From: Cerasicoccus sp. TK19100 | Lineage (GTDB): Bacteria; Verrucomicrobiota; Verrucomicrobiia; Opitutales; Cerasicoccaceae | Length of the DNA: 64,000 nucleotides | Assembly: GCF_027257155.1 (NCBI RefSeq) | Contig: NZ_JAPWDU010000001.1 | Location: 124,001-188,000, forward strand | Direction: 5' to 3' | Shown: one piece after another, positions 1-64,000 of the stretch | Numbering within the stretch: position 1 is the stretch's first letter | How the letters are laid out: each line of letters opens with the position of its first letter | Position numbers and translations under genes: made by a program | The notes under the pieces: generated by a model | Databases searched by the model: none | The model's input: only the letters and a program-made list of their open reading frames with translations | What the model was told of the DNA's origin: nothing

Positions 1-172
1 TGGATGCGGTCTTAACGATAGTTGGCATATGGTAGCCCGTATCGCTCATTTCTGGAAATACCGCCAAGTCCGCAGACTGCCTTGAGCATTTCTCGATGTT
101 GCAAATAATATTTTCAATATTTTGCTCTACATTACCGGACTGGCAATCACTTTGAACTATTGCTATTTTCAT
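1..172 (-). CDS. Nitrilase / carbon-nitrogen hydrolase, N-terminal part (runs off window)
   Basis: The minus strand from the ATG at 172 is open to the window edge and encodes 57 residues beginning MKIAIVQSDCQSGNVEQNI. It continues with a hydrophobic strand and the segment DLAVFPEMSDTGY. This is the N-terminal pattern of the nitrilase superfamily, and the Glu of FPE would be the first residue of the Glu-Lys-Cys catalytic triad. These enzymes hydrolyse non-peptide C-N bonds of amides or nitriles in the cytoplasm; the substrate cannot be told from this piece. The start lies 26 nt inside the end of the upstream membrane-protein gene, so the two are probably co-transcribed. The Lys and Cys of the triad lie outside the window. 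Confidence 0.75.
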   Translation of the reverse strand, partial: MKIAIVQSDCQSGNVEQNIENIICNIEKCSRQSADLAVFPEMSDTGYHMPTIVKTAS

Positions 173-779
173 GGGATTCCGTGCTTTCTGTTTGTTGTTT
201 ATCTAGTTGATCGTAGGCATTTACTAGATTGCTGTATATTTGATCTTGAAGAATATTAATATCGAAATTCTTTCTTATTTCTGACTCGTTAATTTTATAT
301 GTAAATATAATTGGAAATAGTGCAAATGCGTGAAACAGTGAAGAGGGGTAATTTTCTGCTAAACTTGATGAATATGACTGATTAAGGGTCATCGCGACTG
401 CATATCCAGCTACACATATATTAATTATTCGATATGCTATTGTTACGGCATGACTACTTAAGTCCTCGGGGGCCTTCTTTATCATTTGCCTCCAACAGCT
501 AAAAAAGCCTCTTGTTTTTGTTTTCTCTTCCAAGATCGACAGATAAAGACACCGCACATATACATTTCGGTTAGCTGACGCCGCGACTTTTATTGCTCCA
601 TACACGATAATTAGCATCAATACGCATTTTAGGGTCTCCAAAAGGTCAGAGTGCCCACTTTTGCCTGCAACGACCCCTAGTATTGCGAGAGTGCCAACTA
701 GTATGCCTAAGCGCATTTTCACATAGCACTCAACCAGAGCGGCATTTGCCTCAAAATCAAGTCGCTGGCTTTCGTTCAT
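147..779 (-). CDS. Predicted integral membrane protein, unknown function
   Basis: This gene encodes 210 aa with about four hydrophobic segments (roughly residues 25-40, 50-68, 112-130 and 148-162). A cytoplasmic-looking basic loop (around EEKTKTRGFF) separates the two halves. The C-terminal tail is polar, rich in Gln, Ser and Asn, and has no recognisable motif. The overlap with the nitrilase-like gene suggests an operon. A strong palindrome immediately upstream (784-800) could be its operator. I do not recognise the family. It could be cargo of the mobile element or flanking DNA. Confidence 0.6.
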   Translation of the reverse strand: MNESQRLDFEANAALVECYVKMRLGILVGTLAILGVVAGKSGHSDLLETLKCVLMLIIVYGAIKVAASANRNVYVRCLYLSILEEKTKTRGFFSCWRQMIKKAPEDLSSHAVTIAYRIINICVAGYAVAMTLNQSYSSSLAENYPSSLFHAFALFPIIFTYKINESEIRKNFDINILQDQIYSNLVNAYDQLDKQQTESTESHENSNSSK

Positions 780-783
780 GCTG

Positions 784-800
784 GTATACTAGTATACTAG
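784..800. promoter_or_regulatory. Overlapping palindromes, candidate operator
   Basis: GTATACTAGTATAC (784-797) is a perfect 14-bp palindrome overlapped by a second one, CTAGTATACTAG (789-800). It sits about 5 bp upstream of the 210-aa membrane-protein start. GTATAC is also repeated upstream of the AbrB-like gene at 14.3 kb. The symmetry supports a dimeric repressor site; the regulator is unknown. Apart from this site I see nothing notable between 801 and 920. Confidence 0.4.
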
Positions 801-920
801 CTGCATTTTGCAAGAGCTTTCTTCATTTTTTTGATGGCGGACAAATAGGCACATATACGCTCAGTTAAGACCTTGCGCATTCAGTGCGAGAAAGGGCATT
901 TCAGGTGCTTTTTTAGAAAG

Positions 921-1235
921 TCAGAGCCTTGGTTGAGCATGGTCGCTCAAGTCCTCCTCCAACTGCTTCCAACTGAAGAGGTAGACGTGCCCCCTGCCAT
1001 TGGGGATTTTATAGCAACTGATGACGCGATCTTTGACCCATCGGCTGATGGTGTCCGGCGACTTCCCGAAGCTCTTGGCAACCTCCTGAATTCCTAAAAG
1101 TGGCGCTTGAATGGAGGTTACATCTTCAAGCGTGGATTTGAGCGCCTTTATCTCATTCCGCAGTGCAGTGAGTTCCTGAACAACGTCCCGCTTTTGAGGA
1201 GTGCCCAAAGAATCAACTGTGTCTACGCCTTTCAC
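921..1235 (-). CDS. Helix-turn-helix protein of excisionase / MerR-like type
   Basis: This 104-aa protein has two parts. The N-terminal half is a predicted coiled coil (ELTALRNEIKALKSTLEDV). It is followed by LLGIQEVAKSFGKSPDTISRWVKDRVI, the helix-turn-helix pattern of excisionase-family DNA-binding domains. Proteins of this fold act as recombination directionality factors or small regulators on mobile elements. It lies downstream of the relaxase operon in the same orientation. Which integrase, if any, it controls is not shown by the sequence. A simple transcriptional regulator is equally possible. Confidence 0.7.
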   Translation of the reverse strand: MKGVDTVDSLGTPQKRDVVQELTALRNEIKALKSTLEDVTSIQAPLLGIQEVAKSFGKSPDTISRWVKDRVISCYKIPNGRGHVYLFSWKQLEEDLSDHAQPRL

Positions 1236-1285
1236 GCATAAGAATACGTAAACCCAGCGCTCCCATCCGGTCTCAGGTAAACTTT

Positions 1286-1711
1286 CTAGGGGCCTGTATC
1301 TTCTTTAGGCAACTGTATGCCGATGGTTTCCACGACCATATCAGCTTGTTGAGGATTGTCTAAGGGTGACTCCCAGACGGTGGTGAGGCGTTGGAGATCA
1401 AACAGCCGGGCAAGTTCGCCGAGGTTCCATCCCTGAATTGAGATGGTATCAACGGTGGAACAGGTGCAGTGAATGGTAATCAGGCTTGGGTGTTTCATCT
1501 GCAATAACCCGATGTAGGCATAGGGATACGAGAATTGCGCACCTTGGCGGGAAATCAATGTCAATCGGCTGGCGACCAAGCCATCGCCTTGAATTTCAGC
1601 GTAGGGGCGTCCATCAGCGGGGCGCTCAGGTGGAGGCCCCTCTGGCTGCGACGGGATAACGGGTTTTCTATAGGCTTTCTGACGATCAAATAAATGGCGT
1701 TTACCGCTCAC
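1286..1711 (-). CDS. Hypothetical protein coupled to the relaxase, with a KRHLF motif
   Basis: This 141-aa protein starts 11 nt inside the 3' end of the relaxase gene, so translation is probably coupled. The N-terminus MSGKRHLFDRQ resembles the KRNLL motif of the small proteins at 11.8-14.3 kb (for example GKRNLLTGRQ). A Pro-rich linker follows, then a mixed alpha/beta region. No known domain is recognised. Co-expression with the relaxase suggests a DNA-processing or accessory conjugation role, which is inference. Unlike the relaxase it lacks the basic G-R-x-R tail and ends in LPKEDTGP. Confidence 0.65.
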   Translation of the reverse strand: MSGKRHLFDRQKAYRKPVIPSQPEGPPPERPADGRPYAEIQGDGLVASRLTLISRQGAQFSYPYAYIGLLQMKHPSLITIHCTCSTVDTISIQGWNLGELARLFDLQRLTTVWESPLDNPQQADMVVETIGIQLPKEDTGP

Positions 1712-4553
1712 GGCCTCTCCTTTGAATAAGTTGATGCTGACGGGTTGGTATAAAAGGTGGCGGCCACGGCGGTGGCTTGGCCCGAGGTAGAATACGTTTT
1801 TGAGCCGTTTTTATCCGGTCACGGGTGTGTTGCTGGATGATGGAGCGGCCCACTCGCTGGATATGTTTCTCTTGGACCTGATCCACCAAGTCTGTTGCGG
1901 TGCGGCGATCCTGATCCCGTTGGACTGCTTTCAGGAGTCGGCTTTTATCATCGGTGTAAATGTAGGCTTCGTGTTTGGCGCGACTCAAACCCACGTAGGC
2001 CCGGCGCATGTCCGTGGCCCCGTAGGATTCTTTGCTCATGGCGAGCATGACCGTATGCACTGTTTTGGCCTGGGAAGCGTCCGCTGTGATACAGACTCCG
2101 TGGGACAGGTGGCCGTAGTTTTTGGAAATTTCCTGACCGTTTTTGAGTTTGATGTCCCCATCCGCTGTAAAGCCTGCCACGTCCTTGAAATCTCCATTGT
2201 TGAGGCGGTATTTATCCCCTTTAGCATTCTTGCCGTAACCATTTCCAGTGACGCGAATCCTGTCTCCTTTGGCGATTTGAATAGTTGTTTTCCGGTAGAC
2301 GCCAAAATGCTTTGCCCGATGCAGAGGGAGTTCAAGGGGCGGCAGTCCGGGATAGTCAGAGAGCATTACCTTTTTGTGCTCCAGATCAACATGACTCACC
2401 TTGTAGGATTTGCCCCGTTTGATGTCTTTGAGGTTCTGGCGGAACTTCACCGTCATGCCCGGCTCATAGTAAGCGGCTACGGTCTTTTCTTCCTCAGTCC
2501 ATCCGGTATCAATGAGGCGCTTAAATTCCCGTTCCTCGCCCCGGATTTTGCCCCGTGCTTTGAGTTCGGTGCGGATGGCGTTGGTGACTTTCTCGCCCTC
2601 AGAGTGCGTCGGTGAAATCACCAACACATCTTTCCCGTGGCGTCCGATCTTTTCCGCTGACTTATCCGCGTAATCGTGGGCGAGTTGTTGATAGCGGTCG
2701 TCATCGTCCAGTTCCTTAATGGCGTCCAACGTATCCAGCTTTTGAAACCCAGTTTTCATGTCGCCGTCGGAGATGGATTGGACGGCGGCTTTGAGACCCT
2801 TACATTTCTGGCGCTGGATGGTTTCCAGTCGAGCGACGGAAAGTCCGGCGCGTGCCTCCAGAAGCTTGAAGGCGTCACCCCGTGGCACCGACCGGATTTG
2901 CGTGGGATCACCGGATAGCACCACCTTGGCGGCCCCTTTCTCGTTGGCAAGTTTAAGCAGTTGCAAGGTCGCCTGATTGCCCAGCATCCCGGCCTCATCA
3001 ATCCAAAGGACATTGCCCTTGAGGTCTCGCTGAATCACGTCATCCATCAGGGTTTTGGCGATAGTGTCAGCATTCTTAAATCCTTCCCGGCGCAAGACGC
3101 CGCGAGAGGCTTCTGCCGTGGGCGCACACACCACCATCTTGCGACCATTCTTTTCGAGACCCGCCTTTACTTCCTGCATGAGCGTGGTCTTGCCCGTGCC
3201 CGCACGGCCCACCAATCCCGTGACCCAATCCGTTGATCGTAAGACGTGCAGAACGGCGGCTTTTTGTTCGGCGGTATCGGCATCAGGATCGCGAAACAAA
3301 GGTTCCTGGAATTGATACTCTTTAGGCACCAACGGGGGTCGTGTGCCGCGTCCATCGCGGATGAGGCAACACAGCTCCGTTTCCTCCCGCAATATTTCTT
3401 TGGTGGTCACGCGCCGCTCGCCTTCAATGGTGCCGATCAACAGGCGGTCATCCTCCCGCACTTGATACGTTGCCGCCTCCACCGACGTGCGCCCCACACT
3501 GCGCTGCAAGGTGGTGGCGAGCAGACGTTTCTCCGAACATTCAGAAGTCCGTTCAAAGTTGTGACCAATGGCGTGATTCAGTGCCTCACCAACACTTTGA
3601 CGATCTATGATGGGCGAGGGATTGTCCCGCGTCCTTGCCGCCCGAATTATTTTAACCAGTGCCCGTCGTTCAGATCGGTGCAAGGCGCGATCCCAATGCG
3701 CCCGAATCTCCGGCATATTGAGATCATGATTCTTGAGGCGGCGAATCAGCGTGTTCAGTTTGTCTTTCTCTTTGGCAGAGGTAATTCCGCGCCGGATTGC
3801 TTCGGCGTCAATCTCCTGTTTGCGCCGGGAAAATCGGTTTTTTATGTCCAGAGGAATGCCCGTGATCTCAAAGGCGTCTTTGGTGGGCGTAATGTCGTAA
3901 CCGAGCTTTTGAAGCTCCTGAGCGAGGCGCACATGGTAGGCGGCCTGATAGTAGGGAGCCTCGCGCATGACGGGTTCAAACTGGCCCGCTTTCCAACAGT
4001 TTTCCTTGGCATCAAAGGTGGCGTTCATCGCAAAGACATGCATGTGTAGATGCGGGTCGGGCATTCCTTCTTCCAGGTGCTTTGAACCTTCCGCCGGACG
4101 GGTGGTAAAATGCGTGAAATCCGCCCAGACCATATTGCCTGTGGGACGATCATAATTGGCCCCGTCTTTGCGCACCCGCGCGTGCATATCCTGCTCGATT
4201 TCCTGCATGGTATCAAAGACCGCGCGGCGCATGGCTTTGACGATTCTGTTGTCCTGCGTAATGGCGTGAAGAACCGAAATGGTCTTGCTCACGTCGAAAG
4301 TAAAATCGTAGCCCGGACGGCGATCTTCTTTATTGCTGAGAGTGAGTTTGCTGCCGTCTGGTTTCTGGTTCTCCAGCAGCTTAAAGAAGTCTTCTTTTTT
4401 TACCTCACCGGAGAGTCCCAACCATTCAGCGGCGCGACCGCCCCAGCACCCGGCGATTTCCTGACCTTCAAAGTAATAATCGCCTTTGGTAAGACTTTCA
4501 TTGAAATACTTCTTGGCCGCTTCAACAGACGTGCTTTGGGTTATTCTCAACAT
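1701..4553 (-). CDS. MobF-family conjugative relaxase-helicase (TrwC/TraI type)
   Basis: This 950-aa protein is close in length to TrwC (966 aa). The N-terminal relaxase domain shows candidate catalytic tyrosines Y16 and Y26/Y27 and the metal-binding three-His motif PDPHLHMH (H168, H170, H172). The second half is a superfamily-1 helicase. Its Walker A is GRAGTGKT (about residues 446-453), its Walker B WIDEAG (about 518-523), and its C-terminal motif YVGLSRAKHEAYIY (about 855-868). Such enzymes nick oriT, bind the 5' end covalently through Tyr, and unwind the transferred strand. It ends in a basic tail, QRRGRER. The gene is divergent from the coupling-protein gene, as is common in mobilisation modules, and overlaps the 141-aa gene downstream. 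Confidence 0.95.
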   Translation of the reverse strand: MLRITQSTSVEAAKKYFNESLTKGDYYFEGQEIAGCWGGRAAEWLGLSGEVKKEDFFKLLENQKPDGSKLTLSNKEDRRPGYDFTFDVSKTISVLHAITQDNRIVKAMRRAVFDTMQEIEQDMHARVRKDGANYDRPTGNMVWADFTHFTTRPAEGSKHLEEGMPDPHLHMHVFAMNATFDAKENCWKAGQFEPVMREAPYYQAAYHVRLAQELQKLGYDITPTKDAFEITGIPLDIKNRFSRRKQEIDAEAIRRGITSAKEKDKLNTLIRRLKNHDLNMPEIRAHWDRALHRSERRALVKIIRAARTRDNPSPIIDRQSVGEALNHAIGHNFERTSECSEKRLLATTLQRSVGRTSVEAATYQVREDDRLLIGTIEGERRVTTKEILREETELCCLIRDGRGTRPPLVPKEYQFQEPLFRDPDADTAEQKAAVLHVLRSTDWVTGLVGRAGTGKTTLMQEVKAGLEKNGRKMVVCAPTAEASRGVLRREGFKNADTIAKTLMDDVIQRDLKGNVLWIDEAGMLGNQATLQLLKLANEKGAAKVVLSGDPTQIRSVPRGDAFKLLEARAGLSVARLETIQRQKCKGLKAAVQSISDGDMKTGFQKLDTLDAIKELDDDDRYQQLAHDYADKSAEKIGRHGKDVLVISPTHSEGEKVTNAIRTELKARGKIRGEEREFKRLIDTGWTEEEKTVAAYYEPGMTVKFRQNLKDIKRGKSYKVSHVDLEHKKVMLSDYPGLPPLELPLHRAKHFGVYRKTTIQIAKGDRIRVTGNGYGKNAKGDKYRLNNGDFKDVAGFTADGDIKLKNGQEISKNYGHLSHGVCITADASQAKTVHTVMLAMSKESYGATDMRRAYVGLSRAKHEAYIYTDDKSRLLKAVQRDQDRRTATDLVDQVQEKHIQRVGRSIIQQHTRDRIKTAQKRILPRAKPPPWPPPFIPTRQHQLIQRRGRER

Positions 4554-4758
4554 GGATGCGGGTCTCCGGTCAAGGCTCTAGAATACGTTCAAAAGTGTAT
4601 CCAGGGTGAGGCCTTGTCTCCCGTTCGTGGTTACAAAAGTTAGTCTCAGACATCTCCCCTCAGCAGTGCTGACGGTTGTCATGTGAAAGATACGTAACCA
4701 GCGTTGACAGTATCCGGTTTATGTTAAATTCTATGGGAAAATCATAAAATGAGACGCC
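4554..4758. promoter_or_regulatory. Divergent promoter region between relaxase and coupling protein; candidate oriT
   Basis: This 205-bp gap separates two divergent conjugation genes. A TTGACA box at 4704-4709 faces the coupling-protein gene, with a weak AT-rich -10 candidate (TAAATT, 4725-4730) at shorter than ideal spacing. In MobF systems oriT often lies next to the relaxase gene, so this gap is the natural place to look, but I see no nic consensus I can name. Confidence 0.3.
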
Positions 4759-6258
4759 ATGCTCAAATACCTGAACTATGCCCGGGATCTGTTCAGCACT
4801 CCCACAAGGAACACCACGCAGTTCCTTCAAGCAGCGCCTGATCCACTGGATGAACCGCTGCTTTATTTCACGGAAATTGATCCGTTTACGATTCGAGACG
4901 CCTGCGAAGGTATTCAAATATTTGGTGGCATTGGGTCCGGCAAAACGTCCGGTTCCGGCCAAAATATTGCTTACCGATTTCTAAGATCTGGCTTTGGCGG
5001 CATTGTCTTAACTGCCAAGCCCGACGAGACGGAGCAATGGGTCAGATATGCTGCAAAAACCGGACGCTCGGATGATCTTATTGTAGTGAATCCAGAGAAC
5101 GGATTTCACTTCAACTTCATGGAATATGAAGGCGACCGTGAGGGGCGTGGTGGTGGTCTCACTGAGAATCTGGTGGAGCTGTTTTCTACGCTGACGGAGG
5201 TGGGTCAACGCTCCAGTAGTGGTAAGGGTGAGGAAGCCTTTTGGCGCAATGAACAACGCAAGTTATTACGCAACGCGATTGATCTGATTTCCGTTCTTGG
5301 AGGGCTGGTGAATCTGCCCACTATTTACCAATTAGTCGTCAGCGCCCCTAAGTCTAGAGAGGAGGCCGCCAGCGAGGAATGGCAGAAAAATTCATTCTGC
5401 TACGACTGCCTATTGCAGGGAATAGCGCTCTCGGAGAAAGGGGAGTTTTCACCGCTTCAGGAAAACGATTTCCGGCTCAGTTTGAACTACTGGATCAATG
5501 AGTATCCGGGAATGGCGGAAAACACAAGATCCAGCGTGGTGAGTATCTTTACAGGGATGGCGGATAGCTTTTTGCGCGGCGTCTTGTATCAACTCTTTTG
5601 CACCGACACGACGTTCAAGCCCGAAGACACCCTGGAGGGTAAAATTATCATTCTGGATTTACCCCAGAAGAACTTCAACGAGCTGGGCGTCTATGCTCAA
5701 ATCATGTTCAAATACTGCTGGCAACGGGCCATCGAAAGACGGTCCATTGAGTCCAATTCCCGCCCCGTTTTTCAATGGATTGACGAGGCGCAGTTTTTCG
5801 TGACCGAACACGATGTGAGCTTTCAGACCACGGCGCGTAGTGCGAGATCGTGCAACGTGTATCTCACGCAGAATTTGCCCAACTACTACTACGTTTTGGG
5901 CGGGGATGAGCGGGTGAAGCATCTGGTAGATTCCTTGCTCGGCAACCTCGCCACCAAGATTTTTCACAACAATACCTGTGCCACCACCAACGCCTGGGCA
6001 GCTGAATTATTTGCCAAAGAATGGCTCACTCTGACCAGCAGCAATATGAGCTACGGCCAAGGAAATTTTTCGGGTGGATCAAGCACCTCACAAGTCATGG
6101 AGTATTCGGTGCCGCCCCGGACATTCTCCGGTCTCCTAACGGGCGGGCCACTCCAAAATTTTCAGGTGGAAGCTATCATTCACCAACGTGGCAAGCTATT
6201 CCAGTCAACGGGCAGTAATGCGCTTCGCACCTGCTTCCCTCAAAAGGTTGAACCCTAA
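4759..6258 (+). CDS. Type IV secretion coupling protein (VirD4/TrwB/TraD-like ATPase)
   Basis: This 499-aa protein has Walker A GGIGSGKT (residues 56-63) and a Walker B-like FQWIDEAQFF (about 337-346). These are followed by TTARSARSCNVYLTQNLPNYY, typical of coupling-protein ATPases that link the relaxosome to the T4SS channel. TrwB and TraD start with transmembrane helices; this protein does not, and the Walker A comes within the first 60 residues. The next gene, 15 nt downstream, encodes a membrane protein that might supply the anchor. No mating-pair-formation genes are in the window. The element may therefore be mobilisable only, or those genes may lie to the left. Confidence 0.88.
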   Translation: MLKYLNYARDLFSTPTRNTTQFLQAAPDPLDEPLLYFTEIDPFTIRDACEGIQIFGGIGSGKTSGSGQNIAYRFLRSGFGGIVLTAKPDETEQWVRYAAKTGRSDDLIVVNPENGFHFNFMEYEGDREGRGGGLTENLVELFSTLTEVGQRSSSGKGEEAFWRNEQRKLLRNAIDLISVLGGLVNLPTIYQLVVSAPKSREEAASEEWQKNSFCYDCLLQGIALSEKGEFSPLQENDFRLSLNYWINEYPGMAENTRSSVVSIFTGMADSFLRGVLYQLFCTDTTFKPEDTLEGKIIILDLPQKNFNELGVYAQIMFKYCWQRAIERRSIESNSRPVFQWIDEAQFFVTEHDVSFQTTARSARSCNVYLTQNLPNYYYVLGGDERVKHLVDSLLGNLATKIFHNNTCATTNAWAAELFAKEWLTLTSSNMSYGQGNFSGGSSTSQVMEYSVPPRTFSGLLTGGPLQNFQVEAIIHQRGKLFQSTGSNALRTCFPQKVEP

Positions 6259-6273
6259 TCTTAAAATCATTTT

Positions 6274-7017
6274 ATGAATCAGTCACTTTACGGAATCGCC
6301 TCTCAAACCAATACAGCCAAGAAGCAGAAAGAAGTATCGTTTTACGTTATGGTGGCCGTTCTACGCGCCCTCATTGCTCCAGCAGAGGTTTTGCTTCGCC
6401 GGAAGGTGGGTGAACGCTACTTTAATAGCAACGTTTTGGCGTTCAATGTGCTTGCGGTATTTTTGTTGGGGTTTGTGACGCCACCTGCCTTGAAAGGCTA
6501 CATTTGGGCCATTCCCATCTTTTTATTTTTAGGTATGAGCTGGCATACCAGTGTCTGTTTTCGCCGGGATCGACGGGGTGAATACTGGCACAGTTATTCC
6601 GATGGAGAATCGCGGCTTAGGCTTGCTGCTTTAGAGCATTGGCTGGCGCAGCGCCATTTTCAGTTTGATAGCGCCAAAATGCTTTTGGAACCCCTGTTTC
6701 TGGTCGTGGTGACAAGCATCTTAGGCATGCTTTTAGGAGGTAATTGGAGCGAGCCAAGCTCTATGCTAAAGGCTCCGTTTCTCGTTAAACTCATTCTGGC
6801 ATTTGTGTTTTATTTTGGCTTGGTCTGGATAGCTATGATTCTCTATCAAAGTTTGGCCGCACAGATACAAAAGGAGATTACTCTGGATGGCAAAGATGCG
6901 GCGATTACGGCGGAGCAAAGCCTGCAAAACGGATCGCTGCAACAGGGCGCGCATGGAGATCGGGGGCAGGTAATCGCACCCCCAGCCGGAAAAGCGATGG
7001 CACAGTGGAAACCCTGA
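6274..7017 (+). CDS. Membrane protein linked to the coupling ATPase
   Basis: This 247-aa protein has four hydrophobic segments (roughly residues 55-70, 76-90, 140-156 and 170-192). These bracket a conserved-looking polar loop (CFRRDRRGEYWHSYSDGESR), and the C-terminus is polar and Gln/Gly-rich. It follows the coupling-protein gene by 15 nt and must be co-transcribed with it. Because that ATPase lacks its own membrane anchor, this protein may be the detached membrane module of a split coupling protein; that is inference from context. I do not recognise the family. Confidence 0.7.
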   Translation: MNQSLYGIASQTNTAKKQKEVSFYVMVAVLRALIAPAEVLLRRKVGERYFNSNVLAFNVLAVFLLGFVTPPALKGYIWAIPIFLFLGMSWHTSVCFRRDRRGEYWHSYSDGESRLRLAALEHWLAQRHFQFDSAKMLLEPLFLVVVTSILGMLLGGNWSEPSSMLKAPFLVKLILAFVFYFGLVWIAMILYQSLAAQIQKEITLDGKDAAITAEQSLQNGSLQQGAHGDRGQVIAPPAGKAMAQWKP

Positions 7018-7095
7018 AGCGTTGCCGGGTCTTTCTGTATCCAGATGGTTGCCGTATAGAGGTTGGAAATATGAACCAACCTCACAGGAGACTCT

Positions 7096-7344
7096 ATGCC
7101 CCAAAAATCAAGAAAACCTGCACCAGAATCCGCTGCGCCCAGTGATAATCAATCTAGCAGCAAGCAACCAGATTTCTTTGTATATCAGAGTGAAAGCATG
7201 GGAGGGGATAAAACCCGACTCATTCAGTTGGGAGCTGCTTGGAAGCATCAGAATGGCACCGGATTCAGTATCAAGCTCGATGCGCTGCCCGTCCGTCAGT
7301 TCGACGGCCAGTTAGTAGCCTTTGCGCCTAAGCAGCGAGGTTAG
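7096..7344 (+). CDS. Small plasmid-type protein (LDALP motif family)
   Basis: This 82-aa protein has a disordered Ser/Pro/Gln-rich start, then TRLIQLGAAWKHQNGTGFSI and KLDALP. The W-x-H-x-x-G-x-G-F-x-I-x-LDALP pattern is common in short proteins of conjugative plasmids and ICEs, whose function is unknown to me. A good Shine-Dalgarno (CAGGAG) lies upstream of the ATG at 7096. A perfect intrinsic terminator follows at 7378, which probably ends the 4.76-7.34 kb operon. Confidence 0.7.
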   Translation: MPQKSRKPAPESAAPSDNQSSSKQPDFFVYQSESMGGDKTRLIQLGAAWKHQNGTGFSIKLDALPVRQFDGQLVAFAPKQRG

Positions 7345-7377
7345 AACCAATCATACCTACCTCATTATCCAACCTTG

Positions 7378-7406
7378 GCGGAGTCAGAACAGACTCCGCT
7401 TTTTTT
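7378..7406 (+). terminator. Rho-independent terminator
   Basis: A perfect 8-bp stem GCGGAGTC/GACTCCGC (7378-7385 and 7392-7399) with a 6-nt loop is followed by seven T. It lies 33 nt after the stop of the 82-aa gene and ends the coupling-protein operon. Confidence 0.9.
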
Positions 7407-7422
7407 ATCGAAAGGAGGTCAT

Positions 7423-7692
7423 ATGACCGCGAAGTTTCCGCTGGGCCAAACGGTAATCACCATCGCTGCCCACCAAGCGTTGAATCTGATTGATGTTTAC
7501 GCGAGCATCACCCGCCACCAACACGGCGATTGGGGCGAGGTGTGTAGTCATGATCGTAACGTTAATCAACAAGCCCTGAAGCATGGCTTTAGGCTCATGT
7601 CTGTATACCGCGATCGGGGCGGCACGAATTTCTGGATTATCACCGAAGCTGATCGTTCCGTCACCACGGTTTTATTGCCGGAGGATTATTAG
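7423..7692 (+). CDS. Small conserved plasmid protein (WGEV/ITEADRSVTTVLLPEDY family)
   Basis: The ATG at 7423 is chosen because a strong AGGAGG (7413-7418) sits just ahead of it, giving 89 aa. The protein ends in FWIITEADRSVTTVLLPEDY and contains HGDWGEV, a signature I know from short proteins on many proteobacterial plasmids and ICEs. Those are usually annotated as hypothetical, sometimes wrongly as a restriction-modification subunit. The function is unknown. The gene begins a new transcription unit after the terminator and precedes the 123-aa and methyltransferase-like genes. Confidence 0.75.
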   Translation: MTAKFPLGQTVITIAAHQALNLIDVYASITRHQHGDWGEVCSHDRNVNQQALKHGFRLMSVYRDRGGTNFWIITEADRSVTTVLLPEDY

Positions 7693-7966
7693 ACATGGGC
7701 AGGCAGGCGGCAGGCACCGCGCCACGGGCGGCACGGATGAGCCAGGCGGAGAATGCAGGAGCGAGGGCCTTATCCCCGGCCCTCGCGCTCCCGGTAAAGG
7801 CCACAGGCTCGGCCAGCGTCAAGGGGCCGCCTACGGCGTCGCTGTGCGTTCGCTGCGCTCACCCCTGTGACTCTGGCCTTACAGCCCGTGGCAGAGGGGC
7901 CAACAAGTTGGCATGTCACGCCCATGCTGGGCGGACACGCCAACCTTAGAGAAGGAGACATTTTCA
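7693..7966. other. GC-rich non-coding stretch with inverted repeat
   Basis: This 274-bp segment is markedly richer in G+C than its neighbours and holds no convincing gene. It contains a perfect 9-bp inverted repeat GCGAGGGCC/GGCCCTCGC (7761-7769 and 7778-7786, 8-nt loop) without a T-tract. A similar GC-rich leader with inverted repeats precedes the parB-like gene at 24.7 kb. Both may be relics of the donor plasmid backbone. Confidence 0.45.
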
Positions 7967-8338
7967 ATGAAATACGAAACAACAACTGAAAAAGGATATG
8001 ATGGATGGACCGCCAGAAGTGAGGCAGTCCTTGGCGAAACGCCAAAAGGGACGCGCATTCTGAAACTCACGACGTCCAAGGCCCGAGGCGGCGTGGATGC
8101 TACTGCCAGCGTATGCATACGCTCTAAATGCTCCACGGGTTTCACATCTGAAACGTTCGTTATTTTTGGAGACTTCTATAAACGTGGGATTGCGCCAATG
8201 TCATGTAGCCGCGTCACAGAAAAGGCAGTTCGGGAAGCCCATCAGATAGCCTTAGAGCACATGGACCAACTGGTTGAGGAGGCAAAAGCCTTCTACTCAA
8301 ACCGTGAAGCTCAATCAGAATCCAAGAGGGCTATGTGA
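7967..8338 (+). CDS. Hypothetical small protein upstream of the methyltransferase-like gene
   Basis: The ATG at 7967 follows a good Shine-Dalgarno (GAAGGAGA, 7951-7958), giving 123 aa. The protein is mixed alpha/beta, with a beta-rich first half (TRILKLTTSKARGGVDATASV) and a helical charged C-terminus. Its stop overlaps the GTG start of the next gene (GTGA), so the pair is translationally coupled. No family is recognised. Context suggests a plasmid accessory function in DNA handling. Confidence 0.65.
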   Translation: MKYETTTEKGYDGWTARSEAVLGETPKGTRILKLTTSKARGGVDATASVCIRSKCSTGFTSETFVIFGDFYKRGIAPMSCSRVTEKAVREAHQIALEHMDQLVEEAKAFYSNREAQSESKRAM

Positions 8339-9342
8339 CAGATAAGAACAGTCATTCAATTTCTACCGAAGCCGCCCAGACACAACACCGTCGGGCGGTT
8401 TTTCGTCAGCATCTACAACAAGCCATCACACAGGCAAAAGATTGGCCGAGAAAACCCAAGGCCAGCTTGAAAATACCTCCCAAACCCCACGGTTGGTTGC
8501 TCCCCATCCTCATTGATTGCGAGAGTCGATGCTGGGGCCGCTGGGACCACTGGACAAAAGTCAAATTGGCTGGTGATCTTATTGACGAAACTATCCCGCA
8601 GATTGTGTTTGAGCAGGGCAATACTTCCCTTGCCCGCAAGATGCACGAGAACGCCTTGAATAGTATCACGGGAGCGGGTGACTGGCGGGGGTGGTCTGGC
8701 TGGGAGAATTTCAACTACTACCTTGATTGGCTCCTCTACGCCTTTGGCCATCAGGGACAAGCCGAACCACCCAAGGAACCTGTGGCAGGTGCCTTCTCCC
8801 GCTTGTATCAAACCTTCTGTTTGGAAGCCATGCTCGCATGGCCGCAGGATATTTTCGGGGACTTACTGGCTGATAACGCTCACGGCAGACGCTCGGGATT
8901 CTATCCCACCCCTCATCATGTTGTCGAGATGATGACCAGACTCACCTTTGGGGTCGATGAGGATTCCCGATTGAAATCTTTCTGCGACCCATGTTTGGGA
9001 ACGGGCCGGATGCCCCTTCATGCCAGCAACTACACGTATCGCCTCTACGGCCAAGATATAGACCCCACCGTGATTAAGGCGGCATTGGTGAACGGGTATT
9101 GTTTCGCCCCTTGGCTCGTAAGACCGCTCTTTGACGATGACTCCACCAATAGCGCCGCTCTTTCGGATGCCATGACCGAGCAAGCAGAAGGTAATCCCGC
9201 AGTTGGAGCCTACCTGAATGACACCGTGCACGATGACGCCCAGCAATACGCCTTTGAACCGATCAAGAAGCGACGAAAGAAGGGCGAGCCTGAAGTCATG
9301 CAGGGTTTGTTGTTCAAGCACCTCGACGATCAGAGCCGATAA
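8335..9342 (+). CDS. Methyltransferase-fold protein lacking a clear NPPY motif
   Basis: This 335-aa protein uses a GTG start at 8335 that overlaps the previous stop. It contains YPTPHHVVEMMTRL followed by FCDPCLGTGRMPLHAS, the SAM-binding motif I region of N6-adenine methyltransferases. YRLYGQDIDPTVIKAALVNG follows, with the acidic motif II. The expected catalytic (N/D)PPY is absent; the corresponding stretch reads NGYCFAPWL. This family is common on conjugative plasmids and is often labelled an N-6 DNA methylase. Methylation activity is doubtful here, and a DNA-binding or host-interaction role is possible. The gene converges on the integrase gene with a 13-nt overlap. Confidence 0.75.
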   Translation: MTDKNSHSISTEAAQTQHRRAVFRQHLQQAITQAKDWPRKPKASLKIPPKPHGWLLPILIDCESRCWGRWDHWTKVKLAGDLIDETIPQIVFEQGNTSLARKMHENALNSITGAGDWRGWSGWENFNYYLDWLLYAFGHQGQAEPPKEPVAGAFSRLYQTFCLEAMLAWPQDIFGDLLADNAHGRRSGFYPTPHHVVEMMTRLTFGVDEDSRLKSFCDPCLGTGRMPLHASNYTYRLYGQDIDPTVIKAALVNGYCFAPWLVRPLFDDDSTNSAALSDAMTEQAEGNPAVGAYLNDTVHDDAQQYAFEPIKKRRKKGEPEVMQGLLFKHLDDQSR

Positions 9343-10955
9343 GATAACTTTTTCCAAGGTGAAATCGTTACTGGAAACTCAATTCTCTGCACAGCCTCAT
9401 CAAGCACCTTCAATGCGTGCCCATTACCATATTTTCCTCCGGTAGTTTTACGGGAGTGTCCAGTCAGAGCATCATTTATATCATCAGGAATCATCGTATT
9501 CCGGCAGAGGTCTTTAAAAGTATGGCGGAAACTGTGGAATACCTTTCGAGTGTCTTCAACGCCGCAGTGTGTTCTCAGATAGGTATTCACCCACCTAGAG
9601 AAATAGTGAGTCCGCCGCCCTTGATAAGGTTTTAAATCAGGGAATAGCCATTGCTCACCAGCTAATTTCATTTTGGCAACATAATCAATGAACCCTAGCT
9701 GTATGACATCGCGGTGCAAGGGAACCTTTCGGATGCTGTATCTATTTTTAACCCGCTTATTTTTATCAGCGTAAATACTTATGTAGGTAACATTGCCTTC
9801 TTGTATTACATCCTTTGGATACAAGTTTCCCAGCTCATCCATCCTTGCGCCTGTGTATAGGGCTAATAAGGGAATCCAATAACATGCTTCTTTACCTCCA
9901 AGGTCATAGCGCTTGTTCAGCAAATACACAGGTGAATACTCAAATATGTGCTTAAGGTCAGTATGATCGAAAGGTTGGCGTTCATCGGGGTCAATTTCAG
10001 GCAATTCTTCCTTAATGCCTAAAGCAGGATTTTTGGCGATAATTTCCTCTTCGACACACCAGCTTAATAAAGAGCTTATTGCAGTCAGGGCGTTGTTGAT
10101 ACTCTTTGGTTTTAAACGTGGAACCTCCTGATCGTCGTAATGTTGAATGATTTCAGTAAAAGTTAATTCCGGGTGCTTGTTACCCAACTTGCTCGGCATC
10201 TTTCTGAGAGTATCCCTGAATCCTCGAATCTGTTTTGTCGTGATCTCATGGATCATGGGATCACCATTCAGATACTCTGAGAATCTTTTGACCTCATTAC
10301 GCCACTGTTTTCGGGTGCGTTCTGGTCTTGGTTTTTCACGCTCCCATTCTTCAAGAACTGCTGAAAGGCGCTTGCCTGGCTCAGGCTTGGATGACTGTAT
10401 TCCCTTTTCCGGCAAATAGACCATTTGGTGAGCTTGAATATCTGTATTGCGATTTAGCATTTCCTCCAGCCGCTGAATGTCTGCCTGCCAGAGGTAGTAA
10501 GCCATGAGCCTCCAGTCCCGAGTATCCGTTGGTATATCAAGACCAAACTCATTCATCTGACGATTTGCCCATTGGGCGTCATCTTTATAGGAGACACTTT
10601 GAATTTGATTGGAGCGCTTTTGAATTTGGAGTTCCAAGTCTTTTGAGGGTGGTTTTATTCCGTTAATGACTCTGCGTTCAAAATCTCTATTTAAGGCGCG
10701 CCGTCGCCAATTTTCCGCTATTGCTTGGGCATGTTTATGGCCGAATGTGTCCATAGCCTCCTTAAGCTGATTAAATAGCTCATGGACATCCGCCATCAGT
10801 GGAAGTGCCCGACGCTTAGCCACGGTAGCTTTTCGAGTTTTTAGCGAAATACTAAATTCTTGCTGTCCACGGAAAGCAGGTTTTAGCGCCAAAGGAATGC
10901 GTTGTCTATAGTAGTATCCAGATGGGCGTTTTTGAAGGTGGGGCATCGACCGCAC
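9330..10955 (-). CDS. Tyrosine-type site-specific integrase
   Basis: This 541-aa protein has a phage-integrase catalytic domain at the C-terminus. The Arg lies in LYTGARMDELGNL (about residue 370), H-x-x-R in HSFRHTF (about 473-476), GH in ALTGHSRK, and the likely nucleophile Tyr in GGKYG (about 508). The N-terminus (LQKRPSGYYYRQRIPLALK) matches the arm-binding start of long proteobacterial integrases. It would integrate and excise the element at an att site, often a tRNA 3' end; a tRNA fragment lies at 40.9 kb. Four GTGTAGCA repeats lie in the 240 bp upstream. Confidence 0.93.
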   Translation of the reverse strand: MRSMPHLQKRPSGYYYRQRIPLALKPAFRGQQEFSISLKTRKATVAKRRALPLMADVHELFNQLKEAMDTFGHKHAQAIAENWRRRALNRDFERRVINGIKPPSKDLELQIQKRSNQIQSVSYKDDAQWANRQMNEFGLDIPTDTRDWRLMAYYLWQADIQRLEEMLNRNTDIQAHQMVYLPEKGIQSSKPEPGKRLSAVLEEWEREKPRPERTRKQWRNEVKRFSEYLNGDPMIHEITTKQIRGFRDTLRKMPSKLGNKHPELTFTEIIQHYDDQEVPRLKPKSINNALTAISSLLSWCVEEEIIAKNPALGIKEELPEIDPDERQPFDHTDLKHIFEYSPVYLLNKRYDLGGKEACYWIPLLALYTGARMDELGNLYPKDVIQEGNVTYISIYADKNKRVKNRYSIRKVPLHRDVIQLGFIDYVAKMKLAGEQWLFPDLKPYQGRRTHYFSRWVNTYLRTHCGVEDTRKVFHSFRHTFKDLCRNTMIPDDINDALTGHSRKTTGGKYGNGHALKVLDEAVQRIEFPVTISPWKKLSYRL

Positions 10956-10968
10956 GCGTATTCTCCTT

Positions 10969-11173
10969 GTGTAGCAAAATTAACCTTTGTGTGTAGCAAG
11001 GAGACGTGACCCTCTGTTTGGGAGCGACAAGGGATTGATTCTATTGGTGTTTTTCCGAGAATTGGTTGCGGGGGCTGGTTGCAACCACAGATTGTACATA
11101 CCATAGAAATCAATCACTTAGCGGCTAAATCGCGCTCTTGATACGGCTCCAGTGTAGCAAGGCTGTGTAGCAG
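10969..11173. repeat. Four GTGTAGCA direct repeats upstream of the integrase gene
   Basis: GTGTAGCAA occurs at 10969-10977, 10991-10999 and 11152-11160, and GTGTAGCAG at 11165-11173. The copies fall in two pairs (spacing 22 bp and 13 bp) between the integrase start and the HTH gene. They could be integrase arm-type sites or sites for a regulator. The flanking 10,956-11,277 otherwise holds no gene. Confidence 0.55.
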
Positions 11174-11277
11174 AAAAAGGGCTAATTACTGCCCCTGTGG
11201 GTAACTTATTGGCTCTTTATCGATGCATCTGGATACAGATCATTGATTGTATGATGCTATACTTTTACAACCTCCGC

Positions 11278-11805
11278 ATGAAACTTGCAGAGTATCTGAT
11301 AAAAACACGAATGAGACCCAGCGAGTTTGCAAAATTGATCGGAGTCACCCGCATGAGTATCCACCGCTACATCACAGAAGACAGGGTGCCCGAGCCACAT
11401 ATTATCAGTCGTATTGCCCGTGTGACTCGGGGTAACGTCACTGCCGGAGATTTTCCTCCTCCGAAAAAATCTGTGACCTCTTTGCCCGTCAAAGCCAGCC
11501 CAGAGCAGGACAATCGTAAGCCTTATCCTTGGGAGCGCCGAAACTCTTACTGTTTTGATGAAGCAGATCGCAGATTGCGACGGATGATGCAACAACCACG
11601 CGAAGGAGACGGTTTAAGCCCACCTCTCAAACATGCCATTCTGGTGTTGGGAGAACGGGTGGAGACCGATTTGAACAAGCGCCATTTCCGGCTGGACCAT
11701 CGTATTGTGGATGCCCGGGAAATCGTCCGCCAAGCCAATAGAGTCTTAGTCAAGAAAGGCCAGTCACCGATTTCCTATCCGGGCGTTAATCCCATCGACA
11801 ACTGA
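11278..11805 (+). CDS. Helix-turn-helix (XRE/Cro-like) regulator
   Basis: The ATG at 11278 gives 175 aa. It begins with MKLAEYLIKTRMRPSEFAKL followed by VTRMSIHRYITEDRVPEP, a Cro/XRE-type HTH. A linker and a helical C-terminal half (LKHAILVLGERVETDLNKRHF) come next. An in-frame start further up (11197) exists, but the HTH begins at 11278. It lies between the integrase and the minus-strand small-protein operon and may regulate either. Its stop is 2 bp from the convergent 65-aa gene. The function of the C-terminal half is unknown. Confidence 0.7.
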   Translation: MKLAEYLIKTRMRPSEFAKLIGVTRMSIHRYITEDRVPEPHIISRIARVTRGNVTAGDFPPPKKSVTSLPVKASPEQDNRKPYPWERRNSYCFDEADRRLRRMMQQPREGDGLSPPLKHAILVLGERVETDLNKRHFRLDHRIVDAREIVRQANRVLVKKGQSPISYPGVNPIDN

Positions 11806-11807
11806 TC

Positions 11808-12005
11808 TCAGCGCCCCATTGTCTTCCCGTGGTCAGGGGAGTCTTCTTGCTCCAACTCAAATTGCTTGGCTAGTTGACGTTTCAAGGTGGCAACAGGGTG
11901 TTTGATTGATTGCTCCAATTCCTGAATGGCCGCCGGAGGTTCCGGCATTAGCTGCCTCATGGCATCCAGCTTCTGCTGAAAACTTTGTAATAGGTTTTTC
12001 TTCAC
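11808..12005 (-). CDS. Small protein with KKNLL start
   Basis: This 65-aa, mostly helical and charged protein begins MKKNLLQSFQQKL and ends DHGKTMGR. The start resembles the KRNLL motif of its operon neighbours, and the basic tail is a weaker version of theirs. It is the last gene of a five-gene minus-strand operon that begins with the sigma-like gene at 13.8 kb; only 1 nt separates it from the preceding gene. No family is recognised. Confidence 0.6.
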   Translation of the reverse strand: MKKNLLQSFQQKLDAMRQLMPEPPAAIQELEQSIKHPVATLKRQLAKQFELEQEDSPDHGKTMGR

Positions 12006-12006
12006 T

Positions 12007-12222
12007 TTATCTCATGGGTTCCCGTCCGCGCTTAGGCGTGGGGGTGGTGGAGCGCAGTTGGCGTCCAGTCAGCAAGTTTCGCTTGCCGTTGGCGGGGAGT
12101 GGCCGACTCATCACCTCGCAGGCTTTGGCTATTGCTTCATCGGTGAAGCAAGGCCCACGCGAATAGAAATACGCCAATCGGTTAATATCGCGCTGATAGG
12201 CGCTGTCCGTATCCTTTGACAT
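12007..12222 (-). CDS. Small protein with KRNLL motif and GR-x-x-x-R tail
   Basis: The ATG at 12222 gives 71 aa; longer in-frame starts run into the upstream gene and are less likely. The protein begins MSKDTDSAYQRDINRLAYFY, a helical stretch. It contains KRNLL at residues 48-52 and ends TPKRGREPMR. It sits 10 nt downstream of the 242-aa gene and 1 nt ahead of the 65-aa gene. Nothing in it indicates an enzymatic activity. Confidence 0.6.
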   Translation of the reverse strand: MSKDTDSAYQRDINRLAYFYSRGPCFTDEAIAKACEVMSRPLPANGKRNLLTGRQLRSTTPTPKRGREPMR

Positions 12223-12232
12223 GATAACTTTA

Positions 12233-12961
12233 CTAGCGACTGCGCCCGCGTTCCTTTTGACGCGTAGGTGTTTTGTGCTGGGTGGGGGTGGGCAGCTTGG
12301 ACTGGTTTTCACGCCCCTCCAGTAAATTACGCTTTGGGGTGCTCGGTTTATCCGTTTGCTTAGTGGAGCTACCTGCCTGTTTGGCAGGTGTTGCCGGACG
12401 CACAAAGGTTCTATCGCCTAATTTTATGACTTGGGGCAGTTCGGGTTTTGTTGGCTTTGGCGCATCCATCTTACTCGCATGTTTGGCCTGAGCTTCTTTA
12501 ACCTTGGCCTCTTTTGCAGCCTGAACCTGTTTTACCGCTTCGGGGGTGCGAACGAAAGTCTTGCCACTGGGCAATTTAATCACATCCGGCATGGCGGGGC
12601 CTGTTGGCTGATAGGCAGATTTATGTTTATCTTCTGCCGCTTTGCCCGGAGCCTCCTTTTTTAAGCTCTGCTCTTTCAATAAATCTTTTTTGGGAGCGTT
12701 GTTTTGTTTGCCAAGTATAGTGTGTATTTCCGCCTTTTTATCGGCAATGCCTTCCCGAGATGCTGTTTTGCCACCGGCCATGCCCCGGGCCAGCGTATCC
12801 ATCTGTTTGCGGGTCAATGGTTCTTTTTGCGGTGAGTTGGTAACCGCTCGTAGCTTATACAGGTTTTCTTGATACTTGGCAGGATCACGATCCGCCATCA
12901 GAAAAGCGAGGTCTCGCTCGGTATGCTCGGAGAGCAGGTTGCGTTTGGGAATGTAGTCCAT
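12233..12961 (-). CDS. Disordered protein with two KRNLL motifs, an internal repeat and an RGRSR tail
   Basis: This 242-aa protein is rich in Lys, Pro, Ala and Gln and is probably largely disordered. KRNLL occurs near the start (MDYIPKRNLLSEH) and again near the end (TPKRNLLEGRE). An internal duplication pairs PDVIKLPSGKTFVRTPEAVK with PQVIKLGDRTFVRPATPAK. The last residues are KERGRSR. N-terminal motif, repeats and basic tail together suggest a scaffold or secreted substrate, not an enzyme. It is the third gene of the sigma-led operon. No database family is recognised. Confidence 0.65.
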   Translation of the reverse strand: MDYIPKRNLLSEHTERDLAFLMADRDPAKYQENLYKLRAVTNSPQKEPLTRKQMDTLARGMAGGKTASREGIADKKAEIHTILGKQNNAPKKDLLKEQSLKKEAPGKAAEDKHKSAYQPTGPAMPDVIKLPSGKTFVRTPEAVKQVQAAKEAKVKEAQAKHASKMDAPKPTKPELPQVIKLGDRTFVRPATPAKQAGSSTKQTDKPSTPKRNLLEGRENQSKLPTPTQHKTPTRQKERGRSR

Positions 12962-13015
12962 TGTATGAAGTGGGTTCAGATAAGTATACGTAGCCGACCA
13001 TCTCCATATCCGGGC

Positions 13016-13231
13016 CTAGCGATTTTTTTCGCGTCCTTTTGAAATGGTTTTTGTGTTTTGGGGACTACGACGAGGTAATTCCGGCTTTCTGACGCGTTTT
13101 ACCGGGGTTTCCTTGGCGATGCCTGACATGACTTTATCAATCAAATGAGCAGGCGGTGGCTTCCCCTGTAAACGAGCCAAGGCCGCTGCGTCCCTCTTGG
13201 TGAACGTCTTTCTGTCATTCGGCTCACTCAT
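13016..13231 (-). CDS. Small basic protein with KGREKNR tail
   Basis: This 71-aa protein starts MSEPNDRKTFTKRDAAALAR, has a short helical middle (PPPAHLIDKVMSGIAK) and a very basic C-terminal third ending TISKGREKNR. Its start overlaps the end of the sigma-like gene by 8 nt, so translation is coupled. It lacks KRNLL but carries the shared basic tail. The opening resembles an anti-sigma or sigma-coupled accessory protein only by position; that role is speculation. Confidence 0.6.
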   Translation of the reverse strand: MSEPNDRKTFTKRDAAALARLQGKPPPAHLIDKVMSGIAKETPVKRVRKPELPRRSPQNTKTISKGREKNR

Positions 13232-13814
13232 GATTATCCTCCATTGCTAAATACTCGCCGCAGTGTTCACGAACCTGCTTGATCCAGTCATGAACGGTTG
13301 AAGGGGCGGAGGCGAGCTTTTCCGCCACCTCCGCCACCGTGTAGCCGTAGCGGTGAAACAACCAAAAGGCTTGCTTGTGGCGTTCCTCCAATTCCAGTCC
13401 GGGGAATAACTCCCAAAATCGCTGCTTTAAGGCATCTTCTTCCCGCTGATTGGCGGGTTCTGGAAAGAACGACACTGGGTCTGGTTCCGGCAACTCATCC
13501 GTATAACCCACGAACGATCGGGTGTTACGGGCGCGGACATGATCCACGTATAGTTGGTAGGCTCGGTGACGCACCATCGGCAGGTGATCGTATTTTTCCG
13601 GGGGAAAGGTTTTATAAACGCTGACCCATAGCTGCTGAAAAAGGTTTTCCGCTTCTTGGTAATCCCCGCAGCAATCCTCCAGATACCACAGAATATACCC
13701 GCCCAGCTTCTCCATCGCCGCACGCAGTAATGCTTCCTGATCGGTGGTAATGGCTGCCGATCTTTCCGCCAGCAGGTTGCGTTTCATGGCGAGCATCATG
13801 GGCATGGGTGCCAC
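13224..13814 (-). CDS. Sigma-70 (ECF-like) family protein with N-terminal KRNLL tag
   Basis: This protein is up to 196 aa. MKRNLLAERS at an internal Met (13787) is a likely alternative start, and no Shine-Dalgarno decides between them. Residues about 50-100 (AENLFQQLWVSVYKTFPPEK, then RAYQLYVDHVRARNT) resemble sigma region 2. Residues about 160-190 (HRYGYTVAEVAEKL, then SAPSTVHDWIKQVREH) form a region-4 HTH. It would direct RNA polymerase to specific promoters or have been repurposed as a DNA-binding protein. It heads the operon of KRNLL / G-R-x-R proteins, and itself carries the KRNLL motif that they share, which is unusual for a sigma factor. Confidence 0.7.
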   Translation of the reverse strand: MAPMPMMLAMKRNLLAERSAAITTDQEALLRAAMEKLGGYILWYLEDCCGDYQEAENLFQQLWVSVYKTFPPEKYDHLPMVRHRAYQLYVDHVRARNTRSFVGYTDELPEPDPVSFFPEPANQREEDALKQRFWELFPGLELEERHKQAFWLFHRYGYTVAEVAEKLASAPSTVHDWIKQVREHCGEYLAMEDNHE

Positions 13815-13939
13815 AATAGCAATGAATAATCCGTGAGTCTGATGAATTTCAACAAAATGACATAGGTGCCGGATAGACGCAGCATGTCTTCCGTATCCTC
13901 CTACGAACCTTCAATCATAATCATTAAACAAAGTTAAAT

Positions 13940-14308
13940 ATGTCAGACGAAAAACGTAATCTTCTTGAAGAAAACAAAGGAAGTAAAGGCCTGCGCCTGG
14001 ATCGAATTGCATCGGGTCCGGTTTCCGCCCGGGTTTTCCTAAACTCCACTGAAAAAGGGCAGATGCTTTCCGCCACAGTTTCTCGCAGCTATCGGGGGCA
14101 GGACGGGGAGTGGAAAAACACCAATACCTACGGTTCCCGCGATTTGCTGCATCTATCCTCGGTGGCTCAACGCACTCACGAATACATGGAAAATAATCGG
14201 GAGATGGAATCATATAACGATTCCGAGAAAGGCAAGTCACCCGAGGAGCCAGTCAAGGACGCTCCAGATGTGTTAGCCCGGCAGAAGGACAAAGGACGAA
14301 GCCGCTAA
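13940..14308 (+). CDS. Plasmid-type small protein with KRNLL start and KGRSR tail
   Basis: This 122-aa protein begins MSDEKRNLLEENKG and ends ARQKDKGRSR, so it has both shared tags. The middle reads VSARVFLNSTEKGQMLSATV, SRSYRGQDGEWKNTNTYGSR and DLLHLSSVAQRTHEYM. That resembles a short protein family common near conjugation genes of many plasmids (beta-rich core, then a helix). I do not know its function; ssDNA binding is a guess. It is transcribed divergently from the sigma-led operon across a 125-bp gap. Confidence 0.7.
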   Translation: MSDEKRNLLEENKGSKGLRLDRIASGPVSARVFLNSTEKGQMLSATVSRSYRGQDGEWKNTNTYGSRDLLHLSSVAQRTHEYMENNREMESYNDSEKGKSPEEPVKDAPDVLARQKDKGRSR

Positions 14309-14311
14309 TTC

Positions 14312-14328
14312 GTATACATGAGGTATAC
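14312..14328. promoter_or_regulatory. GTATAC-N5-GTATAC operator candidate
   Basis: Two GTATAC hexamers (14312-14317 and 14323-14328) lie immediately ahead of the AbrB-like start at 14331. AbrB/MazE-type antitoxins often autoregulate from such palindromes. The same hexamer pair occurs at 784-797. Confidence 0.4.
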
Positions 14329-14330
14329 CC

Positions 14331-14486
14331 ATGACCATTGTTGAACTGAACGCCAAAGGTGCGATCATATTGCCGGAAACGCTGGAATGCCGCCGGAATC
14401 AGGTGCGATATTTCCAACTCGCCGAGACTAAGAAAGGGCTGGTTCTAACGCCCGTGACGATCAAACCCGCACGGACTACAGGTTAG
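14331..14486 (+). CDS. AbrB/MazE-like small DNA-binding protein
   Basis: This 51-residue ORF reads MTIVELNAKGAIILPETLE and, after a charged stretch, ends QLAETKKGLVLTPV plus a short tail. The V-x-L-x-AKG-x-I-x-LP-x-x-L pattern is the swapped-hairpin AbrB/SpoVT fold of antitoxins and transition-state regulators. The N-terminus sits directly behind the GTATAC repeats. There is no obvious partner toxin downstream, where two hairpins follow, so it may be a solitary regulator. It is too short for most automatic callers. Confidence 0.6.
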   Translation: MTIVELNAKGAIILPETLECRRNQVRYFQLAETKKGLVLTPVTIKPARTTG

Positions 14487-14588
14487 CCAGTAAGTTCCGA
14501 TTCCACAAAGCCCGGATTCATGCAGAGTCCGGGCTATGTGTTGAATGTGGTAGAATACCGCAGTTATTATCTCCGAATATTTTCAGGC

Positions 14589-14615
14589 AAACCCCTCTAA
14601 TAAGAGGGGTTTTTC
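14589..14615 (+). terminator. Rho-independent terminator
   Basis: A perfect 10-bp stem AAACCCCTCT/AGAGGGGTTT (14589-14598 and 14603-14612) with a 4-nt loop is followed by TTC. A second hairpin, AGCCCGGA/TCCGGGCT, without a T-tract, lies about 70 nt upstream. Together they end the unit containing the 122-aa and AbrB-like genes. Confidence 0.8.
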
Positions 14616-14696
14616 TATTAATAGATATTCGTAGGGAACAGATTTTAACAGAACTGTTCTCGCTTTGGTGATAGATCAACTTGAAGCCTTTAGCCT

Positions 14697-15509
14697 ATGA
14701 AATCCTGTATGCTTGCCACGCTACTCTTGCCTGCCTTGTTGCAGGCACAGCCCACCGCGCCAAATGCCGAACCTCTGACCAATCAGCAGGCCGACGCCAT
14801 CGTCGCTACCGATATGGCCGCCCGCAAGGCAAAGCAGGAGGCGAACGCACCTGTGTTTCGGGTATTGGAGCGCCGCTCTATTGTGCTGCCGGATCGCACC
14901 GTGACGATGAACCGTGTAGCCCCGCCCAATGCGTCCAGTTTCACAGAGCGTCCGCAATCACCGGAAATGAGCCCCGCCGAGCGTCAAGCTTTACAGGAAG
15001 AAATGGCGACCATCAAAACCGTTTCCTTGAGTGTTTGGGTGTATGACCGCAGCGTATCGCGGCTCGTCTGGCATCATGAAGGTCAACCCTATGTGGCTTG
15101 GGTGCCCGCCGACCTGAACCCATGCCGCACCATTCGGGATTTTACCGTGGGCGATCAGCACTATCAGTTGTCTATGTTCCTGCAAAATGAAGACATCGAG
15201 GCGTTAAAGGAGCGCCAAGAGGCGGCCCGACAGGAGGGCGTAGATTATCCCATGCCGCAAATCCCCGCCTTGCCCGAGTCGCAAGAAGGAGTGACGGAAT
15301 ATTTCGTGGAAAGCGAGAGCCCGAATACTCCACTGAACGCCGCTGCCTTTGACGGCATTGAGGCGCTGTTGGCCTACATGGATGCCAGCCACGAGAGTCT
15401 GGTGAATGCCCTGCAACGACAGGAGGCGATCTCCGAGGCTCGTAAGCGCTATCAGGCCGCCAATCCCCCCTCCCAAAACGTGCAAATCAACTACTGGAAC
15501 GAAGAATGA
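14697..15509 (+). CDS. Exported protein of unknown function
   Basis: This 270-aa protein has an N-terminal signal peptide (MKSCMLATLLLPALLQAQ). The mature part contains a strand-rich segment (TVSLSVWVYDRSVSRLVWHH) and long acidic helical stretches. The stop overlaps the start of the 1249-aa secreted protein (ATGA), so the two are translationally coupled and probably act together at the cell surface or in the periplasm. No family is recognised. It opens a plus-strand block of exported proteins. Confidence 0.7.
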   Translation: MKSCMLATLLLPALLQAQPTAPNAEPLTNQQADAIVATDMAARKAKQEANAPVFRVLERRSIVLPDRTVTMNRVAPPNASSFTERPQSPEMSPAERQALQEEMATIKTVSLSVWVYDRSVSRLVWHHEGQPYVAWVPADLNPCRTIRDFTVGDQHYQLSMFLQNEDIEALKERQEAARQEGVDYPMPQIPALPESQEGVTEYFVESESPNTPLNAAAFDGIEALLAYMDASHESLVNALQRQEAISEARKRYQAANPPSQNVQINYWNEE

Positions 15510-18500
15510 AACGGTTTCTGACGATTCTAGCTCTTACAATAGCTGCCACTGGCGTATCCATTGCCCAGACAGCTAACGACGAGGACTACGGCATACGCAC
15601 CACAAATGTCTTGGGGGCGCATACCCTCTCATGGTGGGGCAAGAGCGGGTATATATTCTTTCTTCAAGGAAGTTCTACGCTCGATGACTGGTTTTATGAC
15701 CAAACGATCTACACAGGTGAAGGGGCTGTCATTGATGAATTTAACTTTACCCTTGAGGCTGATCCAAATCCTGGACCCGGCATAACCAATGGCAGGATAT
15801 TTTGGCGACTCCGGCCTGTGCAGTTTGTTGGAAACGCTTATGCTTACGATTTCGATGGTGACTATGTAGACTCATATGAGGAGTTGATCGGCGGAACTGA
15901 TCCCCTGAGTATGAGCAAAAATGACGATTCCGACGTATTTCCTGACGATTGGGAAATCATACGTTATGGAACATTGGATAGCTTGCCACCCGATGCGGAC
16001 TTCGATGGAGATACCATACTTGATATTGATGAATTCACTAATTCTACCGATCCCACAGTAAAAGCAAAACTGCTTGCGCCGACATTCCCCATTACAGGAG
16101 AGGATCAAGTGGACCCGTTTGAACTTGAGATTACGAACCCCAATAGTATTGGTGTGATTCGCTACACGCTGGATGGTTCTGAGCCAACTCAAACATCTAC
16201 TGCTTACAACCCGGAAGAGAAACCAGTTCTGCCTACCGGTATAAACCGTGTTGTTGCCAAGGTCTTTGACTCCCGTCAGGAATCCAGTGACCCCACTAAC
16301 ATCAATATATACAGAGTGCGTGAACAGGGAACGCCGCCTCAGACTGTTTACTATGGAATCAAGACCATAACGCTCGGAGGACTCACCATTACTGGCCCAT
16401 TTTATTCCCACTCAAACAGCGGATTTCATTCCGGGACAGTCATGAACCTTGGAATGGGATGGGTCGTTCAGCACGGAAACTATGGCAGCTTGGATGTAGG
16501 AGATGATTTTCTAGCTGATACAGCTAGCGCTTCGAGCGCATGCTATTATGTTCGCAAAAGTTCGGGCATGCCCCCCCAGCTCCAAGGATTCGTTCTCCAC
16601 GGATACACGACTGACCTTACTAACTTTTCACCGGATGAATATATTTCTGTCGGATATGGCTGGATTAAAGCGGTAGTTCCTGCAAGCCCTCCAGGTTCTT
16701 TAGCGGTTCCGATTGAATATGAAATCGACACCAGTGCAGCTTCCACGACTATTTACTTTGGAACCAAGAATTTTGCAGGAGGATCAGACCAGTTTTATTC
16801 AACAAATCCGAATGATTTTGCGAGCAACACCCGTCTCAGGCTAGGGAAAGGGTGGACGGATGGATTTAATGAATTTACCCGTGATCTGGAATCGCCTTCA
16901 GAGCCAGTCTACTACGGTTTTCTCAGTGCTGGAGTTAGCACTCAAATACCCTATTATTCACATGACTCCAGCAGCTTTATAGCCTCCAGACGAGTTTATG
17001 CTGGAGATGGATGGATCACTAATCCTGAAGATATGGAATCCACAAAACCGGGCCATTACACTAACAACCTTGTTTTTGGCAGGAAAAATTCATTTACGCT
17101 TAGCTACTATGTTGTGGCAGATGGCAATATTGATACGCTGGATGGGCCAACGGTATCACTTGGGGCGGGATATCTGACATCTTCAATCAGCTTCAATCCC
17201 GATGCGACTGAACCAGCCGCTGATGTATGGTTTGGCGCTAAATATTTTTGGGGTAGTATTGGATACGCGAATATTTACACCTATAATCAACCTGATATTG
17301 ATTCATCGCCCCCTCAGTATCAAGGAGAAGGGTGGGTGTTTGCAAACGGGGCTAATTTTGGCGCTCAAAGCCTGAATTTCCTGTCAGAGGCTGTCGGGAA
17401 TTCTGACGATGATGAAGATGGGTTGAATTACGCGACCGAAAGATTTGTAACCAATACCGACCCCAATAGTTGGGACAGTGATGGCGATCTCATTAGTGAC
17501 TCAGTAGAGCTTGAGTTGGAGGGGTTCGATCCCAATATCTATGACGATCCTTATGCTGACATCGACGGGGACGGATTGGACAACTACACAGAATTTCTTA
17601 TCGGTGCACGGCCAGATTTGGAAGACTCCGACGGGGACGGATTCACAGACGCTCAGGAATATCGTTTTGGAACAAGTGCTTCAGACAGCAATGACAACCC
17701 CAATTCAGAAGATTACAATCCGAATGAGGTCGTTGAACTGCGGTTAACTATCGGCGATCATAGCGGTAGCCATTCAGAGAGATGGTCACTGAAAATCGTT
17801 AGGGACTCTGATGGAAAGACCATTCTCAACTATCAGGCCCCCACCTTTGGTGAAGTTGCCGCCAATAAAGCGTTCTGGATGTTCAGGACTGGAGAGATTT
17901 ATACAGTGACGGTTGAACACGTCGAATCAAACATTTCTCCGGAAGACTTTGACTACACAGCGGACATTCAAATACCCAGCACCGAAAAGAATGCGGTGCT
18001 GCTCATTGCTGACAATCAGACAGAACAAGGGATTGGAGCAGGCCAGCAGCCAACATTCAAGCTGCTTGGGGAACATAATGAGAGTGAAACAAACTACGCG
18101 GTAGGCAAGAGCGTGAAGGCGTATTTGCCGGTTGTTGAGATTGTTAAATCCGAGTCTGGCGCAGTTGGAATAGGAGATTTGGTCGTCACCGATAAGCTTA
18201 AGGTCGCCAAGCTTGAGGATTCTTTAAACCAACAGGGGGTTCTTAATCCCAATCTCGACCCTGATAGATTTTATGTCCGCGTTCCCGGACTAAAAACTGC
18301 CACTTCCGTATCAGTGTTTGTTGAAACAGAAAATCAACAAGGATTTGAAGCATACAATGATGACCCCACTGAAATTGAATTAGTTCAGAGCCCAGATCAG
18401 GAATTTTGGCTCAGCCCATCAATGGTGCTTGTTTCTGACATTATAGATGATGGGTATTACGCCACTGGTATGCCCACGGACGAGACAAAGGGAGACCGGA

Positions 18501-19255
18501 CTCATCTCATTGCGCTGGGAGGTGACGTCATTATCAGCAAAGTTATTGTAGATGACCTTGAGGCTGAGACAGAAGTAAAGGCGGATGTAGATGCCAAGCA
18601 TAGCATAACTGTGAATGTCGTTGGCCTTACGAGCCAACTGAACATGACCAACCTGCTTGAGGACTTACAGGTTGCCAAGGAACGATATGCCCAAGTTGGA
18701 ATCAGTGTAAATTTCAACGTTACAACTGCCGATATAACAACCGCTCCTGGAGTCGATGCATCCAATGGAATCGACATTCTTGAGGGCATTGCTATCGTCG
18801 GTGCCAATCTGGACAAAAAGAACATACTCAGTAATGAGTTTCTTGCCTTGGTAGATGCCTTTGGAACGCCTGAGGACAACACTGATATCCATGTGTTCGT
18901 TGTCGATCAGTTGAATGACCTATTTGAGGGAACAAATCCCAAAGGATTCGCTAGTGTCCTACGTTTTGCCGCAGACATACCAGCGGATGAATACGGTGGC
19001 ACAGAGGTGCGTCAATTGGGGTATGCAGGCAATGTCATTGTATCTAATGGGTCTAAAACCTTTTTCACGATCGCTCATGAAATTGGGCATATCCTTACAA
19101 ATCACACGCATTATGGAAATGATTACGCGCAAGGTGAGTTCGCGGACCATAATCTAATGAAGAATGGAACCGCGATAGCGAACCAGTTTACTGCAACGAA
19201 GCGACTATATGAATTGCAGCAAACAATGATTGATGAATTTCTCGGCAATCAATAA
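15506..19255 (+). CDS. Large secreted putative zinc metalloprotease with Ca-binding and tandem repeats
   Basis: This 1249-aa protein has a signal peptide (MKRFLTILALTIAATGVSIAQ). It carries two blocks of thrombospondin type-3-like Asp-rich Ca-binding motifs (about residues 115-190 and 630-740, for example DSDGDGFTDAQE) and a chitobiase C-terminal-like segment (YTLDGSEPTQTSTAY). Between the two blocks are about six degenerate 45-55-aa repeats of the form (V/I)-Y-(Y/F)-G-x-K ... G-x-G-W. Near the C-terminus is AHEIGHILTNHTH (H1191, E1192, H1195; H1200 or H1202 as possible third ligand), a zinc-protease HExxH. The protease assignment is inference from this motif. The target is unknown. Its coupling to the 270-aa exported protein is unusual. 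Confidence 0.75.
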   Translation: MKRFLTILALTIAATGVSIAQTANDEDYGIRTTNVLGAHTLSWWGKSGYIFFLQGSSTLDDWFYDQTIYTGEGAVIDEFNFTLEADPNPGPGITNGRIFWRLRPVQFVGNAYAYDFDGDYVDSYEELIGGTDPLSMSKNDDSDVFPDDWEIIRYGTLDSLPPDADFDGDTILDIDEFTNSTDPTVKAKLLAPTFPITGEDQVDPFELEITNPNSIGVIRYTLDGSEPTQTSTAYNPEEKPVLPTGINRVVAKVFDSRQESSDPTNINIYRVREQGTPPQTVYYGIKTITLGGLTITGPFYSHSNSGFHSGTVMNLGMGWVVQHGNYGSLDVGDDFLADTASASSACYYVRKSSGMPPQLQGFVLHGYTTDLTNFSPDEYISVGYGWIKAVVPASPPGSLAVPIEYEIDTSAASTTIYFGTKNFAGGSDQFYSTNPNDFASNTRLRLGKGWTDGFNEFTRDLESPSEPVYYGFLSAGVSTQIPYYSHDSSSFIASRRVYAGDGWITNPEDMESTKPGHYTNNLVFGRKNSFTLSYYVVADGNIDTLDGPTVSLGAGYLTSSISFNPDATEPAADVWFGAKYFWGSIGYANIYTYNQPDIDSSPPQYQGEGWVFANGANFGAQSLNFLSEAVGNSDDDEDGLNYATERFVTNTDPNSWDSDGDLISDSVELELEGFDPNIYDDPYADIDGDGLDNYTEFLIGARPDLEDSDGDGFTDAQEYRFGTSASDSNDNPNSEDYNPNEVVELRLTIGDHSGSHSERWSLKIVRDSDGKTILNYQAPTFGEVAANKAFWMFRTGEIYTVTVEHVESNISPEDFDYTADIQIPSTEKNAVLLIADNQTEQGIGAGQQPTFKLLGEHNESETNYAVGKSVKAYLPVVEIVKSESGAVGIGDLVVTDKLKVAKLEDSLNQQGVLNPNLDPDRFYVRVPGLKTATSVSVFVETENQQGFEAYNDDPTEIELVQSPDQEFWLSPSMVLVSDIIDDGYYATGMPTDETKGDRTHLIALGGDVIISKVIVDDLEAETEVKADVDAKHSITVNVVGLTSQLNMTNLLEDLQVAKERYAQVGISVNFNVTTADITTAPGVDASNGIDILEGIAIVGANLDKKNILSNEFLALVDAFGTPEDNTDIHVFVVDQLNDLFEGTNPKGFASVLRFAADIPADEYGGTEVRQLGYAGNVIVSNGSKTFFTIAHEIGHILTNHTHYGNDYAQGEFADHNLMKNGTAIANQFTATKRLYELQQTMIDEFLGNQ

Positions 19256-19276
19256 CCGATAGCTATTTCACTCCGC

Positions 19277-20167
19277 ATGAAAGCTTTTTTCAGATATATC
19301 GTATTTATTTGTCTGCTGACTTCCATCGCCTTTGGACAGCAGAATGACCCTGTTGAGATCATCAATGAGCTGGTCGAAATGTCCAATCAAGGAGGATCGC
19401 CTTCTCTTTACTCTCAAGAATACGCTGTAAGATATACACAATTGATGAAAATTCAGGGGGATTTAAGCGATGACTTGGCACCCCTAATCAGTCCAGATTC
19501 ACCACCACGGGTAGCTTTACTTGGCATGCGGGTTTTGGATCAGCGAAATCAAATGGACGATAAAGCATTGAAGAATGTCATGGCTCTCACGACCCACAAC
19601 TATTCAATTCTTGAGCAAGAGGGAGTGAGCAATGAAAACAGTCAAATGGCTGAGAATATGTTCTTCATGTCTGTGAAGGTGCTCAGTGAGCGTATGAATC
19701 CCGCGATAGAAGACTACTTGTTGCAATACACAAGCTCTCCAATTGAAAAGGTCAGAATTTCAACGATGCGCTCACTCGCTGATAATGGCTCTAGTCGGGT
19801 GATTCCAAAAATAGAGGAGGCCTTGAAGAATTCTTCTGGTGAAGCGCGCAAACACATGGCCTACAGTTTACAAATTGCGCGCGATAATAATGTATCTCCT
19901 TCGGGTAATGCTGTTGATTCTGCTACCGATCGCGTAGAGCCCGCCTTTGAGTCCTCCAGAACGGGCGAAGCAGCCATCTCTGACCATGAAATTTCCCATG
20001 AATCCAGTTCCCCAATTGAGGAAACGCCAGACGATGGCACCACCGCTCAGAATGCAAATGAAGATAGCCCTTCAAATTTGCTGTTTTGGTTGCTGGCCGT
20101 TATCGCTATTAGCGTTGTAGTCGTAATACTTGTGAGAAAATCGAAGAGCAGGAGCAGTAATGCGTGA
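19277..20167 (+). CDS. Exported HEAT-like protein with C-terminal membrane anchor
   Basis: This 296-aa protein has a signal peptide (FRYIVFICLLTSIAFGQ) and a helical-repeat body, including PIEKVRISTMRSLADNGSSR, which resembles a HEAT repeat. A Ser/Glu-rich linker leads to a C-terminal transmembrane helix (LLFWLLAVIAISVVVVILV) followed by a basic stop-transfer tail. It is therefore probably anchored in the inner membrane with most of its mass outside. It lies 21 nt after the protease-like gene and overlaps the open frame of the PEP-CTERM gene. Its function is unknown; an export or assembly helper for the neighbouring surface proteins is possible. Confidence 0.7.
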   Translation: MKAFFRYIVFICLLTSIAFGQQNDPVEIINELVEMSNQGGSPSLYSQEYAVRYTQLMKIQGDLSDDLAPLISPDSPPRVALLGMRVLDQRNQMDDKALKNVMALTTHNYSILEQEGVSNENSQMAENMFFMSVKVLSERMNPAIEDYLLQYTSSPIEKVRISTMRSLADNGSSRVIPKIEEALKNSSGEARKHMAYSLQIARDNNVSPSGNAVDSATDRVEPAFESSRTGEAAISDHEISHESSSPIEETPDDGTTAQNANEDSPSNLLFWLLAVIAISVVVVILVRKSKSRSSNA

Positions 20168-20186
20168 ATTTCCACCAAGATATCCG

Positions 20187-20966
20187 ATGACGAAGAGTCT
20201 CACGATTTTACTTCTTGCGCTGGCATCTGTGCCAACGATTCAGGCATCGTTGAATGTTGAATACAGCTATACTTATGGCTTTGACTTCATGATTCCAGAA
20301 GGGGCTGAAAGTGACCTCAACCATACGAGCACGGAGTCGCCGCCAGGTGGCAATCCTGTCGAAATCACTGAAGAACTTTATGGCTGGTCTCAAACCGGAG
20401 CGGACTTCAATTCTTTGATGGTGAATCAGGCAGTCAGCCATAATCTGAATGACCAGTCTCCATCGAGTTTTTCAAGCAACCTTGACCTTTATCGCCATGT
20501 AACTGTTTCAGGGGATACGAGTGTTGTATCAACTTATGCAGAGAGGTATGACATAACCAGCAGTGGCGACTTCTCTCTCAATTATTTCAATGGATGGGAC
20601 ACCCCCGATAATTCATTTATTGGGTTTGAAATCTGGGATGTGACCCATGATGCGCTGCTTTTTGAGCAATTTGGTTCTGGTTTCATCACTCAACAGTTCG
20701 AGGGCTTTCAAGTTACATCAAATCAGGCTTACTTTGAAGGGCACTCATTCCTTGGAGGCTATTTTTTTGAGTTACTTGACATAGATGAGCTAGAGATCGC
20801 GCTCATCGTTGAATATGACCTGAGCTACTTAGATGAGGGTAGTGGGAATGTAATCGACCTTGATTCTACAGTAGGGGTGACTGCGGTTCCAGAGCCTTCC
20901 AGCTTTGCTCTGCTGGCTGGGTTGACCTGCCTTATAGGTTTATGGTTGAAGCGGAATCTTAAGTAA
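20187..20966 (+). CDS. PEP-CTERM sorting-domain protein
   Basis: The ATG at 20187 (MTKSLTILLLALASVPTIQA) places a good signal peptide at the start, giving 259 aa. The C-terminus is VPEPSSFALLAGLTCLIGLW plus a basic end. This is the tripartite PEP-CTERM signal recognised by an exosortase in Verrucomicrobiota and many exopolysaccharide-producing bacteria. The mature part is beta-rich and otherwise unrecognised. It would be processed and displayed or released at the surface. Its presence among mobile-element genes is notable. Confidence 0.85.
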   Translation: MTKSLTILLLALASVPTIQASLNVEYSYTYGFDFMIPEGAESDLNHTSTESPPGGNPVEITEELYGWSQTGADFNSLMVNQAVSHNLNDQSPSSFSSNLDLYRHVTVSGDTSVVSTYAERYDITSSGDFSLNYFNGWDTPDNSFIGFEIWDVTHDALLFEQFGSGFITQQFEGFQVTSNQAYFEGHSFLGGYFFELLDIDELEIALIVEYDLSYLDEGSGNVIDLDSTVGVTAVPEPSSFALLAGLTCLIGLWLKRNLK

Positions 20967-20975
20967 TTTATCTCA

Positions 20976-21443
20976 GTGGTTTCGCCGGTTTATCAGCCTG
21001 TTAGGCTAAATGTTGAGATTATCGCAAAGTGGCATGATGAACAGGATCTCCGAGTAGAGGCGCTTTGGCAGGAGAGGGTAGTGGGGTCAGTGGATTGTGG
21101 GCTTTGCCCGGAGGGTTTGAGAATTAGCGACTTGAAGGTAACGGATGCGCTTCCAATCCCGCGATTAAGAGGATGGATCAAGCCTTCTTACCGAAGTTTC
21201 CGTCAAAGAGGCATTGGTTCCTCTCTCCTGGATAGGGTTGTCATGGAAGCCAGAAATGCAGGGGTATCCTGCATCTATGGATTCATCGTGAATGGTGATC
21301 TTACAGCCAATCCCAGGCTGCCTGAGTGGTATCAAAAGCGCGGATTTGAAGTTATCCCTCCCAATCCCGATAACCCCCATGATGATCGCTGGTTCCCGCT
21401 CGATATTAAGATTGTCCGTTATTTGACACCCAGTGATGGGTAG
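20976..21443 (+). CDS. GNAT-family N-acetyltransferase
   Basis: This gene encodes 155 aa from a GTG at 20976. The motif A region SFRQRGIGSSLLDRVVMEAR contains the R-x-x-G-x-G acetyl-CoA pyrophosphate loop. The C-terminal segment LPEWYQKRGFEVI is the usual GNAT motif B with Tyr. It would transfer an acetyl group to an unidentified amine substrate in the cytoplasm. It starts 9 nt after the PEP-CTERM gene, so it could be read through from it, though it is functionally unrelated at first sight. An ATG within the frame is not available near the N-terminus, hence the GTG. Confidence 0.75.
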   Translation: MVSPVYQPVRLNVEIIAKWHDEQDLRVEALWQERVVGSVDCGLCPEGLRISDLKVTDALPIPRLRGWIKPSYRSFRQRGIGSSLLDRVVMEARNAGVSCIYGFIVNGDLTANPRLPEWYQKRGFEVIPPNPDNPHDDRWFPLDIKIVRYLTPSDG

Positions 21444-21481
21444 AGGGTGAATTATGCGGTATTGAGGTTCTATCAAACTAT

Positions 21482-22366
21482 ATGCTCGCTCGCTCTAAAG
21501 GAGGTTTGCTCTTGGCAGCATTAGGCGCGCTGTATCTGGCGTCCTATTTTCTCTTTTCCACGTCAAATAGCTGGCAGATGGACCCGGCCAAGCGTGATGA
21601 AATATTGTCAGAATATTTCCGGAATCTGGAGCAGGGGGCTGTGGTTCGACCAGTATTCAAAGTGGAGCGGATGGGCAGTTTCGACGAAACCCGTTTTCAG
21701 CCGGCAATTGAATTCAAGTCTTCCTACGATCTGAAGGTCTGGACAGGGAAAGACAGTTATGTTCGCTACCGGGTGGTCCGACGTGATAATGGGGCAGGAA
21801 GTATTGAAGGTTTCCAGGAGACAAGTCGCTATCCCGAGAAAGCCGTTGAAACCATTTCCGTAGACATTCCACTCACTTCCACCGATCAGCAGGAGCTGCT
21901 GTTGATGCTCCAGGCATTACCCGAGCTGCCGCGTGTTCCGTTCTACAAAGCCAACGGGGCGATTAAGACCATTGTCACTGACCTGGATAACTGGCTGATT
22001 GCCTACGATGGTCGCCCGGTGCTTCAGCACAAATTGGATCTGTCGGACAGATTTAGCAATGGGATTGCGGTGGAATTCCTTGGACAGATGGAAGATGAGT
22101 TAATTCAGCTCAAGCAGCAGCTGGCGCAAATGGCCTATCCGGAATCTTTTGACCCCAATAATCCCTTGCTCGTTGGTTATGACGACATCGAACTGAGCGA
22201 AGCTGAGAAAGGGTGGATTATGGGAAATGACGATGCGGCCGAAACTTTTCAGAAATACCAGCAGTTGCTAACTGCTAGAGCCGCCCTCATTCAGAGAATG
22301 AAAAAGACATCTAGCGGTCGTTTTGCCCTTGAAATTAGAGAATCACAAAAGGGGATCAAATACTAA
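21482..22366 (+). CDS. Membrane-anchored protein of unknown function
   Basis: This 294-aa protein has a single N-terminal transmembrane or uncleaved signal helix (GGLLLAALGALYLASYFLF) and then a soluble domain. The domain is mixed alpha/beta with a long predicted coiled-coil (MEDELIQLKQQLAQM). A good Shine-Dalgarno does not stand out. It is the last gene of the plus-strand block that begins at 14.7 kb. The following 124 bp before the convergent 180-aa gene hold nothing I can name. Confidence 0.6.
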   Translation: MLARSKGGLLLAALGALYLASYFLFSTSNSWQMDPAKRDEILSEYFRNLEQGAVVRPVFKVERMGSFDETRFQPAIEFKSSYDLKVWTGKDSYVRYRVVRRDNGAGSIEGFQETSRYPEKAVETISVDIPLTSTDQQELLLMLQALPELPRVPFYKANGAIKTIVTDLDNWLIAYDGRPVLQHKLDLSDRFSNGIAVEFLGQMEDELIQLKQQLAQMAYPESFDPNNPLLVGYDDIELSEAEKGWIMGNDDAAETFQKYQQLLTARAALIQRMKKTSSGRFALEIRESQKGIKY

Positions 22367-22490
22367 AGTTAAGCATAGTCTTTCTTGTGTATAGCCCACA
22401 AGATATTGAAATACAATGGCTTGCGTATGCTGTGGCGACCTCCATCCAAGTTAATCGCGCGATGATTCTAGTTATAAGTTTCATTCTCCG

Positions 22491-23033
22491 CTAAACCCCA
22501 TCAGTTACTGCCGGGTGTTCTGAACTAGGAGAACTCATTTCTTTAATAAACTGCTCAATGGTGAACTTGGTCCTGAGAAAGCAAAAAAATCCGTGGAAGT
22601 CTTCTCCATCTGCCATTGTGACTGACTGGATGGTCATATTCTGCTGTTCCATCTTCTGATAGACAGTGCGCAGCTTCATCTTTGGCGATGGATTAACCTT
22701 CTTAGGATTCCCACGCTTATCTCCGAGATCAGGATTCTCGGTCATCTCACGATCTTTAAACCGCTCCAGGGCCTCGAATATGTGCATGATAAAATTGGGG
22801 TCGGCCATAATTACGAGACGGTAGCCCATCTCTTCCTGCTCTGGCGGTTCAGATCTTTTAAGCAAGCCCGGCTCTAGGACCTGACACATTATCATCGGAG
22901 CGTCCTTCGACACGCGAAAGGGGCTATCTGGCGCTTCCATGAGCATCATCAAATAACCGCCAAGTTCTTCTATCCGCAGATCGTCCGGAGCCGGGAGTGC
23001 TTTGAATGTCATTTCCATGCCCAGATTAGGCAT
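22491..23033 (-). CDS. Hypothetical protein
   Basis: This 180-aa soluble, Met-rich protein has no recognisable motif. The start could be the first ATG or the sixth codon (MEMTFKALPAPDD); no Shine-Dalgarno decides. Features include a Pro/Lys-rich middle (KRGNPKKVNPSPKMKL) and a mixed alpha/beta C-terminus (FCFLRTKFTIEQFIKEM). It is divergent from the RES-domain gene with a 112-bp gap that would hold both promoters. Whether it is an antitoxin for that gene is unproven; it does not look like the usual Xre-type antitoxin. Confidence 0.55.
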   Translation of the reverse strand: MPNLGMEMTFKALPAPDDLRIEELGGYLMMLMEAPDSPFRVSKDAPMIMCQVLEPGLLKRSEPPEQEEMGYRLVIMADPNFIMHIFEALERFKDREMTENPDLGDKRGNPKKVNPSPKMKLRTVYQKMEQQNMTIQSVTMADGEDFHGFFCFLRTKFTIEQFIKEMSSPSSEHPAVTDGV

Positions 23034-23145
23034 GAACTAGCATAAATACTCAATTATCTAATTGAATCGTCAGTATTTTTATCCGTCGATTGTTGGGCTT
23101 CAAATCTTGTTGCTGCACAATGAATTTTGCTGAATAGTCCCATCC

Positions 23146-23652
23146 ATGGGCTCAGTGAATACGAACTTGGCGGCATTGATTTCTGGTGTGAACATTAATG
23201 ATTATGTAATGCCGATTGAGGTCACTGGGAATTGGGTTTCTTATCGATACACCGGCTCGCCGCTTACGGCTTCTAAGAAGGAAGGCCGTTACAATGAGGA
23301 TGGTGTAAACGCGTTCTATCTTGCTGATTCGCAGGAAACAGCGGCACACGAAGTCCGGCATAACTTCAATGAAAAGGATTTATATCGGGTTAAGCCTGGA
23401 ACTATTTATGTGTTTGATGCCTATAAGTTCGCGACCGACAATTGCCTAAATCATCCCCTTACTGGATCGCCGGAAGATGGGAGCTATAAGTTCTGTCAAG
23501 ACATTGCGTATTGCTTAACAATGGATCACGGATTGTCTGGTGTCCGGTATCCTAGTCGTCAGATGGCACTCAAAAGTAAATCAGGGCAGTGTATTGTTTT
23601 ACTACCACAGGAGCACCAACTCGTGAATGGCGAGCTTCGAATATTCCAGTAG
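23146..23652 (+). CDS. RES-domain protein, possible NAD-degrading toxin
   Basis: This 168-aa protein reads SYRYTGSPLTASKKEGRYNE, then GVNAFYLADSQETAAHEVRH and, near the end, GVRYPSRQM. These match the three conserved positions that give RES domains their name: R34, E69 and S137. Characterised RES toxins degrade NAD+ or ADP-ribosylate a host enzyme and are paired with Xre/MbcA-type antitoxins. No such antitoxin gene is adjacent; the divergent gene is unrelated by eye. It may be an orphan toxin, or the partner may be elsewhere on the element. It converges on the 182-aa gene with a 5-nt gap. Confidence 0.7.
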   Translation: MGSVNTNLAALISGVNINDYVMPIEVTGNWVSYRYTGSPLTASKKEGRYNEDGVNAFYLADSQETAAHEVRHNFNEKDLYRVKPGTIYVFDAYKFATDNCLNHPLTGSPEDGSYKFCQDIAYCLTMDHGLSGVRYPSRQMALKSKSGQCIVLLPQEHQLVNGELRIFQ

Positions 23653-23657
23653 TCTCA

Positions 23658-24206
23658 CTAGATTACTCTCCGCTTGCGCTTTGATGCAGACTTTTTCTTG
23701 TTTTCTGGAGGTTCTGGAAAGGATACGCCAATTTCATTCATACGACCCAAGAATGCCCCTTTCCAAGCATCGGATACAGCTTTCTCATCAATCAGCTTTT
23801 TGATTACCAAATACGGGTTCACCAGCATCACATAACCATATGTTTCTCCGCCCCGCGGCCGCGTCTCAATAAAGCCGAGTTTCTCCAGCTCACTCATTCT
23901 CTCCCTCCAGCTCCGGACGCGTCGGCTAGAACTGTAACCACTTGCATAGGCTCGATCCTTTTCATTTCTGATCTCAACCAAGCCACCATCCCAGGATAGA
24001 CACCACAGATCGACGTAGGTCTGGGAAGGATTTGATTTTTTGCCGCATAACTCCGGAAACAAAGACATTATCAACGACATCGTTCTCGGGATCGAACCAA
24101 ATCCTTTTTCATCAAGTGTCCAAATACGGTCGTCTGAATCCTCCCCGAACATTTCACGACGGAGCTTGGTCTGTTTTTCCTGAATGACCTGAGATCGTTT
24201 ATTCAT
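23658..24206 (-). CDS. Winged-helix-like plasmid protein
   Basis: This 182-aa protein has a C-terminal half, RSWRERMSELEKLGFIETRP followed by GETYGYVMLVNPYLVI, that looks like a winged helix of the kind found in plasmid replication and partition-associated proteins. The tail is very basic (KKKSASKRKRR). The gene lies behind a nested hairpin and T-tract at 24.23-24.30 kb and is divergent from the parB-like gene. A replication-initiator or regulatory role is plausible but unproven. No enzymatic motif is visible. Confidence 0.55.
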   Translation of the reverse strand: MNKRSQVIQEKQTKLRREMFGEDSDDRIWTLDEKGFGSIPRTMSLIMSLFPELCGKKSNPSQTYVDLWCLSWDGGLVEIRNEKDRAYASGYSSSRRVRSWRERMSELEKLGFIETRPRGGETYGYVMLVNPYLVIKKLIDEKAVSDAWKGAFLGRMNEIGVSFPEPPENKKKSASKRKRRVI

Positions 24207-24225
24207 GATATATGCGGTTTAAAAT

Positions 24226-24298
24226 AAAAAAAGGGAGTCAGCTACAACATCGGTCTCATTGGTTATGAGCTATGTTCACCTTCCCCCTGGTCACTCCC
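24226..24298 (-). terminator. Nested hairpin with T-tract upstream of the winged-helix gene
   Basis: On the minus strand three helices nest: GGGAGT/ACTCCC (24233-24238 with 24293-24298), AACAT/ATGTT (24246-24250 with 24272-24276) and CTCAT/ATGAG (24255-24259 with 24265-24269). Seven T follow (24226-24232), ending 20 nt before the ATG of the 182-aa gene. It could be an attenuator for that gene or the end of a small RNA. Confidence 0.5.
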
Positions 24299-24528
24299 TA
24301 CTGGATGTAAGGCTTAACTTTCTAAATGAGAACATATAAGAAGTTGTCTAGCAATAACTTAAGGTATGCGTAGAATCGGAGGGGCAGGGTTCATAGCCAC
24401 TGTTTAGATGATTCCTTGAAAGTCCAGTAAGTGCAGAAAATCGCCGTTTTGACAACGATAGATGCAGAAATGCGCGATGTTTTGGATAATATTCCCCTCT
24501 ATTGCAGGGCTCACGACTGCGAGCGTAG

Positions 24529-24587
24529 TTATCTTACCTTATCCTGTTTCTCTCTCTTTATCTTAGTTATCCCATTATCTCATTATC
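24529..24587. repeat. Six TTATC repeats upstream of the parB-like gene
   Basis: TTATC begins at 24529, 24539, 24558, 24567, 24575 and 24583, with 8-10 bp (once 19 bp) phasing. The stretch lies between the winged-helix gene and the parB-like gene and looks like a small iteron array. It may be a binding site for one of those proteins. The rest of 24,299-24,650 holds no gene. Confidence 0.4.
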
Positions 24588-24677
24588 CGGCCGCCGGTTG
24601 CCCGAGATTTTGTAAATTCTGTGGGGAAAAGCCTTTCCCCTGGCTCAAGTCTTGAGTCTTGAGCGCACCCCATTCCA

Positions 24678-24798
24678 GCGGGGGCAGTCCCCCGCAACGC
24701 CCCCAAGGGCAGATGGAATAAAAGCTAAGGGGCGCCGCCCCTGGCGCGGTGCAACGTCCACCAAACCGGCCCCGCCTTTGGCGGCCTAACGTTGCACC
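24678..24798. repeat. GC-rich inverted repeats ahead of the parB-like gene
   Basis: Two perfect inverted repeats lie in a GC-rich leader: GCGGGGG/CCCCCGC (24678-24684 and 24689-24695, loop CAGT), and GGTGCAACGT/ACGTTGCACC (24749-24758 and 24789-24798, 30-nt loop). They lie about 100-215 bp upstream of the parB-like start. Similar leaders are known to me from proteobacterial plasmids. They may be partition (parS-like) or regulatory sites. Confidence 0.5.
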
Positions 24799-24893
24799 TT
24801 GCCTCCCCGTTCTCGCCGAAGGGCAGGTTTTGCGAGCGAGCGAGCAGAGCTTCGCTCATCGAAAACCAAACCCAAATAAGGAGAACACATACC

Positions 24894-26783
24894 ATGAGTA
24901 AGACAACGACAACGCAGTCCACCAAGGCTACAGACGGCATTATCGAGGTGCCATTCAACAAGCTTATCCAAGACTCCGACAATGCACGTAAGACCCGTTC
25001 TAACGAAGGAATTGATGCGCTGGCCGACAACATTCTGGCTGAAGGCCTGTTGCAAAATCTGGTTGTGCGGAAGGCCAAAGGCGGCAAGTTCGCCGTCACT
25101 GGCGGGGAACGCCGGAGAATGGCGCTCGCCATTTTGGTGAAGCGCAAGAAGATCAAGTCTACCCACTCCGTGACGTGTAAATTGATTACCGACCAGCACA
25201 CCAGCGCCAGCCTGTCAGAAAACATTCACCGTCTGGCCATGCACCCCGCAGACCAGTTTGAGGCATGGACCAAAATGCACGATGACGGTTTAAGTGTGTC
25301 GGAGATTGCGACCCGCCACGGAGCCACCCCGAAACTGGTAGAGCAGCGGTTGAAGCTCGGACGGCTTTCCCCCGTCCTGCTCGATGCGTTCAGGGAGGGC
25401 AAGTTTGACCTTCAAGCAGCGTGTGCCTTCACCATCACCGACGACCACCAAAGGCAAGAGGCCGTGTTTGAGTCTCTGAAAGGCCATTGGCATGGTCTGC
25501 ACAGTGACCATATCCGCTCCGCGATCACCGAGGATGAAATTCCCAGTTCCAGCAAGCTCACAAAGATTGTGGGCCGTGAGGCCTACGAGGCAGCGGGAGG
25601 GGAGATTCGCACCGATCTCTTTGAGGATGTCCTTTACTACAAAGACGCCGACCTGTTGACCACCCTTGCCAGCAGCAAAATGGAGGCCGAGGCCAACCGT
25701 CTGAAAGAGGACGGCTGGAAGTGGATAGAATACGCCTTTGATGCTGACTACACCGCAGGACAACGGATGCGCCAGTTGCACCCTGTTAAGGTGGGTTTGT
25801 CTGACGAAGATCAGGTCAAGCTCGACCAGCTCAACGCACGCTATGAGGAAATCGTAGATGCAGCCAATGGCGGGGATGATGATCTCTATCAGGAGTGTGA
25901 GGACATCGACGAGCAGCGGGACGAGCTGGAAGCCAAGGCCCACGCCTTCACCGACGAGCAGAAAGGAGGTGCAGGTGGATTTCTAAGCCTCGATCCTATG
26001 GGGAAATTCACTGTGAGGCTCGGCTACGTCCGGCCAGAAGATGACCCCATGCTTACGGAGGTCAAGAAGAAGGCCAAAGAGGAAAAGGCCGACCAGCCCG
26101 CCGAGCTAAGCCGCGCCTTGTGCGAGGATTTATCCGCTATTAGGCTGGAAGTGTTGAAGCTCGAATTGCTCAAGAATCCCACCATCGCCAGAGATTTACT
26201 GGCCTATCACACGCTGAATACCATTCTGCGCATCTACGCTCCTACTCCCTTTAACCTGAAGGCCAATCGGGCAGAAGGAATAGGTTGCACCTCCAAGAAG
26301 GGAGACATGGGCCTATTGGATGCGCGGGAATTGCTGGAATCAAGGGTGGCCAAGCTACCGCTGGCTTGTTTCGAGATGGAAGATGAAGTCGAGGCCTTCG
26401 AGGCCTACCGCGCATTAACCGAGGACGAGAAAATCACCCTCCAAGCCTATGCCGCAACGATCATGCTCCAGCCTCAATTGAACAATTCGCCATGTTATGA
26501 CCGCACGCTAGAGCATGTGGCAGGAGTAATTTCCGCAGACGTGGCTAATTACTGGACGCCGAACGCGGATTTCTTTGTCCGAACCTCCAAAGCTTACATG
26601 GAAGAAGTGGCGGGTAAGGTGATTGACAAGGATTTCGTTCAGCGCCACACCAAGGACAAGAAGGCGGACATGGCCAGCGCCTTGGGGGATGCCTTCGACC
26701 CCAACAGCCAGACTCCCTACATCAATGCCGATGCACAAAAGCGGATGGCGGAATGGAGTCCTGATTGCATGACCGTCGTGTAA
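24894..26783 (+). CDS. ParB/RepB-type partition-like protein
   Basis: The ATG at 24894 is chosen for its Shine-Dalgarno (AAGGAG, 24878-24883), giving 629 aa. The N-terminal ParB/Srx-like domain reads VPFNKLIQDSDNARKTRS, with VVRKAKGGKFAVTGGERRRM carrying the G-E-R-R-R motif that in ParB proteins binds CTP. An HTH follows at about residues 145-180 (LSVSEIATRHGATPKLVEQR). The long C-terminal part (about 400 residues) is acidic and helical and longer than in chromosomal ParB. Proteins of this length are typical of conjugative plasmids. No parA-like gene is adjacent, so it may be a regulator more than a segregation factor. A strong terminator follows. Confidence 0.85.
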   Translation: MSKTTTTQSTKATDGIIEVPFNKLIQDSDNARKTRSNEGIDALADNILAEGLLQNLVVRKAKGGKFAVTGGERRRMALAILVKRKKIKSTHSVTCKLITDQHTSASLSENIHRLAMHPADQFEAWTKMHDDGLSVSEIATRHGATPKLVEQRLKLGRLSPVLLDAFREGKFDLQAACAFTITDDHQRQEAVFESLKGHWHGLHSDHIRSAITEDEIPSSSKLTKIVGREAYEAAGGEIRTDLFEDVLYYKDADLLTTLASSKMEAEANRLKEDGWKWIEYAFDADYTAGQRMRQLHPVKVGLSDEDQVKLDQLNARYEEIVDAANGGDDDLYQECEDIDEQRDELEAKAHAFTDEQKGGAGGFLSLDPMGKFTVRLGYVRPEDDPMLTEVKKKAKEEKADQPAELSRALCEDLSAIRLEVLKLELLKNPTIARDLLAYHTLNTILRIYAPTPFNLKANRAEGIGCTSKKGDMGLLDARELLESRVAKLPLACFEMEDEVEAFEAYRALTEDEKITLQAYAATIMLQPQLNNSPCYDRTLEHVAGVISADVANYWTPNADFFVRTSKAYMEEVAGKVIDKDFVQRHTKDKKADMASALGDAFDPNSQTPYINADAQKRMAEWSPDCMTVV

Positions 26784-26801
26784 AGAGGACGGCTCGCACC
26801 T

Positions 26802-26839
26802 ATAGGCTAGTGGCCAGATCGGCCACTAGCCTATTTTTT
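26802..26839 (+). terminator. Rho-independent terminator after the parB-like gene
   Basis: A perfect 14-bp stem (26802-26815 with 26821-26834, loop AGATC) is followed by a run of T. It overlaps the stop codon of the convergent 68-aa gene and separates the two units. Confidence 0.92.
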
Positions 26840-27037
26840 ATCCTCAACCACGCTTGTATTCAGCTCACAGGTGCCGAGGATGCGGGTATCGCCAACTCGA
26901 ATATCGAAGACCTGACGGCCATGTCGCTCTACGCCCTCTAACGCAAGGGCCAGAAATGGACTTTCGGTCCAGCATTCTATTTCGAGATTGTGCAGTTGGA
27001 GCAGCTTGAGTTTATATGAGTCTTTACGTCTGGCCAT
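26831..27037 (-). CDS. Small hypothetical protein coupled to the XRE regulator
   Basis: This 68-aa protein reads MARRKDSYKLKLLQLHNLEI and then CWTESPFLALALEGVERHGR, with a short strand-rich end (RQVFDIRVGDTRILGT). Its start lies 14 nt inside the XRE gene upstream, so it is translated from the same mRNA. No family is recognised. Pairing with an XRE protein is reminiscent of toxin-antitoxin layouts, but no toxin motif is visible. Its stop lies in the stem of the parB-like terminator. Confidence 0.55.
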   Translation of the reverse strand: MARRKDSYKLKLLQLHNLEIECWTESPFLALALEGVERHGRQVFDIRVGDTRILGTCELNTSVVEDKK

Positions 27038-27470
27038 GCTCGCCTTCCTCAGATTCCTTTGGAGTTAAAGCCTTCACCATATCCATTAACAGCCCGAGGA
27101 CAGCAGCTTGAACATGCTCTGGGCTTGCTCGGAATAAGCGTAATACCTGCATCTCTTCTTTCGATTTTGCATCTGGCGTATCTTTCTCCTGATAGATTTT
27201 TTTGCTGCTGGTCGGAAGAGATATGTCAATGCCTCCAATTCCCTCAAAAAAATACATCGGGTGAACATCCAAGGCTTGGGCAAACAAGACTAATCGGCTC
27301 GCACTCAGGCGATTGCGTCCGTTCTCGTATTTCTGAACTTGTTGGAAGGTGATGTCGGCACTGTTGGCAAGTTGCTCCTGTGTCAGCCCCTTGTAGTTGC
27401 GTAACTGACGTAAACGTCCCCCTACATGAACATCAATGGGGTTTGGCCCTTGTTTTACTTTTGACATCAT
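27024..27470 (-). CDS. XRE-family transcriptional regulator
   Basis: An ATG at 27470 follows an AAGGAA Shine-Dalgarno, giving 148 aa; an upstream in-frame ATG (27491) is less likely. The HTH spans NYKGLTQEQLANSADITFQQ plus VQKYENGRNRLSAS. The segment ALDVHPMYFFEGIG after it is characteristic of the XRE group common in Alphaproteobacteria. The C-terminus (about 60 residues) is helical and acidic. It would repress its own operon or element functions. It overlaps the 68-aa gene. The resemblance to alphaproteobacterial regulators fits a foreign origin. Confidence 0.88.
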   Translation of the reverse strand: MMSKVKQGPNPIDVHVGGRLRQLRNYKGLTQEQLANSADITFQQVQKYENGRNRLSASRLVLFAQALDVHPMYFFEGIGGIDISLPTSSKKIYQEKDTPDAKSKEEMQVLRLFRASPEHVQAAVLGLLMDMVKALTPKESEEGEHGQT

Positions 27471-27545
27471 TACTTTCCTTGTCGCTGTCATTTTTTAGTG
27501 GATATATGTTCTTTCATCGTCTGACGGCAGCTATGCCCACGTGAT

Positions 27546-27728
27546 TTATGCAGCCAATCCATAGGCGGCTATGCTGGCTTTATGAGAGGGATGGCCCCAT
27601 AATTTAGCATACTCCTGATAGTCTTCCGGCGCAGTGCCGTCTGGATTGATGAAATTGGCGTAAATGACCTTTGCTCCAATCTCCCCATGCTTCGCCTCCA
27701 AAGCTCTTATATTCTCAAAATCCGTCAT
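27546..27728 (-). CDS. Small hypothetical protein
   Basis: This 60-aa protein has a strong Shine-Dalgarno (AAGGAGA, 7 nt before ATG), which supports it as real. It reads MTDFENIRALEAKHGEIGAK and continues with a helical, acidic, Tyr-containing stretch. No motif is recognised. It is divergent from the XRE/cyclodipeptide-synthase-like pair across a 190-bp AT-rich gap that would contain both promoters. Confidence 0.6.
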   Translation of the reverse strand: MTDFENIRALEAKHGEIGAKVIYANFINPDGTAPEDYQEYAKLWGHPSHKASIAAYGLAA

Positions 27729-27918
27729 GTTCCTGTCTCCTTTTCCTTGTTCCGGAGACTTTTTGTCCCCGTTCTGTGTTCGTTATAGTTGCTTTTGTGC
27801 ACCACGTCAATAGCAAAATCACATAATATCATATTAAAGTGATTATATTGTAAACTTATTAACCAAGTCGTGCTACTTTGGGACGATAAAATAACCACTC
27901 TGAATTGATAGGTGAGAT

Positions 27919-28557
27919 GTGTCATTGACCCCAAAGCAATTGAAAGCAGCCCGCGCCTGGATGGGATGGTCGCTCGATGACCTGGTTTCCCGCTCTGGCG
28001 TCAATAAGAACTCGATCTACAGGTATGAAAACAGTCGCTCTGATTTGAGCCATGACAACAAGGCGAAGATCCTCGGCACCTTTGAGGCTCACCGCATCAA
28101 ATTCACTGATAACGGCCTTCAGGAAGTCACGCACACGGTGCAGTCGTTGGAAGGAGACGACGCTTATGCCCGTTTGCTTGATGAAATCTACTCCCAGACG
28201 GCCAAAGGGAACGAAGTGCTGTTTTTCTATGGAAAGGATTCCGTCACACCGCCTGAATGCATTGAACGGGAAAAGCGGCTCAGGGACAAAGGCGTTAAAT
28301 TCCGCTTTCTGGTCGAAGAGGGTGATACCTATCTTAGATACCCCCTTGAGGAGTATCGCTACATTGCAAAAGAGCATTACTCCCATGCTCCGTTTCTTGT
28401 CTTTGGTGAATTTACAGCCTTTTCCAATAAAGAGGGAAATGAAATTCAAATTGCTTGGTTGCCCCACCTGACGGCGGCTTTGACGGGACTATTTAACGCC
28501 TCATGGGAGCATGGTTCCATGCCCACCCAATCGACCGCGGAGTCGCGGTATGCTTAG
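27919..28557 (+). CDS. XRE-family regulator with a C-terminal sensor-like domain
   Basis: This 212-aa protein starts with GTG at 27919. Residues 1-60 (MSLTPKQLKAARAWMGWSLD, then SRSGVNKNSIYRYENSRSDL) form an XRE HTH. Residues about 85-200 are an alpha/beta domain (GNEVLFFYGKDSVTPPECIE, KGVKFRFLVEEGDTYL, APFLVFGEFTAF). This layout resembles the phospholipase-D-like/TrmB-type sensor modules of some regulators, though the assignment is only by eye. Its end overlaps the cyclodipeptide-synthase-like gene by 8 nt, so it probably controls or senses the product of that gene. Confidence 0.75.
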   Translation: MSLTPKQLKAARAWMGWSLDDLVSRSGVNKNSIYRYENSRSDLSHDNKAKILGTFEAHRIKFTDNGLQEVTHTVQSLEGDDAYARLLDEIYSQTAKGNEVLFFYGKDSVTPPECIEREKRLRDKGVKFRFLVEEGDTYLRYPLEEYRYIAKEHYSHAPFLVFGEFTAFSNKEGNEIQIAWLPHLTAALTGLFNASWEHGSMPTQSTAESRYA

Positions 28558-29233
28558 GCATTATAGCGTTAAACTGAATTCGGGCTGGCAGAACTGCGCC
28601 GAGGCGGCATTCCAGATCAGCTTGAAAGAGAACATTGCCGACATGATTAGCGGCCCGAAATTGCGGGATTCGCTGGACAAACTCAAGGAGCGTGTTGGCC
28701 CGACAACCCTTATTTTGGTGGATACACTACATCGCTATGATTTTGCGGAACGGCAATCAGATGACGCCGAGGCCTTCGCCCGTTCGCTCGGAGACAAATG
28801 GCTGGCCGAGAATGCCGATTATATTGGAAATACGCCCGTTTGTCGCTGGGATGATATTTTGGGAATGCCCGCTTTTCCGGCCTATCTTCAATTGGTGAAC
28901 GAGATGGACAGTCAGGACGAAAGGTTCCACGCCTGTTTGGATAGCGATATTGCCCGGTATTTTACCAATCGGGCGGCATCAGAGGATGTAGTAAACGCCA
29001 GCCGTCGCTTTATTAAGGAAGAGATCGCAGGCTTTCTGGCCTTTGCGGAAGGACAGAGCCTCGCGTATTTTTATCACGGCTCATTCATGCAGTCAGTGCT
29101 ATATGCAGACTCCAAACTAAGCATGAACACCGCAGAATGCCCGATACGCTGCAAACGGCTCAAAGAGCCTTATCCTATTCCTGATCGGCAAATGCAACGG
29201 CTGCCAATCCCACGCCGTCAAAATGAACGCTAA
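28550..29233 (+). CDS. tRNA-dependent cyclodipeptide synthase-like protein
   Basis: The ATG at 28550 gives 227 aa, overlapping the XRE stop. The order of motifs matches cyclodipeptide synthases: a Ser in FQISL (S24, the covalent-intermediate Ser), LVDTLHRYDF (D58), SLGDKWLAEN, TPVCRWDDIL, then RRFIKEEIAGF and YFYHGS (Y175-H176). CDPSs use aminoacyl-tRNAs to form a diketopiperazine in the cytoplasm. In AlbC the catalytic Tyr178 and Glu182 are four residues apart. Here the Tyr position appears to be Phe154 with Glu158 kept, so activity is uncertain. Coupled with an XRE sensor-like regulator, it could make a signal or a toxin. The C-terminus is basic (PRRQNER). Confidence 0.65.
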   Translation: MLRHYSVKLNSGWQNCAEAAFQISLKENIADMISGPKLRDSLDKLKERVGPTTLILVDTLHRYDFAERQSDDAEAFARSLGDKWLAENADYIGNTPVCRWDDILGMPAFPAYLQLVNEMDSQDERFHACLDSDIARYFTNRAASEDVVNASRRFIKEEIAGFLAFAEGQSLAYFYHGSFMQSVLYADSKLSMNTAECPIRCKRLKEPYPIPDRQMQRLPIPRRQNER

Positions 29234-29245
29234 CACTCACTTGCC

Positions 29246-29413
29246 TTAATTGGATTGGGCGCAACTGAGACGGTTGAAGGTTTTTCGGGCCATGTATTCG
29301 GCCAGTTGGGAGATTTCTAAAGCCGCATCGGGATGGGTTTCCCATAGGTCGTCTCCAGTGTCCAGCGCTTCCAAGGCCCGCAATCGGGAGTGGATATCAT
29401 CTTGGATTTTCAT
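29246..29413 (-). CDS. Small acidic protein with strong RBS
   Basis: This 55-aa ORF reads MKIQDDIHSRLRALEALDTG and continues DDLWETHPDAALEISQLAEY with a short basic end. A consensus AGGAGG lies 5 nt ahead of the ATG, which supports it as a real gene. It is helical and acidic, with no motif I recognise. It is convergent with the cyclodipeptide-synthase-like gene (12 nt apart) and lies just outside the left inverted repeat of the recombinase unit. An antitoxin-like or regulatory role is possible but unsupported. Confidence 0.6.
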   Translation of the reverse strand: MKIQDDIHSRLRALEALDTGDDLWETHPDAALEISQLAEYMARKTFNRLSCAQSN

Positions 29414-29446
29414 TGCCGCCTCCTATTGTAAGATCATAATCACAAT

Positions 29447-29475
29447 ATGCCCCAAAATTACCAATTCTGGGGCAT
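29447..29475 (+). repeat. Left 29-bp inverted repeat (recombinase site candidate)
   Basis: The left copy begins ATGCCCCAAAATT and ends AATTCTGGGGCAT. It immediately follows the recombinase stop codon. It is not followed by a T-tract on either strand, so a terminator role is unlikely. Confidence 0.85.
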
Positions 29476-29477
29476 TG

Positions 29478-30194
29478 TCACAAGTGAAAATTGCGCCTCT
29501 TGTCGATTTTTAATTTCATCCACATTGCCTCCATATACTTCAATTCCTCCTGCCCATGAAGCTGCTGATAGATTTCTGTTGTTTTGGAATCCGCATGGCC
29601 CATGAGGCGCTGTAGTAGGGATTGCGGCGTCTTGAATTCATCGGAATGAATCATCGCAAAGGTATGGCGTATTGCGTGGGGATGGGCGTGCGGACCGGAT
29701 ATGTCTGCCTCGGTCATAATCTCTTTGATCCAGCGATACGCAGTTTTACGATCAACTGCCCAGAGCCTTTCATGGGTGGCGTTGGCATTGCCCAGGTCAA
29801 AGAACTTTTGCAAGGATTGTAAGTATGAGGTATGGAGACACACCCAACGGTAGCGATAGACCGGTGGTTTTGGGGGTGATTTTTTCTTCTTAGTCCACGG
29901 CCAGACCCATTGAAAGAATTGCACGAGTTGAAAGAGCCAGGAACGCTTTTTGCGTCGCCTCTGCTTCAAGGTGCGAATGATGACGAAACCCGCCTCCAGG
30001 TCAAAACTGTGGGTTGTCAGGGCTAATGCTTCTGAAATGCGGCAACCCGTTAGAACGAGCATCAGAGCGAACAAGCGTCGCTCTGGCGGCTGCCGCAATG
30101 CGGCGTCGATAAAACGCAAGAGCTCGCTGTGTGTGAGATACTTGCGCCATCCGTGGCGATCCACCACGGACATCGCATTGGGGGCATAGTTCAT
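29478..30194 (-). CDS. Catalytic-domain-only tyrosine recombinase (FimB/XerC-like size)
   Basis: This 238-aa protein has a complete catalytic set: R52 (TGCRISEAL), H173-x-x-R176 (HAIRHTF), H200 (MGHADSKTTE) and nucleophile Y209 (IYQQ). It lacks the N-terminal core-binding domain of XerC/D, as do FimB/FimE-type DNA invertases. Residues about 77-111 are an odd insertion, very basic and then Trp/Phe-rich (KRSWLFQLVQFFQWVWPW), then KKKKSPPKPP. No clear Shine-Dalgarno precedes the ATG. The gene is bracketed exactly by 29-bp inverted repeats, which are the likely recombination sites. It may mobilise itself or flip its own segment. Confidence 0.9.
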   Translation of the reverse strand: MNYAPNAMSVVDRHGWRKYLTHSELLRFIDAALRQPPERRLFALMLVLTGCRISEALALTTHSFDLEAGFVIIRTLKQRRRKKRSWLFQLVQFFQWVWPWTKKKKSPPKPPVYRYRWVCLHTSYLQSLQKFFDLGNANATHERLWAVDRKTAYRWIKEIMTEADISGPHAHPHAIRHTFAMIHSDEFKTPQSLLQRLMGHADSKTTEIYQQLHGQEELKYMEAMWMKLKIDKRRNFHL

Positions 30195-30203
30195 GGGCTT
30201 CGT

Positions 30204-30232
30204 ATGCCCCAGAATTGGTAATTTTGGGGCAT
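30204..30232 (-). repeat. Right 29-bp inverted repeat (recombinase site candidate)
   Basis: This is the exact inverted copy of 29447-29475. It lies between the recombinase start and the PEP-CTERM gene start (30269), so it may also overlap the promoters of both. A partial further copy (TATGCCCCCAATG on the minus strand) lies inside the recombinase start codons near 30,174-30,188. Confidence 0.85.
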
Positions 30233-30268
30233 TCCTTCAAAAACATCCTACCAAACACATACATACTT

Positions 30269-31021
30269 ATGCAATTCTCGCGCATTCGCTGGGTTGGTCA
30301 TTTATCGGCCATTGCCCTAACTGCCACACTGGCTCCAACGGCCTCCGGCGCGTTGTTTTCCTTTGTTTACGATCTCCAGCCTACCGACGGGATTACAGCG
30401 CCAAACACCAATGGCTTTAACCCGGAAACTGGCGAGCTCTTCAACCTGATTGATTTCAATACGGGCTTACCGGTTGAAGGTGTCACCGGAGCGTTGCTGG
30501 GACCAATCGCAAGCGCCCATGCGCCAGAAATCATCGACCCGCTGAACGACGACGTTGCCGGTGTGCTGATTCCAGCAGCGTTTCCAAGCCCCTTCAATGC
30601 CGCGCTCCTTGTCTTTGATGGAGGACCGCTAAGTCCTACAAATGGCGGGAATGGCACGCTAACGGAAATCTCAATTACCTTTAAAGATGCAGGTGAGCCT
30701 ATCACCTTTCAGGAGATCGACATTTTTGTGTATGGACCAGGCAATACCTTGCTCGCGTCGATGGAGAATATTGAGCTGGCCGACGAGGATATAGTGCCGC
30801 GAACCATCATTTTTGATGATCTGGAGATTGATCCCGGCTTTGTGCAGACGGTTATCAATTTCTCAGATACGATGCCATCCCCCGCGTTTGCAGGCTTTTT
30901 TATGCCGAGCGCCACGTTCACCATCTCAACGGTGCCCGAGCCCTCTACATATGCGCTGATACTGGGCGGGGCTGTCTTCCTTTTCCTCATTCAACGTAAA
31001 CACAACTCAAAGCACTCATGA
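30269..31021 (+). CDS. PEP-CTERM sorting-domain protein
   Basis: The ATG at 30269 gives 250 aa with a signal peptide (WVGHLSAIALTATLAPTASG). The C-terminus is VPEPSTYALILGGAVFLFLI followed by a basic end. The middle is a beta-rich surface domain with no recognised family. It would be exported and handled by the host exosortase. Its stop overlaps the start of the next small gene (ATGA). The gene begins 37 bp outside the recombinase unit, so an inversion there could affect its expression. Confidence 0.85.
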   Translation: MQFSRIRWVGHLSAIALTATLAPTASGALFSFVYDLQPTDGITAPNTNGFNPETGELFNLIDFNTGLPVEGVTGALLGPIASAHAPEIIDPLNDDVAGVLIPAAFPSPFNAALLVFDGGPLSPTNGGNGTLTEISITFKDAGEPITFQEIDIFVYGPGNTLLASMENIELADEDIVPRTIIFDDLEIDPGFVQTVINFSDTMPSPAFAGFFMPSATFTISTVPEPSTYALILGGAVFLFLIQRKHNSKHS

Positions 31022-31233
31022 AACTCACCAAAATCATCGGCGAACAAGGTCCGCAGCACGGCCTTTGTATGAACGGCGGCTGCCCGGCCTTTCTCTTTAC
31101 TGAGGATAACCGTGTGCTTATACAGGGAAGCCGACTCACCGATTCAGAGAAGGCGACTCTCGCAACTCCGGCTCATGAGGACTTTGTGGCGATCCCTCGT
31201 GAAGTCTTCGATAAGCTGACTGGCCACCTTTAG
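31018..31233 (+). CDS. Small hypothetical protein coupled to the PEP-CTERM gene
   Basis: This 71-aa protein starts MKLTKIIGEQGPQHGLCMNG and has two Cys in a C-x-x-x-x-C spacing (CMNGGCPAF) and a C-terminal helix (AIPREVFDKLTGHL). It overlaps the PEP-CTERM gene by ATGA, so it is made from the same mRNA. No family is recognised, and the Cys pair might bind metal or form a disulphide. A stable hairpin that also covers the RBS of the next gene follows 25 nt after its stop. Confidence 0.6.
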   Translation: MKLTKIIGEQGPQHGLCMNGGCPAFLFTEDNRVLIQGSRLTDSEKATLATPAHEDFVAIPREVFDKLTGHL

Positions 31234-31258
31234 CACACAACGGTGTGCACCGTTTACA

Positions 31259-31301
31259 TGTCCTCCCGATGGCGTTATAACCGCTGCGGGAGGACATTTT
31301 T
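31259..31301 (+). promoter_or_regulatory. Hairpin that is a terminator and hides the next RBS
   Basis: A perfect 10-bp stem TGTCCTCCCG/CGGGAGGACA (31259-31268 with 31287-31296) is followed by five T and then directly by the ATG of the 141-aa gene at 31302. The 3' arm contains the only good Shine-Dalgarno (GGGAGG, 31288-31293) for that gene. The structure would end transcripts from upstream and mask ribosome binding for the gene below. Confidence 0.65.
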
Positions 31302-31727
31302 ATGACGTTGGATTGGTTAGCTTCAAATCTTGAAGGCGTTGCGGCGACACTAGGATTCCCGCTCATTCTGTGGCAACTATGGCGGAATCACCGTCAGCGT
31401 CAGTTTGAGGCTGGTATGAACATCTATGCTGTCAACCGTGAGCTGGTCCAAATGGCCATGCATGACCCAGAGCTGATGAAGGTGCTCACCGGTGAGTCCT
31501 CTGCTGATATGCCTAAGGAACGTCACTATGCTCAACTATGGCTAAACCATATGGAAATTATCCATCACGGTGGACGAAAGGGCTTTCTTTCGCGATCAAG
31601 CTGGCAATCCCTTCAGCAAGATATCCGGGAATCCCTGAATCGTCCCAATATTCGGCGTCATTGGGACGAGAAGGCAGATTACTATCCGGCGGAATTTCGG
31701 AATTTTATCAACACTGACAAGCCCTAG
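31302..31727 (+). CDS. Small membrane-anchored hypothetical protein
   Basis: This 141-aa protein has one N-terminal hydrophobic segment (NLEGVAATLGFPLILWQLW) followed by a basic stretch (RNHRQRQFEAG), so it is probably anchored with a cytoplasmic C-terminal domain. That domain is helical with His/Glu-rich parts (HYAQLWLNHMEIIHHGGRKG). I do not recognise the family. Its Shine-Dalgarno is in a strong stem, suggesting conditional expression. The stop codon overlaps the decayed RHH gene on the other strand. Confidence 0.65.
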   Translation: MTLDWLASNLEGVAATLGFPLILWQLWRNHRQRQFEAGMNIYAVNRELVQMAMHDPELMKVLTGESSADMPKERHYAQLWLNHMEIIHHGGRKGFLSRSSWQSLQQDIRESLNRPNIRRHWDEKADYYPAEFRNFINTDKP

Positions 31728-31921
31728 CTTTCTGTCGTCAGCTTTTCCAGAGCAGTCGCAATAAAAATCGAGTGATTGCGGTTTTGGGATGCTGACAATT
31801 TGTCCACCTTGTCGATCAGGTCTATGGCCAAGCTGATGGACATCTATGTTTTGCCGAGGGCTCGGTTGGTCTTGGAGGGTGAGGCCTTTTTGGTCTATTT
31901 AACATGCTTCTAATTGGCCAT
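31724..31921 (-). pseudogene. Decayed copy of the RHH gene at 34.4 kb
   Basis: Reading from ATG at 31921, the frame has three stop codons within the first half, then continues MSISLAIDLIDKVDKLSASQ and QNRNHSIFIATALEKLTTE. This is nearly identical to the intact RHH protein (ISISLPIDLIEKVDKLAAAQ) encoded at 34,434-34,628, in the same orientation. It is therefore a dead duplicate. The two copies flank the cold-shock-fused ATPase gene. Confidence 0.9.
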
Positions 31922-31997
31922 AATGATAGAATAATATTGATGCTAGCTGAAGCTTGATTGGTATTCACAAAGAGAATTATGCGCACTGAAACTTCAC

Positions 31998-33893
31998 CTA
32001 CGCCTTGTAGATATTGATCGCTTCACGTCCAGACCCTTTATCTTTGAGTTGAAATCTGACACGTTTTCTATTTAACGATGCAATGGTATAGTCATGCTTT
32101 ATACTTCTGGATTGAAAGTATATTCGAGATTCTGTTTCTTCTTGCTCTATAAAGCCAAATGACCCTCGCTCAAATTCAATTATGCCAAAGTGTTCTGCAT
32201 CGCTTCTTTCTTTCTTCTTAGCGTGACTTTTATCGCGATCATTAATGGGGTTACTGCCTTTTTTGGTTGTCGGTTGGCGCTCCAAATAATCTTTAACCAC
32301 AAGGGCCTGGTGAAAACCATTTTGAGGAGACCGAGGAAGGTCTGTTGTTAACGTTTTAACAAATCTCTTTCTTGGTATTAAATCAAATGAGTATGCAATG
32401 CTCATGTCCAACGATAAAATAGGTTGAATCGTGTTTTTTGCTTTCGTTCTCATGCGGCTTTTGTCATGAAAAACACCTTGCATGATTAACCGATCAAATG
32501 CCTTTACTCGTTCTCTCGCTATGCTTAGGTAAATTGTGTGTGGCAAAGAATTATTTTTTCTTTCTTTTTTGTTATTCTTGTGACGAATGTCGTTGTTCCT
32601 GTCAATAAGGCGATCTATTAGATAATTGGTATATTCAACGTCTTTTTCGCTTAACGGACCGGTTGATAGTAACTGATTGTTAGTAAACTCGTTGACCGCA
32701 AACTCCACATGGGATTTTAGCACGCAATTTCGAGAAGGATCATATCCTCTTTTTACGAAATCCCAGAAGCGTCTAGGAATTCCATTCGCACAATAAGCGG
32801 CAAGTCTGAAAGTTTCCTCTGATTCAAAGAGCTCTTTTTGAACGCTATTGAAGTCCCCCTTCATATCGAGGAAATGCTTTGCCCGCCGCAGGGTCATATC
32901 CTCGAAAAATTTTATGTACGTCTCAAGGTCGGTTTCATCCCACTGAATAAATTCCATTGCGCAATCTTGGCCAGGTTCAAAGCTGAATTCATCACGCTCG
33001 CGCGTTGGGTAGTATGTCTGCCCTCTTGGGTAAACAGTGCCAATAAAAAATACACACCATTGACGATCTGGAAGAAGTGTTGATGCGCCACGGATTGTTT
33101 TAAAAAGCCTAAAGACTTCAACTTGAGCTCTCACGCTTGCTTCAGAGCATTCATCAATTAGTAGAAGTGAGTGATTTAAATCCAGGATAATTTGGATTTG
33201 CTTCAGAAATTCTACTAGGAATTTTTCTGAATTTTGGTGAGCGAGTTTTGATCCAACATAATTTTTGGAGTTTTTAAAGTCTTCTCCAGAAAATTCTTCT
33301 GACTCTAAGTTCAAAGAGACATTTCCGTCAAATGTTGGCGACTTGGCCTTTACGCTGGATTTAAATGAAGCACCGGACTTTCTGTTTCTAAATTGGCTTG
33401 AAGCTGAGTCAAATGAAGACAAGTCGAATTCAAGGCTCTGGCGTAAGCCTTCCGCAAGTTCATGGATTTCATCTAAAGTCTGATCAACTTGGGAAGATGC
33501 CGGGATATTAAATAGAGATTTCAATTTGGTCAGTGCTTTGATCAGCAATGAATCTTCTTCGCGTATTTGTTTTTTATGCTTTTTAACTGTCTCGATGCAT
33601 CGCTCTACGATATGCGTATATAGATGCATTCGAAATTGAGTTGAATCCTTTTTGGCGTGTTCACTTATCTGAGCCAAAGATACATAGACCGGTAAAATTT
33701 TATGCTCATTGAAATTGAGCATATAATAATTATCGATCATCTTTAGGATGTGTGTTTTCCCGGTTCCACGCTTTCCCTCAATAAGTATATTCTGACTTTG
33801 ATGAAAATGATCGATGTCCATTCCAACGTGTGTATGTGGATCAAAGCCCCCGGCTTGGGCATCATGATTGAAGAATTGCGGATTAAGAGCCAT
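31998..33893 (-). CDS. P-loop ATPase with C-terminal cold-shock-like domain
   Basis: This 631-aa protein has Walker A GKRGTGKT (residues 40-47) and Walker B LLLIDE (243-248), with sensor-like elements later (for example VFFIGTVYPRG). This is the AAA/STAND-like architecture of many defence and stress ATPases. Residues 568-631 look like a cold-shock (OB) domain: HFGIIEFERGSFGFIEQ has the RNP1-like GFGFI position, and RIYFQSRSI the RNP2-like position. That would bind single-stranded RNA or DNA. A very charged linker (DRDKSHAKKKERSDAEHF) joins the two. The fusion suggests nucleic-acid sensing coupled to ATPase switching; the effector is not obvious. It is AT-rich and isolated between two RHH copies. 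Confidence 0.8.
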   Translation of the reverse strand: MALNPQFFNHDAQAGGFDPHTHVGMDIDHFHQSQNILIEGKRGTGKTHILKMIDNYYMLNFNEHKILPVYVSLAQISEHAKKDSTQFRMHLYTHIVERCIETVKKHKKQIREEDSLLIKALTKLKSLFNIPASSQVDQTLDEIHELAEGLRQSLEFDLSSFDSASSQFRNRKSGASFKSSVKAKSPTFDGNVSLNLESEEFSGEDFKNSKNYVGSKLAHQNSEKFLVEFLKQIQIILDLNHSLLLIDECSEASVRAQVEVFRLFKTIRGASTLLPDRQWCVFFIGTVYPRGQTYYPTRERDEFSFEPGQDCAMEFIQWDETDLETYIKFFEDMTLRRAKHFLDMKGDFNSVQKELFESEETFRLAAYCANGIPRRFWDFVKRGYDPSRNCVLKSHVEFAVNEFTNNQLLSTGPLSEKDVEYTNYLIDRLIDRNNDIRHKNNKKERKNNSLPHTIYLSIARERVKAFDRLIMQGVFHDKSRMRTKAKNTIQPILSLDMSIAYSFDLIPRKRFVKTLTTDLPRSPQNGFHQALVVKDYLERQPTTKKGSNPINDRDKSHAKKKERSDAEHFGIIEFERGSFGFIEQEETESRIYFQSRSIKHDYTIASLNRKRVRFQLKDKGSGREAINIYKA

Positions 33894-34433
33894 ATTTCAT
33901 GTCTATTTAAAACTAACAGTGAGTAAATGATTTTTTGCGGACGGCTGTAGGAAGCTGAAAGCACCGTGAATGCCCAAATTTTCTAGGCCTTTACATGTCG
34001 ATCAAAATGGGCAGCAGGAAGTGCGACCAACGGAGCATGGTGCGCACGAGTAATCGCAACATCGGTATCGGCAATATGCGCTTTGGCTTGTTCCTAGGCT
34101 CCCGTCCTGACGACGGCTCCATCATCGAGGAAGAGATTATTCAGGTCCTCAATTCTGTAAACGCTCCCTCCATCGCGTGGAGTTTCACAGACTTTAGCAC
34201 CGGCATGTTGCAGGATGCCGCCCTGATGCAATTGACCCTCTGCAGCGGCAACGGAGGTGACGGCTTGACCAGCGTAAGCTCGTGGCGGATCCCTTTATCA
34301 TTGTGCCGTAGCCGTCCACCTACGTGCTCTTAAATGGAATCGGCTGTCTTGTGTATTTGGGGATTCTGAAACGCCAAAATCGTAGCTGCCCCACTTGTCC
34401 AGCTATGGCTACACCTGAGGCTGATTGGTAAGG
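33894..34433. other. 540-bp stretch without a convincing gene
   Basis: This contains the ATPase promoter side and a plus-strand open frame (33,995-34,333) whose translation has no recognisable feature, no Shine-Dalgarno and a different base composition from its neighbours. I do not call it a gene; it may be a degraded fragment. Confidence 0.4.
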
Positions 34434-34628
34434 CTATTCGTTGGTCAGGTTTTCCAGGGCCGTCGCAATGAAATTGGAGCGATTGCGGTTTTGTGCTGCA
34501 GCGAGCTTGTCCACCTTCTCAATCAGGTCTATGGGCAAGCTGATGGAAATTTGTGTTTTACCGGGGGCGCGTTTGGTCTTGGAGGGTGTGGCTCTTTTGG
34601 CCTTTTTCGCGGTTTTCTTTTTAGCCAT
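34434..34628 (-). CDS. Ribbon-helix-helix (CopG/MetJ-like) DNA-binding protein
   Basis: This 64-aa protein has a Lys-rich N-terminus (MAKKKTAKKAKRATPSKTKR) followed by an RHH fold, QISISLPIDLIEKVDKLAAA. The strand is ISISLP, and the two helices run through QNRNRSNFIATALENL. RHH proteins of this size are antitoxins or plasmid repressors. The presence of a dead copy at 31.7 kb in the same orientation suggests that the intervening ATPase gene arrived by duplication or recombination at this gene. Confidence 0.8.
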   Translation of the reverse strand: MAKKKTAKKAKRATPSKTKRAPGKTQISISLPIDLIEKVDKLAAAQNRNRSNFIATALENLTNE

Positions 34629-34791
34629 AATGAGAAATCAATATCGCCATCAGGTCGGAGAGCAAGCGGTTTCAGCAAGGCAAATTATACGCCTACCACT
34701 GCTGCGCTTAAGATCGGCAATGCTGGCCAGCTTTTTCAATTTACAGGATTAGAGCTATGCCGTATTATCGATTAAATAGAAAGTGATTTTT

Positions 34792-34995
34792 ATGAATTGG
34801 TTATATGAACACAAAGAATGGGTTTTCTCAGGAATTGGCGGAAGTCTGATTTTCTTTATCCTAGGTCTGATTTTCTACAAGCAGCATACTTCATCGTTAT
34901 CCCAAAAAATAAAGTCCGGCAAAAATTCTACCAACATACAGATTGGTGGAGATGCGACAATTTCCCGTCCCGACAAGCATGAACGGAAAAAGTAG
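34792..34995 (+). CDS. Small membrane protein with GxNxTxxQxxGD motif
   Basis: The ATG at 34792 gives 67 aa: a short N-terminus, one transmembrane helix (GGSLIFFILGLIFYK, about residues 15-30) and a cytoplasmic tail with KSGKNSTNIQIGGDATI (residues 41-57). The tail motif recurs at the N-terminus of the 1265-aa protein, whose start overlaps this gene by 17 nt. The shared motif suggests the two proteins touch or co-assemble at the membrane. No known family is recognised. I read this gene as the anchor of a three-gene system. Confidence 0.7.
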   Translation: MNWLYEHKEWVFSGIGGSLIFFILGLIFYKQHTSSLSQKIKSGKNSTNIQIGGDATISRPDKHERKK

Positions 34996-37900
34996 AATCA
35001 TCCAAAAAGCTAAGGCAGGGGATAATGCCACAACTGTCCAGGTGGCAGGTGATTACAATGTTGGCACCGAGTTTATTGATAGCCACATACGATCCGAGCT
35101 TAAATCGATTATTAATGCCCGATTTTTTTCGGAATACGATGGGACTGCGAAGGTAAGGACTCTTGGAAAGAGAATTTGCAACGGTGATTTAGCGCACGGT
35201 AGTGGTTCGGTCCGATGTTTGGCTTTGGCGTGGTGCTCAAGAATTCTCTACATCTCGGATGTTGAGCTAGCTAAAGAATTTTTAGATTCTGCTAAGGAAG
35301 CTGGTTCGTGCCTTGAACTGCAAATGGCAGAGGCTTTCCTGTTGGTCCAGGACGATCAAAAGCCACAAGCTCTTAAATTACTAAGTAAGTTGGATACGCC
35401 CGCAGCGCGGACAGCTGCGCTTATGATCGTTGCACAAAAAGATAGCGCTCGGAATGCAATCAATTGGGCAAGTGAAGCAGGAATTGGATCAGGAGAATTA
35501 GATAGCGAAGGTAGGTTTTTTCTTCTTCAACTACTATTGCGCGAGCAGGAATGGGATAGCGCTTTTAGTCATTTGGATAACCTGGTGCAGCAAGATTATG
35601 TAGAAGCCCCAATTCTGCATCATATGACTGCGATCACGCGTCTATTGGGCACGGTTCCGGTGGAATTAAGATATATTGTTTTAGATCAAATTCCACTGAA
35701 TTCCTCTCAAGTTCCTCTTGCCGATAATGATGATGCAATCCAAGCTCGCAGAGAAGCCCGTAAGGAATTCATTAAGGCAAAGGAGGTAGCGCTAGCATAC
35801 GATTGTTCTGAGACTGCTCGCAGGGAGGAGCAGTATGCGTTATGGCTCGAATTGCTAGATCGCGAAACAAAGCTGGAAGGCTTAAAGCGGCTAGATAGGG
35901 GAATACGAAGTTCAGCATATACGCTTCACCTTGTGCCTCTCGCATTGGATTATGGCATAGACTTGAATTTAGATGATATAGACCGCAAGATTTCGCAGCA
36001 AGTTGCCTTACGAGGTGGACCGTCAATGGAAACCAGTATGGCTCGCATTTACGTTGGATTGAGACAAACGACTCCAAAGAAAGCACATGAGTTTTTAGAT
36101 GAGCATTTCAACGAGTTGAAAGAATACTTAAATCCTCTTTGGCTTCAGTCTCTCCAAGTCGAAATGCTGGCAAGGTCAGGAATGCCCAAGGAGGCAGAAA
36201 CGAAGTTAAGAAGTTTAGCCTCGGATGGAATTCAAGAAACTGAGGTGCAACGACTCAGAAAAATCATTTCTGAATCAGGAGATGCCGATCCAATTGACTC
36301 TATTAGAGAGAAATACAATCAAACTGGATCATTGCCTGCTTTGCAGGAACTGGTAGAGGAATTGTGCAATAGGGGAGATTGGGGTGAGCTACCAAAATTT
36401 GCAGAAACACTGTATGTAAAAACTCGCAATTTGTATCATGCAGAAATTTTTGTGAAATCCCTGAGCCAGAACCAAACGTATAAAGGTATCATTGATTTTC
36501 TGAGCGACAAAGAAGACTTCGTTGGACAGTCTCAGGCTTTACAGATCAACCGCGCATGGGCGCTATTTTATGAAGGTGAGTTCGTTTTGGCGAAGGAAGC
36601 ACTCAGCAGCATGGAATGTGGGTTAGGTGACCCCAATTATCGAGGACTTTCAATTAATTTGAGCATTTTCACTGGTGAATGGGAATCCTTGCTATCCATA
36701 GTGGACCATGAAAGGAATAATTCTGGGGATCGAAGCGCTCGAGAATTGCTACAGATTGCTCAACTTGCTGTTCATGTTAATGCTCCTGAATCACATGTCC
36801 GAGATTTAGTTCATTCAGCTGTTCAAAAGGCTGATGGAGATCCTTCGATATATGCAAGTGCGTATTTTCTAACAAGTCGGGCAGGTTGGGATGAAAATAA
36901 TGAGACTTCAGATTGGATGAGACGGGCTGTAGAGCTTTCTGATGAGAATGGCCCGATTAAGCAAGCAACTTTGAAAGATGTTTTGGATATGCGCCCTGGC
37001 TGGGAAACGAGAGTGTCAGCGGTATCAGATCACCTCAAGAGCGGCGAAATGCCCATGTTTCTGGCTGGTGACATGCTTAATCGCAGCCTATTAGGTATGA
37101 TGTTATTGCCCGCTCTGCTGAATATGGACCAGGTGGACCCAAGGCGTAGGGTTTTAATACCAGCATTTAGCGGAAATAGAAACTTACCCCCATTGAGCTT
37201 AGGAGGGAAACTAATCTGCCTGGATGCAACCGCTATAATAACATTGGGTTATCTTGATTTTCTGGGCCAATTTCTAGATTCAGTGGATCAAATCCTTATT
37301 CCTCATGCAACTCTCTCTTGGTTATTCGAAGAGAAGCAGAAGGTGGAGTTTCATCAGCCTGCACGTGTTCGGGATGCCCATAAATTACGCGACTTAGTTT
37401 CTAGAGGTAAATTAGAAAAATTTAATCCCAGCACTAAGCCAGAAAGCGACTTAGCCGATCAGGTCGGCGACGAATTGGCTTCATTTATCGCAGAAGCCCA
37501 ATCTGGGCATGAGTCTGATGACAGGCAGCATCTTGTTGTAAAGCCGGGGCCAGTCCATCAAATTGGTTCTTTGCGTGAGGAAGAAGTCGACTTGAGCGAT
37601 TATTCTCAAGTTCTATGTAGTTGTTTAAGTTTGGTTGAGAAGCTCAATGACAAAGCGCAGTTAACCAAAACGGAATTTGAGAAAGCAAAAACATATTTGA
37701 GTATGCAGGAAATGCCTTGGCCTAACCAGCCAGCAATAAATGATGGCGCAGTAATCTATTTAGATGATTTAGCTATCAATTACCTTATGCATCTTGGTTT
37801 TTTGGATAAGTTACATAAGGCCGGTCTCCAAGCAATAGTTTCACCGGACGAGTATAATGAATCAAATGCGTTAATAGGGCATGAGGGGGTATCGAATCAA

Positions 37901-38776
37901 ATAATTTCTATAATTGAGAAGCTAAGATCGCTTTTATCCTCAGGTATTCGAAGCGGAAAAATTATAACCGGTAAATCTCGATCACCGAATAGTGAGTTGT
38001 TAAATTCTGTCCCTGACCACCCATCGGTAGATGTTATCGCTCTTGCTCAGAAATGCGACATCGTGATTTCTGATGATAGGTTTTATAATAAGCATCAGAG
38101 CATGAGAGACGGCCAGAAACCAATCTGCACAACTTTGGATGTTTTAAGCGCTTTAACGTTGGCAGATCGTCTTGATCCCAATGTCGCTTTGGATAGTAAG
38201 ATAAAATTGTTGAGGTCGGGCTACGCCTTTATCGCTCTTTCTGAAGACGAATTAGCGCAGCAATTGGAGTCTTGCTCGATCAGGGAAGGAAGGGTTGTTG
38301 AATCGATTGAGCTCAAAGCGATTAGGGAGAGCCTTTTGTGTTTGAGAATGGGTGGCTATCTCAAGGTTCCCGAAGAGTCACATTGGCTAATAAATAATTT
38401 CTGTGTATTTGTTAATGTCTTAAAGCGGCAGTGGCTTGGAAATCCTGACGAGAGCATATCGATTGCCCGATCCGATTGGTTGTTCGCACAGTTGGATGCG
38501 AGGGGATGGGCTGGTCACTTTAAGGATCATAATGGTCCGTATTATTTGAGAGAAGGAGGCCTGGGCTACATCTTAATGCTGATGCATGCTCCACATGATG
38601 CTTCCCCGGAAGCAAAGCTGGCCTATCAGAACTGGATTACTGATAGAATATTGGTCCCATATAAGGAGCAATTTCCAGATTCATACGATTGGATTGTTAA
38701 ACATGAAAAAGAGCTCTTTATTAATTTGCCCATGGACGATAATTTAGAGGGGATGTCGGTTGAAAGCGAATCATAA
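34979..38776 (+). CDS. 1265-aa helical-repeat protein with two PIN-like nuclease domains
   Basis: The ATG at 34979 gives 1265 aa. The N-terminus (residues 12-28, KAGDNATTVQVAGDYNV) repeats the motif of the small membrane protein. Residues about 40-730 are helical TPR-like repeats. From about residue 745, KLICLDATAIITLGYLDFL starts a first PIN-like domain. From about 924, VIYLDDLAINYLMHLGFLDK begins a second, with VDVIALAQKCDIVISDDRFY near 1020-1036. PIN domains are metal-dependent RNases. It is tightly coupled to the genes on either side (17-nt overlaps). The architecture fits a conflict/defence protein in which helical repeats sense and PIN domains cleave RNA; this is inference. Confidence 0.75.
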   Translation: MNGKSRIIQKAKAGDNATTVQVAGDYNVGTEFIDSHIRSELKSIINARFFSEYDGTAKVRTLGKRICNGDLAHGSGSVRCLALAWCSRILYISDVELAKEFLDSAKEAGSCLELQMAEAFLLVQDDQKPQALKLLSKLDTPAARTAALMIVAQKDSARNAINWASEAGIGSGELDSEGRFFLLQLLLREQEWDSAFSHLDNLVQQDYVEAPILHHMTAITRLLGTVPVELRYIVLDQIPLNSSQVPLADNDDAIQARREARKEFIKAKEVALAYDCSETARREEQYALWLELLDRETKLEGLKRLDRGIRSSAYTLHLVPLALDYGIDLNLDDIDRKISQQVALRGGPSMETSMARIYVGLRQTTPKKAHEFLDEHFNELKEYLNPLWLQSLQVEMLARSGMPKEAETKLRSLASDGIQETEVQRLRKIISESGDADPIDSIREKYNQTGSLPALQELVEELCNRGDWGELPKFAETLYVKTRNLYHAEIFVKSLSQNQTYKGIIDFLSDKEDFVGQSQALQINRAWALFYEGEFVLAKEALSSMECGLGDPNYRGLSINLSIFTGEWESLLSIVDHERNNSGDRSARELLQIAQLAVHVNAPESHVRDLVHSAVQKADGDPSIYASAYFLTSRAGWDENNETSDWMRRAVELSDENGPIKQATLKDVLDMRPGWETRVSAVSDHLKSGEMPMFLAGDMLNRSLLGMMLLPALLNMDQVDPRRRVLIPAFSGNRNLPPLSLGGKLICLDATAIITLGYLDFLGQFLDSVDQILIPHATLSWLFEEKQKVEFHQPARVRDAHKLRDLVSRGKLEKFNPSTKPESDLADQVGDELASFIAEAQSGHESDDRQHLVVKPGPVHQIGSLREEEVDLSDYSQVLCSCLSLVEKLNDKAQLTKTEFEKAKTYLSMQEMPWPNQPAINDGAVIYLDDLAINYLMHLGFLDKLHKAGLQAIVSPDEYNESNALIGHEGVSNQIISIIEKLRSLLSSGIRSGKIITGKSRSPNSELLNSVPDHPSVDVIALAQKCDIVISDDRFYNKHQSMRDGQKPICTTLDVLSALTLADRLDPNVALDSKIKLLRSGYAFIALSEDELAQQLESCSIREGRVVESIELKAIRESLLCLRMGGYLKVPEESHWLINNFCVFVNVLKRQWLGNPDESISIARSDWLFAQLDARGWAGHFKDHNGPYYLREGGLGYILMLMHAPHDASPEAKLAYQNWITDRILVPYKEQFPDSYDWIVKHEKELFINLPMDDNLEGMSVESES

Positions 38777-40706
38777 AAAAATCCTTCTCGCCCAGTGTTT
38801 GGCAAATTTGCCAGAGATGCTGAGAGACAGTCTGTTAAGTGACGTTGATATTGTAAGCAAGTATGATTTAGATACTAAATTTCAAGTCACATTAGGAGGA
38901 TCAGACACTTCATTTGAGAGTGAAGTTTTTTATAAGGCAATACGTGAAACGGCTAACGGTTCAGGAAATGCACAAATTGAGGATTCGAATGGCAGGTTTT
39001 GGAACGTGCAAGTTGAGCACCTAGAGGGTGGGAAACACATCTTTTCACTCTCTAATGCTCAAAATCGACTTAGACTCCCAGATTTCTCATTTTTCTCCGA
39101 AAGCAAAGCAATGCGAGTGGAAGCCTTGGACTCCATATCCAAAGACCTGTATCTACCTGCCAACTCGGTTGAGTATTGGAAGGAACTCGCAGTTGAAAGA
39201 TCACTAGAAGTCAAAGAGATTGATGGATTTCATAAAGAAATTGCTGATTCGGTAATTCGCGTTGCACAAAACATTAAACGAATACTTGGCTCAGAGGAAA
39301 TAGCATCATCCTCCTTGGTCCCTTTGTCTCGCAGATACTATCAGAGGTTGGTAGGGGAATACGACGGGAGCAGCACAATTGAGGAATACGCCCGCTGTAG
39401 GGGAATTGAAGTTTTCAGAGAGTATCTCAAGTGGTCTAGAGAGAAAGGATTCGGATATTGTCTTCACATGCTAGTGCATCCCGCCTTTGTAAAGCATATT
39501 GAATTCGACGACCTCGAAACATTAGACTTCGAAGCCACTTACATCTATCTAGAAGAACACGGTAGCCCATTTGAAAAAATTGTAGGCATTGAACTCGGAA
39601 TGAGAATTATTCAGCAGAGGCCAGACTTGGAGCCTAAGTTGTTAAAGCTTATAGATGCTATATGCGATCAAAGCTCGCTGAATACATTTTTCATGTTTTC
39701 TTCAATATTTGTGCTGGTGGATGCCGAAATATCTAAAAACAAAATATTTGAAAAGGAGCCTCCGTTTTATAGACGCTTAGCATCACTCGCTCACACGGGA
39801 GTAATTTTCCGTGAATTAATGAAAATAGACCTAGGAGATGGCTTTGCTGTCTGGGCTAGGAAAACAGGAGCTGGGCAGTATTTAATGCAAACATTTGCAG
39901 ACATGCGCTCTGAGCCACGTTGGCATCCAGATTTCATATCAACAACGAACCTCAGATCCTATTTACTGGTAAGAATACTTAATTCTCTGCCAGAGGAAAT
40001 TTTAGAATCAAAGACGGGAGCAATATACGAAAAAACTTTGGGTCATGGAGCAGGAAGCGTTATGAACACTCTAGACTTGGGATTATTCTTGCATTTAGGT
40101 CCGCTAGATGGAGCAGATTCAAGCGCTATTGAGCTACCGAAGGAGTTTTCTGATGCAATAGAAAATCAATTGAAGGAGGAGTCTCGTGATGGACCTAAGC
40201 CCATCACATTCACTGCATTAGTAAATTCAGCAAGAATTTACGGTCTCAAGCCAGAACATGCGGAAATGGCAGCGAAAATTCTCAGGGAAGGAAAATATCG
40301 CCTGTCAAAAATTGAAGACCGTTCTCATTTAATTACTGTTTTAAATGGATTAGCTAGTGTTGCAGCGGTCACCAGATGCAAGGAATTAGCAGACGAGCTA
40401 CGTATTTTAGATAGAAAATATAGACGCGACCAACAGTTCCAACTGAGCGTTAATGAATCTATGCTGCTCTGCCTGGCATCATCTTCAAGTAGATCTGAGT
40501 TAATTGATTGGTGCGACTTTGTTGGCCAATGGATAACCGAACTGTCTTTTTTTGAGCTTTCAGGTGATGATGCTAAATTACTGTATGTGAACTTAAGACT
40601 ATTGCTACATTCAGTTCCGGAGCTCTGGCTACACTGCTCAGAAGCTGAAGCAGCTATACGAGCATGTATGGAGGAGCCGATGAACATACCATTGAATTCC
40701 GTATGA
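38760..40706 (+). CDS. 648-aa protein of unknown function, third gene of the PIN operon
   Basis: This gene starts with TTG at 38760 behind a GAGGGG Shine-Dalgarno and overlaps the 1265-aa gene by 17 nt. The 648 residues are mostly helical with no motif I recognise. An N-terminal strand-rich part (about 1-110, for example DTKFQVTLGGSDTSFESEVF) is followed by a long alpha-helical repeat-like body. It is expressed with the PIN protein and likely works with it. It could be a regulator or the target-recognition subunit. It lacks transmembrane segments. A short hairpin (GAGCAT/ATGCTC) overlaps its stop codon. Confidence 0.7.
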   Translation: MKANHKKILLAQCLANLPEMLRDSLLSDVDIVSKYDLDTKFQVTLGGSDTSFESEVFYKAIRETANGSGNAQIEDSNGRFWNVQVEHLEGGKHIFSLSNAQNRLRLPDFSFFSESKAMRVEALDSISKDLYLPANSVEYWKELAVERSLEVKEIDGFHKEIADSVIRVAQNIKRILGSEEIASSSLVPLSRRYYQRLVGEYDGSSTIEEYARCRGIEVFREYLKWSREKGFGYCLHMLVHPAFVKHIEFDDLETLDFEATYIYLEEHGSPFEKIVGIELGMRIIQQRPDLEPKLLKLIDAICDQSSLNTFFMFSSIFVLVDAEISKNKIFEKEPPFYRRLASLAHTGVIFRELMKIDLGDGFAVWARKTGAGQYLMQTFADMRSEPRWHPDFISTTNLRSYLLVRILNSLPEEILESKTGAIYEKTLGHGAGSVMNTLDLGLFLHLGPLDGADSSAIELPKEFSDAIENQLKEESRDGPKPITFTALVNSARIYGLKPEHAEMAAKILREGKYRLSKIEDRSHLITVLNGLASVAAVTRCKELADELRILDRKYRRDQQFQLSVNESMLLCLASSSSRSELIDWCDFVGQWITELSFFELSGDDAKLLYVNLRLLLHSVPELWLHCSEAEAAIRACMEEPMNIPLNSV

Positions 40707-40890
40707 GCATTTGAGATTTGAGATGCTCCGCTTCAATACTCACAATGTTCTCCCATCAATATCCTCACCCATTTTGAAAAATCAGTCAGATTCAGTAATT
40801 AATTGCGTTCAAATTCGCTGAAAATTGAAGTCTTCCATCTTGTGGGGCGGTTGTAAGTTGTTGATAGTAAGAATTTTATATTTAATTGTC

Positions 40891-40919
40891 GGCGGGTTCG
40901 AATCCCTCCCCATCCGCCA
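40891..40919 (+). other. tRNA 3'-end fragment, probable attachment site
   Basis: The 29 nt contain a T-loop TTCGAAT with 5-bp stem arms GCGGG/CCCTC (one mismatch), a 3' acceptor strand CCCATCC and GCCA. This matches the end of a tRNA with a G discriminator such as Ser or Asn. The 5' two-thirds of a tRNA, including the complementary acceptor strand, are not found upstream. Integrases commonly target tRNA 3' ends and leave such fragments at the far end of an island. Confidence 0.65.
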
Positions 40920-41091
40920 CCGTTGCGTGGCTCTGAACCTTTGATCTAGCCGTATCGCGAGGCATGTAATGGCAGAGCATCGATTCAATTTTTCCGGGCA
41001 ATACGATTTTCGACAGTCGCATGAGATGACCAAGTGTCTCAACGACAAAACTTTGCCTAAATGGTCGGGCTGAGAGGATAGATTTCTTAAC

Positions 41092-41190
41092 TCTCTCGTA
41101 AAAACTTTGTCCCAGCAGGTTCGCCTGATGTGATCAGTTTTATGAAATCAATTTTCAGTCGTTTTTGGGCAATTGCTGCTCATCTCCATC
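41092..41190 (+). repeat. Degenerate direct repeat, copy A
   Basis: About 100 bp here resembles 60,728-60,826 in the same orientation at roughly 70% identity by eye, sharing TCTCGTA, GGCAGGTTCGC-type (AGCAGGTTCGC), AAATCAA, AGTCGTT and AATTGCTGCT blocks in order. The two copies are 19.6 kb apart and bracket the carbohydrate locus. Confidence 0.5.
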
Positions 41191-41520
41191 AATCAGTGAC
41201 ATTTGGTTCGGATCATAAGCGTACGCGATTGGTTGAATGGAGGCTGGCTTTCTGTTCGATCGGGCTGTTCATGGTTCATTATACTTTGACCTGGCAGGTA
41301 GTTGGCATGTCCTTGGCTATTGTATGCCTGTAGGTTCATTTTTAGCTACCAACGGCAACTTAGCTACTAACTTATTTTTAGAATCGGGTAGCTTGTGATT
41401 AATGAAATCGGTCTTTACTTGGATTACGTTTCCAAAATCTACTATATACACGTCCAAAATAGAGGGGGGCTTTATAACCAGTACGATTCGCAACTTCCTT
41501 TACACTTATTGACCCTTGGT

Positions 41521-41808
41521 TCAGGGAAAACGAGCCGCGTGCATTCGCAGGGTAGTTAGATATTGGTTGGGGCTCTGATGAAGCTGTCGTTTAAATAATT
41601 CACTGAAGTATGTTTGGTTCAGCGAGATTTGTTCATATAGCTCAGTAAGGGCAGAGTGTATCTCATAGTGCGCATGTAGCCAGCGCTTAGCGTAATCCAC
41701 TTCAGGGTGATGTTCAGGATGTAAACTACAGCAAGTTGCGACTGGCTTTGCTGAGTGGAGGGTTAGTCCTGCAGTCGCCTTTTGAAGAGTGTTCAGATGC
41801 TGATAATA
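41521..41808 (-). pseudogene. AraC-family regulator remnant (C-terminal HTH only)
   Basis: On the minus strand the frame up to the stop at 41,521 reads HPEHHPEVDYAKRWLHAHYE and then NQTYFSELFKRQLHQSPNQY LTTLR, the second helix-turn-helix of AraC/XylS proteins (S-x-x-Y-F-x-x-x-F-K-R-x-x-x-x-S-P-x-x-Y). A stop codon ends the frame about 96 codons upstream, and no start or sensor domain is present. It is a broken regulator, perhaps once controlling the carbohydrate genes to the right. Confidence 0.75.
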
Positions 41809-42124
41809 TCATTATCGGCAATCCTGATACGGATTCAGCAGCGAAATCGTGTGGCATAGAAGTGCCAATTTTGACGGTTTTTTGGCTTAGATTTTTTGTT
41901 AGATAACAATGTTAAAAAGGGCAATTGGGTGGACTTGCGGGCCGCTAGGGAAGTCAGCGAGCAGTAATCCCGATACCGCCTTCCGATATTAAACCTGTAT
42001 TGCTAGTTTGGCCGTTAGCCAGCAGGCGGGTGGTAAGATGTGAAATGAGCTGAGCAACTTTGCGTTTTAGCCAGATAAAGGCAACGGCGGACTCCATTCA
42101 CATACTAAATACCGGGACTGGTGG

Positions 42125-42174
42125 CTATGCTATGCTATGCTATGCTATGCTATGCTATGCTATGCTATGCTATG
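42125..42174 (+). repeat. Ten tandem copies of CTATG
   Basis: Fifty bp consist of ten perfect CTATG units. Such tracts change length by slippage and can act as phase-variation switches when in a promoter or coding frame. Here it lies about 330 bp upstream of the pectate-lyase-like gene and in no convincing gene. Confidence 0.9.
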
Positions 42175-42506
42175 CAGCGCAGCCATTGGCTGCCGATTTC
42201 CTCAATCTCAGTTTTACTCTTGGTTAGTGCAACTAAAGAGGGGAGCATTGAGCCAGCGAAATTCTGTTTGATTACTAGAAGTATGATGGCCTCCAGCCTT
42301 TCAAATCAATTACTCCTTTCGTGTTCAATTTATTGAGAATAAAGCATCTGTAGATTTAGCTTTATTTAGTTGGAGGGGTGAACTTCCTGTGCTGAATAAA
42401 TTAAATAATAAAACTTTACAGAGGTTTATTCCTGGGTCACAATTCTATTCCCTACTTCGAGCGTGCGTGCTAGCGCTTGCCTACTCAACCCCTAAGATGC
42501 TTACCG

Positions 42507-45266
42507 ATGTTCACTACCCCATGGGCGTGTTTGCGCGCCACTTCGTTGTCTTTGCTATCTATCATTGCTCTCAGCCTTTCGTTGATTAATCAACGAAGCG
42601 AAGGAGCTACGAACTCAGAAAATGTGCCGTTCTCTGATTTTCCATCTCGTTTGCAGGACAATGCGTCTTTGCATCCATGGGAGAAGGGATTTCTTGATGT
42701 AACAAAGGCTCCCTACGGCGCGGCGGGTGATGGAATTACGGATGATACTGTGGCAATTCAAAGTGCGATTGACGATGCCTACTCCAGTAACTTGGCTGTC
42801 CATTTCCCTGCTGGCACATATTTGGTTAGTGACCAACTGCAATGTAAGCAAATTCCGCCTCAAGGATTAAATGGGAACTTAAAATTTTGCCACATATTGA
42901 TAGGCGAAAAAGGTGCAATGCCCACCATCAAGCTGGCAGACGATTCCAATGTGCAGGATAATCTTTTATTTCATTTTCAGTATTACGACAAATATACTCA
43001 GTCACCAGATGCCTCGCGTCAGTACGGCTCCACGCTTCGCGGATTCAATATTGATATGGGGGAGAACCCAACCGTTGACGCCATCAGCATGGACGGCGCT
43101 CAGGCCTGCGTCATCGAAGATGTCGTTATCTCCGGGAATTTTAAAGTAGGTGTCCACGGAATACCCGGGTCGGGCGGCAGTATCAACGGCCTTAAAGTCA
43201 TTGGCGGTGAGATAGGAATACTATGCGATGAATACCGGCCGAATCCAGTGCTAGTCGGTATCGAGCTGGAGGGGCAGAATTCATGTGGCGTTAAAATTAC
43301 CAACTCACGCGGTCCTGTGTGCCTGGTCGGATTCAACATTACAAGCCAAGTAAACCCCAGTCCGTCCTACCGTGCTGTTTATGCAAAAACCTACGACAAC
43401 GACTCTGCCAATCCACGTGGTGACTTGGTGCTCATCGATGGTCAAATTACCGTGAACGGTGCTGCAGGTTTAGCGGTTTATAACTACCGGCAGAATGTCA
43501 CTATGCGTAACGTCTATATTAAGGCGGAAAGGATGGTCGTGGACTACCTTGGAACGCTAGCGGGCGATGCATCCAAATTCTTTCACATACCAAGTTTTGT
43601 TTATGCGACTGCCGTGACTGAAGCAACCGTGGTCCGCGATTCAGTCGATTGGCATGCAGCGGAACCGCAAGACGATTACAGCGAACATGAACCTATTGTG
43701 GAAAAGGAACCTCCAGCAGACCTGATTGAGCGTCACCTGCCAGGCACCTTCCCATCATGGGAGGACAATAATCTGTATGATGTGGTTGACCGATGGTGGA
43801 TCCACGTTACGCCGGATGACCCGAGCGATGATGACGCTGTCGGCATCCAGGAGGCCATTGATTTTGTCGCTGGTAGTAACTGGTTGAAAACGGTTTTTCT
43901 GCCACGGGGGCATTACCACCTGAAGAGCGGCATTACGTTGAAGGCTGGTGTCAATTTAATCGGGGCTGCTAAGAACCTTTCGGTATTACATGTGGACGAA
44001 TCATTGCCTCAATCGACACCCATAACGGTTGTCGAAACCGAAGATACAGAGGGGACCATTCGTATCGGGGACTTAGCCATTCATTCCGCAATGGGGGATG
44101 AGGCATCGAACTTTAAGAATGTCACGCTGTTGAAAGTTCAGACCAGCAATACGATTCTCAAAGACTTCATCATCACGAAGTATAACACAGAACCGACTAA
44201 TCAGGTAGTCGTAGGCGAACCACAAGTTCGGTTTGCGGGGCATGCGGGTGGTCGCGTGTATAATCTCTGTCAGTATCGTTTTGTCGTCACGAGCTCACAG
44301 GCGGGTTACGAGGATTTCCGTTTACTCGATATTGAGGGGACGTATTTTCCGCTCTATTTCTATTCTCCAAGTATCGAGCATTGTCGGCATGGCCCGCCAG
44401 CAATTGAGATCAACGGTTCGGAAAATATACACATTGTCGGGATGAAAACCGAGGGTAACAAGCTCTTGAGCCTCAACAATACGATGAATTTTTCGATGTT
44501 TGGTTTATCCGGAAATATAGTTCCGCATTCTGAAGAGGGTTCAGATATTATTGATATTTCCGGGAACTCAGACCGCATTTGGCTCTCTACGCTGGATCGG
44601 AAACATAGTATTGCGGAAAACGATAATTACTGGATCACGAGCCCTACTGAAGCAGTCACGGATACTTTGCCCGTTGCGCTTTATCAAAAAGGGGATGTTT
44701 CAAGAATGGCTCCGGGCATGACCGAGAATTTTGATGATGCCCAGTCGTTGTTCAGCAATGTTAATGGCGTTAACTTCTTCTACAATCTGGGAGAGTTGTG
44801 CTATGCGGGGACTGCTGGGTGGACGGTGACGTGTCCCTCCGATCGTCTACAGGGAGTTAATTACGAAGTCGGCGTCGATCTGTGCATGGATCAGATTCCT
44901 GGAGCTTCTTGGGCGACGCCAACACTGATCTTTAAGTCCGTGGACAATGATTCTGACTATACTGCGCGGATTAAAAGTAACGGTAACTTGCTCATTGAAG
45001 GGCCGGGCGGCTTAAAGATTGAAGGCAATGTCTCTTCTCTCCTCAGCGACCCGCTTAATCCGGTAACTGCCTGGAATAATTTGGCTGTGCAGGTTCACAG
45101 TGGCAACGCCGAGTTCCTCATTAATGGCGTCAAAGCATCGAGCGTGAATGGAAGCTTAATGATCGCCAATGATCCGGGCTTGGAGATTGCCGGCGATTTT
45201 GGTTTGATCGGTCGGAATGGCATGGCCAGCCGCTTTGATAACTTTTTTTACTACGGGCTTGAATAG
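42507..45266 (+). CDS. Secreted pectate-lyase-fold (right-handed beta-helix) protein, two repeats
   Basis: The ATG at 42507 gives about 919 aa with a signal peptide ([20 protein letters not shown]). Two pectate-lyase-3-type starts are visible. The first is [20 protein letters not shown] and [10 protein letters not shown]; the second, about 380 residues on, is [19 protein letters not shown] and [12 protein letters not shown]. Each begins a beta-helix domain. The C-terminus is a concanavalin-like domain ([20 protein letters not shown]). Such proteins cleave or bind polysaccharides outside the cell. The substrate is unknown. It begins the carbohydrate locus that includes GH130, sulfatase and transporter genes. 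Confidence 0.8.
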
Positions 45267-45340
45267 TAATGAGCGCTGCGGCCCTGCCGCAGAAAGCTTC
45301 GCCAGGGAAGAGCGCTTCTGTTTCGAGCCAAGCTTGGATC

Positions 45341-47349
45341 TTACTCCGTCTTGGGAGCGGGCAGCCAGGATACGGGCTTGCCGTCGGCGAGGACATTGAG
45401 CTCCTGTGGGTAGTCACACCAGAAGGGAATCTGTTTTCCGGTATTGAAAGCGAGCAATAGGCGATGAGGCCCGGCTGAGAGTTCGGCGGTGGCGTTGTCC
45501 TCAAGCGTAACCTCCTGGCCATCGATCGCGACCAAGGCGATTTTCAAGGCGCTCGTGATGGTGACTGTAGATGGCTTGGGTAGCGTAAAGTCGGCCACGA
45601 CAGGGATGATGCTTGGCTTGCGGCTGAAGGGCTTCGCGTATTCGCGCCAGGCGGTCTCGGTGCCGGAGATGGTCACCAGGTCGCGGGAAAAGCGCGTGCG
45701 CTGCTCGCTGTCACTGATGTGCCAGTCGGCTCCGGGCGTGTCGCCGATGGCGGTGAGGGCTGCGTCCGTGGCACTGAAAGGCACCACCTGTTGCAGGTCG
45801 ATGCTGTCGGGGGCAAAGGGGCCAGCCGAGGCGAATGCATCTCGCACGCAGTTTTGGGCCGTGGTGTCGGCCACGCCGCGGTAGACGGCGTATAGGCGGC
45901 AGGCTTCGCTGCCCTGGATGAAGTCCAGCTGCGCTACGGCAAACTCGGCACCGTCGGTCATGATCGGGTCGTGGCTGGCTAGTTCGCCGGAAAAGGTTTT
46001 GGAGATGCTTCCCTTGGGCTTAAGGTCAAGGTTGCCGGCGTACTGGACACCCTGCGCATAGGCTGGGTGAAGGCGCAGGATGATGCTGCCGTTGCGGAGT
46101 TCCGTGTTGCTGTCGTTGGTTACCTCAAGGCTCCACCCGCCCTCGTTGGTGGGCTTCAGCTCCACTTCGATGCCGGGGAACTCGCTCGCGGTGTGCGGGG
46201 CGTCGGCAAAGCCCAGGCCGCAAGACAGCCAGTCAATCTTGCTGGTGGTCGGTTCGTATGGCGGGTAGGGCAGGTTGAGCAGCCAGGTGTTGGGCTGCTG
46301 CCCAGGGGTGACGCTCAGAGTCTGGATCGATAGCGCCTGGCTTCCGGGCACCTGACTGTTGAGGGTGATCTTGCCTGGCTTCGGGCCGGTTAACACCAGG
46401 GTGAGCGGCACGGCTGCCCCGGCGATCGATGCGCGCGGGCGGGTCACGGTGTAGGCATCCGTCTGCCCGGCTACAGGTTCGATGCTGGTGTGCAGGGCCT
46501 GAAAGCGGTAGGCGCTGATGTTGGTCTGAGTTTCATACCAGAAGTCGTCCCGGCCCATGTACTCGGCCAGCAGTGGCTTGAACTTCTCCAGCTCGGCGGC
46601 GGACTGCCAGGGGTGCACGCCAACGCTGATAACCGGTGTGTGCGTTTGGGCGGCTGATGGATTGGAAAGCACCTTGTCCATCTGCTTCCGGAAAGAGCCG
46701 GCATTGACCTTACGGTCGCCGGGCTTGACCTCAATCACCGTCGAGGCATAGCCCTCGGGCATATGCGGGTTCTTCAGGATGAACCGGTCGTAGACGCTGC
46801 TGTGGAAGCCGCTGTTTAGCCAGGCCCGGGTGATCCGCTTCAGCGCGGCGGGTCCGACCGCTCCTGAAAGCGGCCAAAGGGGAAGGCGAAAGAGTTGAGC
46901 GTGGTGTCGGTTTCGCTTTCGCGTTCGATGCGGTTAAAGAGAATTTCGTCAAAGACCGTGTTGGCGTTGGCCGTGGTCAGGTAGAGGTGGTTGGTGGTGT
47001 GCCCGCCGACGCTTGTGCCCTTGGTGCTGAGCTGCTGGGCAAAGGGTGCCGCAGTGTCCTCGCGCGACCCGTTGAGGTAAAAGGACCCCTTCAAGCCGAT
47101 TTCGGCCATGGCGGCCTGCATGTTGAGCGCATTGAGGTTGTTGTCGTCCCAGCGGGTGGTGAAGGCCCAGGTCTTGTTGTCGTAGACTGGGGCGATCTCG
47201 ATTTTGACGGGAGCGCCCGAGATGATGAGATTCTCCGCTATGGTCGGGTAGGGCAATGCGGGCTTCTGTTTGCTGTCGGCCGCGGTGGCTCCGGTCGCGC
47301 CGAGGGCGCCGAGTGTCAGCATGGCAAGTGTGGTCGGGATACTGGGCAT
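45341..47349 (-). pseudogene. Polysaccharide deacetylase-like secreted protein, frameshifted
   Basis: The frame starts at 47349 with a signal peptide (MPSIPTTLAMLTLGALGATG). It contains NodB-like motifs: FTTRWDDNN (metal Asp pair) and GGHTTNH (H-x-x-x-H). The frame ends at 46,840, but the protein clearly continues in another frame from about 46,860 (AVGPAALKRITRAWLNSGF, then SVGVHPWQSAAELEKFKPLL) down to 45,341. A one-base loss near 46,853-46,866 explains it; a sequencing error is possible. The C-terminal 350 residues are a separate beta-rich domain. The segment is clearly richer in G+C than its neighbours, suggesting recent acquisition. Confidence 0.75.
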
Positions 47350-47474
47350 GGCGTGGGGCGTCTCGTAAATTGGGTTAGGTCGGAAAAGGCTGGGCTTCAG
47401 CGCTGGCAGTGTGTTGACAAGCGTCCGGCACAATGGTTTGCGCCAATGAAATCTATAGAGACTGGGCCATGGTG

Positions 47475-48497
47475 CTAGGTCAATGGCTCAATGGAGGCTA
47501 GCAGGTCATCGAGCTTGCCTTCTGCTAACGCGACTACGGTGTCGGCTGCTCCGTAATACATTTTTACGGTATTGTCGTCTTCGAGAATGAAGCCGCCCGG
47601 GAATATCACTGAGCCCCGGAAGCCATCTAGCTCGTAGGGGGCTTCAGATTTGAGCAGCGGCCGTCTAGTCATGCCAATGACCTCGGAAGGATTATCCAAG
47701 TCGAGGAGCATGAGCCCGGCTACATACTCTTTATACCATTCGCCGTGGTGAGCCCAGGTTCCGAGGTTGCGATCCGGATTATTGGTGACCGCGTGGAAAG
47801 TGGTGAGCCATCCTTTCTCGGTTTTGATTGGAGGAGCGCCGGGACCGATCTTCGCGTTTCCGCATTCGACTTCCTCAGCCCCAAGTAAGAGCTTGTGGTT
47901 GCCCCAGAATCTGCCATCGGAAGACTCGCTTATCCAAATATCAAAGGATTCCTTTGTTCTGAAGTAGAGCGGAAAAGGACGGTCCAGACGCAAAATATTC
48001 CCGTTAACTCGTTCGGGGAAAAGCACCATGTTCCGGTTTTCCGGCAGAGAGATGTGTAGCAGAGTCCAGTTGCGGAAGTCTTTGCTGCGGGCTAGACCGC
48101 CGCGGATGCCATGGGCGGTATCGAGTGCAAAGCAGAGGTAAATCTCACCATCGATGACGGTGATGCGCGGGTCATAAATACGGACGAGCTCTTCGTCGCC
48201 GAAGCGCGCGGCATACTCGCCTTTCAGCCATGATCGCATTTTGTCCTGATCAAAAACTGGCTCCTTGTCTACCGTCCAAGCGTAGCCATCTTGGCTGCTC
48301 GCCAGTCCAATGCGGGTCATGCGGGCATTTGGCTTTTCTTTACTGCCGCTATCGGTGCGAAAGAGCATCTTGTATTCTCCGTCCCATTTGCAAACGCCAG
48401 CATTGAAGACGGACATGCAGTCCCAGGGGATGTTGTCTTCGCAGAGAATCGGGTTGTTGGTGATGCGCTTCAGGAGTGCGGTGTCGACTGTTGTCAT
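47475..48497 (-). CDS. GH130-family glycoside phosphorylase/hydrolase
   Basis: This 340-aa protein is a cytoplasmic five-bladed beta-propeller type by motif: LVRIYDPRITVIDGEIYLCF (contains the YDPR segment carrying the likely catalytic Asp), NRNMVLFPERV, IGPGAPPIKTEKGWL and GVSVIFPGG-type FRGSVIFPGGFILEDD. These are GH130 signatures. Members phosphorolyse or hydrolyse beta-mannosides. The reaction here (phosphorylase or hydrolase, and the exact linkage) cannot be told. It lies in the same orientation between the deacetylase remnant and the sulfatase gene, suggesting breakdown of a mannose-containing, sulfated and acetylated glycan. Confidence 0.88.
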   Translation of the reverse strand: MTTVDTALLKRITNNPILCEDNIPWDCMSVFNAGVCKWDGEYKMLFRTDSGSKEKPNARMTRIGLASSQDGYAWTVDKEPVFDQDKMRSWLKGEYAARFGDEELVRIYDPRITVIDGEIYLCFALDTAHGIRGGLARSKDFRNWTLLHISLPENRNMVLFPERVNGNILRLDRPFPLYFRTKESFDIWISESSDGRFWGNHKLLLGAEEVECGNAKIGPGAPPIKTEKGWLTTFHAVTNNPDRNLGTWAHHGEWYKEYVAGLMLLDLDNPSEVIGMTRRPLLKSEAPYELDGFRGSVIFPGGFILEDDNTVKMYYGAADTVVALAEGKLDDLLASIEPLT

Positions 48498-48574
48498 GGT
48501 AATGCTACAGGGGTGATGTATTTTTAGCCATTAGAAATGTGGCGTGCATTCGGGGAAAATGAGTCACTTGACGC

Positions 48575-50095
48575 TCAGTGGCAGGCGGTCAGTTGGCGGG
48601 ATATTGCATTGCCCAATGGAAAGTGCGATTGGGGAATGTCGCGGGCCTGTGTCGTTTGGGGAACGATGTCCGCAGTCTCGAAAAGGTGACGCAGGATGCG
48701 TTGATATAGATCCTTTCGCTCGGAATCATAATCCGGGTCATTGATTCGATTGATGCACTCGTTGGGGTCCTTTTCTAAGTCATAAAACTCGTCGCTTTCG
48801 TAGAGTCGCATGATTAGTTTGAATCTATGTGTGCGGCACATTACGGCCTTACCGTGTGCGGTGAAATCTTCTGTTTGGATTCGTGCGCGCGGTGCATACA
48901 AATTAGTCGGATCATCTAAATCATCGGACTCGGCACAGTGGGATTCTTTGTCGCAGCGGCCTCCTTCTGTGAAGACTGCGTCTCTGTGCTCGCCCGACGG
49001 GTCTTTCAGTAATGGAAGAAGTGTACGGCCAAAATGTGTGTACTTAGGTTTAATGCCTACCATGTCGTAGACCGTCGCCGGGAAATCGACTAACTCGACA
49101 AGTGCATTGCATATGCCGGATTGACTCTTTGCTTTTGCCGGTGGCTTAATAATTAAAGGCACTCGAACAAGACAATCCTCCATTAAGTTTTGTGCTTTTT
49201 CGACAAGACCGTAGTCACCGGTAAAGTCTCCATGGTCAGAGAAGAGGAAGAACGCGGTCTCGTCGTAATGTCCCGATTGCTGTAATGCTGTTAGCAGTAT
49301 GCCCGCCTGATCATCCACGCGCGCACACATTTCGTAGTAGGTTGCTCTTAATTCAGACCACCATTTTTCGGGTTTATCTGTAAGTCCTAAGCCATCGAGT
49401 AGCTGCTGGTGCATGCGAGGTTTTCCATGGGTCGATTCTGCGGTAATCCTGCTAGGGATTTGATTCCGCTGGACCGAACCGTAGTAGGGTTGCTCGACAC
49501 CGTATGGTGGATGAGGATACTGAATTGAAAGGAAAACGCAGAAGGGTCTGCTATCGTTGTAACTTTCAATAAAGTTTTGGGCCGCTAATACATGGGACCA
49601 GTCGCTATCTAAATATACATCTTCACCTTCGTTTTTCTTCAGTTCGCCCGCATAAAATGAAAAGTCAGGTTTTTGTGGCGTTCCTTTTCTCCATGACTGG
49701 TCAATGTGAAGATTTTTGTGGGTTTCTTCTGGCAGATGCCGTTCGTCGCATAGCTCTGAAAAGGCATCTTCATCTGACATTAGATCGTTCTTTCCTCCCC
49801 ACCAAATATAGTAGCCTGCGTTCTTCAGTTCGCGCAAAAGGCAGGGTTCATCGCGTGTCAGAGGATGATTCATGCTACGATGTCCTCGGGTGTGGGGGTA
49901 CCATCCAGTCATGAATGAGCATCTGCTTGGGGTGCATACTGGATTCTGGCAGTAGGCTTGGGAGAAAGAAACTGCATCCTCGGATACCAAGCGGTCGATG
50001 TTTGGTGTGACGGCTGCCGGGTTTCCCAAATGTCCCATGACATCACCTCTCCATTGGTCGGGGATGAAAATTACTAAATTGGGGCTATTACTCAT
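48575..50095 (-). CDS. Type I sulfatase
   Basis: The ATG at 50095 (MSNSPNLVIFIPDQWRGD) gives 506 aa. The formylglycine signature is NPVCTPSRCSFMTG, with C54 the residue oxidised to formylglycine by the FGE enzyme. The metal-binding Asp in IPDQ (D13) and later FSDHGDFTGDYG match the arylsulfatase fold. It removes sulfate esters from a polysaccharide. No signal peptide is evident from this start, so it would be cytoplasmic unless the longer in-frame start (50131) is used. It belongs with the GH130 gene below it. Confidence 0.92.
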   Translation of the reverse strand: MSNSPNLVIFIPDQWRGDVMGHLGNPAAVTPNIDRLVSEDAVSFSQAYCQNPVCTPSRCSFMTGWYPHTRGHRSMNHPLTRDEPCLLRELKNAGYYIWWGGKNDLMSDEDAFSELCDERHLPEETHKNLHIDQSWRKGTPQKPDFSFYAGELKKNEGEDVYLDSDWSHVLAAQNFIESYNDSRPFCVFLSIQYPHPPYGVEQPYYGSVQRNQIPSRITAESTHGKPRMHQQLLDGLGLTDKPEKWWSELRATYYEMCARVDDQAGILLTALQQSGHYDETAFFLFSDHGDFTGDYGLVEKAQNLMEDCLVRVPLIIKPPAKAKSQSGICNALVELVDFPATVYDMVGIKPKYTHFGRTLLPLLKDPSGEHRDAVFTEGGRCDKESHCAESDDLDDPTNLYAPRARIQTEDFTAHGKAVMCRTHRFKLIMRLYESDEFYDLEKDPNECINRINDPDYDSERKDLYQRILRHLFETADIVPQTTQARDIPQSHFPLGNAISRQLTACH

Positions 50096-50223
50096 GCGGC
50101 ATGAACTGTTTATGAAAACACTGTGCTGCATAAATAAATAAAATAATCAATACAGGGCAAGGCTATTATGCCGTCAAATCTCACTCGATGCAAAATTTTG
50201 GGCCTACCTCCTAATCGCTTAGG

Positions 50224-51321
50224 TTATTCACTTAACTCGTCCAGGAACTGTGGTTCCAGCCGGTACCTGGTTCCTGGGGATGCTTTTTCCTCGCCCTCTA
50301 GTAGCTCCAAGGCGCGAGTAAGTGTGTTTTCCACTCGGTAGCCTAGCCAGTGCACATCTGGGTCTAGCTTTTTTGCTGGGGCTGGCCAGTTCATGTGAGC
50401 CACAACGCAAATATCTTTCCCCGGTCGCAGGCCGCGATCGCGAATCGCCTTTAGCACTCCTGGGGCAAGGTTTTCATCGGCTACCATGAGCGCATTGGGG
50501 CGCTTTGATCGCGGTGCCTCGAGTAGTAGGCGAGTTATTTTTTCTGAGAGGTTGAGCGGGGCTCGGGGTAACTGGTAAAGCCAATAGTCGTGTATTTCAA
50601 AGCCCTTAGTGCGAAAATAATCGATGTCATACCGGACTGGCGGGATCGTTAGCCAAGCGAGGCGTGTTGCCTTGTTTGCCTTAAAGCGGTCTAAAGCCTT
50701 CTCCACGAATAGATCGTAAGAAGAATTAATCATGGTGACGCTCGGGTTTATGTCAAAAAGAGCGTCGGGCACAAAGATTGATGTTAGTGGTATGCTGGTT
50801 TCTTGAAATTGGGTATCAGCATAAATTTCTACGGCTTCCAGTGATGCAATGACTCCTGCTAGACGACAATGACGGATGTCCTCTTTCAATTGCTGCCATG
50901 TGTCGCTTCTCTTTTGTCGATTTACATTATAGTACCGCTTAAAGCTATAGCTTTCAAAATTATTAAACACGGAAGGAACTGATCTGTCTAGTAGGCGATT
51001 GAAGCGAGGCCAGTCTTCATCCTTTGGGGATTGCTGGTAGACGAGTCCAATGCGATGCAGGTGCGGTGGCTTTCCCCCCACGAAAAGTCCCCCGCGCTCC
51101 ACGCTGCGCAAAAAGCCTTCTTCCTTAAGCTGGTTGATCGCATTCTGGATTGTGAATCGGCTGACTTGAAAGCGCTCCGATAATTCATTGTAGGTCGGGA
51201 GTTTTTCATCTTTTCGCAGCAAGCCGGACGTTATTTCATTCCGCAGCGTGTCGGTAACTCGTCCGGTGCGGGTTTCTTGCCATTTCCACTTGGGTGTGTG
51301 GTTGGTGTCTTTTTTGGCCAT
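50224..51321 (-). CDS. GntR-HTH / LacI-type sensor transcriptional regulator
   Basis: This 365-aa protein has an N-terminal GntR winged helix (residues about 18-80, TDTLRNEITSGLLRKDEKLP, then SRFTIQNAINQLKEEGFLRS). The periplasmic-binding-like C-terminal domain (HRIGLVYQQSPKDEDWPRFN, NALMVADENLAPGVLKAIRD, KDICVVAHMNW) is that of LacI/GalR sensors. This combination is common in Verrucomicrobiota carbohydrate loci. It would sense a sugar and regulate the sulfatase/GH130 genes or the divergent gene set. The 270 bp upstream to the pseudopilin gene shows no clear operator. Confidence 0.88.
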   Translation of the reverse strand: MAKKDTNHTPKWKWQETRTGRVTDTLRNEITSGLLRKDEKLPTYNELSERFQVSRFTIQNAINQLKEEGFLRSVERGGLFVGGKPPHLHRIGLVYQQSPKDEDWPRFNRLLDRSVPSVFNNFESYSFKRYYNVNRQKRSDTWQQLKEDIRHCRLAGVIASLEAVEIYADTQFQETSIPLTSIFVPDALFDINPSVTMINSSYDLFVEKALDRFKANKATRLAWLTIPPVRYDIDYFRTKGFEIHDYWLYQLPRAPLNLSEKITRLLLEAPRSKRPNALMVADENLAPGVLKAIRDRGLRPGKDICVVAHMNWPAPAKKLDPDVHWLGYRVENTLTRALELLEGEEKASPGTRYRLEPQFLDELSE

Positions 51322-51594
51322 TGGTAGAATCCTCGTATGCCCTGAATGATAATCAATACTGAAATGTGTCGAACGCGCGAAGTGCGCGGTCCAGGGAGTG
51401 TTTGTTGCTTAGGGGGATTGACCTGTTGTGGGTTGCTTCCAGTTGGTTTGGCCGCTGGATTGGGATTGGGAGGGGCAGGTTTCGTGCAGAAAGAATGGGC
51501 AACGATTTCTAGTGCAGAAAATAAAAGAATAATAATCTTTACAGATGGCGGGTCGTGGACTAAAAATCTATCCATCAATAACCCCAGATAGCAT

Positions 51595-52278
51595 ATGTTT
51601 ACCCCGAAAAATGATTATCCCTTAAGGCTTAGGAGGGCATTTACTCTGACAGAGATGCTTGTAGCCATGGCGATTGTGGCGATTCTTGCCACAATTCTTA
51701 TTCCCGCAATTTCAAGTGCTTTGCAGAGGTCACGGAGTGTAACATCAATTTCGAATATGAAGCAAATCGGTGTTGCTGCTACGTTGTTTAGCCAGGATCG
51801 GAACGGTTCTATTCCATCAGCCTGGGATGCGGCGAACTCGAGGTCTTGGATGCAGCAATTGCAAGCATATGAGCTAGCGTATAAAGAGTCTCAAGATTAC
51901 ATGTTTTGCCCGCTTATGGTTAGTAAGAACGCTTCTGATAATACCACTAAGGTTACGTCTTACGCCATGAATAATCAGATTGGAGATCGCACTGGTAAGA
52001 AGGCATGGGAGGGAATTAATACAATTTTCCAGTGCGTTAACCCCAGCGATACGGCCTTGCTCTTCAATTCGTTTTATCATTCCGGCGGGACTAGTTGGAA
52101 ATTTTCAGCCACTTCAAATCAAAGCTCAAATCTTGTGATCCCTGCCGACGGGGAAAGCGTTTACGTGCTGTTCTTGGATGGATCTGTTCAAGCAATACCT
52201 GCCACTGATGGACGCTTGCCTGGGGGTACGGACGAAGTCGATGCGGATAAGCGCAAGCTTTTCTGGAATGGTCGCTAA
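51595..52278 (+). CDS. Type II secretion-like pseudopilin (prepilin-type N-terminus)
   Basis: This 227-aa protein has the N-terminal prepilin motif RRAFTLTEMLVAMAIVAILA, with cleavage expected before Phe and Glu at +5, followed by a hydrophobic helix and a globular domain. Such proteins are numerous in Planctomycetes and Verrucomicrobiota carbohydrate loci (DUF1559 or related) and may work with surface polysaccharide handling; the role is unknown. It is followed 37 nt later by the GH5-like gene, so the two are probably one unit. Confidence 0.85.
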   Translation: MFTPKNDYPLRLRRAFTLTEMLVAMAIVAILATILIPAISSALQRSRSVTSISNMKQIGVAATLFSQDRNGSIPSAWDAANSRSWMQQLQAYELAYKESQDYMFCPLMVSKNASDNTTKVTSYAMNNQIGDRTGKKAWEGINTIFQCVNPSDTALLFNSFYHSGGTSWKFSATSNQSSNLVIPADGESVYVLFLDGSVQAIPATDGRLPGGTDEVDADKRKLFWNGR

Positions 52279-52315
52279 CCCGGGCTTTTCCTCCCTACGC
52301 AATTATATTTTCCAC

Positions 52316-55051
52316 ATGAAGAATCCTATTACCAGTTTGTACAAAGCTTCATTTATATCGATATGCCTAATAGCTTGTTCGGTGCATGCTTCCTCCATGC
52401 TGCTGGAAGACAGCTTTAATGAGCCCAAAAAGCTGAATGAAGAGCTTTGGGCTGCGGATCGCACCAGCGGAGCCTATTCGCCAGTTTCTATATGGAAGCA
52501 TAAGTTAAGGCTGTTTGTTACTGGTGACCGATCGAACCAGAGAGTCGGAGTCACATCTCGACAAGCTGACATCGATCCATCACAGACTCTGATCAAAGTT
52601 CATTTGCAGGGCTTAGATGTTGGCGGTGAAGCTTCGGCAGGTCCAGGCTCTTCAACATTCTACGCAATGGTGGGGGCAACTGAGGGACTCGACTCTTTAT
52701 ACCCTGCGGAAGATGCGCAATCCGGTCGCTTTAACCGGGATCATGGAGCTCTGGCACTACTCATACATCGTAAGCAATCAGAGACTACTCTCGAAGTCGT
52801 TGACTATGGTGACGGCATTGAACGGGTTACATTCGAGCTGCCGGGAGTGCCAACCGATATTAGCTGGACCATTGATGGAACTGGAATAAGCAAGCTCTGG
52901 TCTGTCGATGCTTTAGGGCTCACCGGAGATGGAAAGAATCGTTTCCGAATTCGTGAGGATGGTTTGTTCAACCAATATGGCGGGAATGCGGATTCTCGCA
53001 TCTCATTGGGTAGTATGAACTTTGGCGGAGACTGCCCTCCGCAGGGAAGTCGTTATACTTTGGAATCGATTACCGTAGAAGCTATTGACAAGAAATCTAC
53101 TGCCGAGGTTGAGGCAACAACTCAAGACCTGAGAGAGGCAATTGACTATATGAAAAACATGAAGTGGTCGCAGACGCGCCAACCAACACTGGCTTCATTG
53201 GTTGATGTGCCTGCTGGCAAGCATGGCTTTGTGCAGGTCAACCCAGAAACCAAGCGACTCATGTTTGAGGACGGTACGCCAGCTAGCTTTTACGGCATTG
53301 CCCACCGCCGATTCGCCAATAGCAGAGATGCAACGCCAGAGGAAATGGTGACCATGCTCGACGACGTGCAAGCGCTTGGGGTCAATCAAATCCGATTACA
53401 ATTATTCCCGAATGTCATTCAGCGAGATGGGGCAGGTACGTTGGATGAAGCTGTGCTCGATAACATGGATCGCTTTATTGCACTGGCCAAAGAAAGAGGC
53501 ATATACATTCACTTGAACCTGACTATGTCGGCAGTGAAGCGAGGTATTTATCCCAAGGAGATCAGCCTCGAGGATGAAATGCTTAACGAAGGCGTGTTGG
53601 ACTTGCGCAAGCAATACATGTCAAAGCTCCTGACTCATGTGAATCCATACACTGGCATCGCCTACAAAGACGAACCGGCAATCATGGCTCTGCAACTTGG
53701 TAATGAAATGCCGGTATACAGCCGCGCATGGGCCGGTAAGCGAATGGAGGGGCAGCGCGGCTGGGCGAAAATGAGCGCGGAGACTCGTGAACAGATTGAA
53801 CCAATCTGGAATCAATATTTGCGCGATCAATATTCGAGTCGTGAGGAATTGAAGGACGCCTGGGGTGAGGAGTTGCTTTCGGACGAGGATCCCTACAAGG
53901 GAACCGTTGCACTGACGAACCCGTTCTATCCTGTGCCTCAGCATAAAAATGAGAAAGCGACCATTCGGGAGGTCGATGCAACTGCTTTTGCCGATTACCT
54001 GCTAGCCCGGCATTATCGCCAGATGAAAGAGTTCATCCGTAATGAAGTCGGTGATCGTAAGCACCTGATATCAGACAACGCATGGATTCGCGGCTCTGTA
54101 GGAATGCGTGAGGCAGCCCATAGTGAACTCGAATTGATGGACCTGCAGCACTACTGGCCTCATTTATCCTATCATCGGGTGCCTGCCGAGAATCATAACC
54201 TGTCACCACTCAAAGATTTTGGGCAACTCATGATCAAGAGCCTGCTCACGGGGCGGGTTTCACCGGATGGGACAGTGAATGCCTTTGATATCACTGAATT
54301 CAGTGCCCACCTCGATTCGGGTAATCCTGGTGAAATTTTTCCTGTGCATAGCGTATTCGCTCGTGTGCTGGGAGCCGATGGGCAAATGGCTTGGATCTAT
54401 TATGATGATGAAAGCTATTGGGAGCACTGGTTTGGGTTTAATAAGAAATATTCATCTTTACCTGACAGATTGATCCCGTTTGCTGCGAGCGCCTTGATCT
54501 GGCGACAAAACATCCCTGAGGCGGATGTCCGTACTCTCGCGAAACTCTACAGCACAGTTCAAGGTGACGGCATGCCTGCCCCGGTGATGGCTAACATTGA
54601 CCGTGATGGCTCGCTTTTCGAAGGGGTTCGTATGAAGGACCCGAATTTCTCGCCCGATCCTGATCTTATTCAATTGGACTGGGAACAAGGCTCAATGATT
54701 GTCGATGAGCCGGCTTGGTGCCTCTATGTTGGGAAAGGAGATTTTGAATGTGCAAATCTGAAATTTACTCCTGATGATCCGAACCAGCGCTACGTCATCG
54801 CTGCTTTCGCCCTAGATCAGTCAGACTTCGAATCGACTCCCCGTGTGCGTCTCTTTGTGAATACTCCAGGCCGGCTCAAGCTCGGCGATTGGGTTGAAAA
54901 TCGAAGGATTTTGGCCTGCGGCAGGGAGTGGCAAGCTTTCCGAGAATTTAACCCTGTGAACGGCGAAATCTTAGTCGATGAAGTGGAGGATATATTTTTC
55001 TACGACTTCATCGATCCGCGTTTGGAATCCGTATTTGCAGAAATCAAGTAA
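52316..55051 (+). CDS. Secreted GH5-like glycoside hydrolase with N-terminal accessory domain
   Basis: The ATG at 52316 gives 911 aa with a signal peptide (TSLYKASFISICLIACSVHA). Residues about 28-260 form an accessory domain that also makes up the next gene's product (SSTFYAMVGATEG, LEVVDYGDGIE). Residues about 310-700 look like a (beta/alpha)8 clan-A glycosidase. MALQLGNEM (E464) fits the acid/base, and DITEFSAH (E661) could be the nucleophile. The C-terminus is beta-rich. It would hydrolyse a beta-glycan outside the cell; the exact substrate is not evident. Confidence 0.75.
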   Translation: MKNPITSLYKASFISICLIACSVHASSMLLEDSFNEPKKLNEELWAADRTSGAYSPVSIWKHKLRLFVTGDRSNQRVGVTSRQADIDPSQTLIKVHLQGLDVGGEASAGPGSSTFYAMVGATEGLDSLYPAEDAQSGRFNRDHGALALLIHRKQSETTLEVVDYGDGIERVTFELPGVPTDISWTIDGTGISKLWSVDALGLTGDGKNRFRIREDGLFNQYGGNADSRISLGSMNFGGDCPPQGSRYTLESITVEAIDKKSTAEVEATTQDLREAIDYMKNMKWSQTRQPTLASLVDVPAGKHGFVQVNPETKRLMFEDGTPASFYGIAHRRFANSRDATPEEMVTMLDDVQALGVNQIRLQLFPNVIQRDGAGTLDEAVLDNMDRFIALAKERGIYIHLNLTMSAVKRGIYPKEISLEDEMLNEGVLDLRKQYMSKLLTHVNPYTGIAYKDEPAIMALQLGNEMPVYSRAWAGKRMEGQRGWAKMSAETREQIEPIWNQYLRDQYSSREELKDAWGEELLSDEDPYKGTVALTNPFYPVPQHKNEKATIREVDATAFADYLLARHYRQMKEFIRNEVGDRKHLISDNAWIRGSVGMREAAHSELELMDLQHYWPHLSYHRVPAENHNLSPLKDFGQLMIKSLLTGRVSPDGTVNAFDITEFSAHLDSGNPGEIFPVHSVFARVLGADGQMAWIYYDDESYWEHWFGFNKKYSSLPDRLIPFAASALIWRQNIPEADVRTLAKLYSTVQGDGMPAPVMANIDRDGSLFEGVRMKDPNFSPDPDLIQLDWEQGSMIVDEPAWCLYVGKGDFECANLKFTPDDPNQRYVIAAFALDQSDFESTPRVRLFVNTPGRLKLGDWVENRRILACGREWQAFREFNPVNGEILVDEVEDIFFYDFIDPRLESVFAEIK

Positions 55052-55102
55052 TGCACTGATTTAAAATTTTAAATCCCTCAATAACCCGTAGCAATAAATA
55101 TC

Positions 55103-55942
55103 ATGAAGACAAAGACACTCGTATTCATAGCCGGCACCCTAGTCGCGGCTGCTTCAACTCAACTCAATGCTCAAACCACTTTAATTGATGACAGTTTCAC
55201 GTCATTTAACACTACCACGTGGACAGGAACTAGCAGCGGTGGAGCTTCTAACCCAGCTAGAGTTTGGAATGGTTCGCGTTTCGTCGTTCGCACCCAGGTG
55301 ACCAGCCCCAATCCATCGCAGTACAGTTACATGACTTCGAATCAAACGGACATTAACCCATTTGATTCTGCATTAGAGCTCAGTGTGTCCTTCGATATGA
55401 TTAGTAATCCGCCACTAAATGGTGCGGAGAGTCAGTTTTTTGCGATTGTCGGTGAAGCGGATACAGACAGCTTTGGTAATTATTATCCAAGCACATCGAA
55501 TTTCAATAATGGATCGGGGGCTCTTGTTTTGAGCATTTCTCAGCGTACAAGTGACTTTTTATTGGAACTTGTTGATTATGGAGGTGGCAACGGTTCAACC
55601 GTCGGTCAATACGAAATCAGTGCGATGCCTACCAACTTGATTTGGGGCCTGGATGCTACGGGCGGAAGCAAGAATTGGACAATTTCTCTCTCAGGAGCGA
55701 CATTCTCGGATACTGGATTGAGTGATAAAGGTGGGGCGTTTAATAACTATTCGGAAGGTAGTGTGTCCCGTCTTAGCTTGGGGGCGATGAATGGTGCTGG
55801 TAGTCCCGGAGAGTGGACCAGTGGTACAAATATCTACTTCGAAGACCTAAATGTGACTGCCATTCCTGAGCCAAATGCAGCTTTGGGTTTAGGGCTGTTC
55901 GTAGTTCTCTGCGCTGTTATGCGCCGCCGCTATAAACAATAA
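55103..55942 (+). CDS. PEP-CTERM protein sharing a domain with the upstream hydrolase
   Basis: This 279-aa protein has a signal peptide (TLVFIAGTLVAAASTQLNAQ) and ends IPEPNAALGLGLFVVLCAVM with a basic tail, the PEP-CTERM sorting signal. The mature domain repeats the N-terminal domain of the adjacent 911-aa hydrolase: FFAIVGEADTD aligns with FYAMVGATEG, and LLELVDYGGGNG with LEVVDYGDGIE. It probably binds the same glycan or displays the enzyme. The gene lies 51 nt after the hydrolase and shares its direction. Confidence 0.85.
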   Translation: MKTKTLVFIAGTLVAAASTQLNAQTTLIDDSFTSFNTTTWTGTSSGGASNPARVWNGSRFVVRTQVTSPNPSQYSYMTSNQTDINPFDSALELSVSFDMISNPPLNGAESQFFAIVGEADTDSFGNYYPSTSNFNNGSGALVLSISQRTSDFLLELVDYGGGNGSTVGQYEISAMPTNLIWGLDATGGSKNWTISLSGATFSDTGLSDKGGAFNNYSEGSVSRLSLGAMNGAGSPGEWTSGTNIYFEDLNVTAIPEPNAALGLGLFVVLCAVMRRRYKQ

Positions 55943-56323
55943 GCTATGAGCTAACTGACGTAGCTTAACTGGTTTCTGCCCCCTGCCATCGTCTAACTAT
56001 TTAGTTGGTGGTGGGGTGCTTTGTTTATGGCAAAATACATAAGCATTTCAGTCAGGATGGTTAGTTTAATTACCTTTTAATGCACAGGTTGAAGTCTTCT
56101 CTCAAAGCTTTCTTCGGCTATTGGAGTGAGTTTGTAATCTATGGAACTAGCAATCATGCTAATAGGCTCGCTGTAATGATTGTAATACCGATGAGGTCGC
56201 GCATCTCATCAGCCTGAGAGCGTTCCGCTCGTAAGCGATGCTATCTTGTCATTTTGAGAAGTTGGAGCCAGTCGGTTTTATCGGACTGATTTGATTTGGG
56301 TAGCTAGAATTGAATTATTATTT
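55943..56323. other. 381-bp gap before the symporter gene
   Basis: No gene is supported. A weak hairpin (CTAAC-TATTTA-GTTGG region, 55,990-56,020) may end the PEP-CTERM transcript. Closer to the transporter lie two small inverted repeats, GATGAG/CTCATC (about 56,190-56,210) and GAGCG-TTC-CGCTC (56,218-56,230), possible operators. Confidence 0.35.
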
Positions 56324-58618
56324 ATGCATTGGATTGATTGGGTCATCACGGTAGTTCCTGTTGCTATCATATTGTATCTGGCCGTGTATAGCCGAAAGTT
56401 TGTCCGTGGTGTTGTGGACTTTTTGGCGGCTGGGCGCGTGGCTGGACGCTATGTTTTATCAGCGGGGGATCTTACTTCAGGGCTTAGCGTGATCACCTTG
56501 GTCGCTCTTGTGGAGTCGAAGTATCAGGTCGGATATGCATTAACCTTTTGGGAGTATTTAACCGTTCCGGTTGGCATTATCATGGGACTGACAGGATATT
56601 GCCTGTATCGCTTCCGAGAGACGCGCTCACTATCGATAGGGCAGTTCCTGGAGATGCGTTATAGTAAGTCTTTACGGATTACTGCCGCATCAATCCGCAC
56701 CATTGCGGAGATGGTGACAAATGCCATTGGCCCGGCGGTCGCAGCGAACTTTTTTATCTATTTCTTGGGACTGCCGCACAAGGTTATGGTTTTTGGGACG
56801 AATCTACCGACCTTTGGCATTGTCGTCGCCTTATCTCTATGCCTGTGCATGGTGGTGATATGGCCCGGTGGCCGGATATCGCTGCTGATTTCGGATGCCT
56901 TTCAAGGACTGATGTGCTATCCCATTTTTGTCATCCTTGCTGGTTATATTTTTCTTAAGTTCGGATGGCATGATACCATCGGCCCTGTGATGATAGATCG
57001 CGTTGAAGGCGAGAGTTTCATCAACCCCTTCGACATCGAAAAACTGCGGGATTTCAATATCTTTGCTTTGTTCGTCACGATCATGGGCAGTGTTTTGAAT
57101 CGAGCCAGTTGGATTGGTAATGACACAAGCAGTAGCGGTCGCACGCCACATGAGCAAAAGATGGCCGGGATCCTCGGGACTTGGCGTAACCTCTATGCTG
57201 CTCTGATGATGCTGATGGTGGCAGTCATGATTATTGCCCTGATGACTCATAAAAAGTTTGCTGCTGAGTCGACCGACATTCGCTATGAGCTAATGGATAT
57301 GGTGGCTTTGGAGGCAGTGCCGGATCCGGAACTGCGTGAGAAACTTAATGCTAATCTCGCTGCAGTGCCTGTGCCGCACCATGAGATAGGTACAGACACG
57401 CCGCTCTCGCAGGATCGCAACATTGATACACCTTATATCGAGACTGCGCTGGAAACACTAGGGGGCACGCCGGAAGGAAACCTGCAGTATCAAAAATTCA
57501 AAACACTCTACCACCAGATGATGCTGCCTGTTGCATTAAAGAATACTTTGCCAGTTGGCTTAATGGGGTTGTTCTGCCTGCTGATGATCATGCTGTTGAT
57601 CTCGACGGATGATTCGCGTGTCTTCAACGCATCTTCCACAATTGTGCAGGACATTATTTTACCATTTTTCAAGAAGCCGCTTTCTTCTACGCGACATCTA
57701 CTACTGCTACGATTGACCTCCGCTGTGGTATGTCTGTTTTTCTTTTTCGTTTCGATCTTCTTTGTTCAGATCGACTACATAATTATGTTCACAACGATCA
57801 TGACGGCGCTGTGGTTGGGAGGGGCTGGCCCAATAATGATTTTTGGTCTCTATAGTCGATTTGGAAATACGGTTGGTGCCTTCGGTGCCTTGATTTTCGG
57901 TTCGGGTTTTGCTGCGGTTGGACTTTTTATGCAACGAAATTGGGCGGAGACGGTATATCCTTGGTTGGAATCGAATGGTTGGGCGCTTTCCATCGGCACA
58001 TTACTAGAGACACTTTCCCGTCCCTTGAATCCCTATATCATTTGGGAAATGAATGAGGTGAAATTTCCGATCAATTCTTACGAACTATATTTTATGGCGA
58101 TGCTTAGTGGCATAGCTGCTTACGTGATCGGTTCGGCTTTGACTCAGCGTAAACCCTATAATTTGGACCGGTTACTACACCGTGGAGAGTATGATCTGGC
58201 ACACGAATATAAGGAACCCTTCAAGTGGAGCCTGCATAGTTTTTATAAGAAGCTGATTGGTATTACTCCGGAATATACGCTCGGTGACCGAATTATCGCT
58301 TGGTCGGTCTTCGGGTATGCGATCGTCTATAAGTTTGGTTTTTGCTTCCTCGGGGTGCTCATCTGGAATGCGTTCGACCCCTGGCCGGTTGAGTGGTGGA
58401 GTAATTATTTCTTTATCACAAGCCTTTGTGTTACTGCAGTTCTGGGTATTATCTCCACCTTCTGGTTTCTGATTGGAGGTATCATTGACATTCGAAAGCT
58501 TTTCCGTGATCTGGCTGGCCGTGTCGACGATCCACTCGACAATGGCATGGTCGATGGGCATGTTTCACTGGTCGATAAAGAAGCTTTTGATGCTGTTCGA
58601 AGAAGTCGCGAAAAGTAA
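56324..58618 (+). CDS. Sodium:solute symporter (SSS family)
   Basis: The ATG at 56324 (MHWIDWVITVVPVAIILYLA) gives 764 aa with about 12-14 predicted membrane helices. SSS features include FLAAGRVAGRYVLSAGDLTS near the start (the G-R-x-x-G-x-x-L-x-x-G-D motif), followed by TSGLSVITLVALVESKYQVG and later NASSTIVQDIILPFF. It would take up a sugar or sugar acid with Na+. Two soluble loops (about residues 330-400 and the C-terminus) are longer than in basic family members. Its place after the GH5-like/PEP-CTERM genes suggests uptake of their products. Confidence 0.9.
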   Translation: MHWIDWVITVVPVAIILYLAVYSRKFVRGVVDFLAAGRVAGRYVLSAGDLTSGLSVITLVALVESKYQVGYALTFWEYLTVPVGIIMGLTGYCLYRFRETRSLSIGQFLEMRYSKSLRITAASIRTIAEMVTNAIGPAVAANFFIYFLGLPHKVMVFGTNLPTFGIVVALSLCLCMVVIWPGGRISLLISDAFQGLMCYPIFVILAGYIFLKFGWHDTIGPVMIDRVEGESFINPFDIEKLRDFNIFALFVTIMGSVLNRASWIGNDTSSSGRTPHEQKMAGILGTWRNLYAALMMLMVAVMIIALMTHKKFAAESTDIRYELMDMVALEAVPDPELREKLNANLAAVPVPHHEIGTDTPLSQDRNIDTPYIETALETLGGTPEGNLQYQKFKTLYHQMMLPVALKNTLPVGLMGLFCLLMIMLLISTDDSRVFNASSTIVQDIILPFFKKPLSSTRHLLLLRLTSAVVCLFFFFVSIFFVQIDYIIMFTTIMTALWLGGAGPIMIFGLYSRFGNTVGAFGALIFGSGFAAVGLFMQRNWAETVYPWLESNGWALSIGTLLETLSRPLNPYIIWEMNEVKFPINSYELYFMAMLSGIAAYVIGSALTQRKPYNLDRLLHRGEYDLAHEYKEPFKWSLHSFYKKLIGITPEYTLGDRIIAWSVFGYAIVYKFGFCFLGVLIWNAFDPWPVEWWSNYFFITSLCVTAVLGIISTFWFLIGGIIDIRKLFRDLAGRVDDPLDNGMVDGHVSLVDKEAFDAVRRSREK

Positions 58619-58885
58619 TTGCGTTGCTACGCTCGAAGGGGACTTAGCCAGTGAAGCGGGCTGGATGCAACACCGGCCGCCCTTAGCAGCTCTTGGCTTC
58701 GTAAAGGCTTGGGCACCTAGCCTCCGCCCCGGCAATCGGTGTCAGATCACATTCCTAGTTGCCTGGCGGGATGAGAGGATTAAATGTAATTAATAGATTT
58801 ATCGGGATTTATGATCTCTCGTTGGCGAGCGTTGGGTGATATGGAATTCCTTGTTTTCGCATCATAATGAGAAACTGCTCGCTCA

Positions 58886-59635
58886 ATGGCACATTACGTT
58901 GATTATTCCGTGATGGAGCGAATCTCAGTCTTTTGCATTCCTGGCCCTTGGAGTAGTCGTTCAGAGCTCCTGGCGCAAGTAATACGTGACTCGAATGGCG
59001 AGTATATGTTTGCTGGGCGTTTATTAGTGAACACCCGACTTCAGGAGCATGTAGAACTCGAATATTGTGACCATGATCCGAGGATGCTTGAGGCATTTTC
59101 TGCGGCTGGCCAAGGAAAGCTTTCTGAGGATGTTCTTAAGAGAATTGAGGAACACAAAAGTGTCGTCTATTTGATTACTGATTTGAAGATTCCTGCGCAA
59201 CGAGAGAAACTTTTGCGCGCTACAAGTGCACTTGAGAATGTTGGTGGCATTGCTATCAAAGTTGAAGCGGCGGGCGTTGCCCACGAATGGCATCGTTGGA
59301 ATGAATACCTGGGAATAGAGTCAGGATTTGGCCTCTACAACGCATTGATCTGTTTGATCAGTGATACGGATGTCTTCTATTCCTGTGGTATGCATCACTT
59401 CGGCTTGCCGGAAGTATCAGTTCCTGCTTCAATTGGACTGGAAAAGGGGGCGCAGGTGATCAATGCGTTCAATCGATATCAAATTCATGAGAAGCCTAAT
59501 TTGCAGGAAGGGCACACTTTCAGTCTTTCGGAAGATGGATATCGGTTCAAACTTTCCTATGATGTGGATACCCGCCACGATACTGAGGACCTCTTTAACA
59601 ATCCAAACGGAGTTTGGCAGTTGGATCTGCTCTAG
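58886..59635 (+). CDS. DUF4261-like protein
   Basis: This 249-aa soluble protein has a C-terminal pattern FYSCGMHHFGLPEVSVPASI, then YQIHEKPNLQEGHTFSLSED, which recalls DUF4261 proteins. Their function is not known to me. The N-terminus (MERISVFCIPGPWSSRSELL) is alpha/beta. The start at 58,886 lacks a strong Shine-Dalgarno; the second Met (MERISVF) is an alternative. The 267-bp gap upstream holds no gene. It is probably unrelated to the carbohydrate genes. Confidence 0.6.
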   Translation: MAHYVDYSVMERISVFCIPGPWSSRSELLAQVIRDSNGEYMFAGRLLVNTRLQEHVELEYCDHDPRMLEAFSAAGQGKLSEDVLKRIEEHKSVVYLITDLKIPAQREKLLRATSALENVGGIAIKVEAAGVAHEWHRWNEYLGIESGFGLYNALICLISDTDVFYSCGMHHFGLPEVSVPASIGLEKGAQVINAFNRYQIHEKPNLQEGHTFSLSEDGYRFKLSYDVDTRHDTEDLFNNPNGVWQLDLL

Positions 59636-59687
59636 GTCATTGGATTTCGCGATTCGACTGTTTTTTGTAAATGGTGTAATATTGCGC

Positions 59688-60668
59688 TTAATCTATCTGG
59701 AGTACTATCTTGCCGATCACGCTACGGGCTTGAAGTTTTTCCAATGCCTTGGGCGTGTCTGACCAGCTCATGATATCGCTTATTACTGGCCTCAGTCTTC
59801 CTTCGGCAATCAATCCTGAAAGCAGTTCCAGGGTGCGCGTGCCAGAGTAGTCGCTGAGCAGATCAGGATATAATAGAAACGGCTCATAACGAACTGCGGG
59901 CATAGTGGCATAAAGACCGGCAGGAAAAGTGATTGGGGCCAATGACGCCTCACCGTACTGGACAATGACGCCTCTCCCATCAATTCTCGCAAAGGCAGCT
60001 CCAAGGGAATCGCCACCAACCGATTCCATGATCAGGTCGTATTGGCGGGGACCGTCGGGGGATAGCGTCTCGATCACTGCGTCGGCGCCGAGCTCCAAGA
60101 GCGCCTGACGACGTTCCTCGCTTCGGGCAACCCCGGTGACATTAGCTCCGGCCAGCTTTGCTAGTTGGATGGCATAGGTGCCGACCCCTCCAGCCGCACC
60201 GGTGATCAGGACTCTTTGCCCAAGCAGCAGGCCACCTCGACGCAAGGCGCGGTAAGCCGTTTGACCAGCTACTGGAAGCGTCGCGGCTTCTTCAAAAGAG
60301 ACACTCGGGTCAATTTCACCCAATAGACAGGTCCTCACTGCAGCGAATTCCGCCCAAGTGCCCCGCGCTGGGAAACCTGCAACTCTCGCACCCACTTTGG
60401 GGCCGGTGCCATCCGCCGCAGGTCTGACTACGATTCCAGACAACTCGTAGCCCGGCACGCTGCCCATCGGCATCGACATAGTGCTGCCGTCCATGCGCAC
60501 ATCCCAAAAATTGGGCAAAGAAACCAGCTCACCACGGTTGATTGAAACCGCCTTGACCTCAATAAGCGCCTCGTCCGGTCGCTGGGATGGTTCTTCGATT
60601 TCGGCGAATTTTATATAGGGTTTGTCTGGGTGCGTAATCCAAGCTCTCATGCCGGAATGATTGACCAT
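59688..60668 (-). CDS. Zinc-independent MDR-family quinone oxidoreductase / alcohol dehydrogenase-like
   Basis: This 326-aa protein has the MDR NADP-binding motif LITGAAGGVGTYAIQLAKLA (A-x-x-G-V-G) and a GroES-like start (DEALIEVKAVSINRGELVSL). It lacks the structural-zinc Cys cluster and the catalytic Cys/His of zinc alcohol dehydrogenases. It is therefore more like NADPH:quinone reductase or zeta-crystallin. It would reduce quinones or enones in the cytoplasm. It is isolated, with a convergent neighbour 52 nt away, and has no evident link to the surrounding genes. Confidence 0.88.
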   Translation of the reverse strand: MVNHSGMRAWITHPDKPYIKFAEIEEPSQRPDEALIEVKAVSINRGELVSLPNFWDVRMDGSTMSMPMGSVPGYELSGIVVRPAADGTGPKVGARVAGFPARGTWAEFAAVRTCLLGEIDPSVSFEEAATLPVAGQTAYRALRRGGLLLGQRVLITGAAGGVGTYAIQLAKLAGANVTGVARSEERRQALLELGADAVIETLSPDGPRQYDLIMESVGGDSLGAAFARIDGRGVIVQYGEASLAPITFPAGLYATMPAVRYEPFLLYPDLLSDYSGTRTLELLSGLIAEGRLRPVISDIMSWSDTPKALEKLQARSVIGKIVLQID

Positions 60669-60727
60669 ACAAGCAAAAGGAGTCGAGTCTGTTTCCTTAG
60701 CGGACAGCGGGAATGTATGTCATAACC

Positions 60728-60826
60728 GTCTCGTACAAAACTGTGGCCCGGCAGGTTCGCGTGTAGTGATCTACCTCATAAAATCAACATCGAGTCGTTA
60801 TGTCTCAAATTGCTGCTTTTCACCGT
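60728..60826 (+). repeat. Degenerate direct repeat, copy B
   Basis: This is the partner of 41,092-41,190, about 70% identical by eye with one small indel, containing GTCTCGTA, GGCAGGTTCGC, AAATCAA, GAGTCGTT and AAATTGCTGCT in the same order. It may be a relic of a duplicated promoter or gene end. Confidence 0.5.
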
Positions 60827-61285
60827 TTCAATAGGAGATTTAGGCTCGCATCCTATAGGTCTGATCTTAGGAGAGAAGCTTTATGAAAGCGAAAATCTGA
60901 AACTGCACTGTAGATATTTATGTGCATAAGGCATCAAGTAACAGCGAGGGTAGGGTGGTAAGCGTTCACAGTTGGGGAGACTCTTGAGCTACTACCATCG
61001 CGAGGTGTGTAGGTTTTCTTTGCTTGGATTCAGTTTGAGTCGTAATAAGGTTGGTTCAGCTTGGTCCTTATTGCCTTACAGGTCCGGTGAAAATACTTAA
61101 TGGCCTGACATGTGTAAGAGATGGCTGGCAGAAATGATGTTTCTGATGAAAGTTTGCCGATTTTTGAAATGTAAGGAGAGTTTCAAGCACCTACAGCTGT
61201 GGGGATTTGAGGTATTTTTTTGGATGACTTTCTAGATGGTGAGAGTGCGGGGTGAAGGTTTTTTCACAATCTGAGAATATAGAGT

Positions 61286-61297
61286 TGTAACCGTTTA
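61286..61297. promoter_or_regulatory. LacI-type operator-like palindrome (imperfect)
   Basis: GTAACCGTTTAC differs from a perfect dyad by one symmetric pair and has the central CG typical of LacI-family operators. It lies about 170 bp upstream of the GH135-like gene. A better copy lies ahead of the GH114-like gene at 62,363. Confidence 0.35.
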
Positions 61298-61468
61298 CGC
61301 AATTTTGTATATCTGCTATCAGCATTCTTTCGCCATGATTATGATTGTGGAATTAACGAAGAGGATGCAGCCAGTGGGAAACTTGCGTTAACCACTGTTC
61401 GAACCCCACTCTGAATCGCTTGTGCCTGTTGATGCATGGTGACCTGTAACTCATAACTAACGTTTATT

Positions 61469-62251
61469 ATGATAAAAAATACAAAAATGTTTCTTGTTAT
61501 ACTTGGCTTGTCCATAATTTCCAACCTGCAGGCAGGGCCGTTGTCGGTCATTGTGCCCGCATATTTTTATCCGAGTGCCTCGGGAAGTGACTGGGATTTG
61601 ATTGGCGTAGGACTTGATGCCGGCGCTGATATCGTGACGATCATGAATCCGGCGAGTGGTCCGGGAACATCCTATGATGTTAACTATGAGAACGCGGTCG
61701 ACAACTTGCGACTTAAGGGTGGCTTGGTTATCGGCTATGTCCCTACCACTTACAGTGCACGCCCAGTCGCTCAAGTAAAAGCAGATATCGATCAATATGT
61801 CGCTTGGTATGATATTGATGGCATTTTCCTAGATGAAACCTTGGGCGACGGCTCCTTAGCGACGCTTCAGTATTACAGTGAGATCTACCACTACATTAAA
61901 AGCAACTACCCAGGATTCTTAGTTGTTGGGAATGCAGGGAACGACGCAACGGACCTCTATCTCTGGTGGCCGGTAGTTGATGTTCTGGTGACGTTTGAGG
62001 GCTACTCTTGGGATTATTATCCGGACTCAGTGCCTAGCTGGCGTTGGACATTTTCTGAAGACTGTTTTGCCATGATCGTGCATTCCATGGTCGCAACGCC
62101 GTCGGAGTATTATGTGAATGAGATCTCTGACATGGCCCGAAACCGGAACACACGATATGTCTATATTACAGACGAGACCTATGCGAGTAATCCGTTTGAT
62201 CAATTGCCGAGTTTCTGGTGGGAGTTGATGTACGACGTCATTTATCGCTAG
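61469..62251 (+). CDS. Spherulation-specific family 4 / GH135-like secreted protein
   Basis: This 260-aa protein has a signal peptide (MFLVILGLSIISNLQAG) and begins its domain with LSVIVPAYFYPSASGSDWDL, the I-x-P-x-Y-x-Y-P start of the spherulin-4 (GH135) family. It continues with KGGLVIGYVPTTYS and DIDGIFLDETLGDG, where D or E residues of the FLDE segment would be catalytic. The characterised fungal member Sph3 hydrolyses alpha-1,4-galactosaminogalactan. A strong terminator follows. Next to it is a GH114-like gene with a related fold and substrate. Confidence 0.85.
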   Translation: MIKNTKMFLVILGLSIISNLQAGPLSVIVPAYFYPSASGSDWDLIGVGLDAGADIVTIMNPASGPGTSYDVNYENAVDNLRLKGGLVIGYVPTTYSARPVAQVKADIDQYVAWYDIDGIFLDETLGDGSLATLQYYSEIYHYIKSNYPGFLVVGNAGNDATDLYLWWPVVDVLVTFEGYSWDYYPDSVPSWRWTFSEDCFAMIVHSMVATPSEYYVNEISDMARNRNTRYVYITDETYASNPFDQLPSFWWELMYDVIYR

Positions 62252-62271
62252 TTCTTTTTGATCGTTTTCTC

Positions 62272-62308
62272 AGCGGGACGAGGTGTAGCGCCTCGTCCCG
62301 CTCTTTTT
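62272..62308 (+). terminator. Rho-independent terminator
   Basis: A perfect 12-bp stem AGCGGGACGAGG/CCTCGTCCCGCT (62272-62283 with 62291-62302, 7-nt loop) is followed by CTTTTT. It ends the GH135-like transcript 20 nt after its stop. Confidence 0.93.
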
Positions 62309-62362
62309 ATGTGCTTGTTGTTCAAGGCTCTGAATGTCGGGCGTAATATTTTCCTTGCGCAA

Positions 62363-62380
62363 GTAAGCGTAAACGCTTAC
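62363..62380. promoter_or_regulatory. LacI-family operator-like palindrome
   Basis: GTAAGCG-TAAA-CGCTTAC is an 18-bp hyphenated palindrome with perfect 7-bp arms, a typical LacI/GalR-type layout. It lies 88 bp upstream of the GH114-like start. A regulator gene of this family is at 50.2 kb, but a link is unproven. Confidence 0.6.
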
Positions 62381-62467
62381 GCAACTATTTGTTTCTTCGA
62401 CCTCTCTATGTTGAGGAAGCGCTCGATGAGCGGTTTATCGTATATCCATCCCATCAACAATAGCACC

Positions 62468-64000
62468 ATGAATAAAGTATCTGCAGGCTTGATCGCCCTA
62501 TTTTCGGCTGCGATCACTGTCACTACTACTGCCGAAGCCCGTGGCCCGATGACCGGTGTCACGTCTGACTCGAAGTTTATCATCTACTACGGTGATGATT
62601 ACTATTCGTCCAACACCGGTGACCCGAGCACTTGGGTGCTGGACAGCACGATTATGAGTGGACTGGCGTCGTTTGATGTCGTCGTGATTAACCCCGGTCA
62701 GCCTCATTGTACGCCAGAAGTCGTCAAATATTTGAAAGACAACGGCGTTGATTACGTTATCGGCTACATCAGCATTGGAGAAGACTTCATTAATGACGCG
62801 ATTGAGGACCCATTGGGTGGCGGCACAGGGATGGTCAAGTATGACTCTGCTACCGGTGATCTAATTCCAACTCCCGGCAATACGCTGCAAAGCTTTTATG
62901 TCGACGTGGATTCCCAAACGGTCACTTATGATGGCACAGGCCGCGCAATCTCCGTGACAACCACTGCGCGCCTCACGCCGGACGGAAACCCGGACTACAA
63001 TCCGATTTTCCTCGGCTACATGGTGAACCCCGACACGAATTGGCGTTGGGTGTTGAATAATATGCGCATTGGTGGCAGCGGCGTTACGGGCCGTGGGTTG
63101 ACCGCAGGCCTGGCGCAGATTGCTGGTGCCTGGGACACTGCGAACTTGCGTGACCGGTCGACAAACTTCGGCTGCGATGGGTTTTTCCTGGATACGTTGG
63201 ACACCGCCGGCCCATATGACGCTCCTGGCTGGTATCCCTGGACGGTTGATGAAATGCGGGACACCGTAAAATACATCAGTGATAACTATACCGACAAAGT
63301 TGTCTTCGCAAATCGCGGTGCATTCTACTTTAGTGCTGGTTTGCAGAGCCCGCTTACCGGCGAATACCCGATCGATTATTCGATCCGCCCGTACATTAAC
63401 GCATTCCTTTATGAAAGCTTCCGCTACGATAGCGACCCGGTAACTGATGGTCCTGGCGGCATCTCCGAATACTACAATGAAAACCGCTACAATGTGGCAC
63501 CCAAAGTTTTTGCTGAAGCCAATCGTGATGACGGTTTCACGATGTTCAGTCTGGAATATGAATCCGGTCGCACCGGCATTGTCACCGATGCGTTTAACAC
63601 CGACATCCGCAAGTTCGGCTACATTGGCTACTTATGCGAGGACGGTTTGCTGATCACAGTCGACACCGACTTTGCGAATCTTCTGCCGGACTCCTCCAAC
63701 GACACTAACGCGCCGACTTGGGACACCACCGGAAACGTGCTTTATAATACTGCCTCGACATCGTTCCGTGTAGGCGTGCAGGAGGTGGAAGAGGGCAGCG
63801 TCATCACTGAAGCTATCGTGCGCTGGGATGTGGCCATCGATCAGTCTTACCCGATTACCTACGATATCATCGTTACGGATATTGCCGCGAGCATCTCGAC
63901 GACTTACACCGATGTCGCATTCGATGTGAATCCGGATTGGGGGCACGATCCAGCGAACAATTCAGCAAACGAATTCACCGTTACGGGCCTGACGGCGAAT
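62468..64000 (+). CDS. GH114-like secreted endo-alpha-1,4-polygalactosaminidase family protein (partial)
   Basis: The ATG at 62468 opens a frame of 511 codons that continues past the window end. A signal peptide (SAGLIALFSAAITVTTTAEA) is followed by FIIYYGDDYYSSN and VVVINPGQPHC. Further on come DYVIGYISIGED, FGCDGFFLDTLDTAGPYD and KVVFANRG. The order of Y-G-D, G-Y-I-S-I-G-E and C-D-G-F-F-L-D is that of the TM1410/GH114 (beta/alpha)8 family, whose members cleave alpha-1,4-galactosamine polymers. After about residue 390 a second, beta-rich domain begins. It follows an operator-like palindrome and the GH135-like gene. Confidence 0.8.
   Translation, partial: MNKVSAGLIALFSAAITVTTTAEARGPMTGVTSDSKFIIYYGDDYYSSNTGDPSTWVLDSTIMSGLASFDVVVINPGQPHCTPEVVKYLKDNGVDYVIGYISIGEDFINDAIEDPLGGGTGMVKYDSATGDLIPTPGNTLQSFYVDVDSQTVTYDGTGRAISVTTTARLTPDGNPDYNPIFLGYMVNPDTNWRWVLNNMRIGGSGVTGRGLTAGLAQIAGAWDTANLRDRSTNFGCDGFFLDTLDTAGPYDAPGWYPWTVDEMRDTVKYISDNYTDKVVFANRGAFYFSAGLQSPLTGEYPIDYSIRPYINAFLYESFRYDSDPVTDGPGGISEYYNENRYNVAPKVFAEANRDDGFTMFSLEYESGRTGIVTDAFNTDIRKFGYIGYLCEDGLLITVDTDFANLLPDSSNDTNAPTWDTTGNVLYNTASTSFRVGVQEVEEGSVITEAIVRWDVAIDQSYPITYDIIVTDIAASISTTYTDVAFDVNPDWGHDPANNSANEFTVTGLTAN

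Follow-up and report, generated by a model that had tools for sequence, protein, structure and literature searches.

A three-gene operon encoding a double-PIN protein, a permuted GreA/B-C partner and a single-TM protein with a shared, loosely RHIM-like motif

We examined a 64,000-nucleotide stretch of Cerasicoccus sp. TK19100 (the window; all positions refer to it unless a contig is given), in which three overlapping genes lie on the forward strand, next to the following features.

31998-33893, minus strand: cold-shock-fused ATPase (ORC-CDC6-like)
34434-34628, minus strand: 64-aa ribbon-helix-helix protein
34740-34768, plus strand: sigma-70-like promoter candidate
34792-34995, plus strand: 67-aa single-TM gene, ATG start
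34979-38776, plus strand: 1265-aa proposed sensor/nuclease gene, ATG start (N-terminal motif, helical solenoid, HTH, PIN1, PIN2)
38760-40706, plus strand: 648-aa partner gene, TTG start (N-terminal permuted GreAB-C)
40884-40919, plus strand: tRNA-Ser(UGA) 3' fragment, the right attachment site of a 44.6-kb island

ORF analysis gives overlaps of 17 nt at both junctions (34979/34995 and 38760/38776), bearing out the single three-gene operon proposed in the first-pass annotation. The TTG start of the partner gene directly follows an AGAGGGG Shine-Dalgarno sequence. A TTG 12 codons upstream of the 1265-aa gene is a possible alternative start. The promoter candidate upstream of the operon (TTTACA-17-TATTAT) has 10/12 matches, and in a promoter scan such sigma-70-like sites were no commoner than in shuffles. 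The divergently encoded ribbon-helix-helix protein (Pfam RHH_1, 29.7 bits against a cut-off of 20.5) is a candidate regulator and at most a possible member of the system.

The operon is located inside, at the edge of, a tRNA-Ser island that spans positions 120339-164919 of contig C1 (44.6 kb), with the intact tRNA-Ser 3.6 kb left of the window. Its GC content is 41-46%, compared with 50-59% in the flanking host sequence. Both the AT-richness of the unit and its placement between the cold-shock-fused ATPase and the tRNA fragment had been noticed before and hold. The ATPase was considered as a fourth component and dropped, as none of the relatives examined has a recognisable gene of this kind next to it.

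The 1265-aa protein consists of about 30 motif-bearing N-terminal residues, where no Pfam domain is found, followed by the region homologous to its relatives.

35072-36970, plus strand: helical-repeat (TPR/PPR-like) body, residues about 32-664
36971-37180, plus strand: HTH upstream of the double PIN, residues 665-734 (PF24407, E 1.9e-21)
37211-37678, plus strand: PIN domain 1, about residues 745-900, boundaries approximate (two PF20698 stretches reported; 7-member alignment)
37757-38098, plus strand: PIN domain 2, residues 927-1040 (PF20698, E 1.9e-15, 57.8 bits against a cut-off of 27.8)

The helical body matches profiles of designed PPR and alpha-solenoid chains (best E 3.7e-6); Pfam TPR matches are found in the relatives and are weak in the protein itself. 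In the 7-member alignment, PIN1 displays a conserved D749 (kept in 7/7 relatives), an acidic residue at 785 and an HQP, and the DDR signature keeps its DR throughout. The closest relatives share D929, E958, D1027 and D1032/D1033 of PIN2; its first acidic residue is present in the close group and lost in some distant relatives. Two PIN regions occur in all seven relatives aligned. The earlier reading of a TPR-like body with two PIN domains is thus upheld by the Pfam PIN matches and the PPR/alpha-solenoid profile matches. An AlphaFold model of the PIN region made without an alignment has a mean pLDDT of 36.4, too poor to test the PIN fold. Pfam detects neither an NTPase domain (NACHT/NB-ARC) nor a peptidase in the 1265-aa protein.

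The 648-aa partner had been called unrecognised. It carries a known domain near its N-terminus:

38904-39053, plus strand: permuted GreAB-C domain, partner residues 49-98 (PF24388, E 4.7e-7, 29.8 bits against a cut-off of 27)

The partner N-terminus, modelled by AlphaFold without an alignment, gave a weak model (mean pLDDT 55.9), for which Foldseek/VIA-align returned unspecific beta-rich matches with Z below 5; neither GreA/B-C nor FKBP is among the matches listed, which for so weak a model is no evidence against that fold.

Relatives of the large protein and its partner are found as overlapping gene pairs on two plasmids. On a plasmid of Agrobacterium fabrum the large protein is 32.6% identical over 97% and the partner 27.3% over 90%; in Methylophaga thalassica the values are 29.5% over 95% and 25.5% over 98%. 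PF24388 is also detected in both plasmid partners. The adjacent 684-aa gene in genome G279 and the C-terminal part of the G230 protein, both compared with the partner by profile, are at most possible counterparts of it. Fused forms exist as well: a 2099-aa protein in genome G148 holds both PF24407 and PF24388, and the C-terminus of a 2126-aa Allocoleopsis protein is collinear with the partner in the alignment. Scans with the window proteins or alignments detected no relatives in genome contigs or viral contigs, and the large protein has no match in phage records. The Methylophaga copy adjoins a Wadjet-like MksE/SMC cluster with a WYL regulator, and the Agrobacterium copy adjoins an HSDR_N nuclease and SIR2/AAA genes. 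Thus the expected co-occurrence of homologues near defence genes is seen for the large gene and its partner on two plasmids, and the defence setting agrees with the tRNA-Ser island here and with the defence genes beside the plasmid relatives.

Homology among the large proteins starts at residue 29-32, directly after the motif, and what precedes it differs from relative to relative. In Agrobacterium and G230 this slot is filled by an N-terminal serine-hydrolase domain that fits the profile of the retron type VIII effector (E 2.5e-26 and 1.4e-16); in Allocoleopsis and G148 by a nuclease-like domain, as read from sequence; and in Methylophaga by two TM helices fused directly at the N-terminus. 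Here the slot holds the motif alone, and the membrane segment is encoded as a separate gene. The first-pass annotation rightly noted that the 67-aa and 1265-aa proteins share a motif, yet missed both the exchangeable effectors at its position in relatives and its likeness to RHIM.

GreA/B-C and PIN domains are also at home in housekeeping transcription and RNA processing. The large protein and its partner might therefore serve RNA quality control or stress regulation, such as the rescue of stalled polymerase, rather than phage defence. We consider this unlikely: the distribution is very sparse (among the 289 genomes of the phylum, PF24407 is found in 4 and PF24388 in 2), the N-terminal effectors vary, and the genes sit in a tRNA island here and, in relatives, on plasmids next to defence genes.

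The common motif is found in two copies, at the positions given in the first-pass annotation:

34912-34962, plus strand: motif copy 1, KSGKNSTNIQIGGDATI, TM protein residues 41-57
35012-35062, plus strand: motif copy 2, KAGDNATTVQVAGDYNV, 1265-aa protein residues 12-28, in the effector slot at the N-terminus

Over the motif the two proteins have a local score of 62, and shuffles average 21.8 (sd 4.2); none of 3000 shuffles reached it, the largest scoring 47, so that the similarity stands far above chance. Across the 289 genomes of the phylum, a degenerate DNA pattern covering both copies has 3 matches; these two sites, 100 nt apart, account for two of them. No second locus pairing a motif-bearing TM protein with a motif-bearing sensor was found in the genomes, plasmids and viral contigs searched, and tblastn on plasmids with the TM protein, the motif and two hand-made consensus probes returned nothing useful. 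Two single matches were rejected, one in Azospirillum (E 8, without supporting neighbours) and one in genome G302, spurious after read-through.

The proximity of the copies, in overlapping genes, and the restriction of the pair to one locus would fit a functionless remnant of an old partial gene duplication, with a TM protein unrelated to the system. The copies lie in different reading frames, and third codon positions are identical at only 5/17, hence the motif is not a recent DNA duplication. Selection on the peptide would be expected to leave such a pattern, with 12/17 third positions differing and the peptide kept; the motif also occupies the effector position of the relatives. We regard such a remnant as highly improbable.

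The published RHIM core is G-phi-Q-phi-G (PMC7885112). NIQIG agrees with it at 4/5 positions and TVQVA at 3/5, and the first core glycine is absent in both copies. No RHIM-type Pfam profile matched at E up to 1. Resemblance to published BASS3 peptides is weak, being equalled by 0.9-9% of shuffles; in the same comparison the score of one non-amyloid control peptide is about as high as that of the motif. A Congo red-staining BASS3-like peptide from archaea has INVAGDATLP at its end; the corresponding stretches here are IQIGGDATI and VQVAGDYNV. Loosely, then, the motif may be termed RHIM-like, and its amyloid character is putative.

The 67-aa protein has one TM helix (residues 10-28) and bears the motif on its C-terminal tail (residues 41-57). 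We propose that it is a membrane effector, a role indicated by the lethal-type effectors or two TM helices found at the position of the motif in relatives. In its 70-aa form, residues 4-60 match the N-terminal TM part of the PADLOC candidate PDC-M43A (E 1.2e-6). This match covers profile positions 1-56 of 203, whereas the other 147 positions are absent here, and the other operon proteins match no component of PDC-M43. A single-TM protein of genome G055 was discarded as a relative: it has the TM module in common with PDC-M43A, but fused to an OB-like domain and without a double-PIN neighbour.

On balance, we give roughly even odds (about 0.5) to the operon being a split relative of the TPR / GreA/B-C / PIN anti-invader class, with an activation of the TM protein that would resemble RHIM or BASS signalling. 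The partner would dock the complex on RNA polymerase via its GreA/B-C domain, and the complex would monitor transcription, for instance for polymerase hijacked or stalled by phage. Upon activation the PIN domains would cut RNA and the large protein would cluster. The clustered N-terminal motifs could then act as a template for the TM protein's cytoplasmic tail, which carries the match, as in RHIM/PP/BASS3 amyloid signalling, and the TM helices would oligomerise, leading to membrane damage and abortive infection. Judged from the sequences, the shared motif suggests a necroptosis-like triggering of membrane damage, which in bacteria has so far been proposed only for another sensor class. More tentatively, we put forward a RHIM-like signalling amyloid outside NLRs, in which a polymerase-docked solenoid-double-PIN sensor would activate a 67-aa single-TM killer by prion-like templating, the motif replacing the fused effector domain in a modular slot.

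PIN nucleases docked on polymerase might suffice by themselves, with the TM protein a membrane anchor only and the motif an ordinary docking motif that forms no amyloid. The presence of both PIN regions in every relative aligned, the weak likeness of the motif to tested amyloid peptides and the proposal that single-TM partners of EACC1 conflict systems are membrane sensors rather than pores are consistent with such an arrangement. The lethal-type effectors or paired TM helices that relatives carry where the motif stands argue for an effector instead, as does the core, phi-Q-phi-G/A-G-D flanked by N, S and T, a pattern typical of signalling amyloids. We deem the anchor a possible explanation, though not a probable one.

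The operon is not undescribed, as had been supposed. Pfam models exist for its domains (PF24407, PF20698, PF24388), and a TPR-GreA/B-C-PIN conflict system was predicted as a single protein (Kaur et al. 2021, PMC8195603; Pfam PF20698), for which GreA/B-C and PIN action on hijacked RNA polymerase was proposed, as we infer here. Helical repeats, a GreA/B-C-type domain, the PF20698 PIN family and a variable N-terminal effector position are common to both. In that system a single polypeptide comprises all modules; its gene mostly stands alone, few neighbours being conserved, and the N-terminus carries an effector domain or EAD10. Here there are three genes and neither of these N-termini; two PIN domains and an HTH are present, the GreA/B-C domain is permuted and encoded by a gene of its own, and the effector would be a TM protein acting in trans, to which a short motif forms the link. 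No published description of the split double-PIN/permuted GreAB-C form was found in the mainly open-access literature searched.

In the two-gene EACC1 system (Kaur et al. 2020, PMC7159879) a small single-TM protein is likewise encoded 5' of a large variable protein, a likeness in layout. The EACC1 3' gene often has a caspase-type peptidase, in contrast to the 1265-aa protein. The G-phi-Q-phi-G core of RHIM (RIPK1/RIPK3) and of the fungal PP motif is resembled by IQIG and VQVA. Those motifs serve regulated membrane-lytic death, and we propose a similar use here, yet the operon has no kinase or HeLo domain and no profile match.

Bacterial and fungal amyloid signalosomes pair a motif at the N-terminus of the receptor with one at the C-terminus of a membrane effector (PMC7889193, PMC7885112). 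BASS/BELL-NLR gene pairs (Dyrka 2020, reviewed in PMC7889193) resemble the operon: the genes are adjacent or overlap, the motif stands both at the N-terminal end of the receptor and at the C-terminal end of a small membrane-active protein, and its phi-Q-phi core is RHIM-like. Their receptors have a NACHT or NB-ARC NTPase, whereas the receptor here would be a solenoid-double-PIN protein without NTPase; the effector would be a 67-aa single-TM protein, with an incomplete RHIM/BASS3 match and a putative amyloid. Whether bacteria have signalling amyloids in NLR-independent pathways is a question raised in a 2021 review of amyloid signalling (PMC7889193). This locus is a small, concrete candidate, and the question becomes directly testable with two short peptides and a 67-aa protein. 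One sensor core appears to swap hydrolase, nuclease-like, fused TM and in-trans TM effectors, and the predicted polymerase-watching GreA/B-C-PIN class gains a split form suited to biochemical reconstitution.

We consider it probable (roughly 85%) that the three-gene operon encodes a split TPR/GreA/B-C/double-PIN defence system. ORF analysis upheld the layout given in the first-pass annotation, namely three reading frames with a 17-nt overlap at each junction:

34792-34995, +, TM protein (67 aa)
34979-38776, +, large protein (1265 aa), ATG start; an in-frame TTG 12 codons upstream is a possible alternative
38760-40706, +, partner (648 aa), TTG start preceded by a strong AGAGGGG

Pfam identifies two families in the large protein: PF24407 (E 1.9e-21), an HTH that precedes a double PIN, and PF20698 (E 1.9e-15, in two stretches), the PIN of the TPR-GreAB-C-PIN system. 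The partner contains a permuted GreAB-C domain exceeding the cut-off (PF24388, E 4.7e-7). By a three-sequence profile, the N-terminal half of the large protein resembles designed PPR and alpha-solenoid structures. Alignment of seven relatives showed that D749 and the HQP(S) signature of PIN1 and the DDR signature of PIN2 are near-universal, and thus the PIN domains are likely to be catalytic; the remaining acidic residues of PIN2 are conserved solely in the closest group of relatives.

Homologues of the large protein and partner occur together. Both are present on plasmids of Agrobacterium fabrum and Methylophaga thalassica, in the same gene order and with a few-nt overlap between the two genes. 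A genome from the host's own order (G148) encodes a single 2099-aa protein with both PF24407 and PF24388, and the C-terminus of a 2126-aa Allocoleopsis plasmid protein is collinear with the partner (modest, E 0.0065 in one comparison). Fusion and conserved adjacency make a joint function very likely. Both families are sparsely distributed in the phylum (of 289 genomes, 4 have PF24407 and 2 have PF24388), consistent with horizontal transfer. The Agrobacterium copy adjoins HSDR_N nuclease and SIR2/AAA genes. The Methylophaga copy lies immediately downstream of a four-gene condensin-type cluster (L007:5890-11476; MksE-containing, Wadjet-like), with a divergent WYL regulator.

Homology of the large protein to its plasmid relatives starts at residue 29-32, and the region N-terminal of this point varies between genomes. 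In Agrobacterium (E 2.5e-26) and a further genome, G230 (E 1.4e-16), it is a serine-hydrolase domain that matches the profile of the retron type VIII effector. Allocoleopsis and G148 carry a domain that reads as restriction-endonuclease-like (D...QCK) and had no match in Pfam. Equal N-terminal swapping is seen in the one-protein TPR-GreA/B-C-PIN system, with 13 effector domains or EAD10 (Kaur et al., PMC8195603). In the window, a motif directly N-terminal of the homology start alone occupies this slot, and the membrane segment is a separate upstream gene with a matching motif; the Methylophaga relative, with two N-terminal TM helices in cis, shows the fused alternative. The TM protein has a single helix (residues 10-28, mean hydropathy 2.14) followed by basic residues; the positive-inside rule thus predicts a cytoplasmic location for the tail that carries the motif.

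The signature that the first-pass annotation saw in both proteins stood up to scrutiny: KSGKNSTNIQIGGDATI (TM protein 41-57) and KAGDNATTVQVAGDYNV (large protein 12-28) align locally with a score of 62, versus a maximum of 47 for shuffled pairs (n=3000, mean 21.8, sd 4.2). Third codon positions agree at only 5 of 17, therefore the likeness is at the protein level. A degenerate DNA pattern spanning both copies matched three times in 289 phylum genomes, two being the window sites from which it was derived, so that this count measures rarity and is not an independent discovery; with a second, looser pattern, copy 1 was the sole match in 189 genomes. The pairing is real and was seen at this locus only. 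In a different genome of the phylum, a 199-aa protein (L028:5789-6388) has this TM module at its N-terminus (WLAENKEWLFSGIG...), fused to an OB domain of the tRNA_anti-like type, which suggests that the module is reused.

The operon is the final cargo ahead of a 3' tRNA-Ser fragment (40884-40919). An intact tRNA-Ser(UGA) lies at contig position 120339, directly followed by a tyrosine recombinase; together the two tRNA sequences delimit a 44.6-kb integrated island:

-3661 to 40919 (C1:120339-164919, the contig's own numbering), tRNA-Ser(UGA) island, 44.6 kb, intact tRNA and integrase at left end, operon at right end
1704-4553, -, TrwC relaxase
9333-10955 and 29478-30194, both -, two recombinases
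23146-23652, RES-domain protein (Pfam RES, E 1.2e-13)
also in the island, a ParB-like protein

The RES-domain protein may be the toxin in a RES-Xre pair; at 27024-27491 (-) there is an HTH protein. A 631-aa ORC-CDC6-like P-loop ATPase (31998-33893, -) with a C-terminal cold-shock domain (below the Pfam cut-off) weakly matches the DS41 anti-phage protein (E 1.3e-4) and is possibly a separate defence gene. A 1249-aa protein (15506-19255) contains repeats of the chitobiase C-terminal-like type and weakly matches CglD, a gliding lipoprotein; a 270-aa ORF (14697-15509) precedes it with a 4-nt overlap. A perfect GCTAT repeat (42124-42175, 10.4 copies) lies close upstream of a pectate-lyase-like gene (42477-45266), whose expression could be switched by changes in repeat length.

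In line with what Kaur et al. (PMC8195603) proposed for the one-protein system, the GreA/B-C domain would dock the system on RNA polymerase. The PIN domains, judging from family and residues, would then cleave RNA, and the layout and effector-slot logic suggest that clustered N-terminal motifs may template the TM protein tail, leading to membrane damage. With its IQIG and VQVA stretches the motif is similar to the RHIM core, and it also resembles an archaeal BASS3-like peptide, INVAGDATLP, for which aggregation has been shown. The likeness to known peptides is weak when scored against 10000 shuffles, with counts of 86 and 144 for the TM copy and 818 and 932 for the large-protein copy, and a control peptide that is not an amyloid gave similar values (649 and 557). 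Our confidence is graded because of these scores. That the TM protein is the membrane effector, acting via the motif, we slightly favour; the combined statement, a defence system with this effector, in which the amyloid step describes how the link is made but is not essential to the claim, stands at even odds; an amyloid nature of the link is doubtful.

The operon's parts are already in Pfam and the one-protein system is already published, as a prediction (Kaur et al. 2021, PMC8195603); the literature searched contained no split form in which a membrane effector in trans is tied to a non-NLR sensor through a RHIM-like motif. In layout the operon is like the BASS and PP amyloid signalosomes, which likewise place their motifs at the receptor N-terminus and the effector C-terminus, encoded by overlapping genes (PMC7889193, PMC7885112).
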